A DNA stretch of 64,000 nt, taken from the NCBI RefSeq assembly GCF_004114915.1, contig NZ_CP022219.1, positions 2,262,501-2,326,500 on the forward strand, in the 5' to 3' direction. The stretch comes from Bradyrhizobium guangxiense (GTDB taxonomy: Bacteria > Pseudomonadota > Alphaproteobacteria > Rhizobiales > Xanthobacteraceae). Below, in pieces: positions 1 to 64,000 of this stretch. Within the stretch, counting starts at the first letter, position 1. Every line of letters starts with the position of its first letter. The notes below the pieces were generated by a model, which saw only the letters and a list, made by a program, of their open reading frames with translations, did not search any database and was not told where the DNA came from. The translations under genes were made by a program, and so were the position numbers.

Positions 1-134
1 AGCGTGAGCTGGATATCGCAGTGCTTGACTCGGTCGCGGTCACGCTGTGGCGGACGCTCGGCCTCGCCGGCGGCGACATCGGGGCTCTTGCCGAATGGGG
101 CCGGATCTTCCAGACATTGCCGGTCATCAAGTGA
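1..134 (+). CDS. C-terminal end of an Asp/Glu/hydantoin racemase-family protein (5' end outside window)
   Basis: An open frame enters at the left edge (codons from base 3) and stops at TGA 132-134. The 43 visible residues contain LDSVAVTLWRTLGL, which resembles the C-terminal helix segment of the Asp/Glu racemase superfamily (maleate isomerase, arylmalonate decarboxylase, hydantoin racemase). Its stop overlaps the GTG start of the next gene (GTGA), so the two are probably translationally coupled. A racemase or isomerase in front of a hydantoinase makes metabolic sense. The family call rests on a short tail only; neither catalytic cysteine is visible. Confidence 0.55.
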   Translation, partial: RELDIAVLDSVAVTLWRTLGLAGGDIGALAEWGRIFQTLPVIK

Positions 135-1555
135 CGGAGACGCATGTGACGCAGCTCGATCTCGCCATTCGCGGCGGCACCATCGTGACGGCCAGCGACG
201 AGTTTCGCGCCGACATCGGCATTCGCGACGGCCACATCGTCGCCATCGCCGATCGCATCGAGGGTGCGGCCCGTGAGATCGATGCGTCCGGGCTGCTGGC
301 GCTGCCTGGCGGCATCGACAGCCACGTTCACATCTCGCAGCCCTCCGGCCCGGACGTGGTGATGGCCGACGACTTTGCCTCGGCGACGCGTGCGGCGGCC
401 GCCGGCGGCAACACCATGGTGCTGCCCTTCGCGCTGCAGGAGAAGGGGACCTCGCTGCGCGCGTGCGTCGAGAGTTACCGCAAGCTCGCCGAGGGCGAGT
501 GTTACATCGACACCGCCTTCCACCTCATCATCTCCGATCCGACCGCGGTGGTGCTCGGACAGGAACTGCCGGCCCTGGTCAAGGATGGCTACACCTCGTT
601 CAAGGTGTTCATGACCTATGACGACCTCGTGCTCAGCGACAAGCAGCTGCTCGAGGTGTTCGACGTGGCGCGCCGCGAGGAGGCGCTGGTGATGGTCCAT
701 TGCGAGGGCTATGACGCGATCCGTTTCCTCACCACCAAGCTCGAGCGTGAAGGCCACATCGCGCCCTTTTATCACGGCACCTCGCGGCCACAGGCCGTCG
801 AGCGCGAGGCAACGCACCGCGCCATCAGCCATGCCGAGATCGTCGGCGTGCCCATTATGATCGTCCACGTCTCCGGCCGCGAGGCAATGGAGCAGGTGCG
901 CTGGGCCCAGCAGCGCGGCCTGCCGGTGCATGCGGAGACCTGTCCGCAATACGTCACGCTCACCGCCGACGACATGAAGGGCCTCAACATGGACATCACG
1001 GGCGCGAAATATGTCTGCTCTCCGCCGCCGCGCGATGTCGAGAGCCAGCAGGCGATCTGGGAGGGCATCACGACAGGCGTGTTCCAGACCTTCTCTTCCG
1101 ACCATTGCCCGTTCCGCTACGACGACCCCAAGGACAAGCTGACGCCGAATGCACGCACCTCGTTCCGCTGGGTGCCGAATGGCATCCCCGGGGTTGAGAC
1201 GCGGCTGCCGATCCTGTTCTCTGAGGGCGTGTCGAAGGGGCGCATCACGCTGCAGAAGTTTGTCGAGCTGACTGCGACGAACCATGCGCGCATCTATGGT
1301 CTCTATCCGCGCAAGGGCTCGATCGGCATCGGTTTCGATGCCGACGTCGTGCTGTGGGATCCCAAACTGACGAAGCCGATCCGGCAGGCCGATCTGCACC
1401 ACGGCGCGGACTACACGCCCTGGGAAGGTTTTGAGGTCACCGGCTGGCCAGTCACGACCATCGCGCGGGGCCGCGTGGTGTATGAGCAGGGCAGGATCGT
1501 CGGCGACAAGGGCGCGGGCGAAGTGCTCAGCCGGGGCAAGTCGAGCCTGGTCTGA
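131..1555 (+). CDS. hydA: D-hydantoinase / dihydropyrimidinase (first copy)
   Basis: Cytoplasmic zinc amidohydrolase that opens the ring of dihydropyrimidines or 5-substituted hydantoins to N-carbamoyl amino acids. From GTG 131 it has about 474 residues, the normal family length. Metal ligands are visible: DSHVHI (H65, H67), the carboxylated-lysine segment SFKVFMTYD (about K158), then later histidines, the AETCPQY segment and the metal-site SSDHCPF. I chose GTG 131 because it overlaps the upstream stop. The in-frame ATG at 47 would add basic, non-conserved residues encoded inside the previous gene. GTG 146 is another possible start. A paralogue lies at 9387-10856. Substrate (dihydrouracil or a hydantoin) cannot be told from sequence; the neighbouring carbamoylase and racemase favour hydantoins. 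Confidence 0.9.
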   Translation: MTETHVTQLDLAIRGGTIVTASDEFRADIGIRDGHIVAIADRIEGAAREIDASGLLALPGGIDSHVHISQPSGPDVVMADDFASATRAAAAGGNTMVLPFALQEKGTSLRACVESYRKLAEGECYIDTAFHLIISDPTAVVLGQELPALVKDGYTSFKVFMTYDDLVLSDKQLLEVFDVARREEALVMVHCEGYDAIRFLTTKLEREGHIAPFYHGTSRPQAVEREATHRAISHAEIVGVPIMIVHVSGREAMEQVRWAQQRGLPVHAETCPQYVTLTADDMKGLNMDITGAKYVCSPPPRDVESQQAIWEGITTGVFQTFSSDHCPFRYDDPKDKLTPNARTSFRWVPNGIPGVETRLPILFSEGVSKGRITLQKFVELTATNHARIYGLYPRKGSIGIGFDADVVLWDPKLTKPIRQADLHHGADYTPWEGFEVTGWPVTTIARGRVVYEQGRIVGDKGAGEVLSRGKSSLV

Positions 1556-2042
1556 TCGGGGCGCCGCTCGACCTCTCCTTGAGCTGGAATCTTCTCTCTT
1601 ACTGATCGTACAATAAAGAGAGGCAGAGCCGACCACCGTGCATAGCTCGTGGGCGCTCGGCCATCCCGCACCTCCGCTTGGTCGCCTGCAAATTAGACAG
1701 ATCATTTCGACCCCTCCGATTGCAGCGCAGCGAGCATTACGTTTTTCGCGGAGGAATCCATGGTGCGCTGCACTTTTCCGGGAGGGACGAGGGTCGCATG
1801 GGCGTGCCGTCTGCGCAGGCAGCGCTGCACCAAAACGTGCAGGGCGGGGCGCGGCGCGCCACGCCGACCGCGCGCTGGCGCAGTGGATTGCGGCACCGCT
1901 GGCCCTATCCCGCGCCCATCACTCTGTCGCACGCTCGCAGACGGTGGCATGACAGGCCATGCATGATGAGCGCGCACGAGGTTGCGATGAACGGGAACGA
2001 CCCGGCGTCCGGTTCGGACGTCGCACGTAGCTGACCCCACAC
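1556..2042. other. 487-base intergenic region without a convincing gene
   Basis: Separates the first hydantoinase from hyuA. Short open frames exist (for example ATG 1760 with GGAGG at 1750-1754 in front), but their products are arginine/cysteine-rich with no recognisable domain. No strong terminator with a T-run and no clear promoter was found. The length suggests that hyuA may have its own promoter here, or that a gene has decayed. Confidence 0.5.
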
Positions 2043-4052
2043 ATGAGCTCCTCCGAAAATCACTGGGAAGTCGGCACCGATATCGGTGGCACCTTCACCG
2101 ATATCATCGCGATCCGGCGCGACTCTGCCGAGGCGCGGATCGCAAAGGTGCCGTCGCGCCCCGACGCCCCGGTTCAGGCGATGCTGGAGGCGATCGAGGC
2201 GGTGGGCTTGCGCAAGAGCGAGGTCAAACGCTTCGTCCACGGCACCACGCGCGTGACCAACGCCATAGTCGAGGGCCGTCTGCCGAAGGTGGCGCTGGTC
2301 GCGACCGAAGGGTTTTCCGATGTGCTCGAGATCGCGCGCTACCGCCGCCGCGATCTCTATCGTCTCGACATTCCGCCAAAATCGCCGCCGCTGGTGCCGC
2401 CGGAGCGCTGCTTCGGGCTGGCCGAGCGCCTCGATCACGAGGGGAGGGTCCTCAAGCCGCTGGAGCAGGCTGAGATCGAGCGTCTGCTGGTCTGGCTGAA
2501 GGCGACCGGCGTTCAGAGCGTGGCGGTGGCTCTGCTTCACGCTTATGCCAACCCCGTGCACGAGAAGATGCTCGGCGAGCGCCTCAAGGACGTCGTCGCC
2601 CATGTCTCGCTGTCGCACGAGATCAATCCCGAGGCGCGCGAATATGAGCGGACCTCGGCGACCGTGTTCAACGCAGCCGCGATGCCGATCGCGGTGGAAT
2701 ATCTCAGCGAGCTGGAGCAGCGGCTGCCGATCGGGCCGGGCCTGCAGGTGTTTCATTCCGCCGGCGCCATGATCCCGATCTCGGCGGTGAAGCGGCGGCC
2801 GCTGGTGATGGCGATGTCGGGCCCTGCGGCCGGCGTGTCGGCGTCGGTCAGCATCGCCCGCCAGCTCGGCACCTCGCGCATGCTGACCTTCGACATGGGC
2901 GGCACCACGACCGATGTCTGCCTGATCGTCGACGGCCAGGCCGAGATGACCGACGGCCGCATGCTCGGCGACAAGCCACTGCGCCAGCCGATGCTTGCGG
3001 TTCATTCGATCGGCGCGGGCGGCGGGTCGATCGTCCGCAACGGTCCCGGCGGCCTGACGGTCGGACCGGAGAGCGCCGGCTCCGAGCCCGGGCCGGCCTG
3101 CTATGGCCGAGGCGGCTTTGAGCCGACCATCACCGATGCCAATGCCGTGCTCGGCTATCTCAATCCCGCGACCAAGCTCGGCGATCGGATCGGCATCGAT
3201 CTCGAAGCCGCCGGGCGCGTGATCGAGCCGATCGCGCATGCCCTGGGCATGAGCCTGACCAAGACCGCGCTTGGCATCATCAAGGTCGCGAACGCGACGA
3301 TGGCCCGCGCGCTGCGCCGCGTCACTGTCGAGCGCGGCATCGATGGACGCGACTGCACGCTGCTCGCCTTCGGCGGCGGCGGCCCGATGCATGCCGCCGG
3401 CCTCGCCGATCTCTACGGGATTGCAGAGGTCGTGGTGCCCAGTGCATCGAGCGCGTTCTCGGCGCTGGGCTGTCTCACCGCCGATTTCAGCTTCCTGCAG
3501 CAGCAGACCCTGCGCGCGGCCCTCGACGGCATCGATCTGGCGCGCGTATCGGAGCGTATTGGGACGCTGATCGACGATGCCTCGGCGCCGCTGATCGCCA
3601 ACGGCGTCATGAAGGCGGAGGTCCAGGTCGAGCTGGTGGCGCTGATGCGTTACGCGGCGCAGAACGATGCCATTCCGGTCTCCTTTACGCTGCCGCTGGA
3701 TGTGGCGAAGCTGAAGAAAGACTTTCTGGCGCGACATCACGAACTGTTCGGCTACGCCACCAGCGAGCTTTGTGTCATCGAATCCGTGCGGGTGCAGGCG
3801 CGCCGCCCATCCACGACCGTCGTGAGCCGGCCGGCGACGGCGGTAAGGACAGTGTCATCAGGTACGCGAACCTGCTCGTTCGACGACCTGCATGGGATCG
3901 AGACCGCGATCGTCGAGCGCGCCGCGATGACCGATATCGTCAGCGGTCCCGCGATCATCGAAGATGCGTGGTCGACCGTGGTGGTGCCGCCCGGCTGGCA
4001 GGCGAAGCCTGACGCCGCGGGCAATCTGTTCCTGAGGCGGAGGGCCGCATGA
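2043..4052 (+). CDS. hyuA: hydantoinase/oxoprolinase family protein, subunit A (HyuA-like)
   Basis: Large ATP-dependent ring-opening subunit of 669 residues. Family members act on N-methylhydantoin or 5-oxoproline, and relatives form acetone or acetophenone carboxylases. The N-terminal Hydant_A_N domain starts with the actin-like phosphate motif GTDIGGTFTDI. The central Hydantoinase_A domain contains MSGPAAGVSAS, FDMGGTTTDVCLI and FGGGGPMHA. It overlaps hyuB by 4 bases (ATGA), so the subunits are coupled. The ATG has a poor ribosome site. Unlike the zinc hydantoinases nearby, this enzyme would spend ATP, so the cluster has two chemically different ring-opening systems. Exact substrate unknown. 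Confidence 0.85.
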   Translation: MSSSENHWEVGTDIGGTFTDIIAIRRDSAEARIAKVPSRPDAPVQAMLEAIEAVGLRKSEVKRFVHGTTRVTNAIVEGRLPKVALVATEGFSDVLEIARYRRRDLYRLDIPPKSPPLVPPERCFGLAERLDHEGRVLKPLEQAEIERLLVWLKATGVQSVAVALLHAYANPVHEKMLGERLKDVVAHVSLSHEINPEAREYERTSATVFNAAAMPIAVEYLSELEQRLPIGPGLQVFHSAGAMIPISAVKRRPLVMAMSGPAAGVSASVSIARQLGTSRMLTFDMGGTTTDVCLIVDGQAEMTDGRMLGDKPLRQPMLAVHSIGAGGGSIVRNGPGGLTVGPESAGSEPGPACYGRGGFEPTITDANAVLGYLNPATKLGDRIGIDLEAAGRVIEPIAHALGMSLTKTALGIIKVANATMARALRRVTVERGIDGRDCTLLAFGGGGPMHAAGLADLYGIAEVVVPSASSAFSALGCLTADFSFLQQQTLRAALDGIDLARVSERIGTLIDDASAPLIANGVMKAEVQVELVALMRYAAQNDAIPVSFTLPLDVAKLKKDFLARHHELFGYATSELCVIESVRVQARRPSTTVVSRPATAVRTVSSGTRTCSFDDLHGIETAIVERAAMTDIVSGPAIIEDAWSTVVVPPGWQAKPDAAGNLFLRRRAA

Positions 4053-5629
4053 CGCTCGATCCGTTCGTCGTCGAGGTTATCAGGCACGGGCTCTCCGCGG
4101 CGGCCGAGGAGATGAGCCTCGTCATGACGCGCTCGGCGCGCTCGCCGCTGCTGCGCGAGGCCGGCGATCTGTCGTCCGCGATCACCGACGGCCATGGCGG
4201 CCTGGTCGGGCAGGGCCGCGACATCCCGATCCATCTCGGCGCGATGGCCTATACCATTCCTGAATTGCTGAAGGTGATGCCGCGCGACAGCCTGAACGAC
4301 GGCGACGTCGTGATCTACAATGTCGGTGCGCTCGGCGGCAATCATCTCAATGACGTCAAGGTGGTGCGGCCCGTCTTTGTCGACGGCGAGATCGTGGCGT
4401 TCGCGGTCAGCCTCGCACATTGGCCCGATATCGGCGGCACCTGGCCCGGCAGTTATTTTTCCAAGGCCATCGACACGTTCCAGGAGGCGATGCGGATTCC
4501 GCCGGTGCTGATCGCGACCGCGGCCGGCGTCAATGCGCCGATCGTGCAGCTGCTGAAGGCCAATGTCCGCGACCCCGAATCCTGCGAGGGCGATCTGCTC
4601 GCCCAGATCGCGGCGACCAAGGCTGGCGAGCGGCGCATCGTCGATCTCTGCCGCGAGCACGGCAAGGCGGTGTTCATGGCGACGCAGTCGCGCTTGCACG
4701 ACCTCTCCGAAATCGAGATGCGGGAGGCGCTCCGCGCGCTGCCGGACGGCGTCTACGAGGGCGAGGACTATCTGGACGACGGCAGTGACAACAACGCGCC
4801 CGCGCGCATCCATGTCAAGATCACGATCGCGGGCGACGAGGCGACCTTCGACCTCTCCGGAAGCTGCGACCGCGTCTCGAACTTCTGCAACACGACCCCG
4901 TTCATGGCGCGTTCCGCCGTCGCCTATGCCGCGCGCATCATGAGCGGGCGGGACATGCAGCAGAACGCGGGCGCGCTCCGGCCGTTGACCATCATCACGC
5001 GCCCGGGCTCGATCCTGGAACCGGGTTGGTCGGCGTCCGTCGCCGCCGGCAATCACGAAACCTCGATGCGCATCGTTGATGCGATCTTCCGCGCGATGCA
5101 GGACACCATTCCCGAACGTTTGTCGGCGGGCGGGGCGACCACCGCTGGTGTCCTGTTCTTTGCGCAGCCGCGGCAGGACGGTTCTTGGAAGATGCTCTAC
5201 GAGGTCCATGGCGGCGGCGAAGGCGCGCGGCATGATCGGGACGGCATCTCGGCAACCCGGGTGCATCTGTCCAATACCTCGAACACGCCGGTCGAGGTGA
5301 TCGAGGCGAATTACGCAATCCGCCTGGAGCAGCAGTCCATCCGCCGGCAGTCCGGCGGCGCCGGCGCCCACCGCGGCGGCGATGGCGTCGTGCGCGTCTA
5401 CCGCATTCTGGCTCCGTCGATGCATCTGACCACCTGCATCGAGCGCATGGTGATCCCGCCGTTCGGCATGCAGGGCGGAAAGCCCGGCAAGCCATGCCGC
5501 ATCTCCCTGATCCGACATGGCGCAAACGTCGCGATCGACGGCAAGTCGAACCTGGTGTTGCAGCAAGGCGATCTCCTGACCGTCGAGACCTGCGGCGGCG
5601 GTGGCTACGGCATTGGAGCCGCGGAATGA
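4049..5629 (+). CDS. hyuB: hydantoinase B/oxoprolinase family protein, subunit B (HyuB-like)
   Basis: 526-residue partner of HyuA (Hydantoinase_B family). It begins MTLDPFVVEVIRHGL, the usual start of this family, and has the conserved region LSSAITDGHGGLVGQG near residue 45. The glycine-rich C-terminus (VETCGGGGYGIG) is also typical. Its start is inside the hyuA stop codon. Together A and B would form a cytoplasmic ATP-dependent hydantoinase or related amidase/carboxylase. The aminotransferase gene follows after 10 bases and probably shares the transcript. Confidence 0.85.
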   Translation: MTLDPFVVEVIRHGLSAAAEEMSLVMTRSARSPLLREAGDLSSAITDGHGGLVGQGRDIPIHLGAMAYTIPELLKVMPRDSLNDGDVVIYNVGALGGNHLNDVKVVRPVFVDGEIVAFAVSLAHWPDIGGTWPGSYFSKAIDTFQEAMRIPPVLIATAAGVNAPIVQLLKANVRDPESCEGDLLAQIAATKAGERRIVDLCREHGKAVFMATQSRLHDLSEIEMREALRALPDGVYEGEDYLDDGSDNNAPARIHVKITIAGDEATFDLSGSCDRVSNFCNTTPFMARSAVAYAARIMSGRDMQQNAGALRPLTIITRPGSILEPGWSASVAAGNHETSMRIVDAIFRAMQDTIPERLSAGGATTAGVLFFAQPRQDGSWKMLYEVHGGGEGARHDRDGISATRVHLSNTSNTPVEVIEANYAIRLEQQSIRRQSGGAGAHRGGDGVVRVYRILAPSMHLTTCIERMVIPPFGMQGGKPGKPCRISLIRHGANVAIDGKSNLVLQQGDLLTVETCGGGGYGIGAAE

Positions 5630-5639
5630 GGGGATTGCC

Positions 5640-6935
5640 ATGAGCCGATTGTTGCGAACCGGGCTGAATGCTGGCGACAGCGCGCCCATGGCCGTGGTCG
5701 GCGGCGAGGGCGTCTATTTTCATCTTGCGGACGGGCGCAAGCTGATCGACGGCAGCAATACCGGCGGTGGGCTGGGGCACCGCCATCCCGCCATGGTGGA
5801 GGCGATCCGCCGGGCGGCGGACACGCCCGTCGTCAACGAAGGCTGGACCTGGGTTGGCCGGGAACGGGCAGCGGACGATCTGATGGCCACGGCGTTCAAG
5901 GGCGAAGACGATTGGGTCGGCGCGGTACGCTTCTGCATCAGCGGCAGCGAGGCCAACGACATGGCGCTGTCGCTCTGCCAGGCGTTGACCCAGCGCGCAC
6001 CGCTCGCGACGCGCGAGCGCGCCTATCACGGCATCACCGGCCTGTCGCGCAGCACGACGGTGCAGCCGCAATGGCACGGCGGCCTTGCGGTGCATGCCGG
6101 CGGCTCGAAGCTGCCGGCGCCGATGGCGCCGGTGCGGATCCTGCCGGCACCGGATGGCGCGATCTACGGCGCGCCGGCCAACAATACGCCGCCCAGCGAG
6201 TATCTTGCAGACGCGCCGCGCCTCTTGTCGGATACGGCGGCGGCGATCATCGATTACACCCAAGGCGGCATCTACTACGATGGCGCCTATCAGGACGAGG
6301 TGGCGAAGTGCGCGCGACAGGCGGGCTCGTACTGGATCGCCGACGAGGTCGTCACCGGCGCGGGCCGTGCCGGGCGCTGGTTCGCGTTTCAAGGGGCACA
6401 AAGTCGCCCTGATATTGTGACCCTTGGAAAATCGCTCGGCGGGGGCGCGGCCGCCGTTGCCGCCGTCGTGGTGTCGAAGGCGATCGTCGAGCGGCTGAAG
6501 GGCACGAGCTGGCAGAACTATGGCACGCTGCGCGGCCATCCGATCAGCATGGCCGCCGTCAGCGCCTATCTCAAGGTTGTCACCGAGGAGAAGATTCTGG
6601 AGCGCGTGCAGCGCCTCGAGCAGCTGTTCGCCCGCCGCCTGCTCGCGATCGCGCAGAAGCATCCCAGCGTGCGGCGCGCCGCGGGGCAGGGGTTGCATTG
6701 GACGGTCGAGCTGCACGGACCGGATTGGCGCTCCTGGCATGCCGACACCACCGAGGTGCCGATCGCCTCGCGTGTTGCGGAGCGCGCGCTGGAGGCCGGT
6801 GCCGTGATCGGAACCAGCGGCGAGCAGACCTCGCTGTTCCTCGCCCCGCCGCTTGTCATCTCCGAGCGCGAGACCGAGCTGCTTCTGGACGCGCTCGACC
6901 ATGGCCTCGACATTGCCGATGAGGAGCACCGGTGA
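5640..6935 (+). CDS. class III PLP-dependent aminotransferase (glutamate-1-semialdehyde aminomutase-like)
   Basis: 431 residues from ATG 5640, which has a GAGGGG ribosome site. An ATG at 5601 lies inside hyuB and is less likely. Class III features: an N-terminal DGRKLIDGSNTGGGLGHRHP segment, the IADEVVTGAGRAGRWF motif whose Asp contacts the pyridine nitrogen, and LGKSLGGG with the likely Schiff-base lysine. It resembles the GSA-aminomutase / omega-aminotransferase branch. A heme role is unlikely in this catabolic setting. It more probably transaminates an amino acid released by the hydantoin pathway, for example a beta- or D-amino acid. Substrate is inference. Confidence 0.85.
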   Translation: MSRLLRTGLNAGDSAPMAVVGGEGVYFHLADGRKLIDGSNTGGGLGHRHPAMVEAIRRAADTPVVNEGWTWVGRERAADDLMATAFKGEDDWVGAVRFCISGSEANDMALSLCQALTQRAPLATRERAYHGITGLSRSTTVQPQWHGGLAVHAGGSKLPAPMAPVRILPAPDGAIYGAPANNTPPSEYLADAPRLLSDTAAAIIDYTQGGIYYDGAYQDEVAKCARQAGSYWIADEVVTGAGRAGRWFAFQGAQSRPDIVTLGKSLGGGAAAVAAVVVSKAIVERLKGTSWQNYGTLRGHPISMAAVSAYLKVVTEEKILERVQRLEQLFARRLLAIAQKHPSVRRAAGQGLHWTVELHGPDWRSWHADTTEVPIASRVAERALEAGAVIGTSGEQTSLFLAPPLVISERETELLLDALDHGLDIADEEHR

Positions 6936-7072
6936 GTGCGGATCATGCCATGCACATCATGCCGGCGCGCAGGCGTCCGGCTGGAAATTCCGGGCGAGGC
7001 TGCGTTAAGCTGCACGCGCCGGCACGTCGCTGAAGCTGCGGCTTCGTCCGAGAGATCACCAGGAAATCGCTG

Positions 7073-8005
7073 ATGCGTATCGTCAATGTTGCCGCCGCCC
7101 AGATGGGTCCGATTCAGAAGGCCGACAGCCGCGAGGCCGTGGTCAAGCGCATGATCGCCCTGATGGATGAAGCCAAGAGCAGGGGCGCCGACCTGGTCGT
7201 CTATCCCGAGCTTGCGCTGACGACGTTCTTCCCACGCTGGTACGCGGAAGACCGTTCCGAGTTCGACATCTGGTTCGAGCGCGAGATGCCGAACGTGGCG
7301 ACGAGGCCGCTGTTCGAGCGCGCGGCACAGCACGGAATCGCGATGAATTTCGGCTATGCGGAGCTGACGCCCGACGGCCATCACTTCAACACCGCCATCC
7401 TCACCGACAAGTCCGGCAAGATCGTCGGCAAATACCGCAAAGTGCATCTGCCGGGCCATGTCGAGTACGACACCAAGCGTTCGCACCAGCACCTCGAGAA
7501 GCGCTATTTCGAGCCCGGCGATCTCGGCTTTCAGGTCTGGCGTGAGCTTGGCGGCATCATCGGCATGGCGATCTGCAACGATCGGCGCTGGCCGGAGACC
7601 TATCGCGTCATGGGCCTGCAGGGCGTCGAGATGGTGCTGATCGGCTACAACACGCCGTCGGTGAATGCGGAGAAGAGCGAGGAGGGCGTCGAGAAGCGCC
7701 TGTTCCACAATCGCTTGTCGGTGCAGGCCGGCGCTTATCAGAACGCAACCTGGGTGGTCGCGGTCGCCAAGGCCGGCAATGAGGACGGCCACCCGCTGTT
7801 CGGCGGCAGCCTGATCGTCGATCCCAATGGCGAGATCGTTGCGGAAGCCAAGACGGAGGACGACGAGGTTCTGGTCCACGCCTGCGACCTCGATGCGACG
7901 ATCTTCGGCAAGACCACGATCTTCGATTTCGCACGGCATCGCCGCATCGAGCATTACGGCCTGATCACCAGTCAGACCGGCGCGGTGCCGCCGCCGGAGA
8001 AGTGA
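7073..8005 (+). CDS. N-carbamoyl-D-amino-acid hydrolase
   Basis: Nitrilase-superfamily amidohydrolase of 310 residues; the Agrobacterium D-carbamoylases are about 304. It converts N-carbamoyl-D-amino acids to D-amino acid, CO2 and ammonia, the step after D-hydantoinase. The catalytic triad is visible: E46 in VVYPELALTTFFPRW, K123 in KYRKVHLPGH and C168 in MAICNDRRWPE. The start ATG has AGGAAA upstream. The stop overlaps the GTG of the next gene. A beta-ureidopropionase role is less likely because the CNDRRWPE signature is typical of D-carbamoylases. Confidence 0.92.
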   Translation: MRIVNVAAAQMGPIQKADSREAVVKRMIALMDEAKSRGADLVVYPELALTTFFPRWYAEDRSEFDIWFEREMPNVATRPLFERAAQHGIAMNFGYAELTPDGHHFNTAILTDKSGKIVGKYRKVHLPGHVEYDTKRSHQHLEKRYFEPGDLGFQVWRELGGIIGMAICNDRRWPETYRVMGLQGVEMVLIGYNTPSVNAEKSEEGVEKRLFHNRLSVQAGAYQNATWVVAVAKAGNEDGHPLFGGSLIVDPNGEIVAEAKTEDDEVLVHACDLDATIFGKTTIFDFARHRRIEHYGLITSQTGAVPPPEK

Positions 8006-8670
8006 CGCCGATGGCAGGCAAGGGCATATCGCTGCGCGAACTGGACCCGCGGGATCGCTACAAGCTGCTCTGCGGCGTGGTGGTGCCGCGGCCGATCGCG
8101 TTGGTGACGACGCTCGACGCGAACGGGGCCATCAATGCCGCGCCCTTCAGTTTCTTCAACGTGTTCTCCGAAAGCCCCGCACTGATCGTGCTCGGGCTCC
8201 AGCACAAGCCGGATCACTCGCCCAAGGACACGACCCGCAACATCCACCGCGATGGCGAGTTCGTGGTTCACATGGTGGATGAGGCGTTGTCGGTAGCGAT
8301 GAACGACTGCGCGGTCGATTTTCCCTCCGGCGACAGCGAGGTTACTGCGACCGGACTTGCCACGCTCGCCTCGGTGGACGTGAAGGTGCCGCGCCTTGCC
8401 GCTGCGCCCTTCGCGCTCGAATGCCGGCGCCAAATTGTGTTGACCTTCTCGCCGGATCGCGAGCTCTTGGTTGGCGAGGTGCTCAGGGTCCATGCCCGCG
8501 ATGGGCTGGTCGATGAGGCCAACATGTATGTCGACCTCGACGCCTACCGGCCGGTCGGCCGTATGTTCGGCAATCTCTACACGACCCAGCGGGATACGTT
8601 TTCACTGACCCGCGAGAGCCATGCGCAATGGCTGGCGCGGCGGGGCACCAAAGAGCTGAAGGACGCCTAG
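8002..8670 (+). CDS. flavin reductase-like domain protein (DIM6/NTAB family)
   Basis: 222 residues from GTG 8002, overlapping the carbamoylase stop; ATG 8011 is an alternative. It has the split-barrel FMN-binding flavin-reductase fold: VVPRPIALVTTLDANG near the N-terminus, then AAPFSFFNVFSESPALIVLG and a conserved NIHRDGEFVVHMV segment. Members reduce or bind FMN and may feed a flavin-dependent oxygenase. No two-component monooxygenase is adjacent; the only nearby flavoprotein is the one at 12595. It converges with the racemase gene, and the two stop codons overlap (8667-8670). Physiological role unknown. Confidence 0.8.
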   Translation: MTPMAGKGISLRELDPRDRYKLLCGVVVPRPIALVTTLDANGAINAAPFSFFNVFSESPALIVLGLQHKPDHSPKDTTRNIHRDGEFVVHMVDEALSVAMNDCAVDFPSGDSEVTATGLATLASVDVKVPRLAAAPFALECRRQIVLTFSPDRELLVGEVLRVHARDGLVDEANMYVDLDAYRPVGRMFGNLYTTQRDTFSLTRESHAQWLARRGTKELKDA

Positions 8671-9329
8671 TGAACCGAGAATTGCACCGTACCCAGTGCC
8701 ATGGTGACGGCCACCTGTGTTGGGTCGATCACGGCAATGCCGAGCGCGTCCTCCAGCGGACGGCGGTGGCGCGCCATGCCGGCGCAGCCCATCACGATGG
8801 CCCGGGCGCCGTCCTCGTCGCGCAGCGCGCGGCCGACCTCGATCATCTTCGCCAGCGTTCCTTCGCCCGATGCGGTTTCGGCGACGCTCATATTCAGCGG
8901 CCGCTCGCCGGCGAGTCGCTCCGTCAATCCCATCTGCCTGAGATAGCGCATGTGACGCGGGATCGAACGCTGGGCGATCGCGATGACGCCGAAAGTCTCG
9001 GCGCGAGCGAGCGCCGTCAGCACGCCGCACTCGGCAATACCGAACACGGGCCGGTCAGTGCCTTCGCGGCAAACCTGAAGCCCGGGATCGCTGTAGCAGG
9101 CGATGACGAAGGCCGCCGAGCTGTTGTCGCTTTCGACCAGCTTTCGCAGCGGCATCGCGACGCTGTCGACGTCGGCCTGGCTCTCGATCCCGAACGGACC
9201 TTCCGCCAGCGTCCGGCAGACCACTTCCGGCCCGCTCTCGAACTCGAGCGGCTTCAGCGCATCCTCCAGCCCTTGCGTGACGGCGGGGGTGGAGTTCGGA
9301 TTGATGACGAGAATGCGCGGCCGGGACAT
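8667..9329 (-). CDS. Asp/Glu/hydantoin racemase family protein
   Basis: 220-residue cytoplasmic racemase. Starts MSRPRILVINPNSTPAVTQ, the typical hydantoin-racemase N-terminus. The two catalytic cysteines sit in VIACYSDPG and IVMGCAGMA. Hydantoin racemase converts L- to D-5-substituted hydantoin and so lets a D-specific hydantoinase and carbamoylase consume a racemate. It is the only minus-strand gene in this block. It is divergent from the second hydantoinase across 57 bases and overlaps the flavin-reductase gene tail by 4 bases. The next-best alternative is another racemase of the superfamily. Confidence 0.85.
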   Translation of the reverse strand: MSRPRILVINPNSTPAVTQGLEDALKPLEFESGPEVVCRTLAEGPFGIESQADVDSVAMPLRKLVESDNSSAAFVIACYSDPGLQVCREGTDRPVFGIAECGVLTALARAETFGVIAIAQRSIPRHMRYLRQMGLTERLAGERPLNMSVAETASGEGTLAKMIEVGRALRDEDGARAIVMGCAGMARHRRPLEDALGIAVIDPTQVAVTMALGTVQFSVH

Positions 9330-9386
9330 GTCGGTTTTTCCTAAGAAATTTCGAGAACGTGCCTTGAGCCTATCACGGAGTGCCTC
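9330..9386. promoter_or_regulatory. short divergent promoter region between racemase and second hydantoinase
   Basis: Only 57 bases separate the divergent start codons at 9329 (minus) and 9387 (plus), so both promoters or a shared operator must lie here or inside the neighbouring coding ends. An AT-rich stretch sits at about 9333-9352. I could not identify defined -35/-10 or sigma-54 elements. Confidence 0.35.
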
Positions 9387-10856
9387 ATGACTGAACCCGC
9401 TTACGACCTGATCATCCGCGGCGGCCGCGTCGCCACCACCACGGACGTCTTCGAGGCCGACGTCGCCATCACAGGCGAGACCATCGCGGCCATTGGCCGC
9501 GGGCTTCCCCCCGCCAAGCGCGAGATCGACGCGCGCGGCAAGCTGGTGCTGCCCGGCGGCGTCGACAGCCACGCCCATATCGAGCAGCTGTCCGCGGCCG
9601 GCATCATGAATGCCGACACGTTCGAGAGCGCGACCGTCTCTGCCGCGTTCGGCGGCACCACCACGGTGATCCCGTTCGCGGCCCAGCATGTCGGCATGAA
9701 GCTGCCGCAGGTGGTGGAGGACTATCATGCGCTGGCCAGGAAGGGCGCGGTGATCGACTACGCCTTTCACATGATCATCGCGGATGCCACCAGGGAGACG
9801 GTCGAGGAGCACATCCCCGCGCTGGTGAAGCAGGGCCATGCGTCGATCAAGATCTTCATGACTTACGACCGCCTCAAGGTCGACGACGAGCCCTTGCTCG
9901 ACATTCTGCTGGCCGCGCGCCAGTCCGGCGCGATGCTGTGCGCCCATGCCGAAAATCACGGCATCATCGCCTGGATGGTGAAGCGCTTGCTTTCGCGCGG
10001 CTACACCATGCCGAAATCCCACGCCGTCAGCCACGCCCGCGTCTCTGAGGCCGAGGCCTTCACCCGGCTGATCGGCATGGCGGCGCTGATCGACCAGCCC
10101 ATCATGATCTTCCATGTCTCGACCGCCGAAGGCGCCAAGGTGATCCGGGATTCGCGCGGGCAGGGGCTCAAGGTGTTTGCCGAGACCTGTCCGCAATACC
10201 TGTTCCTGACCGCCAACGATCTCGACAAGCCCGGCTCCGAGGGCGCGAAATGGATGTGCAGCCCGCCGCCGCGCACGCATGCGGACCAGGAGGCGCTGTG
10301 GCAGGCGCTCTCGCTCGGCGATCTCCAGACCATCTCGTCGGACCACGCTCCGTATCGCTATGACGAGACCGGCAAGCTGCGCGCTGGCCCGAGTCCGAAC
10401 TTCAAGCAGGTCGCGAACGGACTGCCGGGACTGGAGCTGCGGCTGCCGCTGCTGTTCGACGCGATGGTGTCGAAGGGACGGCTGGGCCTGGAAAAGTTCG
10501 TCGAGCTCACCGCGACCGCGCCGGCAAAAATCTACAATCTGCATCCGCGCAAGGGCTCGATCGCGGTCGGCGCCGATGCCGATATCGCGATCTGGGACCC
10601 CAACCGCGAGACCGTGATCGCGGACGAGATGATGCACGACCTTGCCGGCTACACGCCGTTCGCAGGCCGCAAGCTGAAGGGCTGGCCGGTATCGGTGCTG
10701 TCGCGCGGCCGCGTGATCGTCGAGGACAACAAGTGCCTCGCATCCGCCGGCAGCGGAAAATTCCTCGCGCGCAGCGGCGGTGAGGCGGCAAAGCCGACCG
10801 GAAGGCTCGTCGCCGACATGGATCCGGAACGGAATTTCGGGGCAAAATTGCTGTGA
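9387..10856 (+). CDS. hydA: D-hydantoinase / dihydropyrimidinase (second copy)
   Basis: 489-residue zinc amidohydrolase, paralogous to the gene at 131-1555. Metal ligands: DSHAHI (H62, H64), the carboxylated lysine in ASIKIFMTYD, AETCPQY and the SSDHAPY loop. The first copy has SSDHCPF here, so the active-site neighbourhoods differ. The C-terminal HPRKGSIAVGADADIAIWDP is typical of the family. GGAG lies upstream of the ATG. It starts a compact rightward series with the epimerase, SDR and FAD oxidoreductase genes. Different substrate range from copy one is an inference from retention of two copies. Confidence 0.9.
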   Translation: MTEPAYDLIIRGGRVATTTDVFEADVAITGETIAAIGRGLPPAKREIDARGKLVLPGGVDSHAHIEQLSAAGIMNADTFESATVSAAFGGTTTVIPFAAQHVGMKLPQVVEDYHALARKGAVIDYAFHMIIADATRETVEEHIPALVKQGHASIKIFMTYDRLKVDDEPLLDILLAARQSGAMLCAHAENHGIIAWMVKRLLSRGYTMPKSHAVSHARVSEAEAFTRLIGMAALIDQPIMIFHVSTAEGAKVIRDSRGQGLKVFAETCPQYLFLTANDLDKPGSEGAKWMCSPPPRTHADQEALWQALSLGDLQTISSDHAPYRYDETGKLRAGPSPNFKQVANGLPGLELRLPLLFDAMVSKGRLGLEKFVELTATAPAKIYNLHPRKGSIAVGADADIAIWDPNRETVIADEMMHDLAGYTPFAGRKLKGWPVSVLSRGRVIVEDNKCLASAGSGKFLARSGGEAAKPTGRLVADMDPERNFGAKLL

Positions 10857-10872
10857 CGGCGGATCGCGCGCG

Positions 10873-11847
10873 ATGAAGATCGTCATCTTCGGCGGCACCG
10901 GCTTTGTCGGCCTCAATCTGGCCGAGGTGCTGCTCGCGCGTGCGCACGAGGTGACGCTGTATGATCGTGCGCCGTTACCGCCGACAGCGCCGCGATCGCT
11001 GGCCGACTATGGCGAGCGGCTCAAAACCGTGCAGGGCGACATCACCGACGCAGAACGCATCGACGCTCTCATCGCCGAGGGCTGGGACGCAATCGTGCTG
11101 GGCGCCGCGGTCACCGCGGGCGAGGAGCTTGAACGCGCATCGCCGGCGCGCGTTCTCGAGATCAACGTCATGGCCCAGATTCCGATCCTGCAAGCGGCGA
11201 TCCGCCATGGTGTTCGCCGCCTCGTCAATCTCTCGTCGGCATCGGCTTACGGCGCCGCAGGTCAGCGCGTTTCGGTGCTGGACGAGGAGACCCCCTGCGA
11301 TCCCGTCTCCTTCTACGCCATCAGCAAATTCGCCTCGGAGCGCTCCGTGGCACGCCATGCCGAGTTCTTTGGCGGCGATTTCCTGAGCGTGCGGCTGAGC
11401 GCTGTGTTCGGTCCGTGGGAACGGCCCGGCTCGGTGCGCGATACGCCGAGCCTCCAGTACCAGATCCTCGCCGCGTTCGCGCGCGGGGAGCCGGCGCTGC
11501 TGCCTGCGTCGGGGGTGAAGGACTGGACCTACGCGCCGGACGCTGCCGAGGGAGTGGCCGTGCTGATCGAAGCCGAGCGGCCGCGCCATAGTCTCTACAA
11601 TATCTCCAGCGGCGTGGCCTGGTCGGCGCTGCAATGGGGTGAGACCTTTGCGGCCCTGCATCCGGGGCTGCAGTGCCGGCTCGCGGCGCCCGGAGAGAAG
11701 ACCTTCATCAAGCTCCACGGCGGTGATCGCGCGCCGATGTCGGTTGCGCGGATGGCCGACGAATTCGGCTGGCGTGCGCGGTTCGGCTGCGCGGAATCGG
11801 CAGCCGCGATGAGCGCCTGGTGGGTGCAGCACAAGGAGGAGATTTGA
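10873..11847 (+). CDS. NAD-dependent epimerase/dehydratase family protein
   Basis: 324 residues from ATG 10873. Extended SDR fold: the N-terminal GGTGFVG dinucleotide-binding loop, NLSSASAYGAAG with the catalytic serine, and a YAISK motif giving the Tyr/Lys pair. A sugar-nucleotide role is not supported by the neighbours. In this catabolic cluster it could act on a small hydroxy or keto compound, as atypical members such as denD-like epimerases do. It lies 16 bases after the hydantoinase stop, and the next gene starts 1 base after its stop. Confidence 0.8.
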   Translation: MKIVIFGGTGFVGLNLAEVLLARAHEVTLYDRAPLPPTAPRSLADYGERLKTVQGDITDAERIDALIAEGWDAIVLGAAVTAGEELERASPARVLEINVMAQIPILQAAIRHGVRRLVNLSSASAYGAAGQRVSVLDEETPCDPVSFYAISKFASERSVARHAEFFGGDFLSVRLSAVFGPWERPGSVRDTPSLQYQILAAFARGEPALLPASGVKDWTYAPDAAEGVAVLIEAERPRHSLYNISSGVAWSALQWGETFAALHPGLQCRLAAPGEKTFIKLHGGDRAPMSVARMADEFGWRARFGCAESAAAMSAWWVQHKEEI

Positions 11848-11848
11848 G

Positions 11849-12598
11849 ATGCGGCTGCAGGGGCGCACGGCCATCATCACGGGAGCAGGCTCTGGGATCG
11901 GCCGCGCCAGCGCAAAACTGTTCGCGGAGGAGGGCGCGCGGCTCGCGCTGGTCGATCGCGATGCGGTGGGCCTTCAGGAGACGCTTAGGCTGATCGGCGA
12001 GGCAACGATCCATGTCGGCGACGTCGGCGATGCCGGTCTCGCCGAAACCGTCGTCAGCGACGTCGTCGGAAGCCACGGGCAGGTCGATGTCCTGATGACC
12101 GCCGCCGGCTTCTCCTGCGGCGGCACGGTGCTGACGACGAGCCTTGAAGACTGGGACGCGGTGTTCCGCACCAATGTCGGCGGCACCTGGCTGTGGGCGC
12201 GGGCGGCGGTGCCGCACATGCAGCGGCGAAAGCGCGGCTCGATCGTCACGCTGGCCTCGCAGCTCGCGATCGCCGGTGGCAAGGGCAACAGCGCCTATAT
12301 CGCCGCCAAGGGCGCCATCGTCAGCCTGACCCGCACCATGGCGGTGGATTTCGCCGCCGACGGCATTCGCGTCAACGCGATCGCGCCGGGCGCGATCGAC
12401 ACGCCGATGCTTCGCCGCAGCTTTGCCCGCCACGCCAGTCCGGACGAGGTGCGCGAAGCCTCGCGCAACCGCCACGCCATGAAACGTTTCGGGGTGCCTG
12501 AGGAGATCGCGCAGACCGCGCTGCATCTCGCCAGCGATGCGTCCTCGTTCACGACCGGCACCGTGGCCGTGGTCGACGGAGGCTGGCTGGCGGCATGA
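11849..12598 (+). CDS. short-chain dehydrogenase/reductase (FabG-like)
   Basis: 249-residue classical SDR. The cofactor motif TGAGSGIG is near residue 12, the NAG-equivalent region is MTAAGFS, and the catalytic motif is YIAAK. The C-terminal VVDGGWLAA matches the usual VDGG ending. The acidic residue after strand 2 (LVDRD) favours NAD over NADP. It overlaps the next gene by 4 bases (ATGA). Probably oxidises or reduces an alcohol or ketone intermediate; substrate unknown. Confidence 0.85.
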   Translation: MRLQGRTAIITGAGSGIGRASAKLFAEEGARLALVDRDAVGLQETLRLIGEATIHVGDVGDAGLAETVVSDVVGSHGQVDVLMTAAGFSCGGTVLTTSLEDWDAVFRTNVGGTWLWARAAVPHMQRRKRGSIVTLASQLAIAGGKGNSAYIAAKGAIVSLTRTMAVDFAADGIRVNAIAPGAIDTPMLRRSFARHASPDEVREASRNRHAMKRFGVPEEIAQTALHLASDASSFTTGTVAVVDGGWLAA

Positions 12599-14031
12599 GC
12601 GAAGCGCTGACACACCTCGAGGCGCAGGTTCGCGCCGATCTCGCCAGGATCGCGCATCCCTGCGCCGCATGGCTCGAGCCGAAGGCCGGGCCGGACGGCA
12701 AGCCGGCGCTGGATGTCCTCATCATCGGCGCCGGCCAATCCGGCATTGCCATCGGCTTCGGTCTGATGCGCTCGCGCGTCAGCAACATCCTGCTGATCGA
12801 CAAGGCCGCGGAGGGGAAGGAGGGCCCGTGGCTCACCTATGCCCGGATGCCGACGCTGCGCAGCCCGAAGGACTACACCGGCCCGGACCTCGACATCCCG
12901 AGCCTGACCTACCAGTCCTGGCACGAAGCGCGCTTCGGCAAGGAGAGCTGGCAACAGCTCGCGCTGATCTTGCGAGAGCACTGGGCGGCGTATCTGCTGT
13001 GGGTGCGGCACACGATCGGCTTGCCGGTGCGCAATGATTGCGAGCTTCTGGAGATTGCGCCGGCGGCGGGCGGCCTGCTCGCCGCGCGCGTGAAACAGGC
13101 CGGCGCCATCGAGACGCTCTACACCCGCAAGATCGTGCTGGCGACGGGGCAGGAAGGCATGGGCGGCTGGATCACCCCCGAGCCGCTGCGTCATCTGCCG
13201 TCAGGCCAGGTCGCGACCGTCGCTGACGACATCGACTTCGAAGGCCTGCGCGGCAAGCGCGTCGCGGTGATCGGCGCCGGCGCATCCGCCTTCGACAATG
13301 CGGCGACTGCATTGGAAGCCGGCGCCGCCGAGGTGCATCTGCTCTGCCGCCGCGCGCAGATCCAGCTGATCCAGCCCTATCGCTGGCTGACCTTCCGCGG
13401 CTTCCTGCGTCATCTCAGCGATCTCGATGATGCCTGGCGCTGGCGCTTCATGCGCACCATCCTGGAAATGCGCGAGGGATTTCCGCAAGCAACCTACGAT
13501 CGTTGCGCGCGTCACGCCAATTTCACATTGCGCGAGGGCGCGCCGGTCGAAGCCGCGCGCGAGACCGGCAAAGCGGTCGAATTGCAGACGCCGCATAGAA
13601 GCATCACCGCCGACTTCGTCATCTGCGGCACCGGCATCGACATGAACTTCGCCGGGCGCAGCGAGCTCAGCCGCTTCGCCGGCAATATCGCGACCTGGGG
13701 CGACCGCTACCAGCCGCCGGCGGGCGAGCGCAACGAACGGCTCGGCCGTTTCCCCTATCTCGCCGACGATTACGCTTTCACCGAGCGCGTGCCGGGCAAG
13801 ACACCCTGGATCTCCGACATCCATCTCTTCGCCATCGCCTCCACCATGAGCTTTGGTGCATCGGGATCCTCGATCAACGCAATGACGACGGCGGTGCCGA
13901 AGCTGGTCCATGGCCTGACGCGCGGCCTGTTTCGCGCCGATGTCGAGCGGCACTGGGCCGCGCTCAGCGCCTATGACGTGCCGCAGGCCGTGGTTACGCG
14001 GCCTGCGCGAAGAATGGAGGAATTGCAGTGA
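12595..14031 (+). CDS. FAD/NAD(P)-binding oxidoreductase (class B flavin monooxygenase-like)
   Basis: 478 residues with two Rossmann motifs: VLIIGAGQSG (about 42-50) for FAD and VAVIGAGASA (about residue 225) for NAD(P)H. Between them is a TPYxxG-free region containing MPTLRSPKDYTGPDL and an ATGQEGMGG loop. This layout is like FMO/Baeyer-Villiger-type monooxygenases, but I do not see a clean FxGxxxHxxxW fingerprint, so the exact subclass is open. It is the last gene of the run 9387-14031 and may oxygenate a nitrogenous substrate before or after ring opening. Confidence 0.75.
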   Translation: MSEALTHLEAQVRADLARIAHPCAAWLEPKAGPDGKPALDVLIIGAGQSGIAIGFGLMRSRVSNILLIDKAAEGKEGPWLTYARMPTLRSPKDYTGPDLDIPSLTYQSWHEARFGKESWQQLALILREHWAAYLLWVRHTIGLPVRNDCELLEIAPAAGGLLAARVKQAGAIETLYTRKIVLATGQEGMGGWITPEPLRHLPSGQVATVADDIDFEGLRGKRVAVIGAGASAFDNAATALEAGAAEVHLLCRRAQIQLIQPYRWLTFRGFLRHLSDLDDAWRWRFMRTILEMREGFPQATYDRCARHANFTLREGAPVEAARETGKAVELQTPHRSITADFVICGTGIDMNFAGRSELSRFAGNIATWGDRYQPPAGERNERLGRFPYLADDYAFTERVPGKTPWISDIHLFAIASTMSFGASGSSINAMTTAVPKLVHGLTRGLFRADVERHWAALSAYDVPQAVVTRPARRMEELQ

Positions 14032-14081
14032 TCATCCATGCGCCTCCGCGACGACGCGTCTGCAAGCGCGCGCCATGAGAC

Positions 14082-14096
14082 TGGCGCGCAACTTGC
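14082..14096 (+). promoter_or_regulatory. sigma-54 (-24/-12) promoter for the first Dpp-type ABC operon
   Basis: The sequence reads TGGCGC, 5 bases, TTGC, against the consensus TGGCAC-N5-TTGC. The invariant GG and GC are present at the right spacing. The predicted start near 14107 leaves about a 44-base leader before the ATG at 14151. Sigma-54 control would tie this importer to NtrC or another enhancer-binding activator. Prediction from motif only. Confidence 0.6.
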
Positions 14097-14150
14097 CTCC
14101 TTCTTTACCTGCCTTGCTGGCGCTCTCGTACGAAATTCAGGGAAAAACCA

Positions 14151-15770
14151 ATGCGTTTTGTGTCTTTCAGGTCGGCGTCCTCCGTGCTCGCCACCACCGC
14201 GCTGTTGCTCATCGCCACCGCGCCTTCGCAGGCGCAAACCCGGGCCGAGACACTGCGCTACGTCACCGGCGCGTCGGTTAACACGCTCGACCCCAACATC
14301 CCCGGCTCGACGCGCGAATCCTTCGCCCTGAGCATGAGCACCTACGACCGGCTCGTGGCGTTCGGCCGCAAGCAGCTCAACGGCAAATGGGTATTCGATC
14401 TCGACAAGATCACGGGTGAGCTCGCCGAATCCTACGAAGTCAGTCCCGACGGCTTGAAGCTCACATTCCGCCTGCGCAAGGACGCCAAATTCCAGGACGG
14501 CTCGCCCGTCACCGCCGAGGACGTGAAATGGTCGCTCGATCGCTGCGTCACCGCGCCGATCCTCGGCAAGGCGCAGCTGCTCACAGGCTCCCTGACGTCG
14601 GCTGATCAGTTCAAGGTGGTCGATCCTCTCACCATCGAGGTGACGCTGCCCAAGCCCGACAAGCTCGCGCTCCCCAATCTCGCCACCGTCTATCCCATGA
14701 TCATCAACTCGAAGGTCGCCAAGGAGCACGCGACGCCTGATGATCCCTGGGCGACGGCCTGGCTGAAGGAGCATACGGCCGGCAGCGGCGCCTATGTGGT
14801 CGAGAGCTTCAAGCCGGGCGAGCAGGTGATCGCCAAGCGCAACGAGGCCTGGAACCGCGGCTCGCCCGACAAGCCGGCCTTCTTCAAGCGCGTGATCATC
14901 CAGTCGGTGCCGGAGCCGGCGACCCGCGCCAACCTGGTCGAGCGCGGCGATGCCGATCTCGTCGTTGACCTCCAGGCCAGCGACGTGCAATCGCTCGAGG
15001 CCAAGGGCAAGCTCAAGGTGATCTCGACGCCGCAATACAACTCGATCACCTTCGTCTCGATGAACAACCAGATCCCGCCCTTCGACAACGTCAATGTCCG
15101 CCGCGCCATCGCATTCGCGCTGCCTTATGACGATATGTTCAAGGCGGCCCTGTTCGGCCGCGGCGCGCCGCTGTTCGGCGCGACCTGGCCGGATGGCAAG
15201 CCGCTCAACGGCATCTATCCGTTCCAGCAGCCGCTGAAGACCGATCTCGACAAGGCCAGGGAATATCTCAAGGCGGCCGGCCTGCCGGAAGGTTTCTCGA
15301 CCACCTTCAGCTTCAATGTCGGCCAGGCCTCGACCGCCGAGCCGATGGCGGCGCTGGTCAAGGAGTCGCTTGCCAAGATCGGCATCAAGGTCGATATCCA
15401 GAAGCTGCCGGACGCGCAGATGTCGACGCAGATCAACGAGAAGAAGCTTCCCTTCTTTACCGAAGGCATCGTCGCCTGGCTGCCGTCGACCGATTACTTC
15501 TACCGCAACTTCTACACCGGCAATCAGCGCTGGAACTACTCTTCGATCAACAACCCGGAGCTTGCCGCGATCGCGCAGGAAGCCCGCTTCGAGCCCGATA
15601 AGGCCCAGTACGAGGAAGCGGGCCGCAAGCTCAACGCGATGCATTTCGACCTGATGCCGCAGGTGATGCTGTGGCAGCCGAACCAGGACGCGGTGATGGC
15701 CTCGTCGATCGAGGGCTACACCTACGAGTTCCATCGTCAGGTCGACTATCGCGATGTCAGTCGCAAGTGA
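14151..15770 (+). CDS. ABC transporter substrate-binding protein, family 5 (DppA/OppA type)
   Basis: 539-residue periplasmic binding protein. The N-terminal Sec signal runs to about residue 25 (hydrophobic core TTALLLIATAPSQAQ). The mature part has SBP_bac_5 features: ESYEVSPDGLKLTFRLRKDAKFQDGSPVTAEDVKWS and the usual RRAIAFALPYDDM segment. It would capture a peptide, opine or similar amphipathic nitrogen compound and pass it to the permeases encoded just downstream. The location behind the hydantoin genes suggests the ligand may be a hydantoin or carbamoyl compound, but family 5 ligands are diverse. Confidence 0.9.
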   Translation: MRFVSFRSASSVLATTALLLIATAPSQAQTRAETLRYVTGASVNTLDPNIPGSTRESFALSMSTYDRLVAFGRKQLNGKWVFDLDKITGELAESYEVSPDGLKLTFRLRKDAKFQDGSPVTAEDVKWSLDRCVTAPILGKAQLLTGSLTSADQFKVVDPLTIEVTLPKPDKLALPNLATVYPMIINSKVAKEHATPDDPWATAWLKEHTAGSGAYVVESFKPGEQVIAKRNEAWNRGSPDKPAFFKRVIIQSVPEPATRANLVERGDADLVVDLQASDVQSLEAKGKLKVISTPQYNSITFVSMNNQIPPFDNVNVRRAIAFALPYDDMFKAALFGRGAPLFGATWPDGKPLNGIYPFQQPLKTDLDKAREYLKAAGLPEGFSTTFSFNVGQASTAEPMAALVKESLAKIGIKVDIQKLPDAQMSTQINEKKLPFFTEGIVAWLPSTDYFYRNFYTGNQRWNYSSINNPELAAIAQEARFEPDKAQYEEAGRKLNAMHFDLMPQVMLWQPNQDAVMASSIEGYTYEFHRQVDYRDVSRK

Positions 15771-15801
15771 TATCGGTAGGCGAGGGAGGCTCTGAACGGC
15801 G

Positions 15802-16833
15802 ATGACCGGTCTTGGCGCAACGATGGTGCGGGCGGGCAGGCGGCTCTTGTCGTCGCTGCCGGCGCTGTTCGGTGTGCTGGTCTTCACCTTTCTCTTGATG
15901 CGCGTGCTGCCCGGCGACCCCGCAGTGTTCTTCGCCTCGGGGCCCAATGCCGGCAAGGAGGAGATCGAGCAGATCCGCAAGCAGATGGGACTCGACAAAT
16001 CGGTGCCGGAGCAGCTGGTGTTCTATCTCTCCGACATCGGCCACGGCAATCTCGGCCGCTCCATGATGACAGGGCAGCCTGTGCTGAAGGATCTGCGCGA
16101 GCGGCTGCCGGCCTCGCTCGAGCTCACCTTCACCGCACTCCTGATCGCGCTCATCGCGGCAGTGCCGCTCGGCGTGCTGGCGGCGCTGCGGCCAGGGTCG
16201 ATCGTCGATCACGGCGTGCGGCTGTTCTGCGCGCTCGGTGTCTGCGTGCCGACCTTCGTTTCGGGCCTGCTCTTGATTTACGTGTTCTACTATCTGCTCG
16301 GGCTCGCGCCGGATCCGACCGGGCGGATCGACGTGTTCACGTCGGTGCCGCCGCCGCGCACCGGCTTTCTGTTGATCGACTTCCTGCTCGCCGGCGACAT
16401 CGAGGGCTGGTGGACGGCCTGCAAGCAGTTGATCCTGCCGGCGGTGAGCATGGCCCTGTTCGTGATCGCGCCGCTGGCGCGCATCACACGGGCCTCCATG
16501 CTGGTGTCGCTCGGCAGCGATTTCGTGCGCACGGCGCGCTCGGTCGGATTGTCCTGGCGCAAGGTCGTCGTCACTTACGCGCTGCGGAATGCGATCCTGC
16601 CCGTGATCACCATCGCCGGCATCGTGTTCTCGACCATGCTGGGCGCCAATGTGCTGGTGGAAAAGGTGTTCTCCTGGCCGGGCGTCGCCTCCTATGCGCT
16701 CGATGCGCTGCTGTCCTCCGACTACGCGCCGGTGCAGGGTTTCGTGCTGCTGATGGCCAGCCTGTTCGTGCTCGTCAATCTGGTCGTCGACATCTGCTAC
16801 GGCATCGCCGATCCCAGGGTGTCGATCGGATGA
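15802..16833 (+). CDS. ABC transporter permease, DppB/OppB type
   Basis: 343-residue inner-membrane protein with six or so hydrophobic segments. The first (LLSSLPALFGVLVFTFLLM) is followed by the conserved RVLPGDPA. The BPD_transp_1 domain has the EAA-like loop DFVRTARSVGLSWRKV, which contacts the ATPase. It begins 31 bases after the binding-protein gene and overlaps the next permease by 4 bases. An insert at about residues 170-205 is longer than in many DppB proteins. Confidence 0.92.
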   Translation: MTGLGATMVRAGRRLLSSLPALFGVLVFTFLLMRVLPGDPAVFFASGPNAGKEEIEQIRKQMGLDKSVPEQLVFYLSDIGHGNLGRSMMTGQPVLKDLRERLPASLELTFTALLIALIAAVPLGVLAALRPGSIVDHGVRLFCALGVCVPTFVSGLLLIYVFYYLLGLAPDPTGRIDVFTSVPPPRTGFLLIDFLLAGDIEGWWTACKQLILPAVSMALFVIAPLARITRASMLVSLGSDFVRTARSVGLSWRKVVVTYALRNAILPVITIAGIVFSTMLGANVLVEKVFSWPGVASYALDALLSSDYAPVQGFVLLMASLFVLVNLVVDICYGIADPRVSIG

Positions 16834-17678
16834 CCAGCGCAACCCTTCGCCATTCGGTCTGGATCCTGCGCGGCAACCCGCTGACCGCAATTGCGGCGAC
16901 CGGCGTGCTCCTGTTCGTGCTGGTCGCGATCTTCGGGCCTTGGATCGTACCCTACGATCCCGTGGCCTCGAATGTCTCGGAGGCCCTGCTGCCGCCGAGT
17001 TCGGCGCATATTGCGGGCACCGACCAGCTCGGCCGCGACGTGTTCAGCCGTCTCGTCATCGCCGCGCGGCTCGATCTTGCCATCGCCGTCTCCGCGGTCG
17101 GCATTTCGTTCCTCATCGGAGCCGTGGTCGGCTCATTCTGCGGCTATGCCGGCGGCCGGCTCGATCGCGGCGTCGGCCGCTTCGTCGACGTCATGATGGC
17201 CTTTCCGTTGTTCGTGCTGGCGATGGCGATGGTCGCGGCCCTCGGCAACCGCATCGAGAACATCGTGATCGCCACCGCGATCATCAATCTCCCCTTCTAC
17301 ATCCGCTTCGCCCGCGCCGAGGTCAACGTCCGCCGCAATGTCGGCTGGGTCGAGGCGGCGCGCGCCTGTGGCGAGAGCCATTTCTCTGTCGTGCTGCGCT
17401 TTCTGCTGCCGAACATCCTGCCGGCGATGGCGGTGCAGATCTCGCTCAATCTCGGTTGGGCCATATTGAATGCCGCCGGCCTGTCCTTCATCGGTCTCGG
17501 CGTCAAGCCGCCGACGCCGGAATGGGGCATCATGGTCGCGGAGGGGGCGCGCTTCATCTCGACGGGACGATGGTGGCTGGTGGCCTTTCCGGGCTTGGCG
17601 CTGATGATGGCGGTGCTGTGCTTCAACCTCCTCGGCGACGGCATGCGGGACATTCTCGACCCCCGGATGCGCACATGA
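16830..17678 (+). CDS. ABC transporter permease, DppC/OppC type
   Basis: 282 residues from ATG 16830, overlapping the DppB stop. An N-terminal membrane segment (AIAATGVLLFVLVAIFGPW) is followed by the family marker GTDQLGRDVFSRL and the EAA loop VGWVEAARACGESHF. The C-terminal LLGDGMRDILDPRMR is typical. It forms the heterodimeric channel with the preceding permease and overlaps the ATPase gene by 4 bases. Confidence 0.92.
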   Translation: MTSATLRHSVWILRGNPLTAIAATGVLLFVLVAIFGPWIVPYDPVASNVSEALLPPSSAHIAGTDQLGRDVFSRLVIAARLDLAIAVSAVGISFLIGAVVGSFCGYAGGRLDRGVGRFVDVMMAFPLFVLAMAMVAALGNRIENIVIATAIINLPFYIRFARAEVNVRRNVGWVEAARACGESHFSVVLRFLLPNILPAMAVQISLNLGWAILNAAGLSFIGLGVKPPTPEWGIMVAEGARFISTGRWWLVAFPGLALMMAVLCFNLLGDGMRDILDPRMRT

Positions 17679-19345
17679 GCGAGGAGTTGCTCAAGATCGA
17701 CGATCTCCACGTCACGTTCTCGACCCGGCGTGGCATGGTCGAGGCGGTGCGCGGAGTGACGCTCTCGGTCGCGAAGGGCGAGATGCTCGGCCTCGTCGGC
17801 GAAAGCGGCTCGGGCAAGTCGGTCACCGGCTTTGCCACGACCCGGCTGCTCGATGCGGCCGGGCGCGTCACCGGCGGCAAGATCCTGTTTCGCGGTCAGG
17901 ACGTGACGAAGCTGCGCGGCGATGACCTCCGTCATCTCCAGGGTGCCGCGATGTCGATGATCTTCCAGAACCCCCGCGCCGCGCTGAACCCGATCCGCGC
18001 GATTGGACTGCAGATCGCGGACGCGATCCTCACTCACAAAAAGATAACGAAGGAGGCCGCGCGCGCCGAGGCGCTGGACCTGTTGCGCGCCGTCCAGATC
18101 CGCGATCCCGAAGCGCGGATGAACGCCTATCCGCATGAGCTCTCGGGGGGCATGTGCCAGCGCGTCATGATCGCGATCGCGATCTCCTGCAATCCCGCGC
18201 TGTTGATCGCGGACGAGCCGACCACCGGCCTCGACGTCACCACCCAGAAAGTGGTGATGGATCTGCTCGCGGACATCGCCGCGGCGCGCGGCATGGCCAC
18301 GATTCTGATCACGCATGATCTCGGCCTCGCGGCGCGCTATTGCCGCCGCATCGCGGTGATGGAGCGCGGCCGCATCGTCGAAGAGGCTGATCCCAGGACG
18401 CTGTTCAGCACGCCCCGGAATGCCTATACGAGGCGGCTGGTTGCGGCATCGCCGACCGCGACGTCCCGTATCGAGGACCTCGTGACGGAGGAGGAACGCG
18501 AGCGCTATGCGGCCGTCATCAGCAAGCCCCGGCCTGAGCTTGCGCACGGCACGCCGCCGCTATTGGAAGTGCGCAAGCTTGCAAAGCGCTTCGACCAGGG
18601 CGCCGCGGCCGTTGCCGATTTCTCGATGACGATGGCCGGCGGCGAGAGCGTCGGGCTCGTCGGTGAATCCGGGTCCGGCAAGAGCACGACGTCGCGGATG
18701 ATCTGCCGGCTGATCGACCCGAGCGAAGGCGACATCGTATTCGCAGGGCATTCGATCGGCCACGTGGCCTCACGCGACTTTCACCGTTCGCCCCTGCGAA
18801 AAGACATCCAGATGGTGTTCCAGGATCCGAACGAGAGCCTCAACCCGCGCTTTACGGCCTTCGATTGTATCGCGCACCCCCTGATGCGGCTCGATGGCAT
18901 GCGCGCGGGCGAGGCTCTGCGCAAACGCGTCGAAGAATGCGCCGAGAAAGTGGGGTTGCCGCAGGACCTGTTGCCGCGTTTTCCGCACCAGCTTTCGGGC
19001 GGCCAGAAGGCCCGCGTCGGCATCGCCCGGGCCATCGCCTGTCGGCCGCGGCTGCTGGTGCTGGACGAGCCGACCGCCGCGCTCGACGTTTCGGTTCAGG
19101 CAGTTGTGCTGCAACTGCTCGACCGCTTGCGGCGCGAGAACGACATCGCGCTGCTGTTCGTCAGCCATGATCTCAACGTGGTGCGCATGCTCTGCGACCG
19201 CACCATCGTGCTGCGCAACGGCGGTATCGTGGAGCAGGGCGAGAGCCGGGCGCTGTTCGACAATCCGAAGACCGACTACACGCGCAAGCTGGTCGAGGCG
19301 ATCCCGCATATCGAGACCGGCGCGATGCTGGCGACGGCGCTTTGA
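17675..19345 (+). CDS. ABC transporter ATP-binding protein, fused DppD-DppF type
   Basis: 556 residues carrying two complete nucleotide-binding domains in one chain. Domain 1 has GLVGESGSGKS, the signature LSGGMCQR and Walker [10 protein letters not shown]. Domain 2 (from about residue 290) has GLVGESGSGKST, LSGGQKAR and LLVLDEPTA. Both Walker lysines are intact. Most Dpp systems use two separate ATPases; fused versions are common in rhizobia. Start ATG 17675 overlaps the permease stop. It completes the first importer (binding protein, two permeases, ATPase). Confidence 0.93.
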   Translation: MSEELLKIDDLHVTFSTRRGMVEAVRGVTLSVAKGEMLGLVGESGSGKSVTGFATTRLLDAAGRVTGGKILFRGQDVTKLRGDDLRHLQGAAMSMIFQNPRAALNPIRAIGLQIADAILTHKKITKEAARAEALDLLRAVQIRDPEARMNAYPHELSGGMCQRVMIAIAISCNPALLIADEPTTGLDVTTQKVVMDLLADIAAARGMATILITHDLGLAARYCRRIAVMERGRIVEEADPRTLFSTPRNAYTRRLVAASPTATSRIEDLVTEEERERYAAVISKPRPELAHGTPPLLEVRKLAKRFDQGAAAVADFSMTMAGGESVGLVGESGSGKSTTSRMICRLIDPSEGDIVFAGHSIGHVASRDFHRSPLRKDIQMVFQDPNESLNPRFTAFDCIAHPLMRLDGMRAGEALRKRVEECAEKVGLPQDLLPRFPHQLSGGQKARVGIARAIACRPRLLVLDEPTAALDVSVQAVVLQLLDRLRRENDIALLFVSHDLNVVRMLCDRTIVLRNGGIVEQGESRALFDNPKTDYTRKLVEAIPHIETGAMLATAL

Positions 19346-19411
19346 GGCCTGGCTTGAAGCTCAAAACCGGCCCAGATCGCAATGAGATCCCGCTGGCGAA
19401 GGGCCGGTTAG

Positions 19412-19426
19412 TGGCATACCATTTGC
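19412..19426 (+). promoter_or_regulatory. sigma-54 (-24/-12) promoter for the second Dpp-type ABC operon
   Basis: TGGCAT, 5 bases, TTGCA: five of six bases match in the -24 box and the -12 box is perfect, at correct spacing. It lies in the 154-base gap before the binding-protein gene; the predicted start is near 19437, 63 bases before ATG 19500. This is the best sigma-54 match in the window. Activator binding sites were not recognised. Confidence 0.65.
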
Positions 19427-19499
19427 AGGCCAATGGGCTCTGGTTTCACCTGCTCTTGGCCAACGATGGCCGGCATCACGGCATTACTGGGAGGACTTC

Positions 19500-21101
19500 A
19501 TGGATCGCAGGACCGTATTGAAGGGACTGGCCGGCGCGGGCGGTCTGGCATTGACCGGCATCTCGGCCCCTGCCATCGCGCAAGGCGCATCCGCGCGGAC
19601 GCTGCGTTTCGTGCCGCAGGCCAATCTCGCCAATTTCGATCCGATCTGGGGCACGCAATATGTCGTGCGCAATGCGGCCGCGATGGTCTGGGACACGCTT
19701 TACGGGATCGACGCGCAGCTGCAGCCGCAGCGCCAGATGGTCGAGTCCGAGGAGACCTCGGACGACGGCAAGATCTGGACGTTCAAGCTGCGCCCGGGTC
19801 TCAAATTCCATGACGGCGAGCCGGTGCTGAGCAAGGACGTCGTTGCGAGCCTGTCGCGTTGGGCCGCGCGCGACCCGATGGGTCTGATGATCCTCGCGAT
19901 CCAGCAGGAACTGACCGCCGTCGACGACCGCACCTTCAAATGGGTCCTGAAGCAGCCCTTCCCGAAAATGCTCTACGCGCTCGCCAAGAACAACGCGCCC
20001 TGTTCCTTCGTCATGCCCGAGCGCATTGCGAAGACCGATCCCTTCAAGCAGATCACCGAGTATGTCGGCTCCGGTCCGATGAAGTTCGCCAAGGGCGAAT
20101 GGGTGCCGGGTGCGAAGGCCGTGTTCGAGAAGTTCGCCGATTACGTGCCGCGCCAGGAGAAGGCGTCGTGGCTCGCGGGCGGCAAGCAGATGCAGCTCGA
20201 TCGCATCGAATGGATCGTGATGCCGGATCCGGCCACCGCTGCCGCGGCGTTGCAGAACGGCGAGGTCGATTGGTGGGAGAACCCGATCGCTGACCTCGTG
20301 CCCGTGCTGAAGAAGAACAAGAACATCAGCGTCGACATCGGCGATCCTCTCGGCAATATCGGCTCCTTCCGCATGAATCATCTGTTCGCACCGTTCAATG
20401 ACGTGCGGGCACGGCGCGCGGTGCTGATGGCGCTCAGCCAGGAAGATTATATGCGCGCGATCGTCGGCGACGATAACGCGCTGTGGAAGCCGCTGCCCGG
20501 CTTCTTCACGCCTGACACGCCTGTTTACAACGAGCTGGGCGGCGAGATCCTCAAGGGCAAGCGCGATTTCGACGCGGCCAAGAAGCTGCTGGCCGAGAGC
20601 GGCTATTCCGGCCAGCCCGTGACCTGCCTCGTGGCGCAGGACCAGCCGATCACCAAGGCGCAAGGAGACGTCACCGCGGATCTGTTGAAGCGGCTTGGCA
20701 TGAATGTCGACTTCGTCGCGACCGATTGGGGCACGGTCGGCTCGCGCCGGGCGCAGAAGACGCCGCCGGGGCAGGGCGGCTGGAACATGTTCCACAGCTG
20801 GCATGCCGGCGCCGATTGCATCACGCCCGCCGCCTACACCGCCATCCGCGCCAATGGCGACAAAGCCTGGTTCGGCTGGCCCAACAGCCCCAATACCGAA
20901 AAGGAGATCACGGGCTGGTTCGAGGCCAAGAATGTCGAAGAGGAAAAGGCTGCGATCGGCAAGGTCAATAAGGCCGCGATCGAGGACGTCGTCTACGCGC
21001 CGACCGGCTTCTTCCTGACGTACACCGCATGGCGCAAGAACGTCTCCGGCATCACCAAGGGGCCGCTGCCGTTCTTCTGGGGCGTGTCGAAGTCCGCATG
21101 A
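19500..21101 (+). CDS. ABC transporter substrate-binding protein, family 5, probably Tat-exported
   Basis: 533-residue periplasmic solute-binding protein. The N-terminus MDRRTVLKGLAGAGG fits the twin-arginine motif (RR-x-x-L-K), followed by a mild hydrophobic stretch and an AIAQGA cleavage region. The mature body has the SBP_bac_5 pattern (WTFKLRPGLKFHDGEPVLSKDV shortened in places; RRAVLMALSQEDYM). Tat export would imply folding in the cytoplasm, unlike the first system's Sec-type binding protein. GGAGG lies just before the ATG. It heads a five-gene importer operon. Confidence 0.9.
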   Translation: MDRRTVLKGLAGAGGLALTGISAPAIAQGASARTLRFVPQANLANFDPIWGTQYVVRNAAAMVWDTLYGIDAQLQPQRQMVESEETSDDGKIWTFKLRPGLKFHDGEPVLSKDVVASLSRWAARDPMGLMILAIQQELTAVDDRTFKWVLKQPFPKMLYALAKNNAPCSFVMPERIAKTDPFKQITEYVGSGPMKFAKGEWVPGAKAVFEKFADYVPRQEKASWLAGGKQMQLDRIEWIVMPDPATAAAALQNGEVDWWENPIADLVPVLKKNKNISVDIGDPLGNIGSFRMNHLFAPFNDVRARRAVLMALSQEDYMRAIVGDDNALWKPLPGFFTPDTPVYNELGGEILKGKRDFDAAKKLLAESGYSGQPVTCLVAQDQPITKAQGDVTADLLKRLGMNVDFVATDWGTVGSRRAQKTPPGQGGWNMFHSWHAGADCITPAAYTAIRANGDKAWFGWPNSPNTEKEITGWFEAKNVEEEKAAIGKVNKAAIEDVVYAPTGFFLTYTAWRKNVSGITKGPLPFFWGVSKSA

Positions 21102-21118
21102 TCGCGCGTTGAGGCCAG

Positions 21119-22060
21119 ATGCTCTCCTACATCCTCCGGCGCATCGCCGCGACCTTGCCGGTCATGGCCATCGTCGCGCTGTTCGTGTTCAGCCTGCTCT
21201 ACATCGCGCCGGGTGATCCGGCCGTGGTGATCGCGGGCGATCAGGCAAGCCCGGAGGATGTGGAGCGCATCCGCCAGAGCCTCGGCCTCGACCGGCCCTT
21301 CCTGGTCCAGTTCGGAAGCTGGGTCTGGCGTATCCTGCACGGCGACCTCGGCACCTCGATCTTCACCAACCTGCCGGTCTCGGCGATGATCGGGCAGCGT
21401 CTCGGACCGACGCTGTCGCTGATGATGGTCACGCTGTTGCTGACGATCGTGGTGGCGGTGCCGCTCGGCGTGGTGGCGGCCTGGAAGGCAGGCAGCCTGA
21501 TCGACCGTATCATCATGGGCTTTGCCGTGTTCGGCTTCTCACTGCCCGTCTTCGTGGTCGGCTACATGCTCGCCTACATCTTCGCGCTCGAGCTCGAATG
21601 GCTGCCGGTGCAGGGCTATACGCCGCTCAGCGCGGGCTTCTGGCCGTGGCTGGAGAATTTGATCCTGCCCGCGATCGCGCTCGGCTGCGTCTACATCGCC
21701 CTGGTCGCGCGCATCACCCGCGCCGCCATGCTCGAAGTGCTGCAGCAGGACTATATCCGCACCGCCAAGGCCAAAGGCCTCGGGCAGGGCGGCATCCTGT
21801 TCATTCACGCGCTGAAGAACGCGGCGGTGCCGATCGTGACCGTGATCGGGATAGGCATCGCGCTCCTGATCGGCGGCGCGGTCGTCACCGAGAGCGTGTT
21901 CGCGATCCCCGGTCTTGGCCGGCTCACGATCGATGCGATCCTGCGCCGCGACTATCCCGTCATCCAGGGCATCGTGCTGCTGTTCAGCTTCGTCTACGTC
22001 CTCGTCAATCTGATGATCGACGTCATTTACACGCTCGTTGACCCGAGGATCCGCTATTGA
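21119..22060 (+). CDS. ABC transporter permease, DppB/OppB type (second system)
   Basis: 313 residues, BPD_transp_1 family. Starts MLSYILRRIAATLPVMAIV with the first membrane segment, then YIAPGDPAVVIAGD. The EAA loop is DYIRTAKAKGLGQGG. It has the expected length for DppB. It begins 17 bases after the binding-protein stop and overlaps the next gene by 4 bases. Works with the following permease as the membrane channel. Confidence 0.92.
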   Translation: MLSYILRRIAATLPVMAIVALFVFSLLYIAPGDPAVVIAGDQASPEDVERIRQSLGLDRPFLVQFGSWVWRILHGDLGTSIFTNLPVSAMIGQRLGPTLSLMMVTLLLTIVVAVPLGVVAAWKAGSLIDRIIMGFAVFGFSLPVFVVGYMLAYIFALELEWLPVQGYTPLSAGFWPWLENLILPAIALGCVYIALVARITRAAMLEVLQQDYIRTAKAKGLGQGGILFIHALKNAAVPIVTVIGIGIALLIGGAVVTESVFAIPGLGRLTIDAILRRDYPVIQGIVLLFSFVYVLVNLMIDVIYTLVDPRIRY

Positions 22061-22980
22061 CCGACACCGCCGTCAATCCGCAATCGATGCCGGCCGGGCT
22101 CGTCCTCGCGCCGCAACTGCCTGAGATTCTGCGGCCGGTCACGATCCGGCGCGGCTTCATCGGATTTTTGCGCGGCCATCCCACCGTCGCGATCGGTGGC
22201 GCGATGCTGCTGATCCTGGTCCTGATCGCGGTGTTCGCGCCCTATCTCGGAACGGTCGATCCGACCGCGCTCGCGCCCGCCAAGCGCACGCGCGCACCGT
22301 CCGCGGATTTCTGGTTCGGCACCGACGTGCTCGGCCGCGACATCTATTCGCGCGTTCTTTATGGCGCGCGGGTCTCGCTCACGGTCGGCCTGTCGGTTGC
22401 GATCTTCGCGTCCGCGGCGGGGCTGGCCATCGGTATGGTCTCCGGCTTCATCCGCTGGGCCGACGGCATCCTGATGCGCTTCATGGACGGCTTGATGTCG
22501 ACCCCGCCGATCCTGCTGGCGATCGCGCTGATGGCGCTGACTCGCGGCAGCGTCGGCAACGTGATCCTGGCGATCACCGTTGCCGAGATCCCGCGCGTTT
22601 CGCGTCTCGTCCGCAGCGTGGTGCTGTCGCTGCGTGAGCAGCCCTATGTGGATGCCGCCGTGGCCTGCGGCACGCGGACGCCGATGATCATCCTGCGCCA
22701 CATCCTGCCGAACACGGTTGCGCCGATGCTGGTGCAGGCGACCTATATCTGCGCGAGCGCCATGATCACGGAGGCGATCCTGTCCTTCATCGGCGCCGGC
22801 ACGCCACCGACCATTCCATCCTGGGGCAACATCATGGCCGAGGGCCGCGCGCTGTGGCAGGGCAAGCCCTACATCGTGTTCTTTCCGGCGGCGTTCCTGT
22901 CCGTCACCGTGCTCGCTGTGAATCTTCTCGGCGACGGCCTTCGCGATGCGCTCGACCCGCGCATGGCCAAGAGTCTGTGA
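22057..22980 (+). CDS. ABC transporter permease, DppC/OppC type (second system)
   Basis: 307 residues if translation starts at TTG 22057, which overlaps the previous stop (TTGA). ATG 22087 would give a 297-residue product and is a reasonable alternative. An N-terminal membrane segment ([19 protein letters not shown]) is followed by [16 protein letters not shown], the OppC marker. The EAA-type loop is [14 protein letters not shown] and the C-terminus is [14 protein letters not shown]. Forms a heterodimer with the 21119-22060 product. Confidence 0.9.
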
Positions 22981-23011
22981 TGTTGGCTGTGATGGATCGA
23001 GGCTGATAGCG

Positions 23012-23997
<986 letters not shown>

Positions 23998-24001
<4 letters not shown>

Positions 24002-24990
24002 GTCCTCCGCTGCTCCAGGTCAACGACCTCAAGAAGCACTTTCCGGTCACGGGCGGCCTGTTCAACCGCAAGTCCGAATTCGTCTATGCGGTCGACGGCG
24101 TGTCCTTCGAGATCGCGCGCGGCGAGACGTTGTCGCTGGTCGGCGAATCCGGCTGCGGCAAGTCGACGGTCGGCCGCGCCATCCTGCGGCTGTTCGACAT
24201 CACCGCGGGGCAGGTGATCCTCGACGGCCAGCGCATCGACGATGCCGCGCCAGGCACGATGCGCCAGATGCGCCGCCGTGTGCAGGTGGTGTTTCAGGAT
24301 CCGTTCTCGAGCCTCAATCCGCGCATGCGCGTGCGCGACATCCTGGCCGAACCGATCCGGAATTTCGGCCTCGCCAAGTCGGCGGAAGACCTCGAAGTGC
24401 GTGTCACGTCGCTGATGGACACTGTGCGCCTGCCGCGAGAGGCGCTGAACCGAAGGCCACACGAGTTCTCCGGCGGCCAACGTCAGCGCATCGGCATTGC
24501 ACGCGCGCTCGCGGCCGAGCCCGAGCTGATCGTGTGCGACGAGGCAGTCTCGGCGCTCGACGTCTCGGTCAAGGCGCAGATCGTCAATCTCCTGCAGGAC
24601 CTCCAGCGCGAACTCGGCCTCGCGCTTCTGTTCATCAGCCACGACCTCGCGATCGTCGAGCACATGACCCACCGCGTCGCGGTGATGTATCTCGGCAAGA
24701 TCGTGGAGGTCGCGCCGCGCCGCGAGATCTTTGCGGCACCCAAGCACCCCTATACCAAGGCGCTGCTGTCCGCAGTGCCGCTGCCCGAGCCGGGTGCTCA
24801 GCGAAATCCGATCATCCTCAAGGGCGATGTGCCGAGCCCGATCAATCCGCCGAAGGGGTGCCGCTTTCACACCCGCTGCCCACTCGTCTTCGACCGCTGC
24901 CGGGTCGAGGAGCCGACACTCCGCGCGGTGGGAACCGAGCAGTGGGTGGCCTGTCACCTCGATGAAGGGACGGCTGCGACGAGAAGCTAA
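23998..24990 (+). CDS. ABC transporter ATP-binding protein, DppF/OppF type
   Basis: 330 residues. Walker A is [12 protein letters not shown], the signature is FSGGQRQR, Walker B is LIVCDEAVS (an Ala replaces the usual Pro of DEP) and the switch is LFISHDLA. The C-terminal [11 protein letters not shown] cysteine motif matches the oligopeptide ATPase extension. It ends the second importer; a strong hairpin terminator follows 31 bases downstream. Confidence 0.93.
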
Positions 24991-25021
24991 GAGCGGGATT
25001 GACGCCGGAAATTCCCAAGCA

Positions 25022-25057
25022 AAAACAACCCCATTCTACTGTGCATGGGGTTGTTTT
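25022..25057. terminator. bidirectional rho-independent terminator between convergent operons
   Basis: A perfect 13-base-pair inverted repeat (25022-25034 with 25045-25057, arm AAAACAACCCCAT) encloses a 10-base loop. The arms end in A4 and T4, so either transcript would make a G/C-rich stem followed by a U-run. It sits between the stop of the rightward ABC operon (24990) and the stop of the leftward operon (25080), so it probably ends both. Confidence 0.9.
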
Positions 25058-25079
25058 CGCACTTTTGACTGGGGCGGCC

Positions 25080-25367
25080 TCAACCCTGCCGGCGCAGGAA
25101 GCCGGTGATCGTGATCTTTTCCCAGATCCCGGCCGCGGCAAAGGGATCGGCGCGATTGAAGGCTTCGACCTCGCTACGGCTGGGCGCCTCGATCAGGAAC
25201 AGGCTGCCGATCATGGTTGCGCCGTCGTCGGAGACGAGCGGTCCCGACATCACGATCTTGACGCCGAAGCGCGAGGTGTCGCTCAGGAATGCCTTGTGGG
25301 CATCGTAATTGGCGAGCCTGGTTGGCAGCGCACCGGCGCGGTCGATGGCGTGAATGGCGAACAGCAT
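25080..25367 (-). CDS. YciI-family protein (possible lyase/dehydrochlorinase-like enzyme)
   Basis: 95-residue YCII-domain protein (ferredoxin-like fold dimer). It has the early His/Asp pair (H6, D9 in AIHAIDRAG), a second histidine in YDAHKAF and the segment VMSGPLVSDDG, which is usual for the family. A characterised relative, TftG, removes HCl from 5-chloro-hydroxyquinol in the Burkholderia 2,4,5-T pathway, upstream of a hydroxyquinol dioxygenase and maleylacetate reductase. Both of those enzymes occur in this operon. A similar role here is an inference; YciI proteins are diverse. It is the last gene of the leftward operon. Confidence 0.8.
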   Translation of the reverse strand: MLFAIHAIDRAGALPTRLANYDAHKAFLSDTSRFGVKIVMSGPLVSDDGATMIGSLFLIEAPSRSEVEAFNRADPFAAAGIWEKITITGFLRRQG

Positions 25368-25398
25368 GGTGATCTCCGTTTCTTGGCTTTCGTTCTTG

Positions 25399-25422
25399 GG
25401 ACGGCCGCTGTGGCGGCCGTCC
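25399..25422 (-). other. GC-rich intercistronic hairpin downstream of the sugar-type binding-protein gene
   Basis: A perfect 10-base-pair stem (arm GGACGGCCGC) with a 4-base loop, between the binding-protein stop (25440) and the YciI start (25367). No U-run follows on the minus strand, so full termination is unlikely. Such hairpins often protect the 3' end of abundant binding-protein mRNA or cause partial termination. Confidence 0.6.
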
Positions 25423-25439
25423 GGATGTGAGGGGTGGAT

Positions 25440-26414
25440 TTACTTGGCGCCGAGCTTGCCGGCGTCCTCGAAGGTCGGGCAGGTGCGCTGCTCCAGCGGC
25501 ACGTCGAACGGCTGATAATTGTCCTTGGTGATGACGGTGGGCTTAAGCACGATCTCGGCGATCACAGGCTGGTTGCGCAAGGCGCGGATCGCCATCATGG
25601 TGCCGAGGCAGCCTTGCGCAAAGCCGTTGTAGTCGCCGCTGGCGAGCAGCTTGCCGGATTTGATCGCGTCGATCGCCTCCTTGGTGCCGTTGATGCCGAT
25701 CACCTGCGCCTTGCGGTTGGCGCCGTCGAGCGCCTCGATCGCGCCGACCGCCATGGCGTCGTTGGCGGCCAGCACGCCGTCGATCTGCGCATTCGACTGC
25801 ATCAGGTTCTCCATGACCTGGAGCGCCTGGAGCCGCTGGTAGTTGCCGGGCTGCGAGGCCAAGAGCTTGGCGCCGGGCGCTTCCTTCAGCGCGTCGTTAA
25901 AGCCGCGCACGCGGTCGACATTGGTGAGCGAGCCCTTGACGCCCTCGATGATGACGATGTTGCCCTTGCCGCCGAGCGTCTTGAGCAGGAAGCGCGCAGT
26001 CTCGAGCCCGAGGCTGTAATCATCGGCGCCGACGAAGGACAGGAACTTGCCGCCGGCGGAACGGTCGGTGATGTTGACGACGGGGATCTTGGCTTCGTTG
26101 ATCTTCTCGACTCCAGGCACCATCGCCTTGTAGTCGACCGGGGTGAACACGATCGCGCTCGGCTTCTTCACCACGACGTCCTCGATCTGGCTGAGCTGCT
26201 CGGGGATCGAATCCGGCTTGGTCGGGATGTACTGCAGCGTCTTGGCGTTCAGCGTCTTCGCCATGTTGTCGGCGCCGACCCGCACCGTCTGGAAGAACGG
26301 GTTGGTCTGGTTCTTGGTGAAGACGGCGATGGTCTCGCCGTCGGCGCGCGCCTGGCTGGTGAACGCCGCCGCCATCAGCAGCGGCAGCGCGAGATAGCCC
26401 AGTTTCCGTGTCAT
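25440..26414 (-). CDS. sugar-type ABC transporter substrate-binding protein (RbsB/Peripla_BP_4 family)
   Basis: 324 residues from ATG 26414, preceded by GGAGGCAAC. The Sec signal peptide ends near AFTSQARAD. The mature protein starts ETIAVFTKNQTNPFFQTV, the standard opening strand of ribose/Lsr-type binding proteins. Later motifs are FVGADDYSLG and VLAANDAMAVGAIEAL. The family binds pentoses, AI-2, polyols and some non-sugars. Genes for two permeases and an ATPase lie upstream in the same operon. Placement in a hydroxyquinol operon suggests a ligand that feeds that pathway. Confidence 0.9.
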   Translation of the reverse strand: MTRKLGYLALPLLMAAAFTSQARADGETIAVFTKNQTNPFFQTVRVGADNMAKTLNAKTLQYIPTKPDSIPEQLSQIEDVVVKKPSAIVFTPVDYKAMVPGVEKINEAKIPVVNITDRSAGGKFLSFVGADDYSLGLETARFLLKTLGGKGNIVIIEGVKGSLTNVDRVRGFNDALKEAPGAKLLASQPGNYQRLQALQVMENLMQSNAQIDGVLAANDAMAVGAIEALDGANRKAQVIGINGTKEAIDAIKSGKLLASGDYNGFAQGCLGTMMAIRALRNQPVIAEIVLKPTVITKDNYQPFDVPLEQRTCPTFEDAGKLGAK

Positions 26415-26455
26415 GTTGCCTCCATCCCTCATTTTGCTTGTTGGATTGCTAGAAC

Positions 26456-27433
26456 TCATTGCGCGCGGCGGCGGGTCTTCATGTCGAGCCAGACCGCGAG
26501 AATGACGATGATGCCTGTCACCAGCGGCTGCCAGTTGGCGCTGACCGAGAGCAGGTTCATGCCGTTCAGCACCAGCGTCAGGATCAGCGCGCCGATGAAG
26601 GTGCCGAACACGGTGCCAACGCCGCCGAACAGCGAGGTGCCGCCGATCAGCACCGCCGCGATCGCGGGCAGCGTCAGGCTCTCGCCGATGTCGGCCTCGG
26701 CCGAATTGAGTCGCGACAGGAAGATGATCGAGGCGAGCCCCGCCATGATGCCGGAGACGGCATAGACCAACAGCAGGCGCCGCGCGACCGGAATGCCTGA
26801 TAGCCGGGCCGCGACCGGGTTGGCGCCGATCGCATAGATCTCCTGGCCCCAGATCGTGCGCTGTGCGAACAGCGTTCCGATCCCGAGGAACACCAGGAGC
26901 AGATAGACCGGGATCGGCAGGCCGAACAGATAGCCGCTGCCGATCTGGCGGAAGCCGGCCGGAAAGCCGTGCAGCGTCTCGCCCGCCATGTACCAATAGG
27001 TCAGGCCGTTCAGCACCCAGAGCATGCCATAGGTGGCGATGAAGGAGGGGATGCGCAGCGCGGTGACCATGATGCCGTTGAGCAGGCCGACGATGCCGCC
27101 GCAGGCAAGCCCGGTCAGGATGCCGAGCGCCGGCGAGCCGGTCTTGTGGATCACGGTGCCGGCGATGCAGGCCGACAGCGCGACATTGGCGCCGACGGAG
27201 AGATCGAGGCCGGCCGTCAGCACCACCAGCGTCAGGCCGGAGGCGATGAAGAAGGTCAGGCTCGCCTGCCTCAGCACATTGAGGATGTTGCCGAGGCTCA
27301 GGAAGGAATCGCTGAGCACGGCGAGCACGGCGCAGATCAGGAATGCCGCGAGCAGGCGATAGAACAGCTGGATCGCATCCTGCGACAGGAAGGAGCGGGG
27401 CGGCATCATCGCCTCTTTGGTGATGTCGGTCAT
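26456..27433 (-). CDS. ABC transporter permease, RbsC/LsrD-like (second permease)
   Basis: 325-residue BPD_transp_2 membrane protein with about eight to ten hydrophobic segments. Family markers are LTLVVLTAGLDLSVGANVAL and the C-terminal VLIGGTSLFGGVGTVFGTFIGA. It overlaps the preceding permease gene by 4 bases (27430-27433). Because the operon has two non-identical permeases, the channel is probably a heterodimer. Confidence 0.92.
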   Translation of the reverse strand: MTDITKEAMMPPRSFLSQDAIQLFYRLLAAFLICAVLAVLSDSFLSLGNILNVLRQASLTFFIASGLTLVVLTAGLDLSVGANVALSACIAGTVIHKTGSPALGILTGLACGGIVGLLNGIMVTALRIPSFIATYGMLWVLNGLTYWYMAGETLHGFPAGFRQIGSGYLFGLPIPVYLLLVFLGIGTLFAQRTIWGQEIYAIGANPVAARLSGIPVARRLLLVYAVSGIMAGLASIIFLSRLNSAEADIGESLTLPAIAAVLIGGTSLFGGVGTVFGTFIGALILTLVLNGMNLLSVSANWQPLVTGIIVILAVWLDMKTRRRAQ

Positions 27434-28380
27434 GCGCGGCTCCTGAGGCCGTCGAGGAACAGGGCAACAATGACGAGTACGCCGACGCTTGCGACCTGCA
27501 CCGATGACGGCAGCGAGATCAGGTTCAACCCGTTGCGCAGCACGCCGACGGCGAGGACGCCGAGCAGGGTGCCGAGCAGCCAGCCATTGCCGCGTTCGAA
27601 CGACGTGCCGCCGACGGCGACGGCGGCGATGGCATCGAATTCCAGGCCGAGGCCGGCGGTCGGATGGCCGGAATTCATCCGCGCGGTCATCAACAGGCCC
27701 GCGATCCCGGCCATGGCGCCGCCGATCGCGTAGACCGCGATCAGCAGCTTGTTGGGCGAGAGTCCGGCATAGCGTAGCGCCTCGCGGTTGCCGCCGAGCG
27801 CGAAGATGTAGGTGCCGAAGCGGGTGTGATAGAGCAGGCCGTGGAACGCCGCGTAAGTCACCAGCGCCATCACGATCGGCACGGGCACGCCCAGCAGCGT
27901 CGCCGAATAGATGTCACGCACGCTGTGGGGGATGCCGACCACGCTCTGGCCGTCGCTGACGATCAGCGACAGGCCCTGGGCCATACCGAGCGTGCCGAGC
28001 GTCGCGACGAAGGGCGGGATGCCGACGATCGCGACCAGCCAGCCATTGGCGATGCCGAACGCCGCACCGACGAGCAGGCCGGCGCCAAGACCGAGCAGCA
28101 TCGACTTGGTCGCGAGCGACACGATGGCGACGCAGAGTGAGGTCAGCGTCAGCACCGCGCCCATCGACAGGTCCAGCCCCTCGGTCATGATGATCAGCGT
28201 CATCGGCAGCGCAAGCATGGTCAGGATGGTCGACTGCACCAGCACATTGGAGAGGTTGGCGACCGACAGGAAGCCCGGCGCGATCGCGCCGAACAGGGCG
28301 ATCAGCAGCACCAGCACGATGGCAACGCCGGGAATTCGTTGCAGCGGATTGGGCTCTGAAGCGACTGCGGCCTCACGCAT
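27430..28380 (-). CDS. ABC transporter permease, RbsC/LsrC-like (first permease)
   Basis: 316-residue BPD_transp_2 protein. Contains LIIMTEGLDLSMGAVLTL and VAVGGTSFERGNGWLLGTLLG, the two conserved family segments, between multiple membrane helices. It overlaps the ATPase gene end by 8 bases (28373-28380) and the next permease start by 4. Paired permeases in one operon are known from Lsr (AI-2) and rhamnose importers. Confidence 0.92.
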   Translation of the reverse strand: MREAAVASEPNPLQRIPGVAIVLVLLIALFGAIAPGFLSVANLSNVLVQSTILTMLALPMTLIIMTEGLDLSMGAVLTLTSLCVAIVSLATKSMLLGLGAGLLVGAAFGIANGWLVAIVGIPPFVATLGTLGMAQGLSLIVSDGQSVVGIPHSVRDIYSATLLGVPVPIVMALVTYAAFHGLLYHTRFGTYIFALGGNREALRYAGLSPNKLLIAVYAIGGAMAGIAGLLMTARMNSGHPTAGLGLEFDAIAAVAVGGTSFERGNGWLLGTLLGVLAVGVLRNGLNLISLPSSVQVASVGVLVIVALFLDGLRSRA

Positions 28381-29896
28381 GATGCATCCCCAATCGCACG
28401 ATGTTCTCCTCGGTCAGTTCGTTGCGGGTCAGATGGCCGGCAATCCGCCCTTCGCGCATCACATAGGCGCGGTCGCAGACATGGCAGATCTCAATCTGCT
28501 CGGACGAGATCATCAGCGCCGCGGCGCCATCGGCGACGAGCCGGTCGATCAGCGCGAAGATCTCGGACTTGGCGCCGATGTCGATGCCCCGCGTCGGCTC
28601 GTCGAAGATGAAGAGCTTTGAGCCGGCCGCCAGCCATTTTCCGATCACGACCTTCTGCTGATTGCCGCCCGAAAGCAGGCCAACGGTTTGCCGCGCGCTC
28701 GGTGTCGCAATCCGCAGCTGCCGGATCAGGCCGTCGGCGGTTCGCTGCGCCGCGCGTTGGTCGAACAACCCGCTTGGAAACAACTTCTTCAACGCCGACA
28801 CAACGAGGTTGTCACTGACGGAGCGCAGCAGCGCGAGGCCTTCGCTCTTGCGGCTCTCCGGGATCAGCGCGATACCGCGGCGGGCAGCAAGATCGGGCTC
28901 GCCGGAAATCGCCTTGCCGTCGAAGATGATCTCGCCCGACGTCACGGGATCGGCACCGAAGATGGCGCGCGCGACCTCGCTGCGGCCGGACCCGACGAGG
29001 CCACACAGGCCGACGATCTCGCCCCTGCGCACCTCGATATTGATGTCGGAGATGCCGGTCGAGGAGGTCAGACCCTTGACCTGTAGCAGCACCTCGCCTG
29101 GTTTGTCGGCGAAATTCCTGGGATAAGTCATGTCGACATTACGGCCGACCATCATGCGCACGAGCTGGTCCGGCGTCACGTCGGTGGGGCGAGCTCCGTC
29201 GATGCGGCGGCCGTCGCGCAGCACCGTGATGCGATCGCCGATCGCGAACACCTCGGCCATGCGGTGCGAGATATAGACGATGGCGACGCCATCGGCCTTC
29301 AGCCGCGCGATCAGCGCGAACAAGAGCTCGGTCTCGCGGTCGGACAGCGCCGCGGTCGGCTCGTCCATCACCAGGATGCGGGCATTCTGGCTGATCGCTT
29401 TTGCGATCTCGACCATCTGCTGCTGGGCGACGCCGAGCTTGTCGACGATCGTGGAGGGATCGACGTCGAAGCCGATTGTATCGAGCACGCGCTTGGCGTC
29501 GGCCAGGATCCGGCGGCGGTCGATGGTGCCGGGGATGCGGCCCTTCGGCTCGCGGCCGAGGAAGATGTTCTGGGCGATATCGAGATAGGGAACCAGCGAG
29601 AATTCCTGGAAGATCACGGCAATGCCGAGCTTCTGCGCATCTGCGGTCGAGGAGATCGCGACTTTCTTGCCCTCATGGAAGAACTCGCCGGCATCAGCGC
29701 GGTAGGCGCCGCACAGCACCTTCATCAGGCTCGACTTGCCGGCGCCATTCTCGCCGAGCAGCATGTGCACTTCGCCGGGGTAGACCGCAAAGGACACGTC
29801 GTCCAGCGCCTTGACGCCGGGGAATTCCTTGCTGATGCCGCGCAGCTCCAGCAGCGGCGTAGGCGAGGTGACCTCGATCGGGAGCGCGTCGCTCAT
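28373..29896 (-). CDS. sugar ABC transporter ATP-binding protein (RbsA type, two NBDs)
   Basis: 507 residues with tandem nucleotide-binding domains. Domain 1: [14 protein letters not shown], the signature-like LGVAQQQMVEIAKA and Walker B ILVMDEPTA. Domain 2 has the degenerate Walker A GLVGSGRSEVA typical of RbsA-type proteins, with LSGGNQQKV and LFIFDEPTRG. First gene of the four-gene importer and 10 bases downstream of the flavoprotein gene, so clearly part of the catabolic operon. Confidence 0.94.
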   Translation of the reverse strand: MSDALPIEVTSPTPLLELRGISKEFPGVKALDDVSFAVYPGEVHMLLGENGAGKSSLMKVLCGAYRADAGEFFHEGKKVAISSTADAQKLGIAVIFQEFSLVPYLDIAQNIFLGREPKGRIPGTIDRRRILADAKRVLDTIGFDVDPSTIVDKLGVAQQQMVEIAKAISQNARILVMDEPTAALSDRETELLFALIARLKADGVAIVYISHRMAEVFAIGDRITVLRDGRRIDGARPTDVTPDQLVRMMVGRNVDMTYPRNFADKPGEVLLQVKGLTSSTGISDINIEVRRGEIVGLCGLVGSGRSEVARAIFGADPVTSGEIIFDGKAISGEPDLAARRGIALIPESRKSEGLALLRSVSDNLVVSALKKLFPSGLFDQRAAQRTADGLIRQLRIATPSARQTVGLLSGGNQQKVVIGKWLAAGSKLFIFDEPTRGIDIGAKSEIFALIDRLVADGAAALMISSEQIEICHVCDRAYVMREGRIAGHLTRNELTEENIVRLGMHHA

Positions 29897-29906
29897 GACT
29901 TGTTGC

Positions 29907-31301
29907 TCATGTCTTGGCTCCGCCTGAAAAGATCTTTCCGGGGTTCATTAGTCCGTCCGGATCGAGGGCGGTCTTGATCGATCGCATGACCTCGACGGCC
30001 TCGCCGAGCTCATCCGTGAGATATTCGATCTTGCCGAGCCCGATGCCGTGCTCACCCGTACAGGTGCCATCCATGGCGATGGCACGGGCAACCATGCGGG
30101 CCTGCAGCGCCTTGGCGCCTTCGCTCTCCTCCGGCTTGGCCGGGTCGATCAGGATCAGCATGTGAAAGTTGCCGTCGCCGACATGGCCGACAATCGGCGC
30201 GGTGAAGCCGTGCTCGTCCGCATCGCGCCGCGTCTCGGTCAGGCATTCCGCCAGCCGCGAGATCGGCACGCAGACGTCGGTGATCACGGCGCGGGCGCCG
30301 GGCCGCAGGCCGAGGCCCGCATAGAGCGTGTTGTCGCGGGCATGCCAGAGCCGGCTGCGGTCTTCCTGTGCCTTGGCCCAGGCAAAGCCATGGCCGCCAT
30401 GATCGGCGGCAATCGCCTGCGCGGCCTCGGCCTGCTCGGCGACCGAGCTCTCCGAGCCGTGGAATTCGAAGAACAGGGTGGGGGCCTCGCGGTAGCCGAG
30501 TTTGGCATAGGCGTTGATGCCGCGCATCATGACGTCGTCGAGCAGCTCGATCCGGGCGACCGGAATCGCGGACTGGATCACGGAGATTGCGGTGTCCACG
30601 GCATCGTGCAGGGTGTCGAAGCTGCAGACCGCGGCCGAGATCGCCTGCGGCACGGCGTGCACCTTCAGCGTGATCTCAGTGATGATTCCGAGCGTGCCTT
30701 CCGCCCCGACGAACATGCGGGTCAAATCATACCCCGCCGCCGATTTGCGCGCGCGCCTGGCGGTGCGGATCACGCGGCCGTCGGCCAGCACCACCTCCAG
30801 CGCTATGACATTGTCCTTCATGGTGCCATAGCGCACCGCCATCGTGCCGGATGCGCGGGTGGACGTCATGCCACCGATCGAGGCGTCGGCGCCGGGATCG
30901 ATCGGGAAGAACAGGCCGGTATTGCGCAGCTCGGCATTGAGCTGCTTGCGGGTGATGCCGGGCTGCACCACGACGTCCATGTCGCTGTCGTGCACGGCCA
31001 GCACCTTGTTCATGCGTGCGAAGTCGAAGCAGACGCCGCCGGCGACCGCAGCCGCATTGCCCTCGAGCGAAGTCCCGGCGCCGAACGGGACGATCGGTAT
31101 GCCCGCGCTCGCGCACAGCTTCACGATCTCGGCAACCTCATGCGTCGTCTCGGGGAAAACGACGATGTCGGGCGGCAGGCTCCGATAATGCGACTCGCTC
31201 TGCCCATGCTGATCGAGCACGCCGCGCGCGACGCTCGCGCGCGGGCCGATCATGCCGGTGAGGCGATCGGCCAATATGCTCGTGCTGACCCGCGGTCCCA
31301 T
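29907..31301 (-). CDS. FAD-linked oxidase, D-lactate/glycolate dehydrogenase-like
   Basis: 464-residue flavoprotein with an N-terminal FAD_binding_4 (PCMH) domain (PFGAGTSLEGNAAA) and a C-terminal FAD-oxidase domain with GHVGDGNFHMLI and GEHGIGLGK. This is the DLD/GlcD branch that oxidises D-2-hydroxy acids to 2-oxo acids and passes electrons to quinone or cytochrome c. No signal peptide or Fe-S partner is present. In this operon it may oxidise a hydroxy-acid side product or the imported compound. Exact substrate unknown. Confidence 0.87.
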   Translation of the reverse strand: MGPRVSTSILADRLTGMIGPRASVARGVLDQHGQSESHYRSLPPDIVVFPETTHEVAEIVKLCASAGIPIVPFGAGTSLEGNAAAVAGGVCFDFARMNKVLAVHDSDMDVVVQPGITRKQLNAELRNTGLFFPIDPGADASIGGMTSTRASGTMAVRYGTMKDNVIALEVVLADGRVIRTARRARKSAAGYDLTRMFVGAEGTLGIITEITLKVHAVPQAISAAVCSFDTLHDAVDTAISVIQSAIPVARIELLDDVMMRGINAYAKLGYREAPTLFFEFHGSESSVAEQAEAAQAIAADHGGHGFAWAKAQEDRSRLWHARDNTLYAGLGLRPGARAVITDVCVPISRLAECLTETRRDADEHGFTAPIVGHVGDGNFHMLILIDPAKPEESEGAKALQARMVARAIAMDGTCTGEHGIGLGKIEYLTDELGEAVEVMRSIKTALDPDGLMNPGKIFSGGAKT

Positions 31302-31361
31302 CCTCAGCTCCCTGTCTCCTCGATCGCGGACTCTTGCCGGTCCGCTGCGTTGCCGCCCGGC

Positions 31362-32246
31362 TTAGGCGGCTCTTGCGTTGCTCGCAACCGGCTTCAAACC
31401 GAAATCGTAGTTGAGATGAAAATACGCGCGCTCCACCATGCGACCATCCGGCGCACGGCCGGCTGGATGACGGACGAATTCGCGGATCAGGCTATCCTTG
31501 ACGCCGAACACCACGTCGCTGTCGAGATATTGGTCGCCGGCAACGAACACGTGCGTCACCAACTGCTCGAAACCGGGCGCTGAGATCATGAAGTGCACAT
31601 GCGCCGGGCGCCAGGGATGGCGTCCCTGCGCCTCCAGCATCACGCCGACCGGCCCATCATGCGGAATGGGGTAGGCGGCCGGCTTGATCGACCAGAAATG
31701 GAAGCGGCCGTGGGCGTCGGTATGGAAGCGGGCACGCATGGCGAGATCGCCGATCTGGTCGAGCTGCTGCACGTCGTAATAGCCGTCGTCGTCGGAGTGC
31801 CAGACATCGACGATGGCGTCTACAAGCGGCTTGCCGTCGACGGTCGAGACCGAGCCGGTGACCAGCATCGGATCGCCCTCCATCGGGCCGGAGATATCGG
31901 CTCCGCTGTTCTTCTCCGGCGCGGCCTGGACGAAGAACGGCCCGAGCACCGTGGTCTCGGTCGCGCCTTCCGGAACTGGATGGTTGATCGCATCGACCAG
32001 CATGGAGACGCCGAGCGTGTCCGACAGCAGGATGAACTCCTGGCGCTTGTCGTCGCACATATGCCCGGTGCAGGTCAGGAACTCGATGCCGTATTCCCAT
32101 TCCTTCTGGGTCGGACGCACCTCGCGGACGAAGGCATGAAGGTGCCGGACCAGCGCCTCGCTGACCTCTTTGATGCGCGGGTCGGTCGCGCCGGCGATCC
32201 GCGCCAGCACCGCGTCCGTGATCGTGGTCTCGTTGAAGTTGCGCAT
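31362..32246 (-). CDS. intradiol dioxygenase, probably hydroxyquinol 1,2-dioxygenase
   Basis: 294 residues. Dioxygenase_N domain (about 20-95) then the intradiol catalytic domain. Fe(III) ligands are visible: the Tyr of DGYYDVQ (Y157), Y192 in AAYPIPHDG, and H216 and H218 in RPAHVHF. It would cleave hydroxyquinol (1,2,4-trihydroxybenzene) between the ortho hydroxyls to maleylacetate. Catechol 1,2-dioxygenase is the main alternative, but the maleylacetate reductase gene two genes upstream in the operon strongly favours hydroxyquinol. Confidence 0.88.
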   Translation of the reverse strand: MRNFNETTITDAVLARIAGATDPRIKEVSEALVRHLHAFVREVRPTQKEWEYGIEFLTCTGHMCDDKRQEFILLSDTLGVSMLVDAINHPVPEGATETTVLGPFFVQAAPEKNSGADISGPMEGDPMLVTGSVSTVDGKPLVDAIVDVWHSDDDGYYDVQQLDQIGDLAMRARFHTDAHGRFHFWSIKPAAYPIPHDGPVGVMLEAQGRHPWRPAHVHFMISAPGFEQLVTHVFVAGDQYLDSDVVFGVKDSLIREFVRHPAGRAPDGRMVERAYFHLNYDFGLKPVASNARAA

Positions 32247-32260
32247 AGGGGCTCCGTGGA

Positions 32261-33163
32261 TCAGAGTTTGGGCTCGCCGAGGCCGGACAGCCGTTCGAGA
32301 TGCTTGACCGTCGCGATGAAGTCGGTGTCGCCGTCGCCCTGCGCGACCAGCGAGCCATAGGTCTCGCGCACCTGGGCCGCGAGCTGGAGCGGGACGCCGA
32401 CGGCGTGACCGGCACCCAGGATCAGGTCGAGGTCTTTGGCCATCTGCTTGCAGGAGAAGGTCGACTCGAAGTCGCGCGTCCTCAGCGGCGCGGTCTTGTA
32501 CTTGACCATGGGGGAGGCCACCGCGCTGTCGTCGAGCACTTTCAGGATGTCCTGCCAGGCAATGCCGCCCTTGCGCGCCAGCGCCAGGCTCTCCGCCATC
32601 ATCGCCGCCGACACGGCGATCATCAGATTGACCGAGAGTTTCGCATAACGCGCTTCCTCGGCGGGGCCGAGATAGGTCTGGGCGCGGGTGAAAGCGGCGA
32701 CCAGCGGCTTTGCGCTCTCGAAGGCCTCTTTCGGCCCCGAGACGAAACAGGTCAGGGCGCCGGTGTGAACGATGCTGGCGTTGCCGGAAACCGGTGCACG
32801 AAGATAGAGAATGCCACAGGACTGCGCCGTGGCAGCAACTTCGGTGGAGGCCTCGACGCTCACTGTGCTGGTTTCGATCAGAACAGCACCGGGCGCCATC
32901 GCAGCGATGAGGCCGGTCGGGCCGAGCAGCGCGCCGCGCAAGGCGGCGTCGTCAGGCAGGGAGGTGATGACCGAGGCCTTGCCGCTCACGGCCTCGGCGG
33001 GCGATGCGGCAATCGCAATGCCCTGGGCGCGAGCCTCGCTGATCCGCGCTGCGCTCTGATCGAACGCGGTGACGGTGTAGCCGGCTTTGGCGACGAGCAA
33101 GGACATCGGCAGGCCCATCTTGCCGATCCCGATGAAAGCAACATTCTTCGAAGCGTCTGTCAT
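32261..33163 (-). CDS. beta-hydroxyacid dehydrogenase (6-phosphogluconate dehydrogenase-like family)
   Basis: 300 residues. An N-terminal Rossmann domain with GIGKMG (12-17) and the substrate segment APVSGNASIVHTGAL, then a helical NAD_binding_11 domain. The likely catalytic lysine is in YAKLSVNLM. The family covers 3-hydroxyisobutyrate, tartronate semialdehyde and related dehydrogenases. It lies between the dioxygenase and amidohydrolase genes with 14- and 21-base gaps, so it is part of the operon. The substrate within the pathway is not evident. Confidence 0.85.
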   Translation of the reverse strand: MTDASKNVAFIGIGKMGLPMSLLVAKAGYTVTAFDQSAARISEARAQGIAIAASPAEAVSGKASVITSLPDDAALRGALLGPTGLIAAMAPGAVLIETSTVSVEASTEVAATAQSCGILYLRAPVSGNASIVHTGALTCFVSGPKEAFESAKPLVAAFTRAQTYLGPAEEARYAKLSVNLMIAVSAAMMAESLALARKGGIAWQDILKVLDDSAVASPMVKYKTAPLRTRDFESTFSCKQMAKDLDLILGAGHAVGVPLQLAAQVRETYGSLVAQGDGDTDFIATVKHLERLSGLGEPKL

Positions 33164-33184
33164 TGTTGTTGTCCGTTGGCGCCT

Positions 33185-34558
33185 TCAGGCGGCGCGCTCC
33201 TGTCGTTCGATGTCCTGCACCAGCCGCCGGCCGGATTGCGCCAGCAGCTCCTTCTTCGTCGCGAGTCCGTCGGCCAGCAGCCGGCCGTTCCGCTTCTTCC
33301 AGGCGCCGCCGATCATCACGGCCTCGATGTTGGCGAGGCTCGTCTGCATCAACACGGTCGCGACGGGATCGTGCACCGGATAAAGATTGAGATCGGAGGC
33401 GTTGATGATGACGAGGTCGGCCTGCTTGCCCGGCGTCAGCGATCCGATCTGGTGCTCGCGGCCGAGCATGCGGGCGCCTTCCGTCGTGATCCAGCGCAAC
33501 GCCTCGCGCACCGGGATGGTGGTCGTGGCCGGAATGGTGCCGCTGGTCTTGCGCGCCTCGGCATTGTCGAGCGCCCGCTGCATCGAGAGCGCGATGCGCG
33601 CGGCGGAGAAGACATCGCCGGCCAGCACGGATTCGAGATCAATGCCGATTGTCGGCCGGACGCCACGCTTGAGCAGACGTCCGGTGATCGGAAAGCCGTG
33701 GCCCTGGATCATCTCGTTCTCGGGCGTCACTGAGAACGACACGCCGAGATCCACGAGACGATCGAGCAGATCATCAGATAGATCGTTGCCGTGGACGATG
33801 TTGACGCTCGGGCCGACGAGGCCAGCCTCGATCAGTTTCTCCCAGCCGCCGGGGGTCTTGGCCGGGCCGCCACCCTGATGCATCGATGCGATCAGCTTGA
33901 ACTCGCGTGCGAGTCGGAAATCCTGCATGGCGACGTCGAGCGTCGAATAATGCGGGCCGAGAATGGCGAGCCCGAGTGTGACGAGGCCGTCGCGGTCGGC
34001 GAGAGGGCCCGCCAGCAGCCGCTCGACCTCGCGGCGCGGATGCGGCACTTCCGAGAAATGCGGCTCGCCCGGTTTCGGCTCAGGCTTGGGCGAGCCGTGG
34101 AAGAAGGCGGCGCGGATCCCGCTCTCGATCAGGCCGCGCACAGCGGCGTCGGTGTGATCGGGCGTCGGATTGTTGTGGCACCAGTCGACCAGCGTCGTGG
34201 TGCCGCAATTGATCTGGTTCAGCGCGCCGACGAGCGTTGCGATGTGGATGTCCTCGGGCCGGAACACGGTCGCAAGGCCCGCATGCATGCGGCGGAAATA
34301 TTCCAGCAGGGTCCAGTTGGCGGCGAAGCCGCGCAAGCCGGTCTGCCAGGTGTGCATATGCGCGTTGATGAGGCCGGGAATGACGATCCGGCCCGTGCCG
34401 TCGACGATATCGGTCTCAGCAGCCCCGCTGCCGAGATCGATCGAAGGGCGCACGTCGACGATGCGGCTGCCCTCGACCAGCACGTCGCAGGTCGCGAGAT
34501 CACCGATCGCGTCATCCATGGTGATGACGGTGGCGGATCTGATCAGCGTGCGCCGCAT
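33185..34558 (-). CDS. amidohydrolase of the ATZ/TRZ (triazine/guanine deaminase) subfamily
   Basis: 457 residues from ATG 34558, 4 bases after the maleylacetate reductase stop. Metal-dependent amidohydrolase: NAHMHTW (H67, H69), later metal or active-site residues in SMHQGGG, IVHGNDLSDD and IGIDLES, and the C-terminal IGSLTPGKQADLVII strand. This branch includes AtzA/TrzN, cytosine/guanine and SAH/MTA deaminases, which remove amino or chloro groups from N-heterocycles. Its presence in a hydroxyquinol operon suggests a nitrogen- or halogen-bearing aromatic substrate, which is inference only. Confidence 0.85.
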   Translation of the reverse strand: MRRTLIRSATVITMDDAIGDLATCDVLVEGSRIVDVRPSIDLGSGAAETDIVDGTGRIVIPGLINAHMHTWQTGLRGFAANWTLLEYFRRMHAGLATVFRPEDIHIATLVGALNQINCGTTTLVDWCHNNPTPDHTDAAVRGLIESGIRAAFFHGSPKPEPKPGEPHFSEVPHPRREVERLLAGPLADRDGLVTLGLAILGPHYSTLDVAMQDFRLAREFKLIASMHQGGGPAKTPGGWEKLIEAGLVGPSVNIVHGNDLSDDLLDRLVDLGVSFSVTPENEMIQGHGFPITGRLLKRGVRPTIGIDLESVLAGDVFSAARIALSMQRALDNAEARKTSGTIPATTTIPVREALRWITTEGARMLGREHQIGSLTPGKQADLVIINASDLNLYPVHDPVATVLMQTSLANIEAVMIGGAWKKRNGRLLADGLATKKELLAQSGRRLVQDIERQERAA

Positions 34559-34562
34559 CGCC

Positions 34563-35642
34563 TCAAGCCGCCGTTTTGATCGCGACCGGGGGCTCGCCGG
34601 CCCAGGCGCGTGCAATCAGGTCGCGAATGGCGTTTCGGTCGAGTGGACGCGGATTCCAGTAGGCGTTGGTGACGGCAAGATCGGCCGCCTTGTCGATGCC
34701 GCCCTCGGGCATGCCGACGTCGCGTAGCGCCAGCTTCGCACCCAGTCGCTTTGCAAGGTCGTACAGTCGCTGTGCGGCATCGGCCGCGCCGATCGCGCGC
34801 GAGATGCGCGCCATCGCGTCGGGCACATCAGGCGCGTTGTAGGCCAGCGCATGCGGCAACACGATGGTGTGGGTCTCGGCGTGCGGCAGATCGAAGGTGC
34901 CGCCGAGCGTGTGACAGAGCTTGTGGTGCAGCGCCATGCCGACGGTACCGAGGCAGACGCCGCACAGCCAGGCGCCATAGAGCGCTTCGGTGCGCGCCTC
35001 GCGGTCGTCACTTCTGGCGGCAATCGCGGGCAGGGCGCGGGCCAGCGCACGGATGCCTTCTTCCGCCATCAGCGAGGTCACGGGATTGGCATCCCTCGCA
35101 TAGAGCGCTTCCACCGCATGAGCGATGGCGTTGATGCCTGATGTCGCAGCCAGGCTCGCCGGCAGTGTCAGCGTCAGATCGACATCGTAGATCACGGTCT
35201 CAGGCAGGATTGCCGCATCGCGCACCGTGGTCTTCAGGCCGTTCTCGGTCTGGCCGACGATCGGCGTCATCTCCGAGCCGGCATAGGTGGTGGGAATGCA
35301 GAGCTGATTGATTCCGGTGCGCAAGGCCAGCGCCTTGCCGAGGCCGGTGGTCGATCCGCCGCCGAGCGAGACGACGCAATCGGCCTCGCACGCCTTCATC
35401 GCCGTGAGCGCGCGCTCGGTGACATCGACCGGTGTGTGCATAGTGGCGCCCGGAAAGATGCCGGCAAAGAGCGGGCCAAGTGCGGTGCCAAGGCTCTTGC
35501 CCTGAGCCTCCTGCTGCGGCGTCGTCAGCACCAGCGCGCGCTTGCCGCCGAGCCGTTCGACCTCGGCCTTGGCGCTAGCCAACGTTCCGCTGCCGAACAC
35601 GACGCGGCAGGGCAGGTTTTCAAAGGTGAACGAACCGATCAT
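34563..35642 (-). CDS. maleylacetate reductase (iron-containing alcohol dehydrogenase family)
   Basis: 359 residues, the usual length. The N-terminal FENLPCRVVFGSGTL is characteristic of maleylacetate reductases. NAD-binding GGGSTTGLGKALAL and the metal-binding histidines in LHHKLCHTLGG and LPHAETHTIVLPHALAYN follow. It reduces maleylacetate to 3-oxoadipate, the step after hydroxyquinol cleavage. It overlaps the Dabb gene by 4 bases. Confidence 0.92.
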   Translation of the reverse strand: MIGSFTFENLPCRVVFGSGTLASAKAEVERLGGKRALVLTTPQQEAQGKSLGTALGPLFAGIFPGATMHTPVDVTERALTAMKACEADCVVSLGGGSTTGLGKALALRTGINQLCIPTTYAGSEMTPIVGQTENGLKTTVRDAAILPETVIYDVDLTLTLPASLAATSGINAIAHAVEALYARDANPVTSLMAEEGIRALARALPAIAARSDDREARTEALYGAWLCGVCLGTVGMALHHKLCHTLGGTFDLPHAETHTIVLPHALAYNAPDVPDAMARISRAIGAADAAQRLYDLAKRLGAKLALRDVGMPEGGIDKAADLAVTNAYWNPRPLDRNAIRDLIARAWAGEPPVAIKTAA

Positions 35643-35962
35643 GCGCCGGTCTCTTTGATGGGATAATCGACCTGAAAGCGTCCAATCCGCAAGTCGCCCA
35701 AGGCCTCGCGGACCCGCAGATGTTCCGGATGGTTGGCATAGGCGCTGAGCGCCGCCTGGTCAGTGAATTCGGAGAACAGCACCACGTCGCAGGCGTAGTC
35801 GACATCGCTGACGTCCATGCCGACTTCGATATGGGTGAGGCCGTCGATCCGGCCCTTGAGGCCTTCGAACAGGGTCTTGACCTTGAGCCGGGCGGCGGAG
35901 CGCTCCGCAGGGGTCTCCCCGCGTAGCCGCCACATCACGATGTGCCTGATCGGGCCCGACAT
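35639..35962 (-). CDS. Dabb (stress-responsive A/B barrel) domain protein
   Basis: 107 residues from ATG 35962, preceded by an AGGAA-type site. Begins MSGPIRHIVMWRLRGETP and contains HIEVGMDVS and LFSEFTDQAALSAYANHPEH, the Dabb signature with its conserved histidines. It is a small dimeric alpha/beta barrel; relatives act as cyclases or isomerases of aromatic or polyketide intermediates, or have no known activity. First gene of the leftward catabolic operon, divergent from the LysR regulator. A function in the hydroxyquinol route is plausible but unproved. Confidence 0.87.
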   Translation of the reverse strand: MSGPIRHIVMWRLRGETPAERSAARLKVKTLFEGLKGRIDGLTHIEVGMDVSDVDYACDVVLFSEFTDQAALSAYANHPEHLRVREALGDLRIGRFQVDYPIKETGA

Positions 35963-36069
35963 TTCCTGATTTCCTCGCCTGCTATCGCGCTTTGTTGGCA
36001 CTATTTTGCCTTGCAGAAATCGGAAATAAAGACCAAAATTTGTAAGTCTCTTTTCCTTTTTACGCAAAA
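35963..36069. promoter_or_regulatory. divergent promoter/operator region between the catabolic operon and the LysR gene
   Basis: This 107-base AT-rich gap holds two imperfect inverted repeats. ATTTCCTGATTTC at 35961-35973 mirrors GAAATCGGAAAT at 36016-36027, with one extra base in the left arm. GGCA-N6-TGCC lies at 35997-36010 between those arms. LysR-type regulators usually bind such dyads between divergent genes, so this is the best operator candidate. No consensus -35/-10 was assigned. Confidence 0.5.
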
Positions 36070-36993
36070 ATGGACCGGCTGCTCCAACTCGAGGTCTTCG
36101 CCAAAACCGCTGAGCTCGGCAGCCTGTCCAAAGCTGCCGAAATCCTGCGGATGTCGAACGCGGCCGCCAGCCGCCATCTCAGTGCGCTGGAGGAGCGCCT
36201 GGCCGTCCGGCTGATCGAGCGCAATACGCGCCGGCAATGGCTGACGGAAGCAGGGCAGGAGCTGTTGCAGCGCTGCGGCACGCTGCTGAACGAGCTTGCC
36301 GAGGCCGAAGACGCGGTCTCCGACCGCGCGCTGTCGCCGAAGGGCATGCTGCGCGTGACGTCTTCGCTGTCCTTCGCGATGATCTACCTCGCGCCGATGC
36401 TGCCCGCCTTCCGCGCGCTCTATCCTGATCTCAGCGTGCAGATCATCAGCGCGAACCGCTATCTGGACTTCATCGAGGCCGGCATCGACGTCGCGATCCG
36501 CACGCGGGAGCACGAGCCGGATTCCAACATCATCGTGCGCCGCATCGGCCAGATGCACCGCGTGCTCGCGGCGGCTCCGTCATACCTGGAGAAGCACGGC
36601 CGGCCTGAGCATCCGGCGGATCTCGCCCGTCACAACATGCTGATCTACAACCTCGCCAATGATCCCTATTCGCTGCGCCTGAGCCAGGGCAGCACGACCC
36701 AGACGGTTCGGATCGCGCCGACGCTCGACAGCAATGATGGCCAGATCATCTGTGGTGCGGCGCGTGCAGGGCTCGGCATCCTGATCCAGCCGCTCTACAT
36801 CGTGCAGGGCGATATCGCGGCCGGCCGGCTGGTGCCCGTCCTGAGGGACTGGCAGCTGCCGTTGCTCACCATGAACATCGCCTATCAGAACCGCGTCAGG
36901 CTGCCGGCCAAGATCAGGGTCTTCTCGGACTTCCTGGTCAGCCACATCCGCGAGCATTCGGAGCCGGGGATCTGGATCGACGCGGCGAAGTGA
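36070..36993 (+). CDS. LysR-family transcriptional regulator
   Basis: 307 residues. The N-terminal winged helix-turn-helix is at about 15-36 (GSLSKAAEILRMSNAAASRH), followed by the linker helix and a LysR_substrate domain (about 90-295) that senses an effector. It is divergent from the hydroxyquinol operon and 13 bases upstream of xylulokinase on the same strand, so it could control either or both. The ribosome site is poor. Divergence and the inverted repeats upstream favour regulation of the leftward operon. Confidence 0.92.
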   Translation: MDRLLQLEVFAKTAELGSLSKAAEILRMSNAAASRHLSALEERLAVRLIERNTRRQWLTEAGQELLQRCGTLLNELAEAEDAVSDRALSPKGMLRVTSSLSFAMIYLAPMLPAFRALYPDLSVQIISANRYLDFIEAGIDVAIRTREHEPDSNIIVRRIGQMHRVLAAAPSYLEKHGRPEHPADLARHNMLIYNLANDPYSLRLSQGSTTQTVRIAPTLDSNDGQIICGAARAGLGILIQPLYIVQGDIAAGRLVPVLRDWQLPLLTMNIAYQNRVRLPAKIRVFSDFLVSHIREHSEPGIWIDAAK

Positions 36994-37006
36994 GCGGGAA
37001 GCATCC

Positions 37007-38452
37007 ATGTATCTCGGCATCGATCTCGGCACCTCCGCAGTCAAGACCGTTCTCGTCGACGAGGCCCAGCGCGTGATCGCAAGCGAGAGCCGGCCGCTGA
37101 CGATCACCTCGCCGCAGCCGGGCTATGCCGAGCAGGACCCGGCGCTGTGGATCGATGCGGCCTTCGCCACGCTGGATGCCCTGAAGGCCTCGCATGCTGG
37201 CGCGCTGGCGGCGGTCAAAGGGATCGGGCTGTCCGGCCAAATGCATGGCGCGATACTGCTCGACGCGAGCGCGAAGCCGCTGCGGCCCTGCATCCTCTGG
37301 AACGACGGGCGCTCTGCCGCCGAGTGCCGGATCCTGGAGCGGCGCTGGCCGGCGTTGCGCGCGACCACGGGCAACAAGGCGATGCCGGGGTTCACCGCGC
37401 CAAAATTGCTCTGGATCGCGACGCACGAGCCTGACGTCTTTGCGGCGACGAAGCTCGTGCTGCTGCCAAAGGCCTATCTGCGCCTGGTGCTGTCAGGCGA
37501 GGCCGTCGAAGACGTTTCGGATGCGTCGGGATCCCTATGGCTCCACGCCGCGCGCCGGGACTGGTCGGATGCGGCACTGGCAGCGACCGGCCTGTCGCGC
37601 CAGCACATGCCGCGCCTGGTTGAAGGATGTGCGCCCGCGGCGAGGCTGCGCTCGGAGCTCGCGCAGCGCTGGGGTATGACCGGACAGCCCGTGATCGCGG
37701 GTGGCGCCGGCGACAACCCGGCCGGCGCCATGGGCATCGGCGCGATCGAGCTGGGAACCGCGTTCGTATCGCTGGGAACCTCGGGCGCCTTGCTGGCACC
37801 GACCAACAGAATAGCCGCCAACCCCGATCGTGTCGTGCACACGTTCTGCCACGCCATTCCCGGCATGTGGATTCAGGCCGGTGCGATCCTCTCCGCCGCC
37901 TCCTGCCTCACCTGGGCCGCGCGCTTGTTCGGCGTCAGCGAGGCTGAGTTGCTGGCACCGCTTGGATCGCGCCCGCAGGCACCGTCGCCGGTGAGCTTTC
38001 TGCCGTATCTCGCAGGTGAGCGTACGCCGCACGACGATCCCGCCGTGCGCGGCATGCTCGATGGTTTGAGCCATGGCACCGATCGCGCTGCGATCGTGCA
38101 GGCGGTGCTCGAAGGCGTTGCCTTCGCGCTGGCAGATTGCCGCGACGCGCTCGCGGGTGCCGGCATTGCGATTGCGGAAGCCGACGTCATCGGCGGTGGT
38201 TCGCGCTCGGAGTTCTGGCTCGCGGTGCTGGCCAACGTACTGAATGTTCCAGTCCATCGCTTTGCCGGCGGCGAGACCGGCGCGGCGTTCGGTGCGGCGA
38301 GATTGGGGCGACTTGCTGTCACCGGTGAGGCGATCACCGCCGTGTGCACGCGGCCGCAGCGCATCGCGACGTTCGAACCTGACGCCGGGCTGACCAGTGC
38401 CTATGCCGAGCGGCTTCCCGCCTGGCGCCAACTGTATCGCCCACGCCACTAG
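37007..38452 (+). CDS. xylB: xylulokinase (FGGY family)
   Basis: 481 residues, full length. The N-terminal MYLGIDLGTSAVKTVL ATP-binding strand, GLSGQMHGAILLD and CILWNDGRS are xylulokinase-type substrate residues. The second domain has GGAGDNPAGAMGIG and the FGGY signature VIGGGSRSEFWLAVLANVL. It phosphorylates D-xylulose to enter the pentose phosphate pathway. It is followed by a sugar ABC importer, consistent with pentose or pentitol uptake. No isomerase or polyol dehydrogenase is in the immediate cluster. Confidence 0.92.
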   Translation: MYLGIDLGTSAVKTVLVDEAQRVIASESRPLTITSPQPGYAEQDPALWIDAAFATLDALKASHAGALAAVKGIGLSGQMHGAILLDASAKPLRPCILWNDGRSAAECRILERRWPALRATTGNKAMPGFTAPKLLWIATHEPDVFAATKLVLLPKAYLRLVLSGEAVEDVSDASGSLWLHAARRDWSDAALAATGLSRQHMPRLVEGCAPAARLRSELAQRWGMTGQPVIAGGAGDNPAGAMGIGAIELGTAFVSLGTSGALLAPTNRIAANPDRVVHTFCHAIPGMWIQAGAILSAASCLTWAARLFGVSEAELLAPLGSRPQAPSPVSFLPYLAGERTPHDDPAVRGMLDGLSHGTDRAAIVQAVLEGVAFALADCRDALAGAGIAIAEADVIGGGSRSEFWLAVLANVLNVPVHRFAGGETGAAFGAARLGRLAVTGEAITAVCTRPQRIATFEPDAGLTSAYAERLPAWRQLYRPRH

Positions 38453-38582
38453 CCCAGCCGCGATGTTGCATTCCCAGGTGTTCGGTATTGCCCTGGCTTG
38501 CGGCGTTTTGTTTAATGGGTGAGCCGCGCTGACAAGACGATTGAGACGCGGGTAGGAAACGCATTGTGCGCCGGGAGGCACG

Positions 38583-40106
38583 ATGAACGATCCGATTCTC
38601 GAGATGCGTGGGGTCTCCAAGACCTTCTTTGGCATCAAGGCGCTGCGGGCCGTCGATCTCACTGTCTATGCCGGCGAAATTCATGCGCTGATGGGTGAGA
38701 ACGGCGCCGGCAAGTCGACGCTGATGAAGATCCTGTCCGGGGCCTACAGGCCTGATCCCGGCGGCGAGATCCGCATCGAAGGACACCCGGTACGGATCGA
38801 AGGTCCGCTCGGCGGCCGCAGCGCGGGCATCTCCATCATCTATCAGGAGCTGTCGCTGGCGCCCAATCTCAGCGTCGCCGAGAATATCTATCTCGGGCGG
38901 GAGCTCTCGCGATCAGGTTTGCTGGCGCGCGGCGCCATGCGCGAAGGCGTCGGTCCGATCCTGAAACGGCTCGGCGCGGACTTCCTGCCCTCGACGCTGG
39001 TGGCGCATCTCTCCATGGGCCAGCGGCAACTGGTCGAGATCGCGCGTGCGCTGCACGCGAGATCAAAGATCCTGATCATGGACGAGCCGACCACCGCGTT
39101 GTCGGCCGCCGAGAGCGAGCGGCTGTTCGCGTTGATCCGCCAGCTCCGCGCCGAGGGGCTTGCCATCATCTACATCTCGCATCGCATGGACGAGGTCTAC
39201 GCGCTCGGCGACCGCGTCACTGTGCTGCGCGACGGCCGGTTGGTCGGCTCGCTCGACAAGCCCGAGATCCGCGCCGACACCATCGTGCGGCTGATGGTCG
39301 GGCGCGACGTCTCCTCGTTCTACAAGAAGGACCACGATCCCGAGGCGGGGCGGGGACATCCCGTGCTCGCGGCAATCGACATGGCCGACGCTCAGCGCGT
39401 CAGGGGCTGCTCGCTTACCGTGCATGCGGGCGAGGTGGTTGGCCTCGCCGGCCTGATCGGCGCCGGCCGCACCGAGCTTGCGCATCTCATCATCGGCGCG
39501 TCGCCCAAGACCTCCGGCCGGCTCGAGCTGGAGGGACAGCCGGTCGAGATTCGCAATCCCGGAGAGGCGCTCGAGGCCGGGATCGCCTATCTGACCGAGG
39601 ACCGCAAAGCGCTCGGCCTGTTCCTCGACATGTCGTGCCTGGACAACATCAACCTCGCGGTGCTCGGCCGCGATGCGAAGCTCGGCTGGTTCCTGGATCG
39701 CGACAGAGCGCGCGAGCGCGCCGCCAGGGCCTTCGCAGGCCTCAGCATCCGCGCCGCCAATGTCGGCGTCCCCGCCGGGGGCCTGTCCGGCGGCAACCAG
39801 CAAAAGGTGCTGCTGTCGCGGCTTCTGGCCATTGCGCCGAAGGTCCTGATCCTCGATGAGCCGACGCGCGGCGTCGATGTCGGCGCCAAATCCGAGATCT
39901 ATTCGATCATCGACAATCTGGCCAAGGCCGGCACCGCGATCCTCGTCATCTCGTCCGATCTGCCCGAGATCATCGGCATCTGCGACCGCGTCGTCGTGAT
40001 GCGGATGGGGCACATCGCCGGCGAGGTGACGCGCGGCCCCAATTCGTCGCTGACGCAGGAAGACATCATGGCGCTTGCCACGGGGATGGAGCATCTCGAT
40101 GCCTGA
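38583..40106 (+). CDS. sugar ABC transporter ATP-binding protein (XylG/RbsA type)
   Basis: 507 residues with two NBDs. Domain 1: [27 protein letters not shown] and ILIMDEPTT. Domain 2: the degenerate Walker [21 protein letters not shown] and [16 protein letters not shown] ribosome site precedes the ATG. The 130-base gap after xylB contains no recognised terminator. It overlaps the permease gene by 8 bases. Confidence 0.94.
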
Positions 40107-41136
40107 CAATGGCGCTGCAAAGGCCCAGCCCGCCCCGACGACGAACGGTGCTGGCGCCGAGACGAGGCGCCAGCGGGTCAGGGTGCTGATCAGCGCGCTT
40201 GGCATGCTGCCGGTGCTGCTCATTCTCTGCATCGGCTTTCATTTCCTGTCCGAGGGCCGTTTCTTCACCGGACAAAATCTCGGCATCGTGCTGCAGCAGG
40301 CCGCGGTGAACACCGTGCTCGCCGCAGGCATGACCTTCGTCATCCTCACCGGCGGCATCGATCTTTCGGTCGGCTCGATCTTGGCGGCCTCCGCGATGGC
40401 CGGGTTGACGCTCTCGAAGCTGCCGGAGCTCGGAATGATGTGGCTGCCGGCGTCGCTGCTCACCGGCCTTGGCTTCGGAATTGTCAACGGCGCGCTGATC
40501 GCGCTGCTCCGCCTGCCGCCTTTCATCGTCACGCTCGGTTCGCTGACCGCGGTGCGCGGCCTTGCGCGGCTGCTCGGGGCCGACACCACCGTGTTCAATC
40601 CATCCATTCCCTACGCCTTCATCGGCAACGGCTCACTGACGCTCATTCCCGGCGTCGCCTCGATCCCGTGGCTCTCGGTGATCGCCTTGCTCGTCATCCT
40701 GGTCTCGTGGCTGGGGCTGCGCCGGACCGTGCTCGGCGTGCACATCTATGCAGTGGGCGGCAATGAAAGCGCGGCGCGGCTTGCGGGCATCAAGGTCTGG
40801 GCGGTGCTGATCTTCGTCTACGGTGTCTCCGGGCTTTTCGCCGGGCTCGGCGGCGCCATGCAGGCCGCGCGGCTCTACGCGGCCAACGGCCTGCAGCTCG
40901 GTCAGTCCTACGAGCTCGACGCGATCACCGCCGTGATCCTCGGCGGCACCTCCTTCGTCGGCGGCATCGGCTCGATCTGGGGCACGCTGGTCGGCGCACT
41001 GATCATCGCAGTGCTGTCGAACGGCCTCATCCTCGTCGGTGTTTCCGACATCTGGCAATATGTGATCAAGGGCCTCGTGATCATCGGCGCCGTGGCGCTG
41101 GATCGTTACCGGCTGCAAGGCTCTGCCAGGACTTGA
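40099..41136 (+). CDS. sugar ABC transporter permease (RbsC/XylH type)
   Basis: 345 residues from ATG 40099, overlapping the ATPase gene tail by 8 bases. The N-terminal cytoplasmic tail is about 30 residues, then come eight to ten membrane segments. Conserved [19 protein letters not shown] and [22 protein letters not shown] identify the BPD_transp_2 family. As the only permease in this operon it should act as a homodimer, unlike the leftward importer. Confidence 0.93.
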
Positions 41137-41180
41137 GAGCCTAGGTGCGCGCCCGCTCGATGCGAATTCCGCTGCGGCAA

Positions 41181-41214
41181 CTGGTCTGCCGCGCCGGAGA
41201 CGAAGACAGACCAG
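41181..41214 (+). other. intercistronic hairpin before the sugar-binding-protein gene
   Basis: A perfect 8-base-pair inverted repeat (CTGGTCTG / CAGACCAG) with an 18-base loop. It ends at the base where the Shine-Dalgarno GGGAGGA of the next gene begins (ATG 41226). It may mark an RNA processing site that raises binding-protein mRNA relative to permease mRNA, or modulate initiation. Confidence 0.5.
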
Positions 41215-41225
41215 GGAGGAAGTCC

Positions 41226-42173
41226 ATGTTGAAGACGATCATGCTCGCCGGCACCGCGGCGGCGCTTGCCCTGACCACCGCGCCATCCTTCGCCAAGGAG
41301 CTCAAGTCGATCGGCGTCTCGCTGGGATCGATGGGCAACCCGTTCTTCGTCGCGCTGTCGAAGGGCGCCGAGTTCGAGGCGAAGAAGACCAATCCCAATG
41401 TGAAGATCACGACGGTGGGCTTCGAATACGATCTCGGCAAGCAGGTCACCCAGATCGACAATTTCATCGCGGCCGGCGTCGATCTGATCCTGCTCAATCC
41501 CGGCGATCCCAAAGCGATCGGGCCGGCGATCAAGAAGGCGCAGGGCGCGGGCATCGTCGTGGTCGCAGTCGACACCGCGGCCGAAGGCGCCGATGCCACC
41601 GTGACCACGAACAATGTGCAGGCCGGTGAGATCTCCTGCCAGTACATCGTCGACAAGCTGGGCGGCAAGGGCGACGTCGTCATCGAGAACGGGCCGCAGG
41701 TCTCCGCTGTGATCGATCGCGTCGTCGGCTGCAAGAACGTCTTCGCGAAGAACCCCGGCATCAAGGTGTTGTCCAGCGATCAGGACGGCAAGGGTTCGCG
41801 CGAGGGCGGTCTCACCGTCGCGCAGGGCTACCTGACCCGCTTTCCCAAGATCGACGCCATCTTCGCCATCAACGACCCGCAGGCGATCGGCACCGATCTT
41901 GCGGCGCGCCAGCAGAACCGCACGGGCATCGTCATCACGGCGGTCGACGGCGCGCCCGATATCGAGGCGGCGCTGAAGGACCCGCAGTCAGCGCAGATCC
42001 AGGCCTCTGCGTCGCAGGACCCGTTCTTCATGGCGCGGCGGGCCGTGCAGGTCGGGGTCGGCATTCTCAATGGCCAGAAGCCGGCCTCGACCGTCGAGCT
42101 GCTGCCCTCGAAGCTGGTGACCAGGGACAACGTCGCCGAGTACAAGGGCTGGACCTCGGATCGCTCTCAGTAG
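41226..42173 (+). CDS. sugar ABC transporter substrate-binding protein (RbsB-like)
   Basis: 315 residues from ATG 41226 with a GGGAGGA ribosome site. The Sec signal peptide ends near TTAPSFAKE. The mature protein opens LKSIGVSLGSMGNPFFVAL, a typical Peripla_BP_4 strand, and later has AIFAINDPQAIGTDLA and ITAVDGAPDIEAAL. It completes the xylB-linked importer (ATPase, permease, binding protein). The xylulokinase link suggests a pentose, pentulose or pentitol ligand. Confidence 0.92.
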   Translation: MLKTIMLAGTAAALALTTAPSFAKELKSIGVSLGSMGNPFFVALSKGAEFEAKKTNPNVKITTVGFEYDLGKQVTQIDNFIAAGVDLILLNPGDPKAIGPAIKKAQGAGIVVVAVDTAAEGADATVTTNNVQAGEISCQYIVDKLGGKGDVVIENGPQVSAVIDRVVGCKNVFAKNPGIKVLSSDQDGKGSREGGLTVAQGYLTRFPKIDAIFAINDPQAIGTDLAARQQNRTGIVITAVDGAPDIEAALKDPQSAQIQASASQDPFFMARRAVQVGVGILNGQKPASTVELLPSKLVTRDNVAEYKGWTSDRSQ

Positions 42174-42208
42174 AACGCGGTCCGGTAGCGGCAGCGTCGC
42201 CAACGCGG

Positions 42209-42242
42209 CGGCGGGCGGGGTCTTGATCGGCGCCGTCCGCCG
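42209..42242. terminator. possible terminator hairpin between convergent genes
   Basis: A GC-rich inverted repeat (42209-42218 with 42233-42242, nine of ten pairs Watson-Crick plus one G-U) with a 14-base loop lies downstream of the binding-protein stop (42173) and downstream of the minus-strand gene ending at 42316. On the minus strand it lacks a U-run, and on the plus strand it is followed by A4, so it is not a classical intrinsic terminator. Confidence 0.35.
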
Positions 42243-42315
42243 AAAATTCGCGTGCACTGACCGGCCAGGTGCTTGCCCGCGCGCTTGGGCATGGTGCGAG
42301 CCGCTGCCGCTCGCG

Positions 42316-43851
42316 TTAGCGGGCGGTGTAGGGGCTGGCTTGCGGAGACGGAACGGTCGCCGGAGATTTGCTCGCGAAGGCGCGGGTCTTGGGTTGGACG
42401 TGCGATCCGTCGATCACCTCGAGCCGGCCGCAGCGGTTCAGGGTGTGGAGCTTCCTGCCGGGCCACAGCGGTCCCGGCTTCAGGGAATGGCGGACGACCT
42501 GCTTGAACGTCGTCGGCGACAGTTCGACCACCTCCGCCAGCGCGAGCGCCGCGCCGTATCCGTCTGTGCAGTTCTGGACCGGGCGCCACAATTTGTTGTT
42601 GATCGTGACGAAATTCCCCGCCGGCCGCGTGCTCGCGCGGTCGATCAGGACCGGATTGCTGGCATGGGGCAACCAGGGCCCCAGGAGGCGGTCGGCATAA
42701 TAGATCGCCAGCGAGTCCGAGTAGCCGCCGGTTCCGTCGCGCCAGGCTCCGAACAAATAGTGCAGGCCGTTGTGCCGCGTGATCGTGACGTCGGCCAGCT
42801 CGAGGCCCGAAAGCAGCGTCGCGTGCCGCTCCCATTTGTCAGGGAAGCGCACGCATTTGTAGAGTGCAACGTCGGCGTGGATCGAGCTCTCCGGGATCAT
42901 CCACAACTCGCCACCGTCTTCGATCAGAAACGGATAAGAGAGGTGCCAGGGCTCCTCCAGCACCGGCACGACCTCGCCGGTCGGCCCATTGGCACCGAAC
43001 TCGATCGCCGAGATGATGCCCTTGCCGACGCGGTGGTCGAGATCCTCGAAGAAGACGAATGTTCGCCCCTGCCAGGTGATCGGAAAGGGGTCCGCGTAGA
43101 AGTGGTTGCCCGGATCTTCCAGAATGTTCCAGCCTGGACCGGAGAGATCTCCGGTCTGCCAGACGCCTGCATTGTCGTTGAAGCGCCATCCGACATGCCA
43201 ATGGGGGGCATAGCAGCAGAGGCGATAGATCTCCTTGGCGATCGAGGCGGCAAGGCCGCGCGCGACGTAGCCAACGGGGCTGCGTCGCGCGTCATTTTCG
43301 GCGGGGCGCGCCAGCTGCGGCACAATCCGCGGCCTTCCCGACAGGATCGCCGCCACCATGGTCAGGGTTCGTGCCATGACGGTTTCGAGCGCGCCGCTGA
43401 GGCCTGCGGCAATTTCGCCGGACGGATGGCCGCGATCGACGACCGAGCCATCGACCTCATTGACGATGTCGATCACCGGCAGGTCGCCGGCCAGAATGGC
43501 AGCGAGCGCGGCATTTTCGCCTGCAACTCCATTGAACAGCGGACGGAGATAGAGCCGGGCGGAACTATTCGGATCGCGCGCGCCACCGGTGAAATCGACG
43601 ATCACGTCGGCAGTCGCGGTGCGAGCCCGCATCGGTTCCGGAATGTTGGTCAGCCGGTTGGCACCACTCGGCTTGCCCTTGTGCAACACCACGCGTTCGA
43701 GCTCGAACAGGGCGTCGAGACCCGCGGGTCGCGGCTCGGCCGTTGCCGCCCACGCGATCTGAACCGGAACATCCCGGCCGTCGACCGACAGCGTCGCGCG
43801 GTCCATCCATCGCCGCGCGTATTGTCGGTCACAGCGAAACTCGATGATCAT
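42316..43851 (-). CDS. GINT1/GH43-like beta-propeller protein, probably polysaccharide-associated
   Basis: 511 residues from ATG 43851; an ATG at 43923 would run 47 bases into the previous gene. The C-terminal half (about 230-490) has repeated short blade motifs such as HFYADPFPITWQGRTFVFFE, SYPFLIEDGGELWMIPE and LHYLFGAWRDGTGGYSDSLA. This resembles the propeller of glucosamine inositolphosphorylceramide transferase-type and GH43-like proteins. The N-terminal 200 residues have a less clear domain, with a region resembling the substrate half of formyltransferase-like surface-polysaccharide proteins. It lies 25 bases after a GT4 glycosyltransferase gene. Enzymatic activity is unknown. Confidence 0.65.
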   Translation of the reverse strand: MIIEFRCDRQYARRWMDRATLSVDGRDVPVQIAWAATAEPRPAGLDALFELERVVLHKGKPSGANRLTNIPEPMRARTATADVIVDFTGGARDPNSSARLYLRPLFNGVAGENAALAAILAGDLPVIDIVNEVDGSVVDRGHPSGEIAAGLSGALETVMARTLTMVAAILSGRPRIVPQLARPAENDARRSPVGYVARGLAASIAKEIYRLCCYAPHWHVGWRFNDNAGVWQTGDLSGPGWNILEDPGNHFYADPFPITWQGRTFVFFEDLDHRVGKGIISAIEFGANGPTGEVVPVLEEPWHLSYPFLIEDGGELWMIPESSIHADVALYKCVRFPDKWERHATLLSGLELADVTITRHNGLHYLFGAWRDGTGGYSDSLAIYYADRLLGPWLPHASNPVLIDRASTRPAGNFVTINNKLWRPVQNCTDGYGAALALAEVVELSPTTFKQVVRHSLKPGPLWPGRKLHTLNRCGRLEVIDGSHVQPKTRAFASKSPATVPSPQASPYTAR

Positions 43852-43876
43852 GTCGAGCCCATTTCCACGTATCAGG

Positions 43877-45052
43877 TCAAATGACCTGGCCGAGAATTCG
43901 AACGTATTCCTCCACCATGGCATCTACCGAATAGCGCAGCCTCAGGCCTTTGGCGTTTTGTCGCAGCTCGTCGCGCAAGCGGTGGTCCGTCAGCAGCGTG
44001 GAAACGGCCGTCGAGAGCTTCGCATGATCGGCGGCATCGACGAAGAGAGCGGCCGGCTTCCCCTCGTAGGACAACACCTCGCGCAGGACGGGAAGATCGG
44101 TGACGACCGACGGCACTCCGGCATTGGCAGCCTCGACCGCAGCCAGACCGAAGGTCTCGGCCTGTGTCGGGAATACGAACACATCCAGACAGGCGAGGAA
44201 GTCCGCCATCCGGCTGGGAGGAATTTCCCCGAGCAAATGCAGCCTGTCTGACACCTTCAGGTCATCCGCCAGCTGTCTCAGCCGGGCTTCGTCGGCGCCT
44301 TGGCCGGCGAGCGCAAGGTGCCAGGAAGGCTCGTCCGGCAGCAGACCTATCGCCGCATCGAGCCGCTTGTGCGGATGCAGCCTTGCGGCGCAGCCGAGCA
44401 GGACTCGGTCGGGCGGCAGATTGAACGCTCGTCGTGCCGCCTCCTTCGACAGGGTCAGGGCCTTGTCATCGAAGCCGTGCGGCACATGCACCATGCGCGA
44501 CCGGTAGGCCCCGGGATAGCGCGAATATTCGCGCTCCATGTCCTGCGAATTGAGCGTAATGCGGTCGAAGAAGCCGAGGCTGCCCATGGCGATGTCGGCG
44601 GTGCGGACCGGCCAGCTCATCGCCAGCGCGGACGAAACCTGATTGGCGACGACCGGTGCGCGACTGACGAGGCGCGTCACGCCGCCGGCGATGATGTTGC
44701 CGAAATGCTGGAAGGTCAGGACGGCGTCAGGCTTGATCGTGCGGATATGACGGCCGAGCGTCCACAGCATCTGCAACAGCGCGATCGGGTTGCCCGGCCG
44801 CCTCGGCGTGCAATAGAGCGTATCGGGTGGCTCGTCGAAGGAATCCGATTTGCGGAAGAAGAAGAGGTTGGTGACGCGGTAGCCGCGCGCGGTCAGCCCG
44901 GCGCCGAGCAGCCTGGAGATCTCTTGCGCACCGGCATTCTCGGCCTGGGTCTGCGCGAGCAGCACGTGGAGTTTTCGGCCGCCGCCGTTCGACCGCGCGA
45001 GCTCAGTCGCGGTCGTCTCGCCCAGTTTCTTGTTCGGCTGATAGTGGAGCAC
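43877..45052 (-). CDS. glycosyltransferase family 4 protein
   Basis: 391 residues from a GTG start. Two Rossmann-like halves (GT-B fold). The donor-binding region has GCAARLHPHKRLDAAI, VFVFPTQAETFGLAAVEA with the EX7E pair, and SVVTDLPVLREV. No membrane segment, so probably a cytoplasmic enzyme adding a sugar from a nucleotide donor to a lipid-linked glycan. Neighbouring flippase and propeller genes indicate surface polysaccharide assembly; the sugar is not predictable. Confidence 0.9.
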   Translation of the reverse strand: MLHYQPNKKLGETTATELARSNGGGRKLHVLLAQTQAENAGAQEISRLLGAGLTARGYRVTNLFFFRKSDSFDEPPDTLYCTPRRPGNPIALLQMLWTLGRHIRTIKPDAVLTFQHFGNIIAGGVTRLVSRAPVVANQVSSALAMSWPVRTADIAMGSLGFFDRITLNSQDMEREYSRYPGAYRSRMVHVPHGFDDKALTLSKEAARRAFNLPPDRVLLGCAARLHPHKRLDAAIGLLPDEPSWHLALAGQGADEARLRQLADDLKVSDRLHLLGEIPPSRMADFLACLDVFVFPTQAETFGLAAVEAANAGVPSVVTDLPVLREVLSYEGKPAALFVDAADHAKLSTAVSTLLTDHRLRDELRQNAKGLRLRYSVDAMVEEYVRILGQVI

Positions 45053-45265
45053 GGATCCCCGACCCGTTAGAGAAACGAAATCTTCACCTTCTTAACTCCG
45101 TACCTATCATGCGGGTATCGCGTGGACACCGACCCGAAACAAACGAAGTTAATGCGCGACTTGCCCGTCGACGTCGTTCGTGCCGTTTTTCGCCTGTTCC
45201 TGAACGGCGAGCAGGGAGTTGCGTTAACCAATCGGCCTCGCGTGCCGCCGCTGCGTGAACGCCGG

Positions 45266-46612
45266 CTACTCAGCGGAGTCGGCGCCGCGGACCGCGTAGT
45301 TGGCGCGTTTCATGGCGGTGAAGCGCAGCAGCACGAGAATTGAAGGATCGACCCCCGATCGCCGGCGGCAGAGCACGTTCAGGGCAATGGTCGCGAGCGC
45401 CAGCGACACTGTGGCCGAGATCGCCGCGCCCAGCACGCCGAGCCAGGGGATGAGGACGAGGAATCCCGCGAGCCGCAGTGCGACGTTGGCGGCTACGACG
45501 GGAACATAGATTCGTTCATGGCCGGTCAGCTGCAGGATCGCCGCGGACGGGCCGCCCGCAGCCTGGACGGCCGTTCCGATTGCGAGCACGATCAGGACCG
45601 AATGCTGTTCGGTAAAGTGAGGTCCGAACAGGTTGAGGAGATAAGGGCCGCCGATCCAGACCGTGGCAAGCCCGGCGGCCACGCAAAGCGCGGTCACTTC
45701 CGCCATCAGCCGCAGCGTTCGCTCGAACTCCAGATGGTTCTTGCTAAAATACAGCGATGGCAGCCGGCGTGCGCCGAAAGTGTATAGCGCGGCGGACACC
45801 ATGGCGAAGATGTTGGCGAGGCGCGAGGCGGCAAAGTAGATTCCGGCCGTCGTCGGATCCAGCATCCAATAGACCAGGATCACGTCGAAATACTGGTTCG
45901 CGACCTCGAGAATGGATGCGAGCCAGAAGTGAAGGGCGCTCGACCGCCAGCGGGACGTTTCGGAGCGGGCCGCGGTGCTGCGCAAATCGGGCAGCGCGCG
46001 CACGGTCGAAATGATCTGTGCAGTCAGGCCGGCCGACATGGCAATGGTCATCACCGCGAACAACTCGGCGGGATCGAGTTGCCGGTGCGCGAGCAGCATC
46101 ACGAGCAGAAAAAGGACAACGATGACCCGCCAGAAGAACTCGCGATTTCCCTCGCCCATGAGAATGCTGACCAACGAGCGTGCAACCTGACTGCCGAGCA
46201 TCACGCCTGCGTTCACGGCCGTGTAGGCACACACCGCAAGTGTGAGGAGCCAGCCGCCGCCTCTCATGTTCGCCACCAGGGCGATGCCGACGGTCACGGT
46301 CAGCATGGCGGCCGAGGCAATCTTGAGGCTCGAAAGGAGGACGCCTTTGGTGAGATCCGGTCTGCCGCCGACCTGATACTCGTTGAGGAAGCGTACCAGC
46401 AACGATTCCTGGCCGACCAGTCCCACGACGGCGGCGATCTGGGCAACCGAAAGCCAGGTGGCAAAGATACCGAAGCCGTCGGGCGACATCGTTCGTGCCG
46501 CCAGCGAGAACAACGCAAACGCAAGCGCGCCGCTGCCGACCTTGAGGAGGATGGTCCCGACAACACCGCGCGTGACGTCACGCCGCAACAACTGGAGGAT
46601 GGATTCGATCAT
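45266..46612 (-). CDS. Wzx-like polysaccharide flippase (oligosaccharide translocase family)
   Basis: 448-residue inner-membrane protein with about 12-14 hydrophobic segments. Starts RRDVTRGVVGTILLKVGSGA, then FALFSLAARTMSPDGFGIFATW, typical of the Polysacc_synt/MurJ-Wzx superfamily. It would flip undecaprenyl-linked oligosaccharide across the inner membrane. A 213-base gap separates it from the GT gene. No Wzy polymerase is seen in the window. Confidence 0.85.
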   Translation of the reverse strand: MIESILQLLRRDVTRGVVGTILLKVGSGALAFALFSLAARTMSPDGFGIFATWLSVAQIAAVVGLVGQESLLVRFLNEYQVGGRPDLTKGVLLSSLKIASAAMLTVTVGIALVANMRGGGWLLTLAVCAYTAVNAGVMLGSQVARSLVSILMGEGNREFFWRVIVVLFLLVMLLAHRQLDPAELFAVMTIAMSAGLTAQIISTVRALPDLRSTAARSETSRWRSSALHFWLASILEVANQYFDVILVYWMLDPTTAGIYFAASRLANIFAMVSAALYTFGARRLPSLYFSKNHLEFERTLRLMAEVTALCVAAGLATVWIGGPYLLNLFGPHFTEQHSVLIVLAIGTAVQAAGGPSAAILQLTGHERIYVPVVAANVALRLAGFLVLIPWLGVLGAAISATVSLALATIALNVLCRRRSGVDPSILVLLRFTAMKRANYAVRGADSAE

Positions 46613-47071
46613 GGAAGTTTAAGGAGCCGCTCTCTCCCGCAGAGACATATTCCGATGTTGGCGACAACCTAGCATGCCGAAAAATCGCGAGGGTTAATGG
46701 GCAAGGTCCAGGATCCTGCCAACGACGATATCGTCGCGAGACCCGTTGCTTCACAGTGGAACATCGTCGTCCTCATTGTCCCGGATGGAGCAAGGCCGCC
46801 TCGGACCGTGTGACGGCGTTCCGCCGCGAACGATGGCCGAGAAGGCCGAGATCCGCCGTTTGAATGCGGAATGGTTCGCCGGGACAAGCCGGCGCTGCCA
46901 GCAACCGCAATTTACGGGGAATCCCCAGCAAGGGGCGTGCCGCCATGGTCGGGATTGCCGCGCTCCGCTCTGTTAACCTCGATATCGAGAAATGATCGCG
47001 TTTGGCCCTGCGATGCGACATCAGGCCGGAGAATTGCACGTACGACTTTGGTTGACGTGGGAGCCTGGATC
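46613..47071. other. 459-base divergent intergenic region
   Basis: Lies between the flippase (minus) and the FAD oxidoreductase (plus), so it must contain both promoters. The open frame of the plus gene extends upstream to GTG 46871, but its extra 67 residues look non-coding. I saw no strong dyad, sigma-54 element or RNA gene. Confidence 0.45.
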
Positions 47072-48295
47072 ATGACGGCGGACAGAACTGAGAGCGAGCC
47101 GGCTGCCACGACCGACAGTTCGAGAACCGTTGCAGAGATCGCGATCGTCGGCGGCGGCCTTGCCGGATCGCTCGCGGCGGCCGTGCTGGCGCGGGCAGGG
47201 CACCGCATCGCCCTGATCGACAAGCGGGCGGTCTACCCGGACGAGTTCCGGGTTGAAAAGATCGGCGGGCCTCAGCTCGCAATGCTCGGCAAGCTGGGCT
47301 TTCGCGAAGCGCTCCAGAATGCCGCCTGTCGATATGACCGGGTGCTCAATATCCGGGAAGGCAAGGTGATCGATGTCAGCGTCGGCCAGGCTTACGGATT
47401 TCCCTATGCCGATCTGGTGGCCATGGCACGCAGCCAGATGCCCGATCCATCCAGCCTGATCGTCGACGAGGTCACTGCGATCAGCTGCAGCGACGACCTC
47501 CAGCACGTCGAGCTGGCCTCCGGACGACACGTGACAGCGCGCCTCGTCGTTCTCGCCACGGGCATGGCGGGAGTTCTCGGTTACAAACTGGGCATCAGGC
47601 GTCGCGTGCTGGCGGAGCGCCACTCTGTTTCGTTCGGTTTCACGATTGCCCGCCGGGACGGTCGCCCGTTCGATTTCGAGGCACTGACCTGCTATGGCGA
47701 GCGGACGGCGGACGGCATCGACTATCTCAGCCTGTTTCCAGTCCGGGTCGGCATGCGCGCCAATCTCTTCATGTTCCGCGACCCGACCGATCCGATCATG
47801 CGCGAACTGCGCCGCGAACCGGAAGCGACCGTCTTGCGTCTGCTGCCGGGATTGCAGCCCTATCTCGGCGATTTCAGCGTCATCGACCGGGTCCAGAACT
47901 GGGTGATGGATCTGACCGTGGTTGAAGCACACCTCCAGCCCGGCGTCGTGCTCATCGGCGATGCGTTCCAGACCAATTGCCCCGCGGCCGGCACGGGCGT
48001 TGCGCGCCTGCTGGTGGACGTCGATCGTCTTTGCACCGAATACGCGCCGCGATGGCTCACGACATCAGGCATGGGCCGGGAGAAGATTTCGCAGTTCTAT
48101 TCCGATCGCGACAAGGTCGCTGCGGACGAGCAGTCCCTGAAGATGGCGCGCTTCCGCCAGGCCCTGACGTCTCGCGACGATATTGGCTGGGATGTCCGGC
48201 GCCGGCTGCACTTCCTGCGGCGCAGCCTGACGCACCGTGTCGATCAAATGCATCCGGGTTGGCTTGGACGCGTTCGCGGCGCGCTGCGCGCCTGA
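47072..48295 (+). CDS. FAD-dependent oxidoreductase (PHBH/geranylgeranyl-reductase-like)
   Basis: 407 residues from ATG 47072. N-terminal FAD motif IAIVGGGLAGSLAA, then an acidic strand end (LIDKRAVYPD), and the second FAD contact VVLIGDAFQTNCPAAGTG. This is the group A flavin monooxygenase / geranylgeranyl-reductase superfamily. In the polysaccharide setting it may modify a lipid carrier or a quinone-like compound, or be unrelated. The gene converges with the acyltransferase gene 28 bases downstream. Confidence 0.82.
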   Translation: MTADRTESEPAATTDSSRTVAEIAIVGGGLAGSLAAAVLARAGHRIALIDKRAVYPDEFRVEKIGGPQLAMLGKLGFREALQNAACRYDRVLNIREGKVIDVSVGQAYGFPYADLVAMARSQMPDPSSLIVDEVTAISCSDDLQHVELASGRHVTARLVVLATGMAGVLGYKLGIRRRVLAERHSVSFGFTIARRDGRPFDFEALTCYGERTADGIDYLSLFPVRVGMRANLFMFRDPTDPIMRELRREPEATVLRLLPGLQPYLGDFSVIDRVQNWVMDLTVVEAHLQPGVVLIGDAFQTNCPAAGTGVARLLVDVDRLCTEYAPRWLTTSGMGREKISQFYSDRDKVAADEQSLKMARFRQALTSRDDIGWDVRRRLHFLRRSLTHRVDQMHPGWLGRVRGALRA

Positions 48296-48323
48296 GCGCC
48301 GCGGCGCTTCGCCCGCTGCCGGA

Positions 48324-49460
48324 TCAGCGCGTGGGCGTCGGGGTGCGGACGGGCAGGAGCCGCCAATCCGCCAGCCGCTTGGCCGCCAGCTTCAGCCAGG
48401 GAGCCTGCTTCAGCGCGAACAGGGCGACGGCGCCCGCGGTGCTGCCAACCTGCGTGACCGCCCACATCGGCGAGGGCCGTGCGCCGAACGATCTCTTGTA
48501 CGGCTCGTCACCGATTGTGAAATCGAGCATCTGATCTCCGCGCTCGATGCAAGCCCGTGTCACCTGCTCGAACATCAGCGCGCCGAGAGACTGGCTCTTG
48601 TATCCAGCAATGTCGAAGGCGCTCATGATGATGAGAAAGCTGCCCTGATGGCATAGTCCGAGCACGGCGGCAATCACTTCGCCGTCCATCTTCATGGCGT
48701 AGAGGCGCACAAAGCTGCCGAGACCACGAAGGGCCACGTCGGAATAGAAGCGGAAATATTCGGGACGCTGGAGCAGGTCGCCGTCGCCTTGTGCCTGAAA
48801 GCGGGGACCACGAAATCTCTTCATCGCCTCCAGTGCTTCGAGCATGGAGGCGCTGTCGTCGCAACACGAGAAGCTCAGCGTGCCCTTCTTCTGGAGCTGG
48901 CGATATTTCTTCGCGAGCTCCTTCTGATAGGAGCGATCGATCGCACTGGTCCGCCACTGCTCGAACGGCGCGACGAGAACCGTGGCATAGGCATTGGTGC
49001 CCATCGACACGCGGCGGGGCGCAGCCAGAAGGTTTTCGATCGGAAGCCGCCCGTCGGGCAGCTTGGTCATTCGGAACAGATCGAAGGGACGAACGAGGCG
49101 CTGAATCTCCGCGCATGCGCCCGCGTCGTCGAGCAGCTGCGAAAACACGTCCGGGCTACAAACCGGGGCCAGATAGTCGGAGACGCGCAGGTCGGCGAAC
49201 TCGACCGTTCGGATCGGGCCGCGCCGGATCCGCAGCAAGGGCAGCACCATCGCGAGGTCTCTCGTCGTGCGGTGGCGGACCACGACGACCAGAGGTGTCG
49301 CACCCGCATCGGACGCGAGCCTGGTGTAGAGGCTGTGCAGCCAGATCGGATGCTGGAACGCGGTGGCGGCCGAGCGCCCGAACAGTTCGGCATATTCCGG
49401 AGACAAGAAGTCGAACGACGGCTCAATGGCGATGTCGAACGTGTTGCTAAGCTTGGTCAT
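48324..49460 (-). CDS. CelD/FemAB-like GNAT-family acyltransferase
   Basis: 378 residues from ATG 49460 (an in-frame TTG at 49466 is unlikely). The C-terminal half has a GNAT-type core: YRQLQKKGTLSF, FVRLYAMKMDGEVIAAVLGL, the segment LGALMFEQVTRACIERG and LDFTIGDEPYKRSFG, as in the BcsL/CelD acyltransferase family. Members are associated with cellulose or other exopolysaccharide production and probably transfer acyl groups to sugars. Soluble, no signal peptide. Donor and acceptor unknown. Confidence 0.8.
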   Translation of the reverse strand: MTKLSNTFDIAIEPSFDFLSPEYAELFGRSAATAFQHPIWLHSLYTRLASDAGATPLVVVVRHRTTRDLAMVLPLLRIRRGPIRTVEFADLRVSDYLAPVCSPDVFSQLLDDAGACAEIQRLVRPFDLFRMTKLPDGRLPIENLLAAPRRVSMGTNAYATVLVAPFEQWRTSAIDRSYQKELAKKYRQLQKKGTLSFSCCDDSASMLEALEAMKRFRGPRFQAQGDGDLLQRPEYFRFYSDVALRGLGSFVRLYAMKMDGEVIAAVLGLCHQGSFLIIMSAFDIAGYKSQSLGALMFEQVTRACIERGDQMLDFTIGDEPYKRSFGARPSPMWAVTQVGSTAGAVALFALKQAPWLKLAAKRLADWRLLPVRTPTPTR

Positions 49461-49709
49461 GCGCAATCAACAATTCGCGAGGATCGATCGAGCCGTGGCC
49501 GCGCTTTATAGCAGGGTCGTTACGAGCTAGACACTGGCGGCGTGCGCTTTGCATTAATGCGCTCAACGCGGTTCGTATCGTTACCAATTTCCTAAACAAT
49601 CTGTCGGGCGCCGGGATTCGGGGCCCCCGACCGATGTGGTCCTGTTGCCTCGGCAGCGCAAGGCAGCGATCTCCCCGCGCGGATTTTCAGATCTTCTCAG
49701 TCGTGTAAC

Positions 49710-50735
49710 ATGGTCAGCACGGTCCTGAATGCGCAGACGATGTCCCCCTTCTCACGACGAAGACTGCTTGATACGGCGGCGCGGGTCGCGGCACTGGCCG
49801 TCTGGCCCGCCGGCGCTGTTGCGGACGATTACCCGTCCCGGCCCATAAGGCTGGTCATTCCCTATACAGCTGGCGCCGCGGGCGATCAGATCGGTCGTCC
49901 CTGGGCAGAAAGGACTGCCTCGCTGCTGGGACCGATCTATGTCGAAAACGTCGGCGGCGCTGGCGGTGCGATCGGCACCGCCGCGGTGGCGCAGAGCGCA
50001 CCCGACGGCTATTCGCTTCTGCTCGGCAATGGCAGCACCCAAGTGATGATTCCGTTGTCTTCGGCGCAGCCCGCCTACGACGCGGTCCGTGATTTCCGCG
50101 CCATCTATCGCTTGATCACCAGTACGCTTGCATTCGCGGTTCATCCTTCCTTGGCTGTGAAGGATCTGCGGGAGCTCGTAGATTTTGCCAAGGCTAATCC
50201 GGGCAAGCTTTCCTACGGCACCCCGGGTGTCGGCACCGGCAACCATCTCGTGGGGGAGATGTTTAAGCTGCAATCCGGCCTCGCAGCGGATTTCGTCCAC
50301 GTGCCTTATCGGGGCATGGCGTCCGCGACCAACGACCTCGTGAGCGGCCAGATCTCCGCGGTGGTTGCGGTGGTCTCGAGCCAGCTCCTGCAACTGCATC
50401 GCGCAGGCAAGCTGCGGCTGATCGCCGTGACGAGCGGTCGACGCTTGAGTGGCGCGCCGGACATTCCGACGGTGATCGAATCCGGCATGCCGGGCCTCAG
50501 CTATGCCGGCTGGTTTGGCTTGTTCGCGCCAAGGGCCACCCCGGATGCGATCGTGGAACGGATCGCTGCGGCGACCCGCACCGTGATGGCCGATCCTCAA
50601 TTGCAGGAAAGCTATCGTTCGCAAGGTCTGGAGCCGGACATCGATTCGGGTCCCGACAAGTTTCAGCGACTGGTCGAAGACGAGCTGGTCCACATGGCCC
50701 CCATCGTCAAGTCGATCGGGCTCAAGCGCGACTGA
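49710..50735 (+). CDS. Bug-family tripartite tricarboxylate transporter substrate-binding protein (orphan)
   Basis: 341 residues from ATG 49710, or 331 from ATG 49740. The N-terminus SRRRLLDTAARVAALAVWPAG resembles a Tat signal. The mature part starts DYPSRPIRLVIPYTAGAAGDQIGR and has VPYRGMASATNDLVSGQI, both characteristic of the TctC/Bug family, which binds small carboxylates. No TctA or TctB membrane genes are nearby, which is common for Bug proteins. The 249-base gap upstream contains GC-rich repeats but no identified promoter. Confidence 0.9.
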   Translation: MVSTVLNAQTMSPFSRRRLLDTAARVAALAVWPAGAVADDYPSRPIRLVIPYTAGAAGDQIGRPWAERTASLLGPIYVENVGGAGGAIGTAAVAQSAPDGYSLLLGNGSTQVMIPLSSAQPAYDAVRDFRAIYRLITSTLAFAVHPSLAVKDLRELVDFAKANPGKLSYGTPGVGTGNHLVGEMFKLQSGLAADFVHVPYRGMASATNDLVSGQISAVVAVVSSQLLQLHRAGKLRLIAVTSGRRLSGAPDIPTVIESGMPGLSYAGWFGLFAPRATPDAIVERIAAATRTVMADPQLQESYRSQGLEPDIDSGPDKFQRLVEDELVHMAPIVKSIGLKRD

Positions 50736-50787
50736 CAGCGACAAGCGCACTCCTTGCGGGCATTGCTGCGGCATTCGACCGCGTCGA

Positions 50788-50823
50788 TTTGGAATCATCC
50801 ACGCGCATTTTGAATCGTTCCAG
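50788..50823 (+). promoter_or_regulatory. candidate iron-responsive operator (TTTGGAATC / TTTGAATCG doublet)
   Basis: TTTGGAATC at 50788-50796 and TTTGAATCGTTCCAG at 50809-50823 lie in the 284-base gap before the siderophore receptor gene. The second contains a GAA-N3-TTC dyad (TTGAA-TCG-TTCCA), which resembles rhizobial Irr/ICE-type iron control elements. A very similar doublet lies upstream of hupS. Binding by Irr or Fur is an inference. Confidence 0.45.
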
Positions 50824-51019
50824 ACATTTGCCTCACGGTCGGCGATGATCGAGGCATTCTAAGTCGCGGCGCGCGCATTTGCGTTGCCGTCACGATGGCG
50901 TCTTCTTAAAGAGGCGATGCGCAGAACGCAGGCAAATCGGATGCTGCCGAAGAGTCGAAGGTAGTCGATGAGAATGCCTGTCTGCGGGGGGAATTGACTG
51001 ACGGAAGGACTTTCTGGGA

Positions 51020-53287
51020 ATGCGGCGTCGGGGTGGGGGTGGGACGGCAGCGCGCTTTGCAGCGGCGCTGCTGGGTGGAGTGGCGTTGCTGACGTGGTTC
51101 GAATTACCTGCTCGATCCCAAACACCGCAGGGCGGCAGCTCACTTCCACCGGTGACCGTCGAAGCTCCCGCGCAACAATCGTCCCGCCGCTCGCCAACCA
51201 GGCGAAACGAGGTCCGGGCCCGATCGGCGTCGCGGCGCGCGCCGCAAGCTCGAACCGTCCAAACTGTCGCAGTGCGGTGGCAGCCGGGTGTCGTGCCCGC
51301 CTTTGCTGGCGGCCAGGTCGCTCAAGGCGCGCGGCTGGGAGTGCTCGGAAATACCAGCACCATGAAGTCACCGTTCAACGTGACGAGCTACACGGACCAG
51401 TTCATTCGGGACCAGCAGGCGGCAACGGGGGCGGACGCCTTGATCCTCGATCCGTCGGTGCGAAGCTCCCATCCGACGGGCGGCGTGGTGGACTCCTTCA
51501 ACATCCGTGGATTCCCGATCAACGAAGGCAACAACGGCGAATTCGCCTTTGAGGGCCTTTACGGAATCGCGCCGACATATCGCATCTTCACCGATTACGT
51601 TGAGCGCATCGAAGTGCTCAAAGGTCCCTCGGCCGCGCTCTCGGGGATGGCGCCCAATGGCGGCGTCGGCGGCGTTATCAATGTCGTGCCCAAGCGCGCC
51701 GAGGAGGATTTGACCCGCTTGACCGCAAGTTACGGCTCCACCGCACGCTTCGGCGGTCACTGGGACGTTGCGAGGCGCTACGGCGATGGCAGGGAATGGG
51801 GCGTGCGGGCCACCGGGAGCGTGCGTGACGGCGACACGCCCATCAACCGCCAATCCGAAACGACGGGCGTCGGATCGCTGGCCCTCGACTATCAGGGCGA
51901 ACGATTCAGATCCTGGCTCTATCTCATCGCACAGACCGATCGGTTCGATGCGCCGTCACGTCCATTTCTGATAACTCCCGGCCTGCAGGTGCCGAAGGCG
52001 CCGGACGGCAAGCTGAACGTGACCCAGCCCTGGGAATGGTCACGCATCAACGACCAATCTGCCTTGCTGCGAACCGAGTACGACGTCAGCGATCAGGTCA
52101 CGCTGTTCGCGGATATCGGTGGCTCAAAGACCAATGTCGAGCGATTCTTCGGCCTTCCGACGATCGTCAATACGAGCGGCGACACGACCTCGACGCCGCA
52201 GTTCTTCGGACTCAGCATCGACCGAACCACATATGATGGTGGCGTTCGCGCCCGTTTCGATACCGGCTTCGTTCATCATTCCGTCGTCGTCCAGGCCTCG
52301 GTCTATCATGACGCACTGTACCGGCGGCTGACCAATGGCAGCCTGGTTACGTCGAACATCTACAATCCGAACGTTGCGCCGACACAGTTCGCCAACGAGA
52401 TCAGCGATCGCCCGCGGCTTTCGGACAGCGAACTCACGGGGCTTTCGGTTGCCGACACCTTGTCCGTGCTCGACGAGCATGTCCTGCTGACCCTGGGTGT
52501 TCGGCGCCAGGGCATCGAGGCGCACAATTATCTCTCCAATGTCGGGACGCTGAGCTCGTCCTATGACAAGAGCGCGGTCACGCCGGTGGTCGGCCTCGTC
52601 GTCAGGCCCCTGGACAATGTCTCGTTGTACGCAAACTATGTCGAAGGTCTCGCCCGGGGCGACGTGGCTCCCCAGAACGCATCCAATTTCGGTGAAGTGC
52701 TGCAGCCCTACGTCGCCAAACAGTACGAGGCCGGCATCAAGGTTGAGTTCGGCCGGATCGCGACCACCTTCAGCGCCTTCGAGATATCGAAGGCGAGTGG
52801 CGAGTTGTCGGCCGGGCGCTTCGCTGCGACGGGCGAGCAACAGGTCCGAGGCCTCGAATTCAACGTCTACGGTGAGATCATGCCGGATGTGCGTGTGCTC
52901 GGAGGCATCTCGCTGCTGGACGGCACGCTGACGAAGACCGCCGTCGCGGCCAACGTGGGCAACACGCCAATCGGCGTGCCGAACATTCAGGCCAATATCG
53001 GGGCAGAGTGGGACCTCCCGTGGATGCGGGACCTCACCTTGAACGGAGCCGTCATCTACACCGGCAAGCAGTTCGTCGACAGCGCGAACAGGCAGCCGAT
53101 TCCCGAATGGACGCGACTCGACCTCGGCGCCCGCTACACCACCGCGATCAACGGCAGGAAAACGGTCTTCCGCGCCAATATCCAGAATGTGACCGGCGAG
53201 AGTTACTGGTCCAGCGTGGCGTCGTTCGGAACGTTCTTCCTGGGAGCACCACGCACATATCTGCTGTCGATGACCGTCGACATGTGA
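51020..53287 (+). CDS. TonB-dependent siderophore receptor
   Basis: 755-residue outer-membrane receptor. Signal peptide to about residue 34 (ALLGGVALLTWF then ARSQ). There is a basic low-complexity linker (about 50-80), a plug domain with FNIRGFPINEGNNGEFAFEG and VERIEVLKGPSAALSGMAP, then a 22-strand barrel region to a terminal aromatic-hydrophobic strand (SMTVDM). The ferrichrome-receptor subclass is suggested by TSYTDQFIRDQQA. It is alone, without an ABC siderophore importer or TonB. A GGAAGG site precedes the ATG. Confidence 0.92.
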   Translation: MRRRGGGGTAARFAAALLGGVALLTWFELPARSQTPQGGSSLPPVTVEAPAQQSSRRSPTRRNEVRARSASRRAPQARTVQTVAVRWQPGVVPAFAGGQVAQGARLGVLGNTSTMKSPFNVTSYTDQFIRDQQAATGADALILDPSVRSSHPTGGVVDSFNIRGFPINEGNNGEFAFEGLYGIAPTYRIFTDYVERIEVLKGPSAALSGMAPNGGVGGVINVVPKRAEEDLTRLTASYGSTARFGGHWDVARRYGDGREWGVRATGSVRDGDTPINRQSETTGVGSLALDYQGERFRSWLYLIAQTDRFDAPSRPFLITPGLQVPKAPDGKLNVTQPWEWSRINDQSALLRTEYDVSDQVTLFADIGGSKTNVERFFGLPTIVNTSGDTTSTPQFFGLSIDRTTYDGGVRARFDTGFVHHSVVVQASVYHDALYRRLTNGSLVTSNIYNPNVAPTQFANEISDRPRLSDSELTGLSVADTLSVLDEHVLLTLGVRRQGIEAHNYLSNVGTLSSSYDKSAVTPVVGLVVRPLDNVSLYANYVEGLARGDVAPQNASNFGEVLQPYVAKQYEAGIKVEFGRIATTFSAFEISKASGELSAGRFAATGEQQVRGLEFNVYGEIMPDVRVLGGISLLDGTLTKTAVAANVGNTPIGVPNIQANIGAEWDLPWMRDLTLNGAVIYTGKQFVDSANRQPIPEWTRLDLGARYTTAINGRKTVFRANIQNVTGESYWSSVASFGTFFLGAPRTYLLSMTVDM

Positions 53288-53502
53288 TCGCTGCGCTTGC
53301 ATCTGCGTGACACGCGGCCACGCTTGTGAAGGCGCGGTCGTGGCAACCGTTGGGGCCAACGCGCCTCTGCGGACCGGTCAAGTTGACTGTCGAGGTGGAT
53401 AGTCGCTTGCCAATAGCCGCGCCGCATCCTGCGCTGATGCCGCGACAGGTGTGCGGAAAATACTCCGTTAAATCAATGCGATGAGCTCCATTTTCGGGTG
53501 CC

Positions 53503-53522
53503 TTTCGGCCGCGTGGCCGAAA
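53503..53522. repeat. perfect palindrome abutting the hupN -24 element
   Basis: An 8-base-pair inverted repeat (TTTCGGCC / GGCCGAAA) with loop GCGT ends one base before the sigma-54 -24 box at 53524. It could end transcription arriving from the siderophore receptor gene, or serve as a protein-binding dyad. Nothing else gene-like is in the 303-base gap 53288-53590, apart from weak small dyads near 53348. Confidence 0.6.
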
Positions 53523-53523
53523 C

Positions 53524-53538
53524 TGGCGCGGCTCTTGC
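53524..53538 (+). promoter_or_regulatory. sigma-54 (-24/-12) promoter for the hupN operon
   Basis: TGGCGC, 5 bases, TTGC at the correct spacing, about 52 bases upstream of the hupN ATG. In Bradyrhizobium, free-living hydrogenase expression uses RpoN and the NtrC-type activator HoxA, so this motif fits the known regulation. The predicted start is near 53549. Motif-based prediction. Confidence 0.6.
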
Positions 53539-53590
53539 TCTTTGTCAGTATGAGAGTTCTTGATAAACGTCATACTGCGGGATCGGGCGG

Positions 53591-54670
53591 ATGGAGCAAG
53601 CGGTGAGGCGGATTTTGCGGGCGGTTGAGCCCGGGACAATGGCGCTGTTCGGGGCGCTCATCGCCGCCAACATCGCCGCGTGGGCCTGGGCCTTCGCGCT
53701 GTTCGGCCACCGGCCGACGGTGTTGGCGACCGCGCTGCTGGCTTGGGTGTTCGGTCTGCGCCATGCCGTCGATGCCGATCACATCGCCGCCATCGACAAC
53801 GTGGTGCGCAAACTGATGCAGGCGGGCGGCGCCCCGCGCAGCGTCGGTCTCTATTTTGCGCTCGGGCATTCCACCGTCGTTGTGGTCGCGACCATATTGC
53901 TTGCGCTCGGCGTGGTGAGCCTTGGCGGCGACAGCCTGCTCAAGGAGATCGGCAGCCTCATCGGCACATCGGTGTCGGCGCTGTTCCTGCTCGTGATCGC
54001 GGCCATCAATCTCGTCATCTTCGTCGGCCTGTGGCGAACGGTTCGGGCCGCACGGGAGCAGGGCGTTCACGATGCCGAAGGGCTCGAGGCGCTGCTGGCC
54101 AAGCGCGGCTTCCTCGCCCGCCTGCTCGGACCGCTATTCCGCATGGTCACAAAGCCCTGGCACATGTATCCGCTCGGCTTCCTGTTTGGGCTCGGCTTCG
54201 ACACGGCGACCGAGATCAGCCTGCTCAGCATCTCTGCGAGCGAAGCCGCGCGCGGCGCTTCGGTCGCAGACGTGCTGGTTTTCCCTGCACTGTTCGCATC
54301 CGGCATGGCGCTGGTCGACACGGCCGACTCCGCGCTGATGGTGAGCGCCTATCGATGGGCCTTCGTCGATCCCTTGCGAAAGCTCTGGTACAACCTCACG
54401 ATCACCGGCGCGTCCGTGGCGGTCGCGCTGTTCATCGGCGGCATCGAGGCGCTCGGATTGGCCGCCGACCGGCTCGGCCTGTCCGGGACCATGTGGACGC
54501 TGGTCGACGGTCTCAACGAGTCGCTCGCCAATGTCGGTTTCGCCGTGATCGCGCTGTTTGCGATCGCATGGCTTGTCTCGGTCGTGCTTTATCGTCGCAT
54601 CTTGGAGGGCAACCGGCACCGGGCCGCAACGAAAGCGCTGGAATGCGCCGATGCGACCGAAGCGGCGTGA
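53591..54670 (+). CDS. hupN: NiCoT-family high-affinity nickel permease HupN
   Basis: 359-residue inner-membrane protein with about eight membrane segments. The NiCoT signature in helix II is intact: LRHAVDADHIAAIDN, with H58, D63 and H64 needed for Ni2+ binding. The second signature LGFDTATEISLL and FASGMALVDTADSALM are also present. It imports Ni2+ for the [NiFe] centre of hydrogenase. First gene of the hup series and preceded by a sigma-54-type promoter. Its last 20 bases overlap the next gene. Confidence 0.95.
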   Translation: MEQAVRRILRAVEPGTMALFGALIAANIAAWAWAFALFGHRPTVLATALLAWVFGLRHAVDADHIAAIDNVVRKLMQAGGAPRSVGLYFALGHSTVVVVATILLALGVVSLGGDSLLKEIGSLIGTSVSALFLLVIAAINLVIFVGLWRTVRAAREQGVHDAEGLEALLAKRGFLARLLGPLFRMVTKPWHMYPLGFLFGLGFDTATEISLLSISASEAARGASVADVLVFPALFASGMALVDTADSALMVSAYRWAFVDPLRKLWYNLTITGASVAVALFIGGIEALGLAADRLGLSGTMWTLVDGLNESLANVGFAVIALFAIAWLVSVVLYRRILEGNRHRAATKALECADATEAA

Positions 54671-56963
54671 GCCCTGTCGTGGCGGCTGCGCACTGACGGC
54701 ACTCTCAGCCCTGGTGCTGCTCGCGGATGACAGTCATGCTCTCGCGCAGAACAACAGCGGCCAGCACGAATTGCCGCCCATCGAGGTCGGCGGTGACGCG
54801 ACGCCAGAGCGCAAGAGGCCGGTCGGATCGCGCCGCGCCGGCAAGCCCTCCGCCGCCGGCCACCGCATCCTCGTGTATCCAGCGGCGACGCAGGCCTCGG
54901 ATGCACACAGCGCCGCCTCGCGCGCAAACGGCCTGCCCGGCATGGCCAGCGAGCTCACCATCTCCGGCGCAGAGCTCAATGCCCGCCCTTTCACACGGCC
55001 GGGCGAGGCGCTCGAGGCCGTGCCGGGTCTCATCGTGACGCAGCATTCCGGCGAGGGCAAAGCCAACCAGTATTTCTTGCGCGGCTATAATCTCGACCAT
55101 GGCACCGACCTTGCCATCACCGTCGACGGCATTCCCGTCAACATGCGCACCCACGCGCACGGCCAGGGCTATGCCGACCTCAACTGGCTGATCCCGGAAA
55201 CTGTCACCGCGGTGGACGTGCGCAAGGGGCCGTACTTCGCCGACGAAGGCGACTTCGCCTCGGTCGGAAGCGTGCACATCGGCCTGATCGACCGCACCAG
55301 CGGGCTGGCACAGGTCACCGCCGGCAGCTTCGGCTATCGCCGCCTGCTCACCATGGACTCCGCGAAGCTGGGTGGCGGCGCGTTGCTCGTGGCCGGCGAG
55401 ATCGGCACCTATAACGGCCCGTGGGACAATCCGGACAATGTGCGGAAGCTCAATGGCCTGGTGCGCTACAGCCAGGGCACCGCGACCGACGGCATGTCCG
55501 TCACCGGCATGGCCTATGCCAACAGATGGAATTCGACCGATCAGGTGCCGCTGCGTGCGATCGCCGCCGGTTTTCTCGGCCGCTTCGGCTCGGAAGATCC
55601 AAGCGATGGCGGCAACACCAACCGCTTTGCGCTCTCTGGCCGCATCGCGCAGAGCGACGACCTCGGCTCGTGGAAAGCCAACGCCTATGTGGTGAAGAGC
55701 CAGCTCGATCTCTTCAACAACTTCACCTACTTCCTCAGCGATCCCGTGCTCGGCGACCAGTTTCACCAGCACGACGACCGCCTGATGCTGGGTGCCAATA
55801 CCTCACGCACGCTGAACGGTTCGTTGGCGGATTTGCCGATGCAGACCACCTTTGGCCTGCAATCGCGCTACGACGCGATTGATCTGGCGCTCGCCAACAC
55901 GTTCCGGCGTGGCTTCCTGTCGAACATCCGCAGCGACAAGGTCGGCGAGGGCAGCGTCGGCGTCTATGCCGAAAATACGGTGCGTTGGACCGATTGGCTG
56001 AGGACGACGGTGGGATGGCGCGGCGATTACTATGCCGCCGACGTCACGTCGCGGTTCAGCGTCAACAATTCCGGCCGCGCAGACGCATCGCTCGGCAGCC
56101 CGAAATTCCGCATGGTGCTCGGTCCGTTCAACCAAACCGAGTTCTTCTTCGGCGCCGGCTACGGCATGCATTCCAACGATGCCCGCGGTGCGACGACGAC
56201 GGAGGACCCGAGCGATCCTGCGACGAGGCTCACACCGTCGCCGCTGCTGGTGCGGACCAGGGGTGCGGAGGTCGGCGTGCGCAGCAGGATCGTGCCCGGC
56301 CTGGACACTTCGCTCAGCGTCTTCATCCTCGATCAGGATTCCGAGATCCTGTTCGCGGGCGACGCTGGCGACACGTCGGCGCCCCGTGCCAGCCGCCGCT
56401 ACGGCTTTGAATGGACCAACCACTACCGGCCCATCTCCTGGATCGAGATCGACGCCGATCTCGCCATGACCCATGCGCGTTTTCGCGGCTATGACAGCGA
56501 GCAGGCGGAGGTCCATGCTTCGCTCGCCGGCTATCCCGAGGCGCAGATCGGCAACGCGCCCGGCAACTACATTCCGAACGCGCCGGCGATGGTGGCATCG
56601 GCCGGCGTCACGCTGGGCGAGAAGACCGGATGGTTCGGAACCTTGCGCTGGCGCTATCTGGCGTCGAGCCCGCTGACGGAGGACAACGCATTCCGCTCCT
56701 CTGCGACCAGCGTCTTCAACGGGCGGCTTGGCTATCGCATCGACAATGGCTGGCGGCTCCAGCTCGACGTTCTCAATCTTTTCAATGCGAGGGCGAACCA
56801 GATCACCTATGCCTATGGCTCGCTGCTCAAGACCGACACGCTCTATAGCCTCTGCACATCTGGCACTGCGCCATTGGGAGTCTGTCAGAATGGCGTGATG
56901 GACTATGTGCTGCACCCCGTGGAGCCGTTGACGTTCCGCCTCACCATCGCGGGGGTGTTCTAG
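54651..56963 (+). CDS. hupO: TonB-dependent outer-membrane receptor HupO (candidate nickel receptor)
   Basis: 770 residues from ATG 54651, which overlaps hupN by 20 bases. The N-terminal signal (CALTALSALVLLADDSHALAQ) is followed by a short linker. The plug domain (about 100-210) has QYFLRGYNLDHGTDLAITVDG, here read in two parts, and a histidine-containing loop THAHG at 167-171. The barrel follows, ending in a C-terminal Phe (TIAGVF). Position between hupN and hupP matches the hupNOP locus linked to nickel metabolism in B. japonicum. It may carry nickel or a nickel chelate across the outer membrane, which is inference. Confidence 0.88.
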   Translation: MRPKRREPCRGGCALTALSALVLLADDSHALAQNNSGQHELPPIEVGGDATPERKRPVGSRRAGKPSAAGHRILVYPAATQASDAHSAASRANGLPGMASELTISGAELNARPFTRPGEALEAVPGLIVTQHSGEGKANQYFLRGYNLDHGTDLAITVDGIPVNMRTHAHGQGYADLNWLIPETVTAVDVRKGPYFADEGDFASVGSVHIGLIDRTSGLAQVTAGSFGYRRLLTMDSAKLGGGALLVAGEIGTYNGPWDNPDNVRKLNGLVRYSQGTATDGMSVTGMAYANRWNSTDQVPLRAIAAGFLGRFGSEDPSDGGNTNRFALSGRIAQSDDLGSWKANAYVVKSQLDLFNNFTYFLSDPVLGDQFHQHDDRLMLGANTSRTLNGSLADLPMQTTFGLQSRYDAIDLALANTFRRGFLSNIRSDKVGEGSVGVYAENTVRWTDWLRTTVGWRGDYYAADVTSRFSVNNSGRADASLGSPKFRMVLGPFNQTEFFFGAGYGMHSNDARGATTTEDPSDPATRLTPSPLLVRTRGAEVGVRSRIVPGLDTSLSVFILDQDSEILFAGDAGDTSAPRASRRYGFEWTNHYRPISWIEIDADLAMTHARFRGYDSEQAEVHASLAGYPEAQIGNAPGNYIPNAPAMVASAGVTLGEKTGWFGTLRWRYLASSPLTEDNAFRSSATSVFNGRLGYRIDNGWRLQLDVLNLFNARANQITYAYGSLLKTDTLYSLCTSGTAPLGVCQNGVMDYVLHPVEPLTFRLTIAGVF

Positions 56964-57101
56964 GCTCGCTCCGGTCGCGAATCGAATGATGCGGCGATTG
57001 ACGCTTCTGCCATCCGGGATTGCTAGAGCATGGGTGTATTGTGGTAGTGAACGGCCGGGTGGCGACACGTCGCGGCCTGAAAGCGCAGCAGGGGACCGTC
57101 G

Positions 57102-58421
57102 ATGAACCGTGAGCTCGATCTCGCCGACTTTGAACTGCATCCGCAACGTGGTGCGGTGCTGGCCGAGGTGCACGCTCGCCCATTCACCCGGTTGACGGCG
57201 CCGGTCACGGTGCTCCGCTTTGCTTTTCTTAGTCAGGGCGAGGCCGCTGCAGCGGACCGGCAGAAGTTCGTGGCGTTCTGCATGTCGCACGGGCAGGCTC
57301 CGCCGGAGGACGGGGCCAAACATCACCAGGTGACGATCGGCGCCACGCAGCTCCGCTGGGAGCAGCACTCGGAATTCAGCACCTTCACCTGGATCCTGGG
57401 CGGCTCCGAGACGTCCGCCCGCCGCTTCGGTGAGATCGACACAGAGTCCACCGCGCTGGTCCGGTCGCTGCACCAGTCCGGTCAATTGCTGGTCGCGGTC
57501 AAACTCGAGGTCGAGCAGACCTCGGCGGCCCTGGAGCGTGCGCAGCAGCTTTTCGAAAGGAGCAGCCTCGCCGTCGCCGCGGTCCGCAGCGGACCCGCCG
57601 TCGTTGCATCCGACTTTCGCACGGACGATCAGGGCTTCGTTCGCATCCTCGTTTGCAACGACGGTCTGTCGCCGGGCCGGCTCGGTGCTCTCGTGCAGCG
57701 CGTGCTGGAGATCGAGACCTATCGTACGCTGGCGCTGCTCGGTCTGCCCACTGCGCTCGAGCTTGCGCCCTCTGTTGATCATATCGGCCGGCGGCTCGTC
57801 GAAGTGCTCGAGGAGATGCAAGGCGCCGAAGACCTCAAGCTCAACAATCATCTCCTGACGGAACTGACCGCGCTAGCTGCTTCGCTCGAAAGGGAGGCTG
57901 CCGGCAGCTCGTTTCGTTTCGGCGCCAGCCGGGCTTACAACGACATCGTGCAGGCCCGCCTTGCGGTGATCGAGGGTGGCGAGATCGCAGGCTATCCGAC
58001 CTGGTCCTCCTTCCTCGCGCGCCGCATGGCACCCGCGATGCGCACCTGTGCGACGATGGAGCACCGGCAGGCCGATCTGTCGATCAAGCTTGCGCGCGCC
58101 GCGGATTTGCTGCGCACGCGCGTCGACGTCGAGCTGGAAGAGCAAAACCGCGATCTGCTGCGCTCGATGAACGACCGCACCCGGCTTCAGTTGAGACTTC
58201 AGAGCACGGTCGAAGGCCTGTCGGTGGCGGCGATTGGTTACTACGTCGTGAGCCTGTTCGGCTATCTGGCCAAGGGCGCCCATGACGGCGGCCTGCATGT
58301 CGAGCCTTCGCTGGCGACCGCAATCTTCGTGCCGGTCGCCGTTGCGGTGATCTGGATCGTCACCCGCAACATCCGCAGGCGGCACTTGAAGCACGACGAA
58401 ATGTCGGGCGCTCACGACTGA
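57102..58421 (+). CDS. hupP: DUF3422 membrane protein HupP
   Basis: 439 residues, DUF3422 family. The N-terminus has the family motif LAEVHARPF. The middle is rich in helices with LQRVLEIETYRTLALLGLP-like text. Two membrane segments near the C-terminus (about 363-386, LSVAAIGYYVVSLFGYLAK, and about 400-420, TAIFVPVAVAVIWIVT) anchor a large N-terminal cytoplasmic domain. Biochemical function is unknown. Location after hupN and hupO suggests a link to nickel handling or hydrogenase maturation. A 138-base gap precedes it. Confidence 0.85.
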   Translation: MNRELDLADFELHPQRGAVLAEVHARPFTRLTAPVTVLRFAFLSQGEAAAADRQKFVAFCMSHGQAPPEDGAKHHQVTIGATQLRWEQHSEFSTFTWILGGSETSARRFGEIDTESTALVRSLHQSGQLLVAVKLEVEQTSAALERAQQLFERSSLAVAAVRSGPAVVASDFRTDDQGFVRILVCNDGLSPGRLGALVQRVLEIETYRTLALLGLPTALELAPSVDHIGRRLVEVLEEMQGAEDLKLNNHLLTELTALAASLEREAAGSSFRFGASRAYNDIVQARLAVIEGGEIAGYPTWSSFLARRMAPAMRTCATMEHRQADLSIKLARAADLLRTRVDVELEEQNRDLLRSMNDRTRLQLRLQSTVEGLSVAAIGYYVVSLFGYLAKGAHDGGLHVEPSLATAIFVPVAVAVIWIVTRNIRRRHLKHDEMSGAHD

Positions 58422-58488
58422 GGACGCAAACGAGCCTCTTGCGCTTCGCCCGCGAGCGGTCGAAGCTAGAGCGACCGGGAGACACGAG

Positions 58489-59505
58489 ATGAGCCGATCC
58501 GATGCGATGACCAACGTGCTCTGGCTGCAGGGCGCCAGCTGCGGCGGCTGCACCATGTCGATCCTCGAAAGCGGCGCCTCCGGCTGGTTCGACGAGCTGC
58601 GTCAGTTCGGCGTCAACCTGCTGTGGCATCCGTCCGTGAGCGAGGAGACGGGAGAGGAGGCGGTCGAGATCCTGCAGTCGGTGCTCGACGGCAAGGTTCG
58701 GCTCGATCTTCTCCTGCTGGAAGGTTCCGTCGCCCGTGGACCGAGCGATACCGGGCGCTTCAACATGCTCGCCGGCACTAACCGTTCCGTCTATCGCTGG
58801 ATGCTCGATCTTGCGCCGCATGCCGGCTATGTGATCGCGATCGGAAGCTGCGCGGCCTATGGCGGCGTGCCGGCCGCCGGATCGAATCCGACCGATGCCG
58901 TCGGCCTCCAGTTCGAGGGCTCCGATAGCGGTGGCGCGCTGGGGGCGGCTTTCCGCTCGCGGCTCGGTCTTCCCGTTATCAACGTCGCGGGCTGCGCGCC
59001 GCATCCGGGCTGGATGATGGAAACCATCTTGGCACTGACCACCAAGGATATCGCAGCGAGCGACCTCGACGGATACGGCCGGCCGAAGTTCGTCGCCAAT
59101 CATCTTGCTCATCATGGCTGCTCCCGCAACGAGTTCTACGAGTTCAAGGCCAGTGCCGAGACCATGTCGGAGCGCGGCTGCCTGATGGAGCATCTCGGCT
59201 GCAAGGCGACGCAGGCGGTGGGCGACTGCAACCAGCGCTCCTGGAACGGCGGCGGCTCTTGCACCAAGGGCGGCTATGCCTGCATCGCCTGCACCTCGCC
59301 GGGGTTCGAGGGCGCCCAGAACTTCCTGGAGACCGCCAAGCTCGCCGGCATTCCGGTCGGCTTGCCGACCGACATGCCGAAGGCCTGGTTCGTCGCGCTC
59401 GCCGCATTGTCGAAATCCGCGACGCCGCGACGCGTGCGGCTGAACGCAACCGCCGATCACGTCGTCGTGCCGCCGGGCCGCACCACGACCAAGACCAAGC
59501 CATGA
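58489..59505 (+). CDS. hupU: H2-sensing regulatory hydrogenase small subunit HupU
   Basis: 338 residues. No Tat signal: the protein begins directly before the proximal Fe-S motif WLQGASCGGCTMSILE (C18, C21), so it stays cytoplasmic. Further Fe-S cysteines are in GSCAAYGG, GCAPHPG and the C-terminal SCTKGGYACIACTSPGF. HupU/HoxB with HupV forms the regulatory [NiFe] hydrogenase that signals H2 to the HupT kinase and HoxA. The 67-base gap after hupP has a GGGAG ribosome site. It overlaps hupV by 4 bases. Confidence 0.95.
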   Translation: MSRSDAMTNVLWLQGASCGGCTMSILESGASGWFDELRQFGVNLLWHPSVSEETGEEAVEILQSVLDGKVRLDLLLLEGSVARGPSDTGRFNMLAGTNRSVYRWMLDLAPHAGYVIAIGSCAAYGGVPAAGSNPTDAVGLQFEGSDSGGALGAAFRSRLGLPVINVAGCAPHPGWMMETILALTTKDIAASDLDGYGRPKFVANHLAHHGCSRNEFYEFKASAETMSERGCLMEHLGCKATQAVGDCNQRSWNGGGSCTKGGYACIACTSPGFEGAQNFLETAKLAGIPVGLPTDMPKAWFVALAALSKSATPRRVRLNATADHVVVPPGRTTTKTKP

Positions 59506-60941
59506 CGCGGATCACGATCGGCCCGTTCAACCGCGTCGAGGGCGATCTCGAAGTCCGCCTCGACATCGAGAGCGGGCGCGTCAGGCGCGCCGAGGTGACG
59601 GCGCCGCTCTACCGCGGGTTCGAGCAGATCTTGGAGGGGCGTCCCCCGCTTGACGCGCTGGCGCTGGCGCCCCGGATTTGCGGCATCTGCTCAGTCTCGC
59701 AATCGGTGGCCGCAGCCGCGGCGCTGCGCGATGCCATGGCGATCGAGGCGGCGCCGAATGGATTGCTCGCCACCAGCATCGCGCATGCCGCGGAGAACGC
59801 GGCTGACCATCTCACCCATTTCTACATCTTCTTCATGCCGGATTTTGCCCGCGAAGCCTATGCCGCGCACGACTGGCACGCCGCGACGCACGAGCGCTTT
59901 GCCGCGACCCGCGGTAGTGCGGCGCGCGACGCATTGCCGGCGCGGGCACGGCTGCTCGAGACCATGGGCATCATCGCCGGCAAATGGCCGCACAGCCTCG
60001 CGTTCCAGCCCGGCGGTACGACGCGTGCCATCGATCTCGGCGAGCGCGTCCGCCTGCTGTCGATCGCGACCGCGTTTCGCAGCTTCCTCGAGCGTATCGT
60101 CTTCGCGGATGCGCTGGAGAATGTGCTCGCGATCACCACCGCGGACGAGCTCGATCGCTGGCGTGACGGCCGCGGCGGCGACTTCGCCCATTTCCTGCGG
60201 CTCGCCGACAGTCTCGCGCTGAGCGGGCTTGGCAGGGGCACCGGCCTGATGATGAGCTACGGCGCCTATCATGGCACCGACGGCGAGCTGTTTCCGCGCG
60301 GCCTTTTCGGCCCGCGCGCTGCGATCGAGCCGCTGCCGTTGGCGCAGATCACGGAGGACGTCTCGCACGCCTGGATGCGCGACTCGTCCGCCGATCCCGC
60401 CCACAGCAGCACGATCCCGGATCCCGACAAGCCGGCCGCCTATAGCTGGTGCAAGGCGCCGCGGCTGTCCGGTCAGCCGATCGAGGTCGGCGCCATCGCG
60501 CGTCAGACCGTGGCGGGGCAGGCGTTGATTGCGGATCTCGTGTCGGCCAGCGGGACGAATGTGCGCAACCGGGTGATCGCGCGGCTGATCGAGACCGCGC
60601 GCATCGCGCTTGCCATGGAGCAGTGGACGCGCGCGCTCCGTCTGTCGGAGCCGTTCTGCACCAATTCGTGCGACATCCCTGACGGCAGCTATGTCGGACT
60701 GGTCGAGGCGGCGCGCGGCAGTCTCGGGCACTGGATGGCGGTACGGGGCGGCAGGATCGCGCGCTACCAGATCATCGCACCGACGACGTGGAATTTTTCA
60801 CCCCGGGACTCTTTCGACGTCGGGGGGCCCCTGGAGCAGGCGCTGGTCGGCACCGATGTCGGCGATGCCGGCGCGCGCGCGGTTGCGATCCAGCACATCG
60901 TGCGCTCGTTCGATCCCTGCATGGTGTGCACTGCGCACTAA
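59502..60941 (+). CDS. hupV: H2-sensing regulatory hydrogenase large subunit HupV
   Basis: 479 residues from ATG 59502 (ATGA overlap with hupU). The [NiFe] ligands are present: RICGIC (C60, C63) near the N-terminus and DPCMVCTAH at the very end (C473, C476). The chain stops at that histidine, with no C-terminal extension, so no maturation protease is needed. This is a defining feature of sensor hydrogenases. FNRVEGDLE near the start is conserved. A palindromic repeat follows right after the stop. Confidence 0.95.
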   Translation: MTRITIGPFNRVEGDLEVRLDIESGRVRRAEVTAPLYRGFEQILEGRPPLDALALAPRICGICSVSQSVAAAAALRDAMAIEAAPNGLLATSIAHAAENAADHLTHFYIFFMPDFAREAYAAHDWHAATHERFAATRGSAARDALPARARLLETMGIIAGKWPHSLAFQPGGTTRAIDLGERVRLLSIATAFRSFLERIVFADALENVLAITTADELDRWRDGRGGDFAHFLRLADSLALSGLGRGTGLMMSYGAYHGTDGELFPRGLFGPRAAIEPLPLAQITEDVSHAWMRDSSADPAHSSTIPDPDKPAAYSWCKAPRLSGQPIEVGAIARQTVAGQALIADLVSASGTNVRNRVIARLIETARIALAMEQWTRALRLSEPFCTNSCDIPDGSYVGLVEAARGSLGHWMAVRGGRIARYQIIAPTTWNFSPRDSFDVGGPLEQALVGTDVGDAGARAVAIQHIVRSFDPCMVCTAH

Positions 60942-60988
60942 AGCATGATCCGGAAAAGTGCGAAGCGGTTTTCCGGAAAGATTATGCT
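60942..60988. repeat. palindromic intergenic repeat, possible terminator after hupV
   Basis: An inner 8-base-pair stem (CCGGAAAA / TTTTCCGG, 11-base loop) and an outer 8-pair stem (AGCATGAT / ATTATGCT, one G-U) with a 4-base bulge. The sequence matches, from memory, a short palindromic element dispersed between genes in Bradyrhizobium and relatives. It begins at the hupV stop and may end or attenuate the hupUV transcript before hupS. Only one copy was noticed in this window. Confidence 0.7.
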
Positions 60989-61094
60989 CAAGCAGCCGGA
61001 AACTTCGTTGCCGACTGCAAATCGCGTTGTTTCCGCTTCTCCTGCTTTTGCTGTCCTCGCTGCCCTTCATGAGAGCAATTCAAAGACGTAACGT

Positions 61095-61126
61095 TTTGGA
61101 ATCTCTCTACATTTGAATCGCTCCAG
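61095..61126 (+). promoter_or_regulatory. TTTGGAATC / TTTGAATCG doublet upstream of the hupS promoter
   Basis: TTTGGAATC at 61095-61103 and TTTGAATCGCTCCAG at 61112-61126, ending 5 bases before the -24 box. The 15-base second element differs by one base from that at 50809-50823 upstream of the siderophore receptor. It may be an operator for a shared regulator; identity unknown. Confidence 0.4.
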
Positions 61127-61131
61127 GTTGT

Positions 61132-61146
61132 TGGCCTGCTTCTTGC
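61132..61146 (+). promoter_or_regulatory. sigma-54 (-24/-12) promoter for hupSL
   Basis: TGGCCT, 5 bases, TTGC, with the invariant GG and GC at correct spacing, 46 bases upstream of the hupS ATG; the predicted start is near 61157. This agrees with the known RpoN/HoxA dependence of the B. japonicum hupSL promoter in free-living cells. HoxA and IHF sites should lie in the 60989-61131 interval but were not recognised. No FixK box was found. Confidence 0.7.
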
Positions 61147-61192
61147 TGTCTTTGGCGTCATCGAAAAGTCAAAGCCGAAGACGGGAGGATTC

Positions 61193-62284
61193 ATGGGCGC
61201 GGCGACGGAAACGTTTTACAGCGTGATCAGGCGGCAAGGCATCACGCGTCGGAGCTTTCACAAGTTCTGCAGCCTGACGGCGACGAGCCTCGGGCTCGGT
61301 CCGTTGGCGGAAAGCCGTATCGCCAATGCGCTCGAGACCAAGCCGCGCGTGCCGGTGATCTGGATGCACGGGCTCGAATGCACCTGCTGTTCGGAGAGCT
61401 TCATTCGGTCGGCGCATCCGCTCGTCAAGGACGCGGTGCTGTCGATGATCTCGCTCGACTACGACGATACCATCATGGCAGCTGCGGGCCACCAGGCGGA
61501 AGCCATTCTCGATGAGACCCGCGCCAAGCACAAAGGTCAGTACATTCTTGCGGTGGAAGGTAATCCGCCACTGAACGAGGGCGGCATGTTCTGCATCGAC
61601 GGCGGCAAGCCCTTCGTCGAGAAGCTGAAGATGATGGCCGAGGATGCGATGGCGATCATCGCCTGGGGCGCCTGCGCGTCCTGGGGCTGCGTGCAGGCGG
61701 CCAAGCCCAACCCGACGCAGGCAACCCCGATCGACAAGGTCATCACCAACAAGCCCATCATCAAGGTGCCGGGATGCCCTCCGATCGCCGAGGTAATGAC
61801 CGGTGTGGTCACTTTCATCACCACCTTCGGCAAATTGCCCGAGCTCGACCGCCAGGGCCGGCCGAAGATGTTCTATTCGCAGCGCATTCACGACAAGTGC
61901 TACCGGCGCCCGCATTTCGATGCCGGCCAATTCGTCGAGGAGTGGGACGACGAAGCCGCGCGCAAGGGCTACTGCCTCTACAAGATGGGCTGCAAGGGCC
62001 CGACCACCTACAACGCCTGCTCGACCGTGCGCTGGAACGGCGGCGTCTCGTTTCCGATCCAGTCCGGCCATGGCTGCATCGGCTGCTCCGAGGACGGCTT
62101 CTGGGACAAGGGCTCGTTCTACGACCGCCTCACCAACATCAAGCAGTTCGGCATCGAGAAGAACGCCGATCAGATCGGCATGGTGGCGGCCGGCGCCGTC
62201 GGTGCCGCGGTGGCCGCACATGCGGCCGTGACGGCGGTGAAGCGGCTCGCGTCGAAGCGCGAAGACGCCGACCACAACAGCTAA
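61193..62284 (+). CDS. hupS: uptake [NiFe] hydrogenase small subunit HupS
   Basis: 363 residues. Tat signal with TRRSFHKFC (R19, R20) and a hydrophobic stretch, cleaved around residues 40-46. The mature protein starts with the proximal [4Fe-4S] motif [10 protein letters not shown]. Further cluster cysteines are in [28 protein letters not shown] and [15 protein letters not shown]-terminal membrane helix (about 324-345, [17 protein letters not shown]) anchors it in the inner membrane, facing the periplasm. It passes electrons from H2 oxidation to the quinone pool, usually through a HupC cytochrome b. GGGAGG precedes the ATG. Confidence 0.97.
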
Positions 62285-62313
62285 GCCAAGTGACAGACTA
62301 GGGTAGGGCAATC

Positions 62314-64000
62314 ATGGGCATCCAGACTCCCAACGGCTTCAAACTCGACAATTCCGGCAAGCGCATCGTCGTCGATCCCGTGACCCGTATCGAAGGTCAC
62401 ATGCGGGTCGAGGTCAATGTCGACGCCGACAACGTCATCCGCAACGCGGTCTCGACCGGCACGATGTGGCGCGGCATCGAGGTGATCCTGAAGAACCGCG
62501 ATCCGCGCGACGCCTGGGCGTTCACCGAACGGATCTGCGGCGTCTGCACCGGCACGCACGCGCTGACATCAGTGCGTGCGGTGGAGAACGCGCTCGGAAT
62601 CACCATTCCGGAGAACGCCAACTCGATCCGCAACTTGATGCAGCTTGCCTTGCAGGTGCATGACCACATCGTCCACTTTTATCATCTTCATGCGCTGGAC
62701 TGGGTCGACGTCGTCTCCGCGCTGTCGGCGGATCCGCGGGCGACCTCGACGCTGGCGCAATCGATCTCGAGCTGGCCGTTGTCCTCGCCGGGCTACTTCA
62801 AGGACCTCCAGACCCGTCTGAAGAAGTTCGTCGAGTCCGGACAGCTCGGTCCCTTCAAAAACGGTTATTGGGGCAGCAAGGCCTACAAGCTGCCGCCCGA
62901 AGCCAATCTGATGGCGGTGGCGCATTATCTCGAAGCGCTCGACTTCCAGAAGGACATCGTCAAGGTCCACACCATCTTCGGCGGCAAGAATCCGCATCCG
63001 AACTGGCTCGTCGGCGGCGTGCCCTGTCCGATCAATGTCGACGGCACCGGCGCCGTCGGCGCCATCAATATGGAGCGGCTGAACCTGATTTCCTCGATCA
63101 TCGACCGCCTGATCGAGTTCAACGAACAGGTCTACCTGCCCGACGTAGCGGCGATCGGCTCGTTCTACAAGGACTGGCTCTATGGCGGCGGGCTGTCGGG
63201 CCAGAGCGTGCTCTCCTATGGCGACGTGCCCGAGCACGCCAACGACTATTCCGCCAAGAGCCTGAAGCTGCCGCGCGGCGCCATCATCAACGGCAATCTG
63301 TCCGAGGTGTTTCCGGTCGATCACGCCAACCCCGACGAGATCCAGGAGTTCGTGGTGCACTCCTGGTACAAATATCCCGACGAGACCAAGGGCCTGCATC
63401 CCTGGGACGGCGTGACCGAGCCGAACTACGTGCTGGGCGCCAACGCGAAGGGAACGAAGACCGCGATCGAGCAGCTCGACGAGGCCGGCAAATATTCGTG
63501 GATCAAGGCGCCGCGCTGGCGCGGGCACGCCATGGAGGTCGGCCCCCTGGCGCGCTGGATCGTCGGTTACGCGCAGAACAAGGCCGAGTTCAAGGATCCC
63601 GTCGACAAGTTCCTGAAGGATCTGAACCTGCCAACGTCGGCGCTGTTCTCGACGCTCGGCCGCACCGCGGCCCGCGCGCTCGAATCCGTCTGGGCCGGAC
63701 GCCAGATGCGCTACTTCCAGGACAAGCTCGTCGCCAACATCAAGGCCGGCGACAGTTCGACCGCCAATGTCGACAAGTGGAAGCCGGAGAGCTGGCCCAA
63801 GGAGGCCAAGGGCGTTGGTTTCACCGAGGCGCCGCGCGGCGCACTCGCGCACTGGATCAAGATCAAGGACACCAAGATCGACAATTACCAGTGCGTGGTG
63901 CCGACCACCTGGAACGGCTCGCCGCGCGATCCCAAGGGCAACATCGGCGCTTTCGAGGCGTCGTTGATGAACACGCCGATGGTCAATCCCGAGCAGCCGC
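62314..64000 (+). CDS. hupL: uptake [NiFe] hydrogenase large subunit HupL (3' end outside window)
   Basis: Starts at ATG 62314, 29 bases after hupS, and stays open to the window end: 562 complete codons of a usual length near 596. The N-terminal [15 protein letters not shown] and RICGVC (C75, C78) supply two [NiFe] cysteine ligands. The second pair (DPCxxCxxH) and the cleaved C-terminal extension must lie just beyond base 64000. No signal peptide; it is exported together with HupS by Tat. Catalyses H2 to 2H+ plus 2e-. Downstream hupCDF and hyp genes are expected. Confidence 0.97.

Follow-up and report, generated by a model that had tools for sequence, protein, structure and literature searches.

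An eleven-gene operon of Bradyrhizobium guangxiense that joins a hydroxyquinol lower pathway to a sugar-type importer and may serve cyclitol catabolism

Aromatic hydroxylation is known to yield hydroxyquinol, which is consumed through a common lower pathway in degraders of resorcinol, p-nitrophenol and chlorophenols. Bacterial Iol catabolism relies on a CUT2 importer, IolG and a TIM-barrel dehydratase. Quinate and shikimate are converted to protocatechuate by a dehydrogenase, AroQ and QuiC, the last being a dehydroshikimate dehydratase, an aromatising enzyme. The window analysed here is a stretch of 64,000 nucleotides of Bradyrhizobium guangxiense (contig NZ_CP022219.1), in which a sequence-only reading had marked out an eleven-gene block. 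All eleven open reading frames were confirmed on the minus strand, from 35962 to 25080, where they form a compact predicted operon with intergenic distances of -8 to 72 bases. At about even confidence, we propose that this operon catabolises a non-aromatic, sugar-like polyol, likeliest a cyclitol, which would be turned into hydroxyquinol in the cell; the most likely candidates are an inositol isomer, an inositol ether (pinitol, for example) or a deoxy-inositol (for example quercitol).

The hydroxyquinol genes and the importer

The hydroxyquinol 1,2-dioxygenase (HQD; 31362..32246) matched the solved hydroxyquinol 1,2-dioxygenase 1tmx at 1.7e-91, as against 2e-35 or weaker for catechol enzymes, and its segments bearing both Tyr and both His, which we take to be the iron ligands of intradiol dioxygenases, align to 1tmx. 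The maleylacetate reductase (MAR; 34563..35642) matched 3jzd (1.8e-132), an entry named just iron-containing alcohol dehydrogenase, and the maleylacetate reductases 3w5s (3e-126) and 3hl0 (8e-124). Judged by these best matches to solved hydroxyquinol and maleylacetate enzymes, the lower pathway claimed earlier appears to be present. It had also been claimed that an aromatic monooxygenase making hydroxyquinol is missing, and none was found among the eleven operon genes. HQD and MAR match solved members of the hydroxyquinol lower pathway present in resorcinol, p-nitrophenol and chlorophenol degraders; the window operon differs from these systems in having no monooxygenase among its eleven genes, and in having a CUT2 importer, an amidohydrolase, a GarR-like protein and a D-2-hydroxyacid-type oxidase. 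FAD_binding_3 or HpaB monooxygenases do lie near HQD elsewhere (L107, L109, L114, L131, L136, L138-L140, L144 and L147). Such matches were seen in none of 26 CUT2-linked loci and in 11 of 78 others, a difference that is not significant (p=0.06, on related rows) and was therefore set aside as proof; the 104 rows compared include 3 duplicates and 101 different sequences (host-genome paralogues stand under two or three locus ids), and the CUT2 ATPase threshold left L171, L172, L174, L176, L177 and L181, which have more distant CUT2 ATPases, outside the CUT2 group.

The importer is a CUT2 set composed of an RbsA/AraG-type ATPase with two ABC domains (28373..29896; Pfam and NCBIfam profiles), two BPD_transp_2 permeases (27430..28380 and 26456..27433, with 212 and 233 bits to the NCBIfam ribose permease, under its cut-off of 398) and a Peripla_BP_4 binding protein (25440..26414; best PDB match 2ioy, 6.8e-50). 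As these genes lie within the same block, the physical coupling of hydroxyquinol genes to a sugar-type importer holds. A second CUT2 system adjoins the operon at 38583-42173. At NCBIfam cut-offs, the binding protein falls into no curated ligand family. When aligned to 2ioy, it was seen to keep N, F, F, D, R and N of the positions that we take to be the ribose pocket, with F changed to Y, D changed to N, and Q changed as well. Assigning a ligand from the nearest solved structure proved uninformative, since this is of ribose type in the case of the window protein, ChvE in that of L141 and the sugar-binding protein 4rwe in that of L175.

The other enzymes, conservation and regulation

The amidohydrolase (AmH; 33185..34558) belongs to subfamily PRK08204 (NCBIfam NF006056, 618 bits against a cut-off of 391), which carries the NCBIfam name 'hypothetical protein'. 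In a 20-sequence alignment it keeps the HxH, H, H and D that are presumably metal ligands, while the HxxE column, whose Glu we take to be the catalytic residue of AtzA/TRZ-type enzymes, holds Gly in the window protein and Glu in none of the 20 sequences. Because this glutamate is missing, AmH is unlikely to act in triazine-type deamination or dehalogenation; the 'triazine-type' label given to it earlier is put in doubt, and an AtzA/TRZ-type deaminase or dehalogenase was set aside. We propose AmH as a candidate early ring-processing enzyme. A homologue (54%) was found beside a window-type importer in L193, with no HQD match in the 20 kb read, and homologues (49%) in L090 and L103 adjoin FAD_binding_3 aromatic-hydroxylase-type genes; AmH is therefore not tied to cyclitols. 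Its structure model, built from the single sequence, had a mean pLDDT of 37.8, too low for use.

The first operon gene encodes a Dabb-family protein of 107 aa (35639..35962; PDB relatives 3fmb, 3bb5 and 3bde), with relatives 56-72% identical in L122, L141, L171, L173, L175 and L190 and none found in L075-L080. The last encodes a YciI-family protein (25080..25367), for which the 5-chlorohydroxyquinol dehydrochlorinase TftG (4lbh, 1.7e-10) appears by sequence comparison to be the only significant solved relative, the next match having an E of 0.77. TftG belongs to 2,4,5-T degradation, and the window operon differs from that system in having no haloaromatic enzymes among its eleven genes. It is a precedent for the operon YciI that the earlier reading did not name. 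Members like the GarR-like beta-hydroxyacid dehydrogenase (32261..33163; Pfam NAD_binding_2 and NAD_binding_11) occur at 41-55% identity in L087, L104, L122, L160, L165, L173 and L178, and at 55% in L190. The FAD-linked D-2-hydroxyacid (D-lactate dehydrogenase-type) enzyme (FADox; 29907..31301) has FAD_binding_4 and FAD-oxidase_C domains, with GHVGDGNFH at 372 and GEHGIG at 416. We take HxGDGNxH and GEHGIG to be motifs of FAD-linked D-2-hydroxyacid dehydrogenases, and the best PDB match is the probable D-lactate dehydrogenase 8jdc (2.3e-160). FADox gave no match in L071 or L190 and a remnant in L070, the rest of the operon being kept. The roles of AmH, GarR, Dabb, YciI and FADox, like the operon substrate, we infer.

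The comparative search that had been suggested for the same gene set was run with AmH as query. Of its 80 best loci, 68 carry all eleven genes in the same order on one strand and 71 a divergent LysR gene; the 12 loci without the complete set miss at least one gene or are interrupted by contig ends. The grouping thus exceeds chance, and the eleven-gene set is conserved in soil and root-nodule bacteria. Within the genus, 68 of 146 genomes gave an AmH match at E<=1e-150, three of these matches covering the protein only partly. The LysR-type regulator (36070..36993, plus strand; Pfam HTH_1 and LysR_substrate) is separated from the operon by a 107-base divergent spacer (35963..36069), in which AAAAGA, TTTATTTCCG and GCAAG were invariant across 12 aligned loci, including those of Azorhizobium (L083) and Bosea (L086). 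Promoter- and terminator-like sites in the operon scan did not exceed shuffle level. Identity to the window LysR is 72% in L190 and 51% in L141, the LysR genes of L170-L177 and L179-L184 are 54-63% identical to one or other of the window and L141 proteins, and L077 has a LacI-type regulator at the position expected for LysR. The regulator would probably sense the substrate or an intermediate.

Related clusters and the proposed route

Several related clusters were found to combine this core with other oxidising enzymes. L190 is syntenic, with LysR, Dabb, MAR, AmH, GarR, HQD, ATPase, second permease, binding protein and YciI at 55-72% identity (its first permease was compared only with its paralogue, 36%), and a Gfo/Idh/MocA gene is added after YciI. 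L173 has retained the importer, at identities of 71% (binding protein), 72% (permease) and 66% (ATPase), together with a GMC oxidoreductase, and gave no AmH or FADox match. FADox is thus exchanged for Gfo/Idh/MocA in L190, GMC in L173 and SDR in L087, and Zn dehydrogenases were also seen. A survey with Dabb gave 31 matches in 150 genomes of one family (f216), and 21 regions were read (L141 and 20 more). IolG was present in 10 of these, each exceeding the curated inositol 2-dehydrogenase cut-off; the ten sister clusters also hold a CUT2 importer, HQD and MAR, and nine a TIM-barrel protein within the stretch read. They account for 10 of the 27 over-cut-off places in 19 genomes, the regions being 0.28% of the DNA, and, since they sort into two sets of closely related clusters, they cannot be counted as ten independent events. 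Compared at the sequence level, L190, L173 and the ten IolG clusters suggest a polyol substrate.

Other combinations were seen as well. L175 (near copy L179) holds AmH (59%), a weakly QuiC-like TIM-barrel protein, Gfo/Idh, SDR, CUT2, HQD, Dabb and MAR. AroQ lies near HQD in L104 and L117, and AroQ or QuiC-like proteins occur in L092, L100, L104, L117, L141, L171 and L175. One Dabb cluster, L182, has a FAD_binding_3 aromatic-hydroxylase-type neighbour. Binding proteins are about 69-71% (L173) and 57% (L190) identical to that of the window operon, and those of other CUT2 subfamilies 20-29% (L087, L104, L141, L171 and L175). Mapped onto the HQD tree, the CUT2 label has to be gained or lost 8 times, and well supported branches force at least 6 of these changes. 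Among 60 regions chosen around HQD matches, a CUT2 importer at threshold was present only in L141; in place of CUT2, L122 carries a TRAP importer and L088 an MFS gene.

In the proposed route the CUT2 ABC importer, clear as to family and conjectural as to ligand class, would bring the polyol in, and FADox, the enzyme exchanged in relatives, would presumably turn a secondary alcohol into a ketone. Water eliminations and tautomerisation would then aromatise the ring, with AmH, Dabb, YciI and the GarR-like protein as candidates. HQD and MAR, acting as their families do, would open the hydroxyquinol ring to maleylacetate and yield 3-oxoadipate, which would enter central metabolism via pca-type genes elsewhere in the genome. 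The balances close to C6H6O3 with no oxygenase needed for ring formation (inositol, C6H12O6 - 3 H2O = C6H6O3; quercitol, C6H12O5 - 2 H - 2 H2O = C6H6O3). More tentatively, and at somewhat less than even confidence, operons that convert cyclitols (inositols, their methyl ethers or deoxy-inositols) into hydroxyquinol by oxygenase-free aromatisation, and then cleave the ring, may have been put together repeatedly in Proteobacteria, a D-2-hydroxyacid-type oxidase and an unusual amidohydrolase replacing inositol dehydrogenase and the TIM-barrel dehydratase in the Bradyrhizobium version.

Besides L190, L173 and the IolG clusters, the gene set of L175, AroQ near HQD in L104 and L117, the changes of the CUT2 label on the HQD tree, the ribose-pocket residues kept in the binding protein, the LacI-type regulator of L077 and the cyclitols of legumes speak for the cyclitol proposal. 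It counts against it that no Gfo/Idh, IolG, AroQ or QuiC-like gene was found among the eleven genes scanned, and that the FADox motifs suggest an alpha-hydroxy acid. So do the window binding protein, which fits no curated ligand family, the ChvE-like, monosaccharide-type binding protein of L141, the second of the Gfo proteins in L171 and in L181, which are nearest to levoglucosan dehydrogenase and under cut-off, the TRAP importer of L122, the MFS gene of L088, the aromatic-hydroxylase-type neighbours in L090, L103 and L182, and the single CUT2 importer among the 60 regions around HQD matches. Ordinary inositol catabolism was rejected for the host genome, in which no inositol 2-dehydrogenase exceeds the curated cut-off and two weaker matches occur; this too weighs against the proposal.

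Rival substrates and known systems

The sequence-only reading had favoured a ready aromatic substrate, imported as a trihydroxybenzene or hydroxyquinol conjugate (a glycoside, amine or similar) and trimmed to hydroxyquinol by AmH, GarR and FADox. Such a compound would suit an operon with no monooxygenase of its own and a YciI whose relative TftG acts on a substituted hydroxyquinol. Relatives do carry Gfo/Idh, TIM-barrel, GMC and ThuA genes, which also occur in 3-keto-glycoside pathways, and two glycosyl hydrolase genes lie about 7 kb from the HQD of L101, a related cluster that has no CUT2 importer. Nevertheless, relatives swap FADox for polyol-type enzymes, the Gfo of ten clusters is IolG by the curated cut-off, and the Gfo proteins of L141 and L171 reach <=66 bits to glycoside or disaccharide 3-dehydrogenases. 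In CUT2-bearing clusters, the scanned or annotated genes, which are only a part of the ORFs there, include no glycosidase, and AmH is without the deaminase Glu; the idea was not borne out as stated, and we consider it unlikely. Slightly less probable still is a polyhydroxy acid that is itself cyclic or bears a ring, either resembling quinate or carrying a D-2-hydroxyacid side chain, on which FADox would attack an alpha-hydroxyacid and GarR a beta-hydroxyacid, with CO2 lost on the way to hydroxyquinol. The FADox motifs, the recurrence of GarR-like proteins with HQD, the AroQ or QuiC-like proteins of seven clusters and the union of the core with a TRAP importer in L122 speak for it; however, L070, L071 and L190 otherwise keep the operon while FADox is reduced to a remnant in the first, missing from the second and unmatched in the third, the dehydrogenase families of the relatives need no acid, and CUT2 importers mostly carry neutral polyols. 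That an ordinary sugar importer merely shares the operon with a hydroxyquinol funnel, with no common substrate, is very improbable: the binding protein is nearest to the ribose type and CUT2 systems are common, one more adjoining here, but gene order is kept in 68 of 80 loci, and the tree requires six or more changes of the importer-HQD pairing, which involves different CUT2 subfamilies.

If the cyclitol proposal is true, polyol and aromatic catabolism would converge on hydroxyquinol, with a sugar-type importer, sister-cluster inositol dehydrogenases and the same ring-cleavage genes, and functions would be suggested for PRK08204 amidohydrolases, Dabb and YciI proteins. Of the components measured in root exudate of Mimosa pudica, pinitol had the highest concentration (PMC5789663), and pinitol and ononitol were abundant in legume nodules (PMC8730688). 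Given the prominence of cyclitols in the exudates and nodules of legumes, the route would bear on legume-rhizobia carbon exchange.

No description of the eleven-gene set or of a polyol-to-hydroxyquinol route was found in open-licence PMC papers, and within that literature the set can still be called undescribed. Like the quinate/shikimate route, the proposal oxidises and dehydrates an alicyclic polyol to an aromatic, and AroQ/QuiC-like proteins are found in several clusters related to the window operon; unlike it, the window operon has no AroQ/QuiC-like gene, and the endpoint is hydroxyquinol, not protocatechuate. Iol catabolism is resembled by the ten related clusters with an IolG-type dehydrogenase and CUT2, nine of them with a TIM-barrel protein. 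It differs from the window operon in that the operon has no IolG, nor its genome any over cut-off, and in the fate of the ring, which we propose to be aromatised and then cleaved by an oxygenase instead of being hydrolysed.

Operon architecture and conservation

In the 8.2 Mb genome of B. guangxiense (G000), eleven genes lie consecutively on the minus strand of the window from 35962 to 25080, with intergenic gaps of -8 to 72 bases. Their order is Dabb, maleylacetate reductase (MAR), amidohydrolase (AmH), a GarR-like dehydrogenase, hydroxyquinol 1,2-dioxygenase (HQD), an FAD-linked D-2-hydroxyacid dehydrogenase-type enzyme (FADox), the RbsA-type ATPase, two permeases and binding protein of a sugar-type (CUT2) ABC importer, and YciI. 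The eleven genes are presumably co-transcribed. A divergent LysR gene is found on the plus strand (36070-36993), and the 107 bases that separate it from the operon contain blocks that were invariant across twelve aligned loci, including those of Azorhizobium and Bosea. Directly behind the LysR gene, a second CUT2 importer is encoded together with an FGGY carbohydrate kinase at 37007-42173 (plus strand). The binding protein of this second importer was 55% identical to that of two clusters carrying AmH, Gfo and HQD (L175 and L179), and the kinase and importer block was not found beside the operon in many of the other Bradyrhizobium loci compared (e.g. L012, L014 and L016). Genes for a GINT1_N-domain protein, a group 1 glycosyltransferase and a Polysacc_synt protein follow at 42316-46612 (minus strand), probably a polysaccharide locus.

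The sequence-only reading had proposed the operon as a catabolic system and suggested a comparative search for the same gene set. In an AmH-based locus search the nearest relatives of the window locus among named genomes were Bradyrhizobium. The scan gave 447 pattern matches, 426 of which were relatives, and the best 80 of the 426 were compared gene by gene. The complete set was found in the same order and on one strand in 68 of these 80 loci; the divergent LysR was present in 71. At E<=1e-150, AmH occurred in 68 of 146 genomes of the genus.

Among the 12 remaining loci, natural losses in Bradyrhizobium affected HQD (no match in L053), FADox (only a remnant in L070, none in L071) and most of the operon (L072, which retains just Dabb, MAR, AmH and YciI). 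Dabb was unmatched in L075-L080, with L076 additionally giving no MAR match; neither gene was matched in L081, which is truncated by a contig end, and L082 starts within AmH. In L077 (1744-8722) a LacI-type regulator takes the place of LysR. MarR-like and RidA-family genes are also present there, and another CUT2 importer (ATPase 56% identical) lies beside the operon.

Enzymes and binding protein

Both enzymes that had been taken to define the lower pathway kept their assignment when compared with solved structures. HQD matched best to the hydroxyquinol 1,2-dioxygenase 1tmx (1.7e-91), versus 2e-35 or weaker for catechol enzymes. MAR matched 3jzd, 3w5s and 3hl0 with E-values no weaker than 1e-123, the latter two structures being named maleylacetate reductase. 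Two HQD-like paralogues are present in the same genome, at C1:1675062-1675931 (52%) and C1:6533658-6534497 (42%) (L123 and L125), the second near pca-type genes. FADox was similar to D-lactate dehydrogenase structures (2e-160) and retains the motifs GHVGDGNFH and GEHGIG. The sole significant solved relative of YciI was TftG, a 5-chlorohydroxyquinol dehydrochlorinase (1.7e-10). AmH belongs to NCBIfam NF006056/PRK08204, named "hypothetical protein" (618 bits, cut-off 391). It retains HxH, H, H and D, and has Gly at the position of the TRZ/ATZ HxxE Glu; this Glu was found in none of 20 aligned sequences, including relatives of 31% to 77% identity. The binding protein was closest to 2ioy (6.8e-50) and exceeded no curated NCBIfam ligand-family cut-off.

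Related clusters and their neighborhoods

Related gene sets were drawn from plasmid records and further genomes (percentages are protein identity to the window counterpart unless stated). L190 is a window-type operon (LysR 72%, Dabb 72%, MAR 70%, AmH 66%, GarR 55%, HQD 59%, ATPase 61%, second permease 60%, binding protein 60%, YciI 72%; first permease 36%, compared with its paralogue only) in which FADox was unmatched, about 107 bases separating HQD from the ATPase. Behind its YciI lies a Gfo/Idh/MocA gene whose top NCBIfam score was the inositol 2-dehydrogenase IolG, at 99 bits against a cut-off of 355. In L173 the importer is again of the window type (binding protein 71%), alongside HQD, Dabb, YciI, GarR, MAR, LysR and a GMC oxidoreductase; AmH and FADox were unmatched. 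L087 combines a CUT2 importer, SDR, ThuA, AmH, GarR, HQD, a nitroreductase-family protein, MAR and BKACE, and L104 combines AroQ, a CUT2 importer, a Zn dehydrogenase (top family scyllo-inosose 3-dehydrogenase, 201 bits, cut-off 450), GarR, YciI, HQD and MAR. L175 and its near copy L179 carry AmH (59%), a TIM-barrel protein, Dabb, HQD, MAR, SDR, Gfo/Idh and a CUT2 importer; a profile scan of the L175 proteins, those of L179 being compared only, found the TIM-barrel protein weakly QuiC-like (52 bits), an FMN reductase and Gfo/Idh. In L193, AmH adjoins an importer of the window type, YciI- and ABM-family proteins are close by, and no HQD match was found within the 20 kb read.

NADPH-dependent FMN-reductase family genes were seen in or just behind L175 (9129-9707, scanned) and L091 (21558-22121, annotated), with a 192-aa gene at the matching place in L179 (8780-9358); such FMN-reductase family proteins are perhaps quinone reductases keeping hydroxyquinol reduced. 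A second kind of cluster (L188, L189, L191 and L192) has SDR and BKACE genes and an intradiol dioxygenase (42-45% identity to HQD) beside a window-type CUT2 importer, with a quinone-oxidoreductase-like protein in L188 and L191. It adjoins the window-type operon in L191, and dioxygenase, SDR and BKACE genes also do so in L078. AmH homologues of 49% were located beside FAD_binding_3-type oxidoreductases and alpha/beta hydrolases in L090 (10424-13392) and L103 (8412-11389), where HQD was unmatched in the stretches read, possibly another use of the AmH subfamily; the FAD_binding_3-type protein was scanned in L090, and its L103 counterpart is 61% identical to it. L101, the sole related cluster with glycosyl hydrolases annotated nearby, has glucosidase and alpha-amylase-family genes (1-3131) about 7 kb from an HQD, MAR and TIM-barrel cluster without a CUT2 importer.

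In 150 genomes of the same family as G675, a family with IolG-bearing sister clusters, a Dabb search gave 31 matches in 28 genomes. Of these, 21 places were read (L141 and 20 more), the other ten comprising one match of 59% identity and nine of 34-38%. HQD was present in 20 of the 21, the exception (L178) running into a contig end, and an IolG-type gene in ten, from nine genomes (L141, L166-L169, L171, L172, L174, L176 and L177). All ten exceeded the curated inositol 2-dehydrogenase cut-off of 355 bits (381 to 400 bits). The 19 genomes concerned hold 27 such places. Besides these ten, 17 genomes each have a single one elsewhere, and 14 of these 17 places adjoin a second copy that falls below the cut-off. 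The ten fall in 0.28% of the DNA, where 0.08 would be expected, a binomial comparison that overstates independence because the ten clusters are two groups of close relatives.

As a control, 60 regions covering a spread of identities were picked from the HQD matches listed in two partly overlapping genome draws (56 and 70 matches). By our own gene calling and threshold, 58 HQDs were recovered in 57 of them. A FAD_binding_3-like gene lay within 10 kb of ten of the 58 (nine regions) and HpaB near one; at the threshold used, a CUT2 ATPase was found in L141 alone. Over all loci, 104 HQD rows were compared, most Bradyrhizobium copies and sequences <230 aa having been dropped and three rows being duplicates, and 26 were CUT2-linked. 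FAD_binding_3, HpaB or Rieske matches accompanied none of these 26 versus 11 of the 78 other rows (Fisher p=0.06). This contrast is only suggestive because the rows are related, detection relied on few reference proteins, six further clusters had a CUT2 ATPase below threshold, and L182 has an FMO3-like neighbor gene. On the HQD tree the CUT2 label needs 8 changes, at least 6 of them forced, and therefore the pairing of importer and HQD has been gained or lost repeatedly.

A proposed route to hydroxyquinol

What recurs across clusters is a sugar-type importer together with the lower pathway for hydroxyquinol, and the alcohol dehydrogenase or oxidase is exchangeable (FADox, Gfo/Idh, GMC, SDR or Zn type); these exchanges, like the families and synteny, are observed directly. 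QuiC-like and AroQ proteins, resembling dehydratases of alicyclic aromatization, occur in relatives. The simplest common scheme would be that a cyclitol-like polyol is taken up through the CUT2 importer, oxidized, and dehydrated to hydroxyquinol, the ring of which would then be cleaved. C6H12O6 less three H2O gives C6H6O3, as does C6H12O5 less 2H and two H2O, with no oxygenase needed before cleavage. We infer the substrate, as well as what FADox, AmH, GarR, Dabb and YciI catalyze. Against the cyclitol scheme stand the D-2-hydroxyacid motifs of FADox, the ChvE-like binding protein of L141, second Gfo proteins that resemble levoglucosan dehydrogenase, the TRAP and MFS variants among related clusters, and AmH relatives beside aromatic hydroxylases.

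Pinitol was reported as the most concentrated component measured in Mimosa pudica root exudate (PMC5789663), and legume nodules have been described as rich in pinitol and ononitol (PMC8730688). Searches of open-licence papers, a scope that mostly leaves out subscription papers, turned up no description of either this set of genes or a route from cyclitols to hydroxyquinol. We rate the lower pathway as already known, and the upper part as undescribed.
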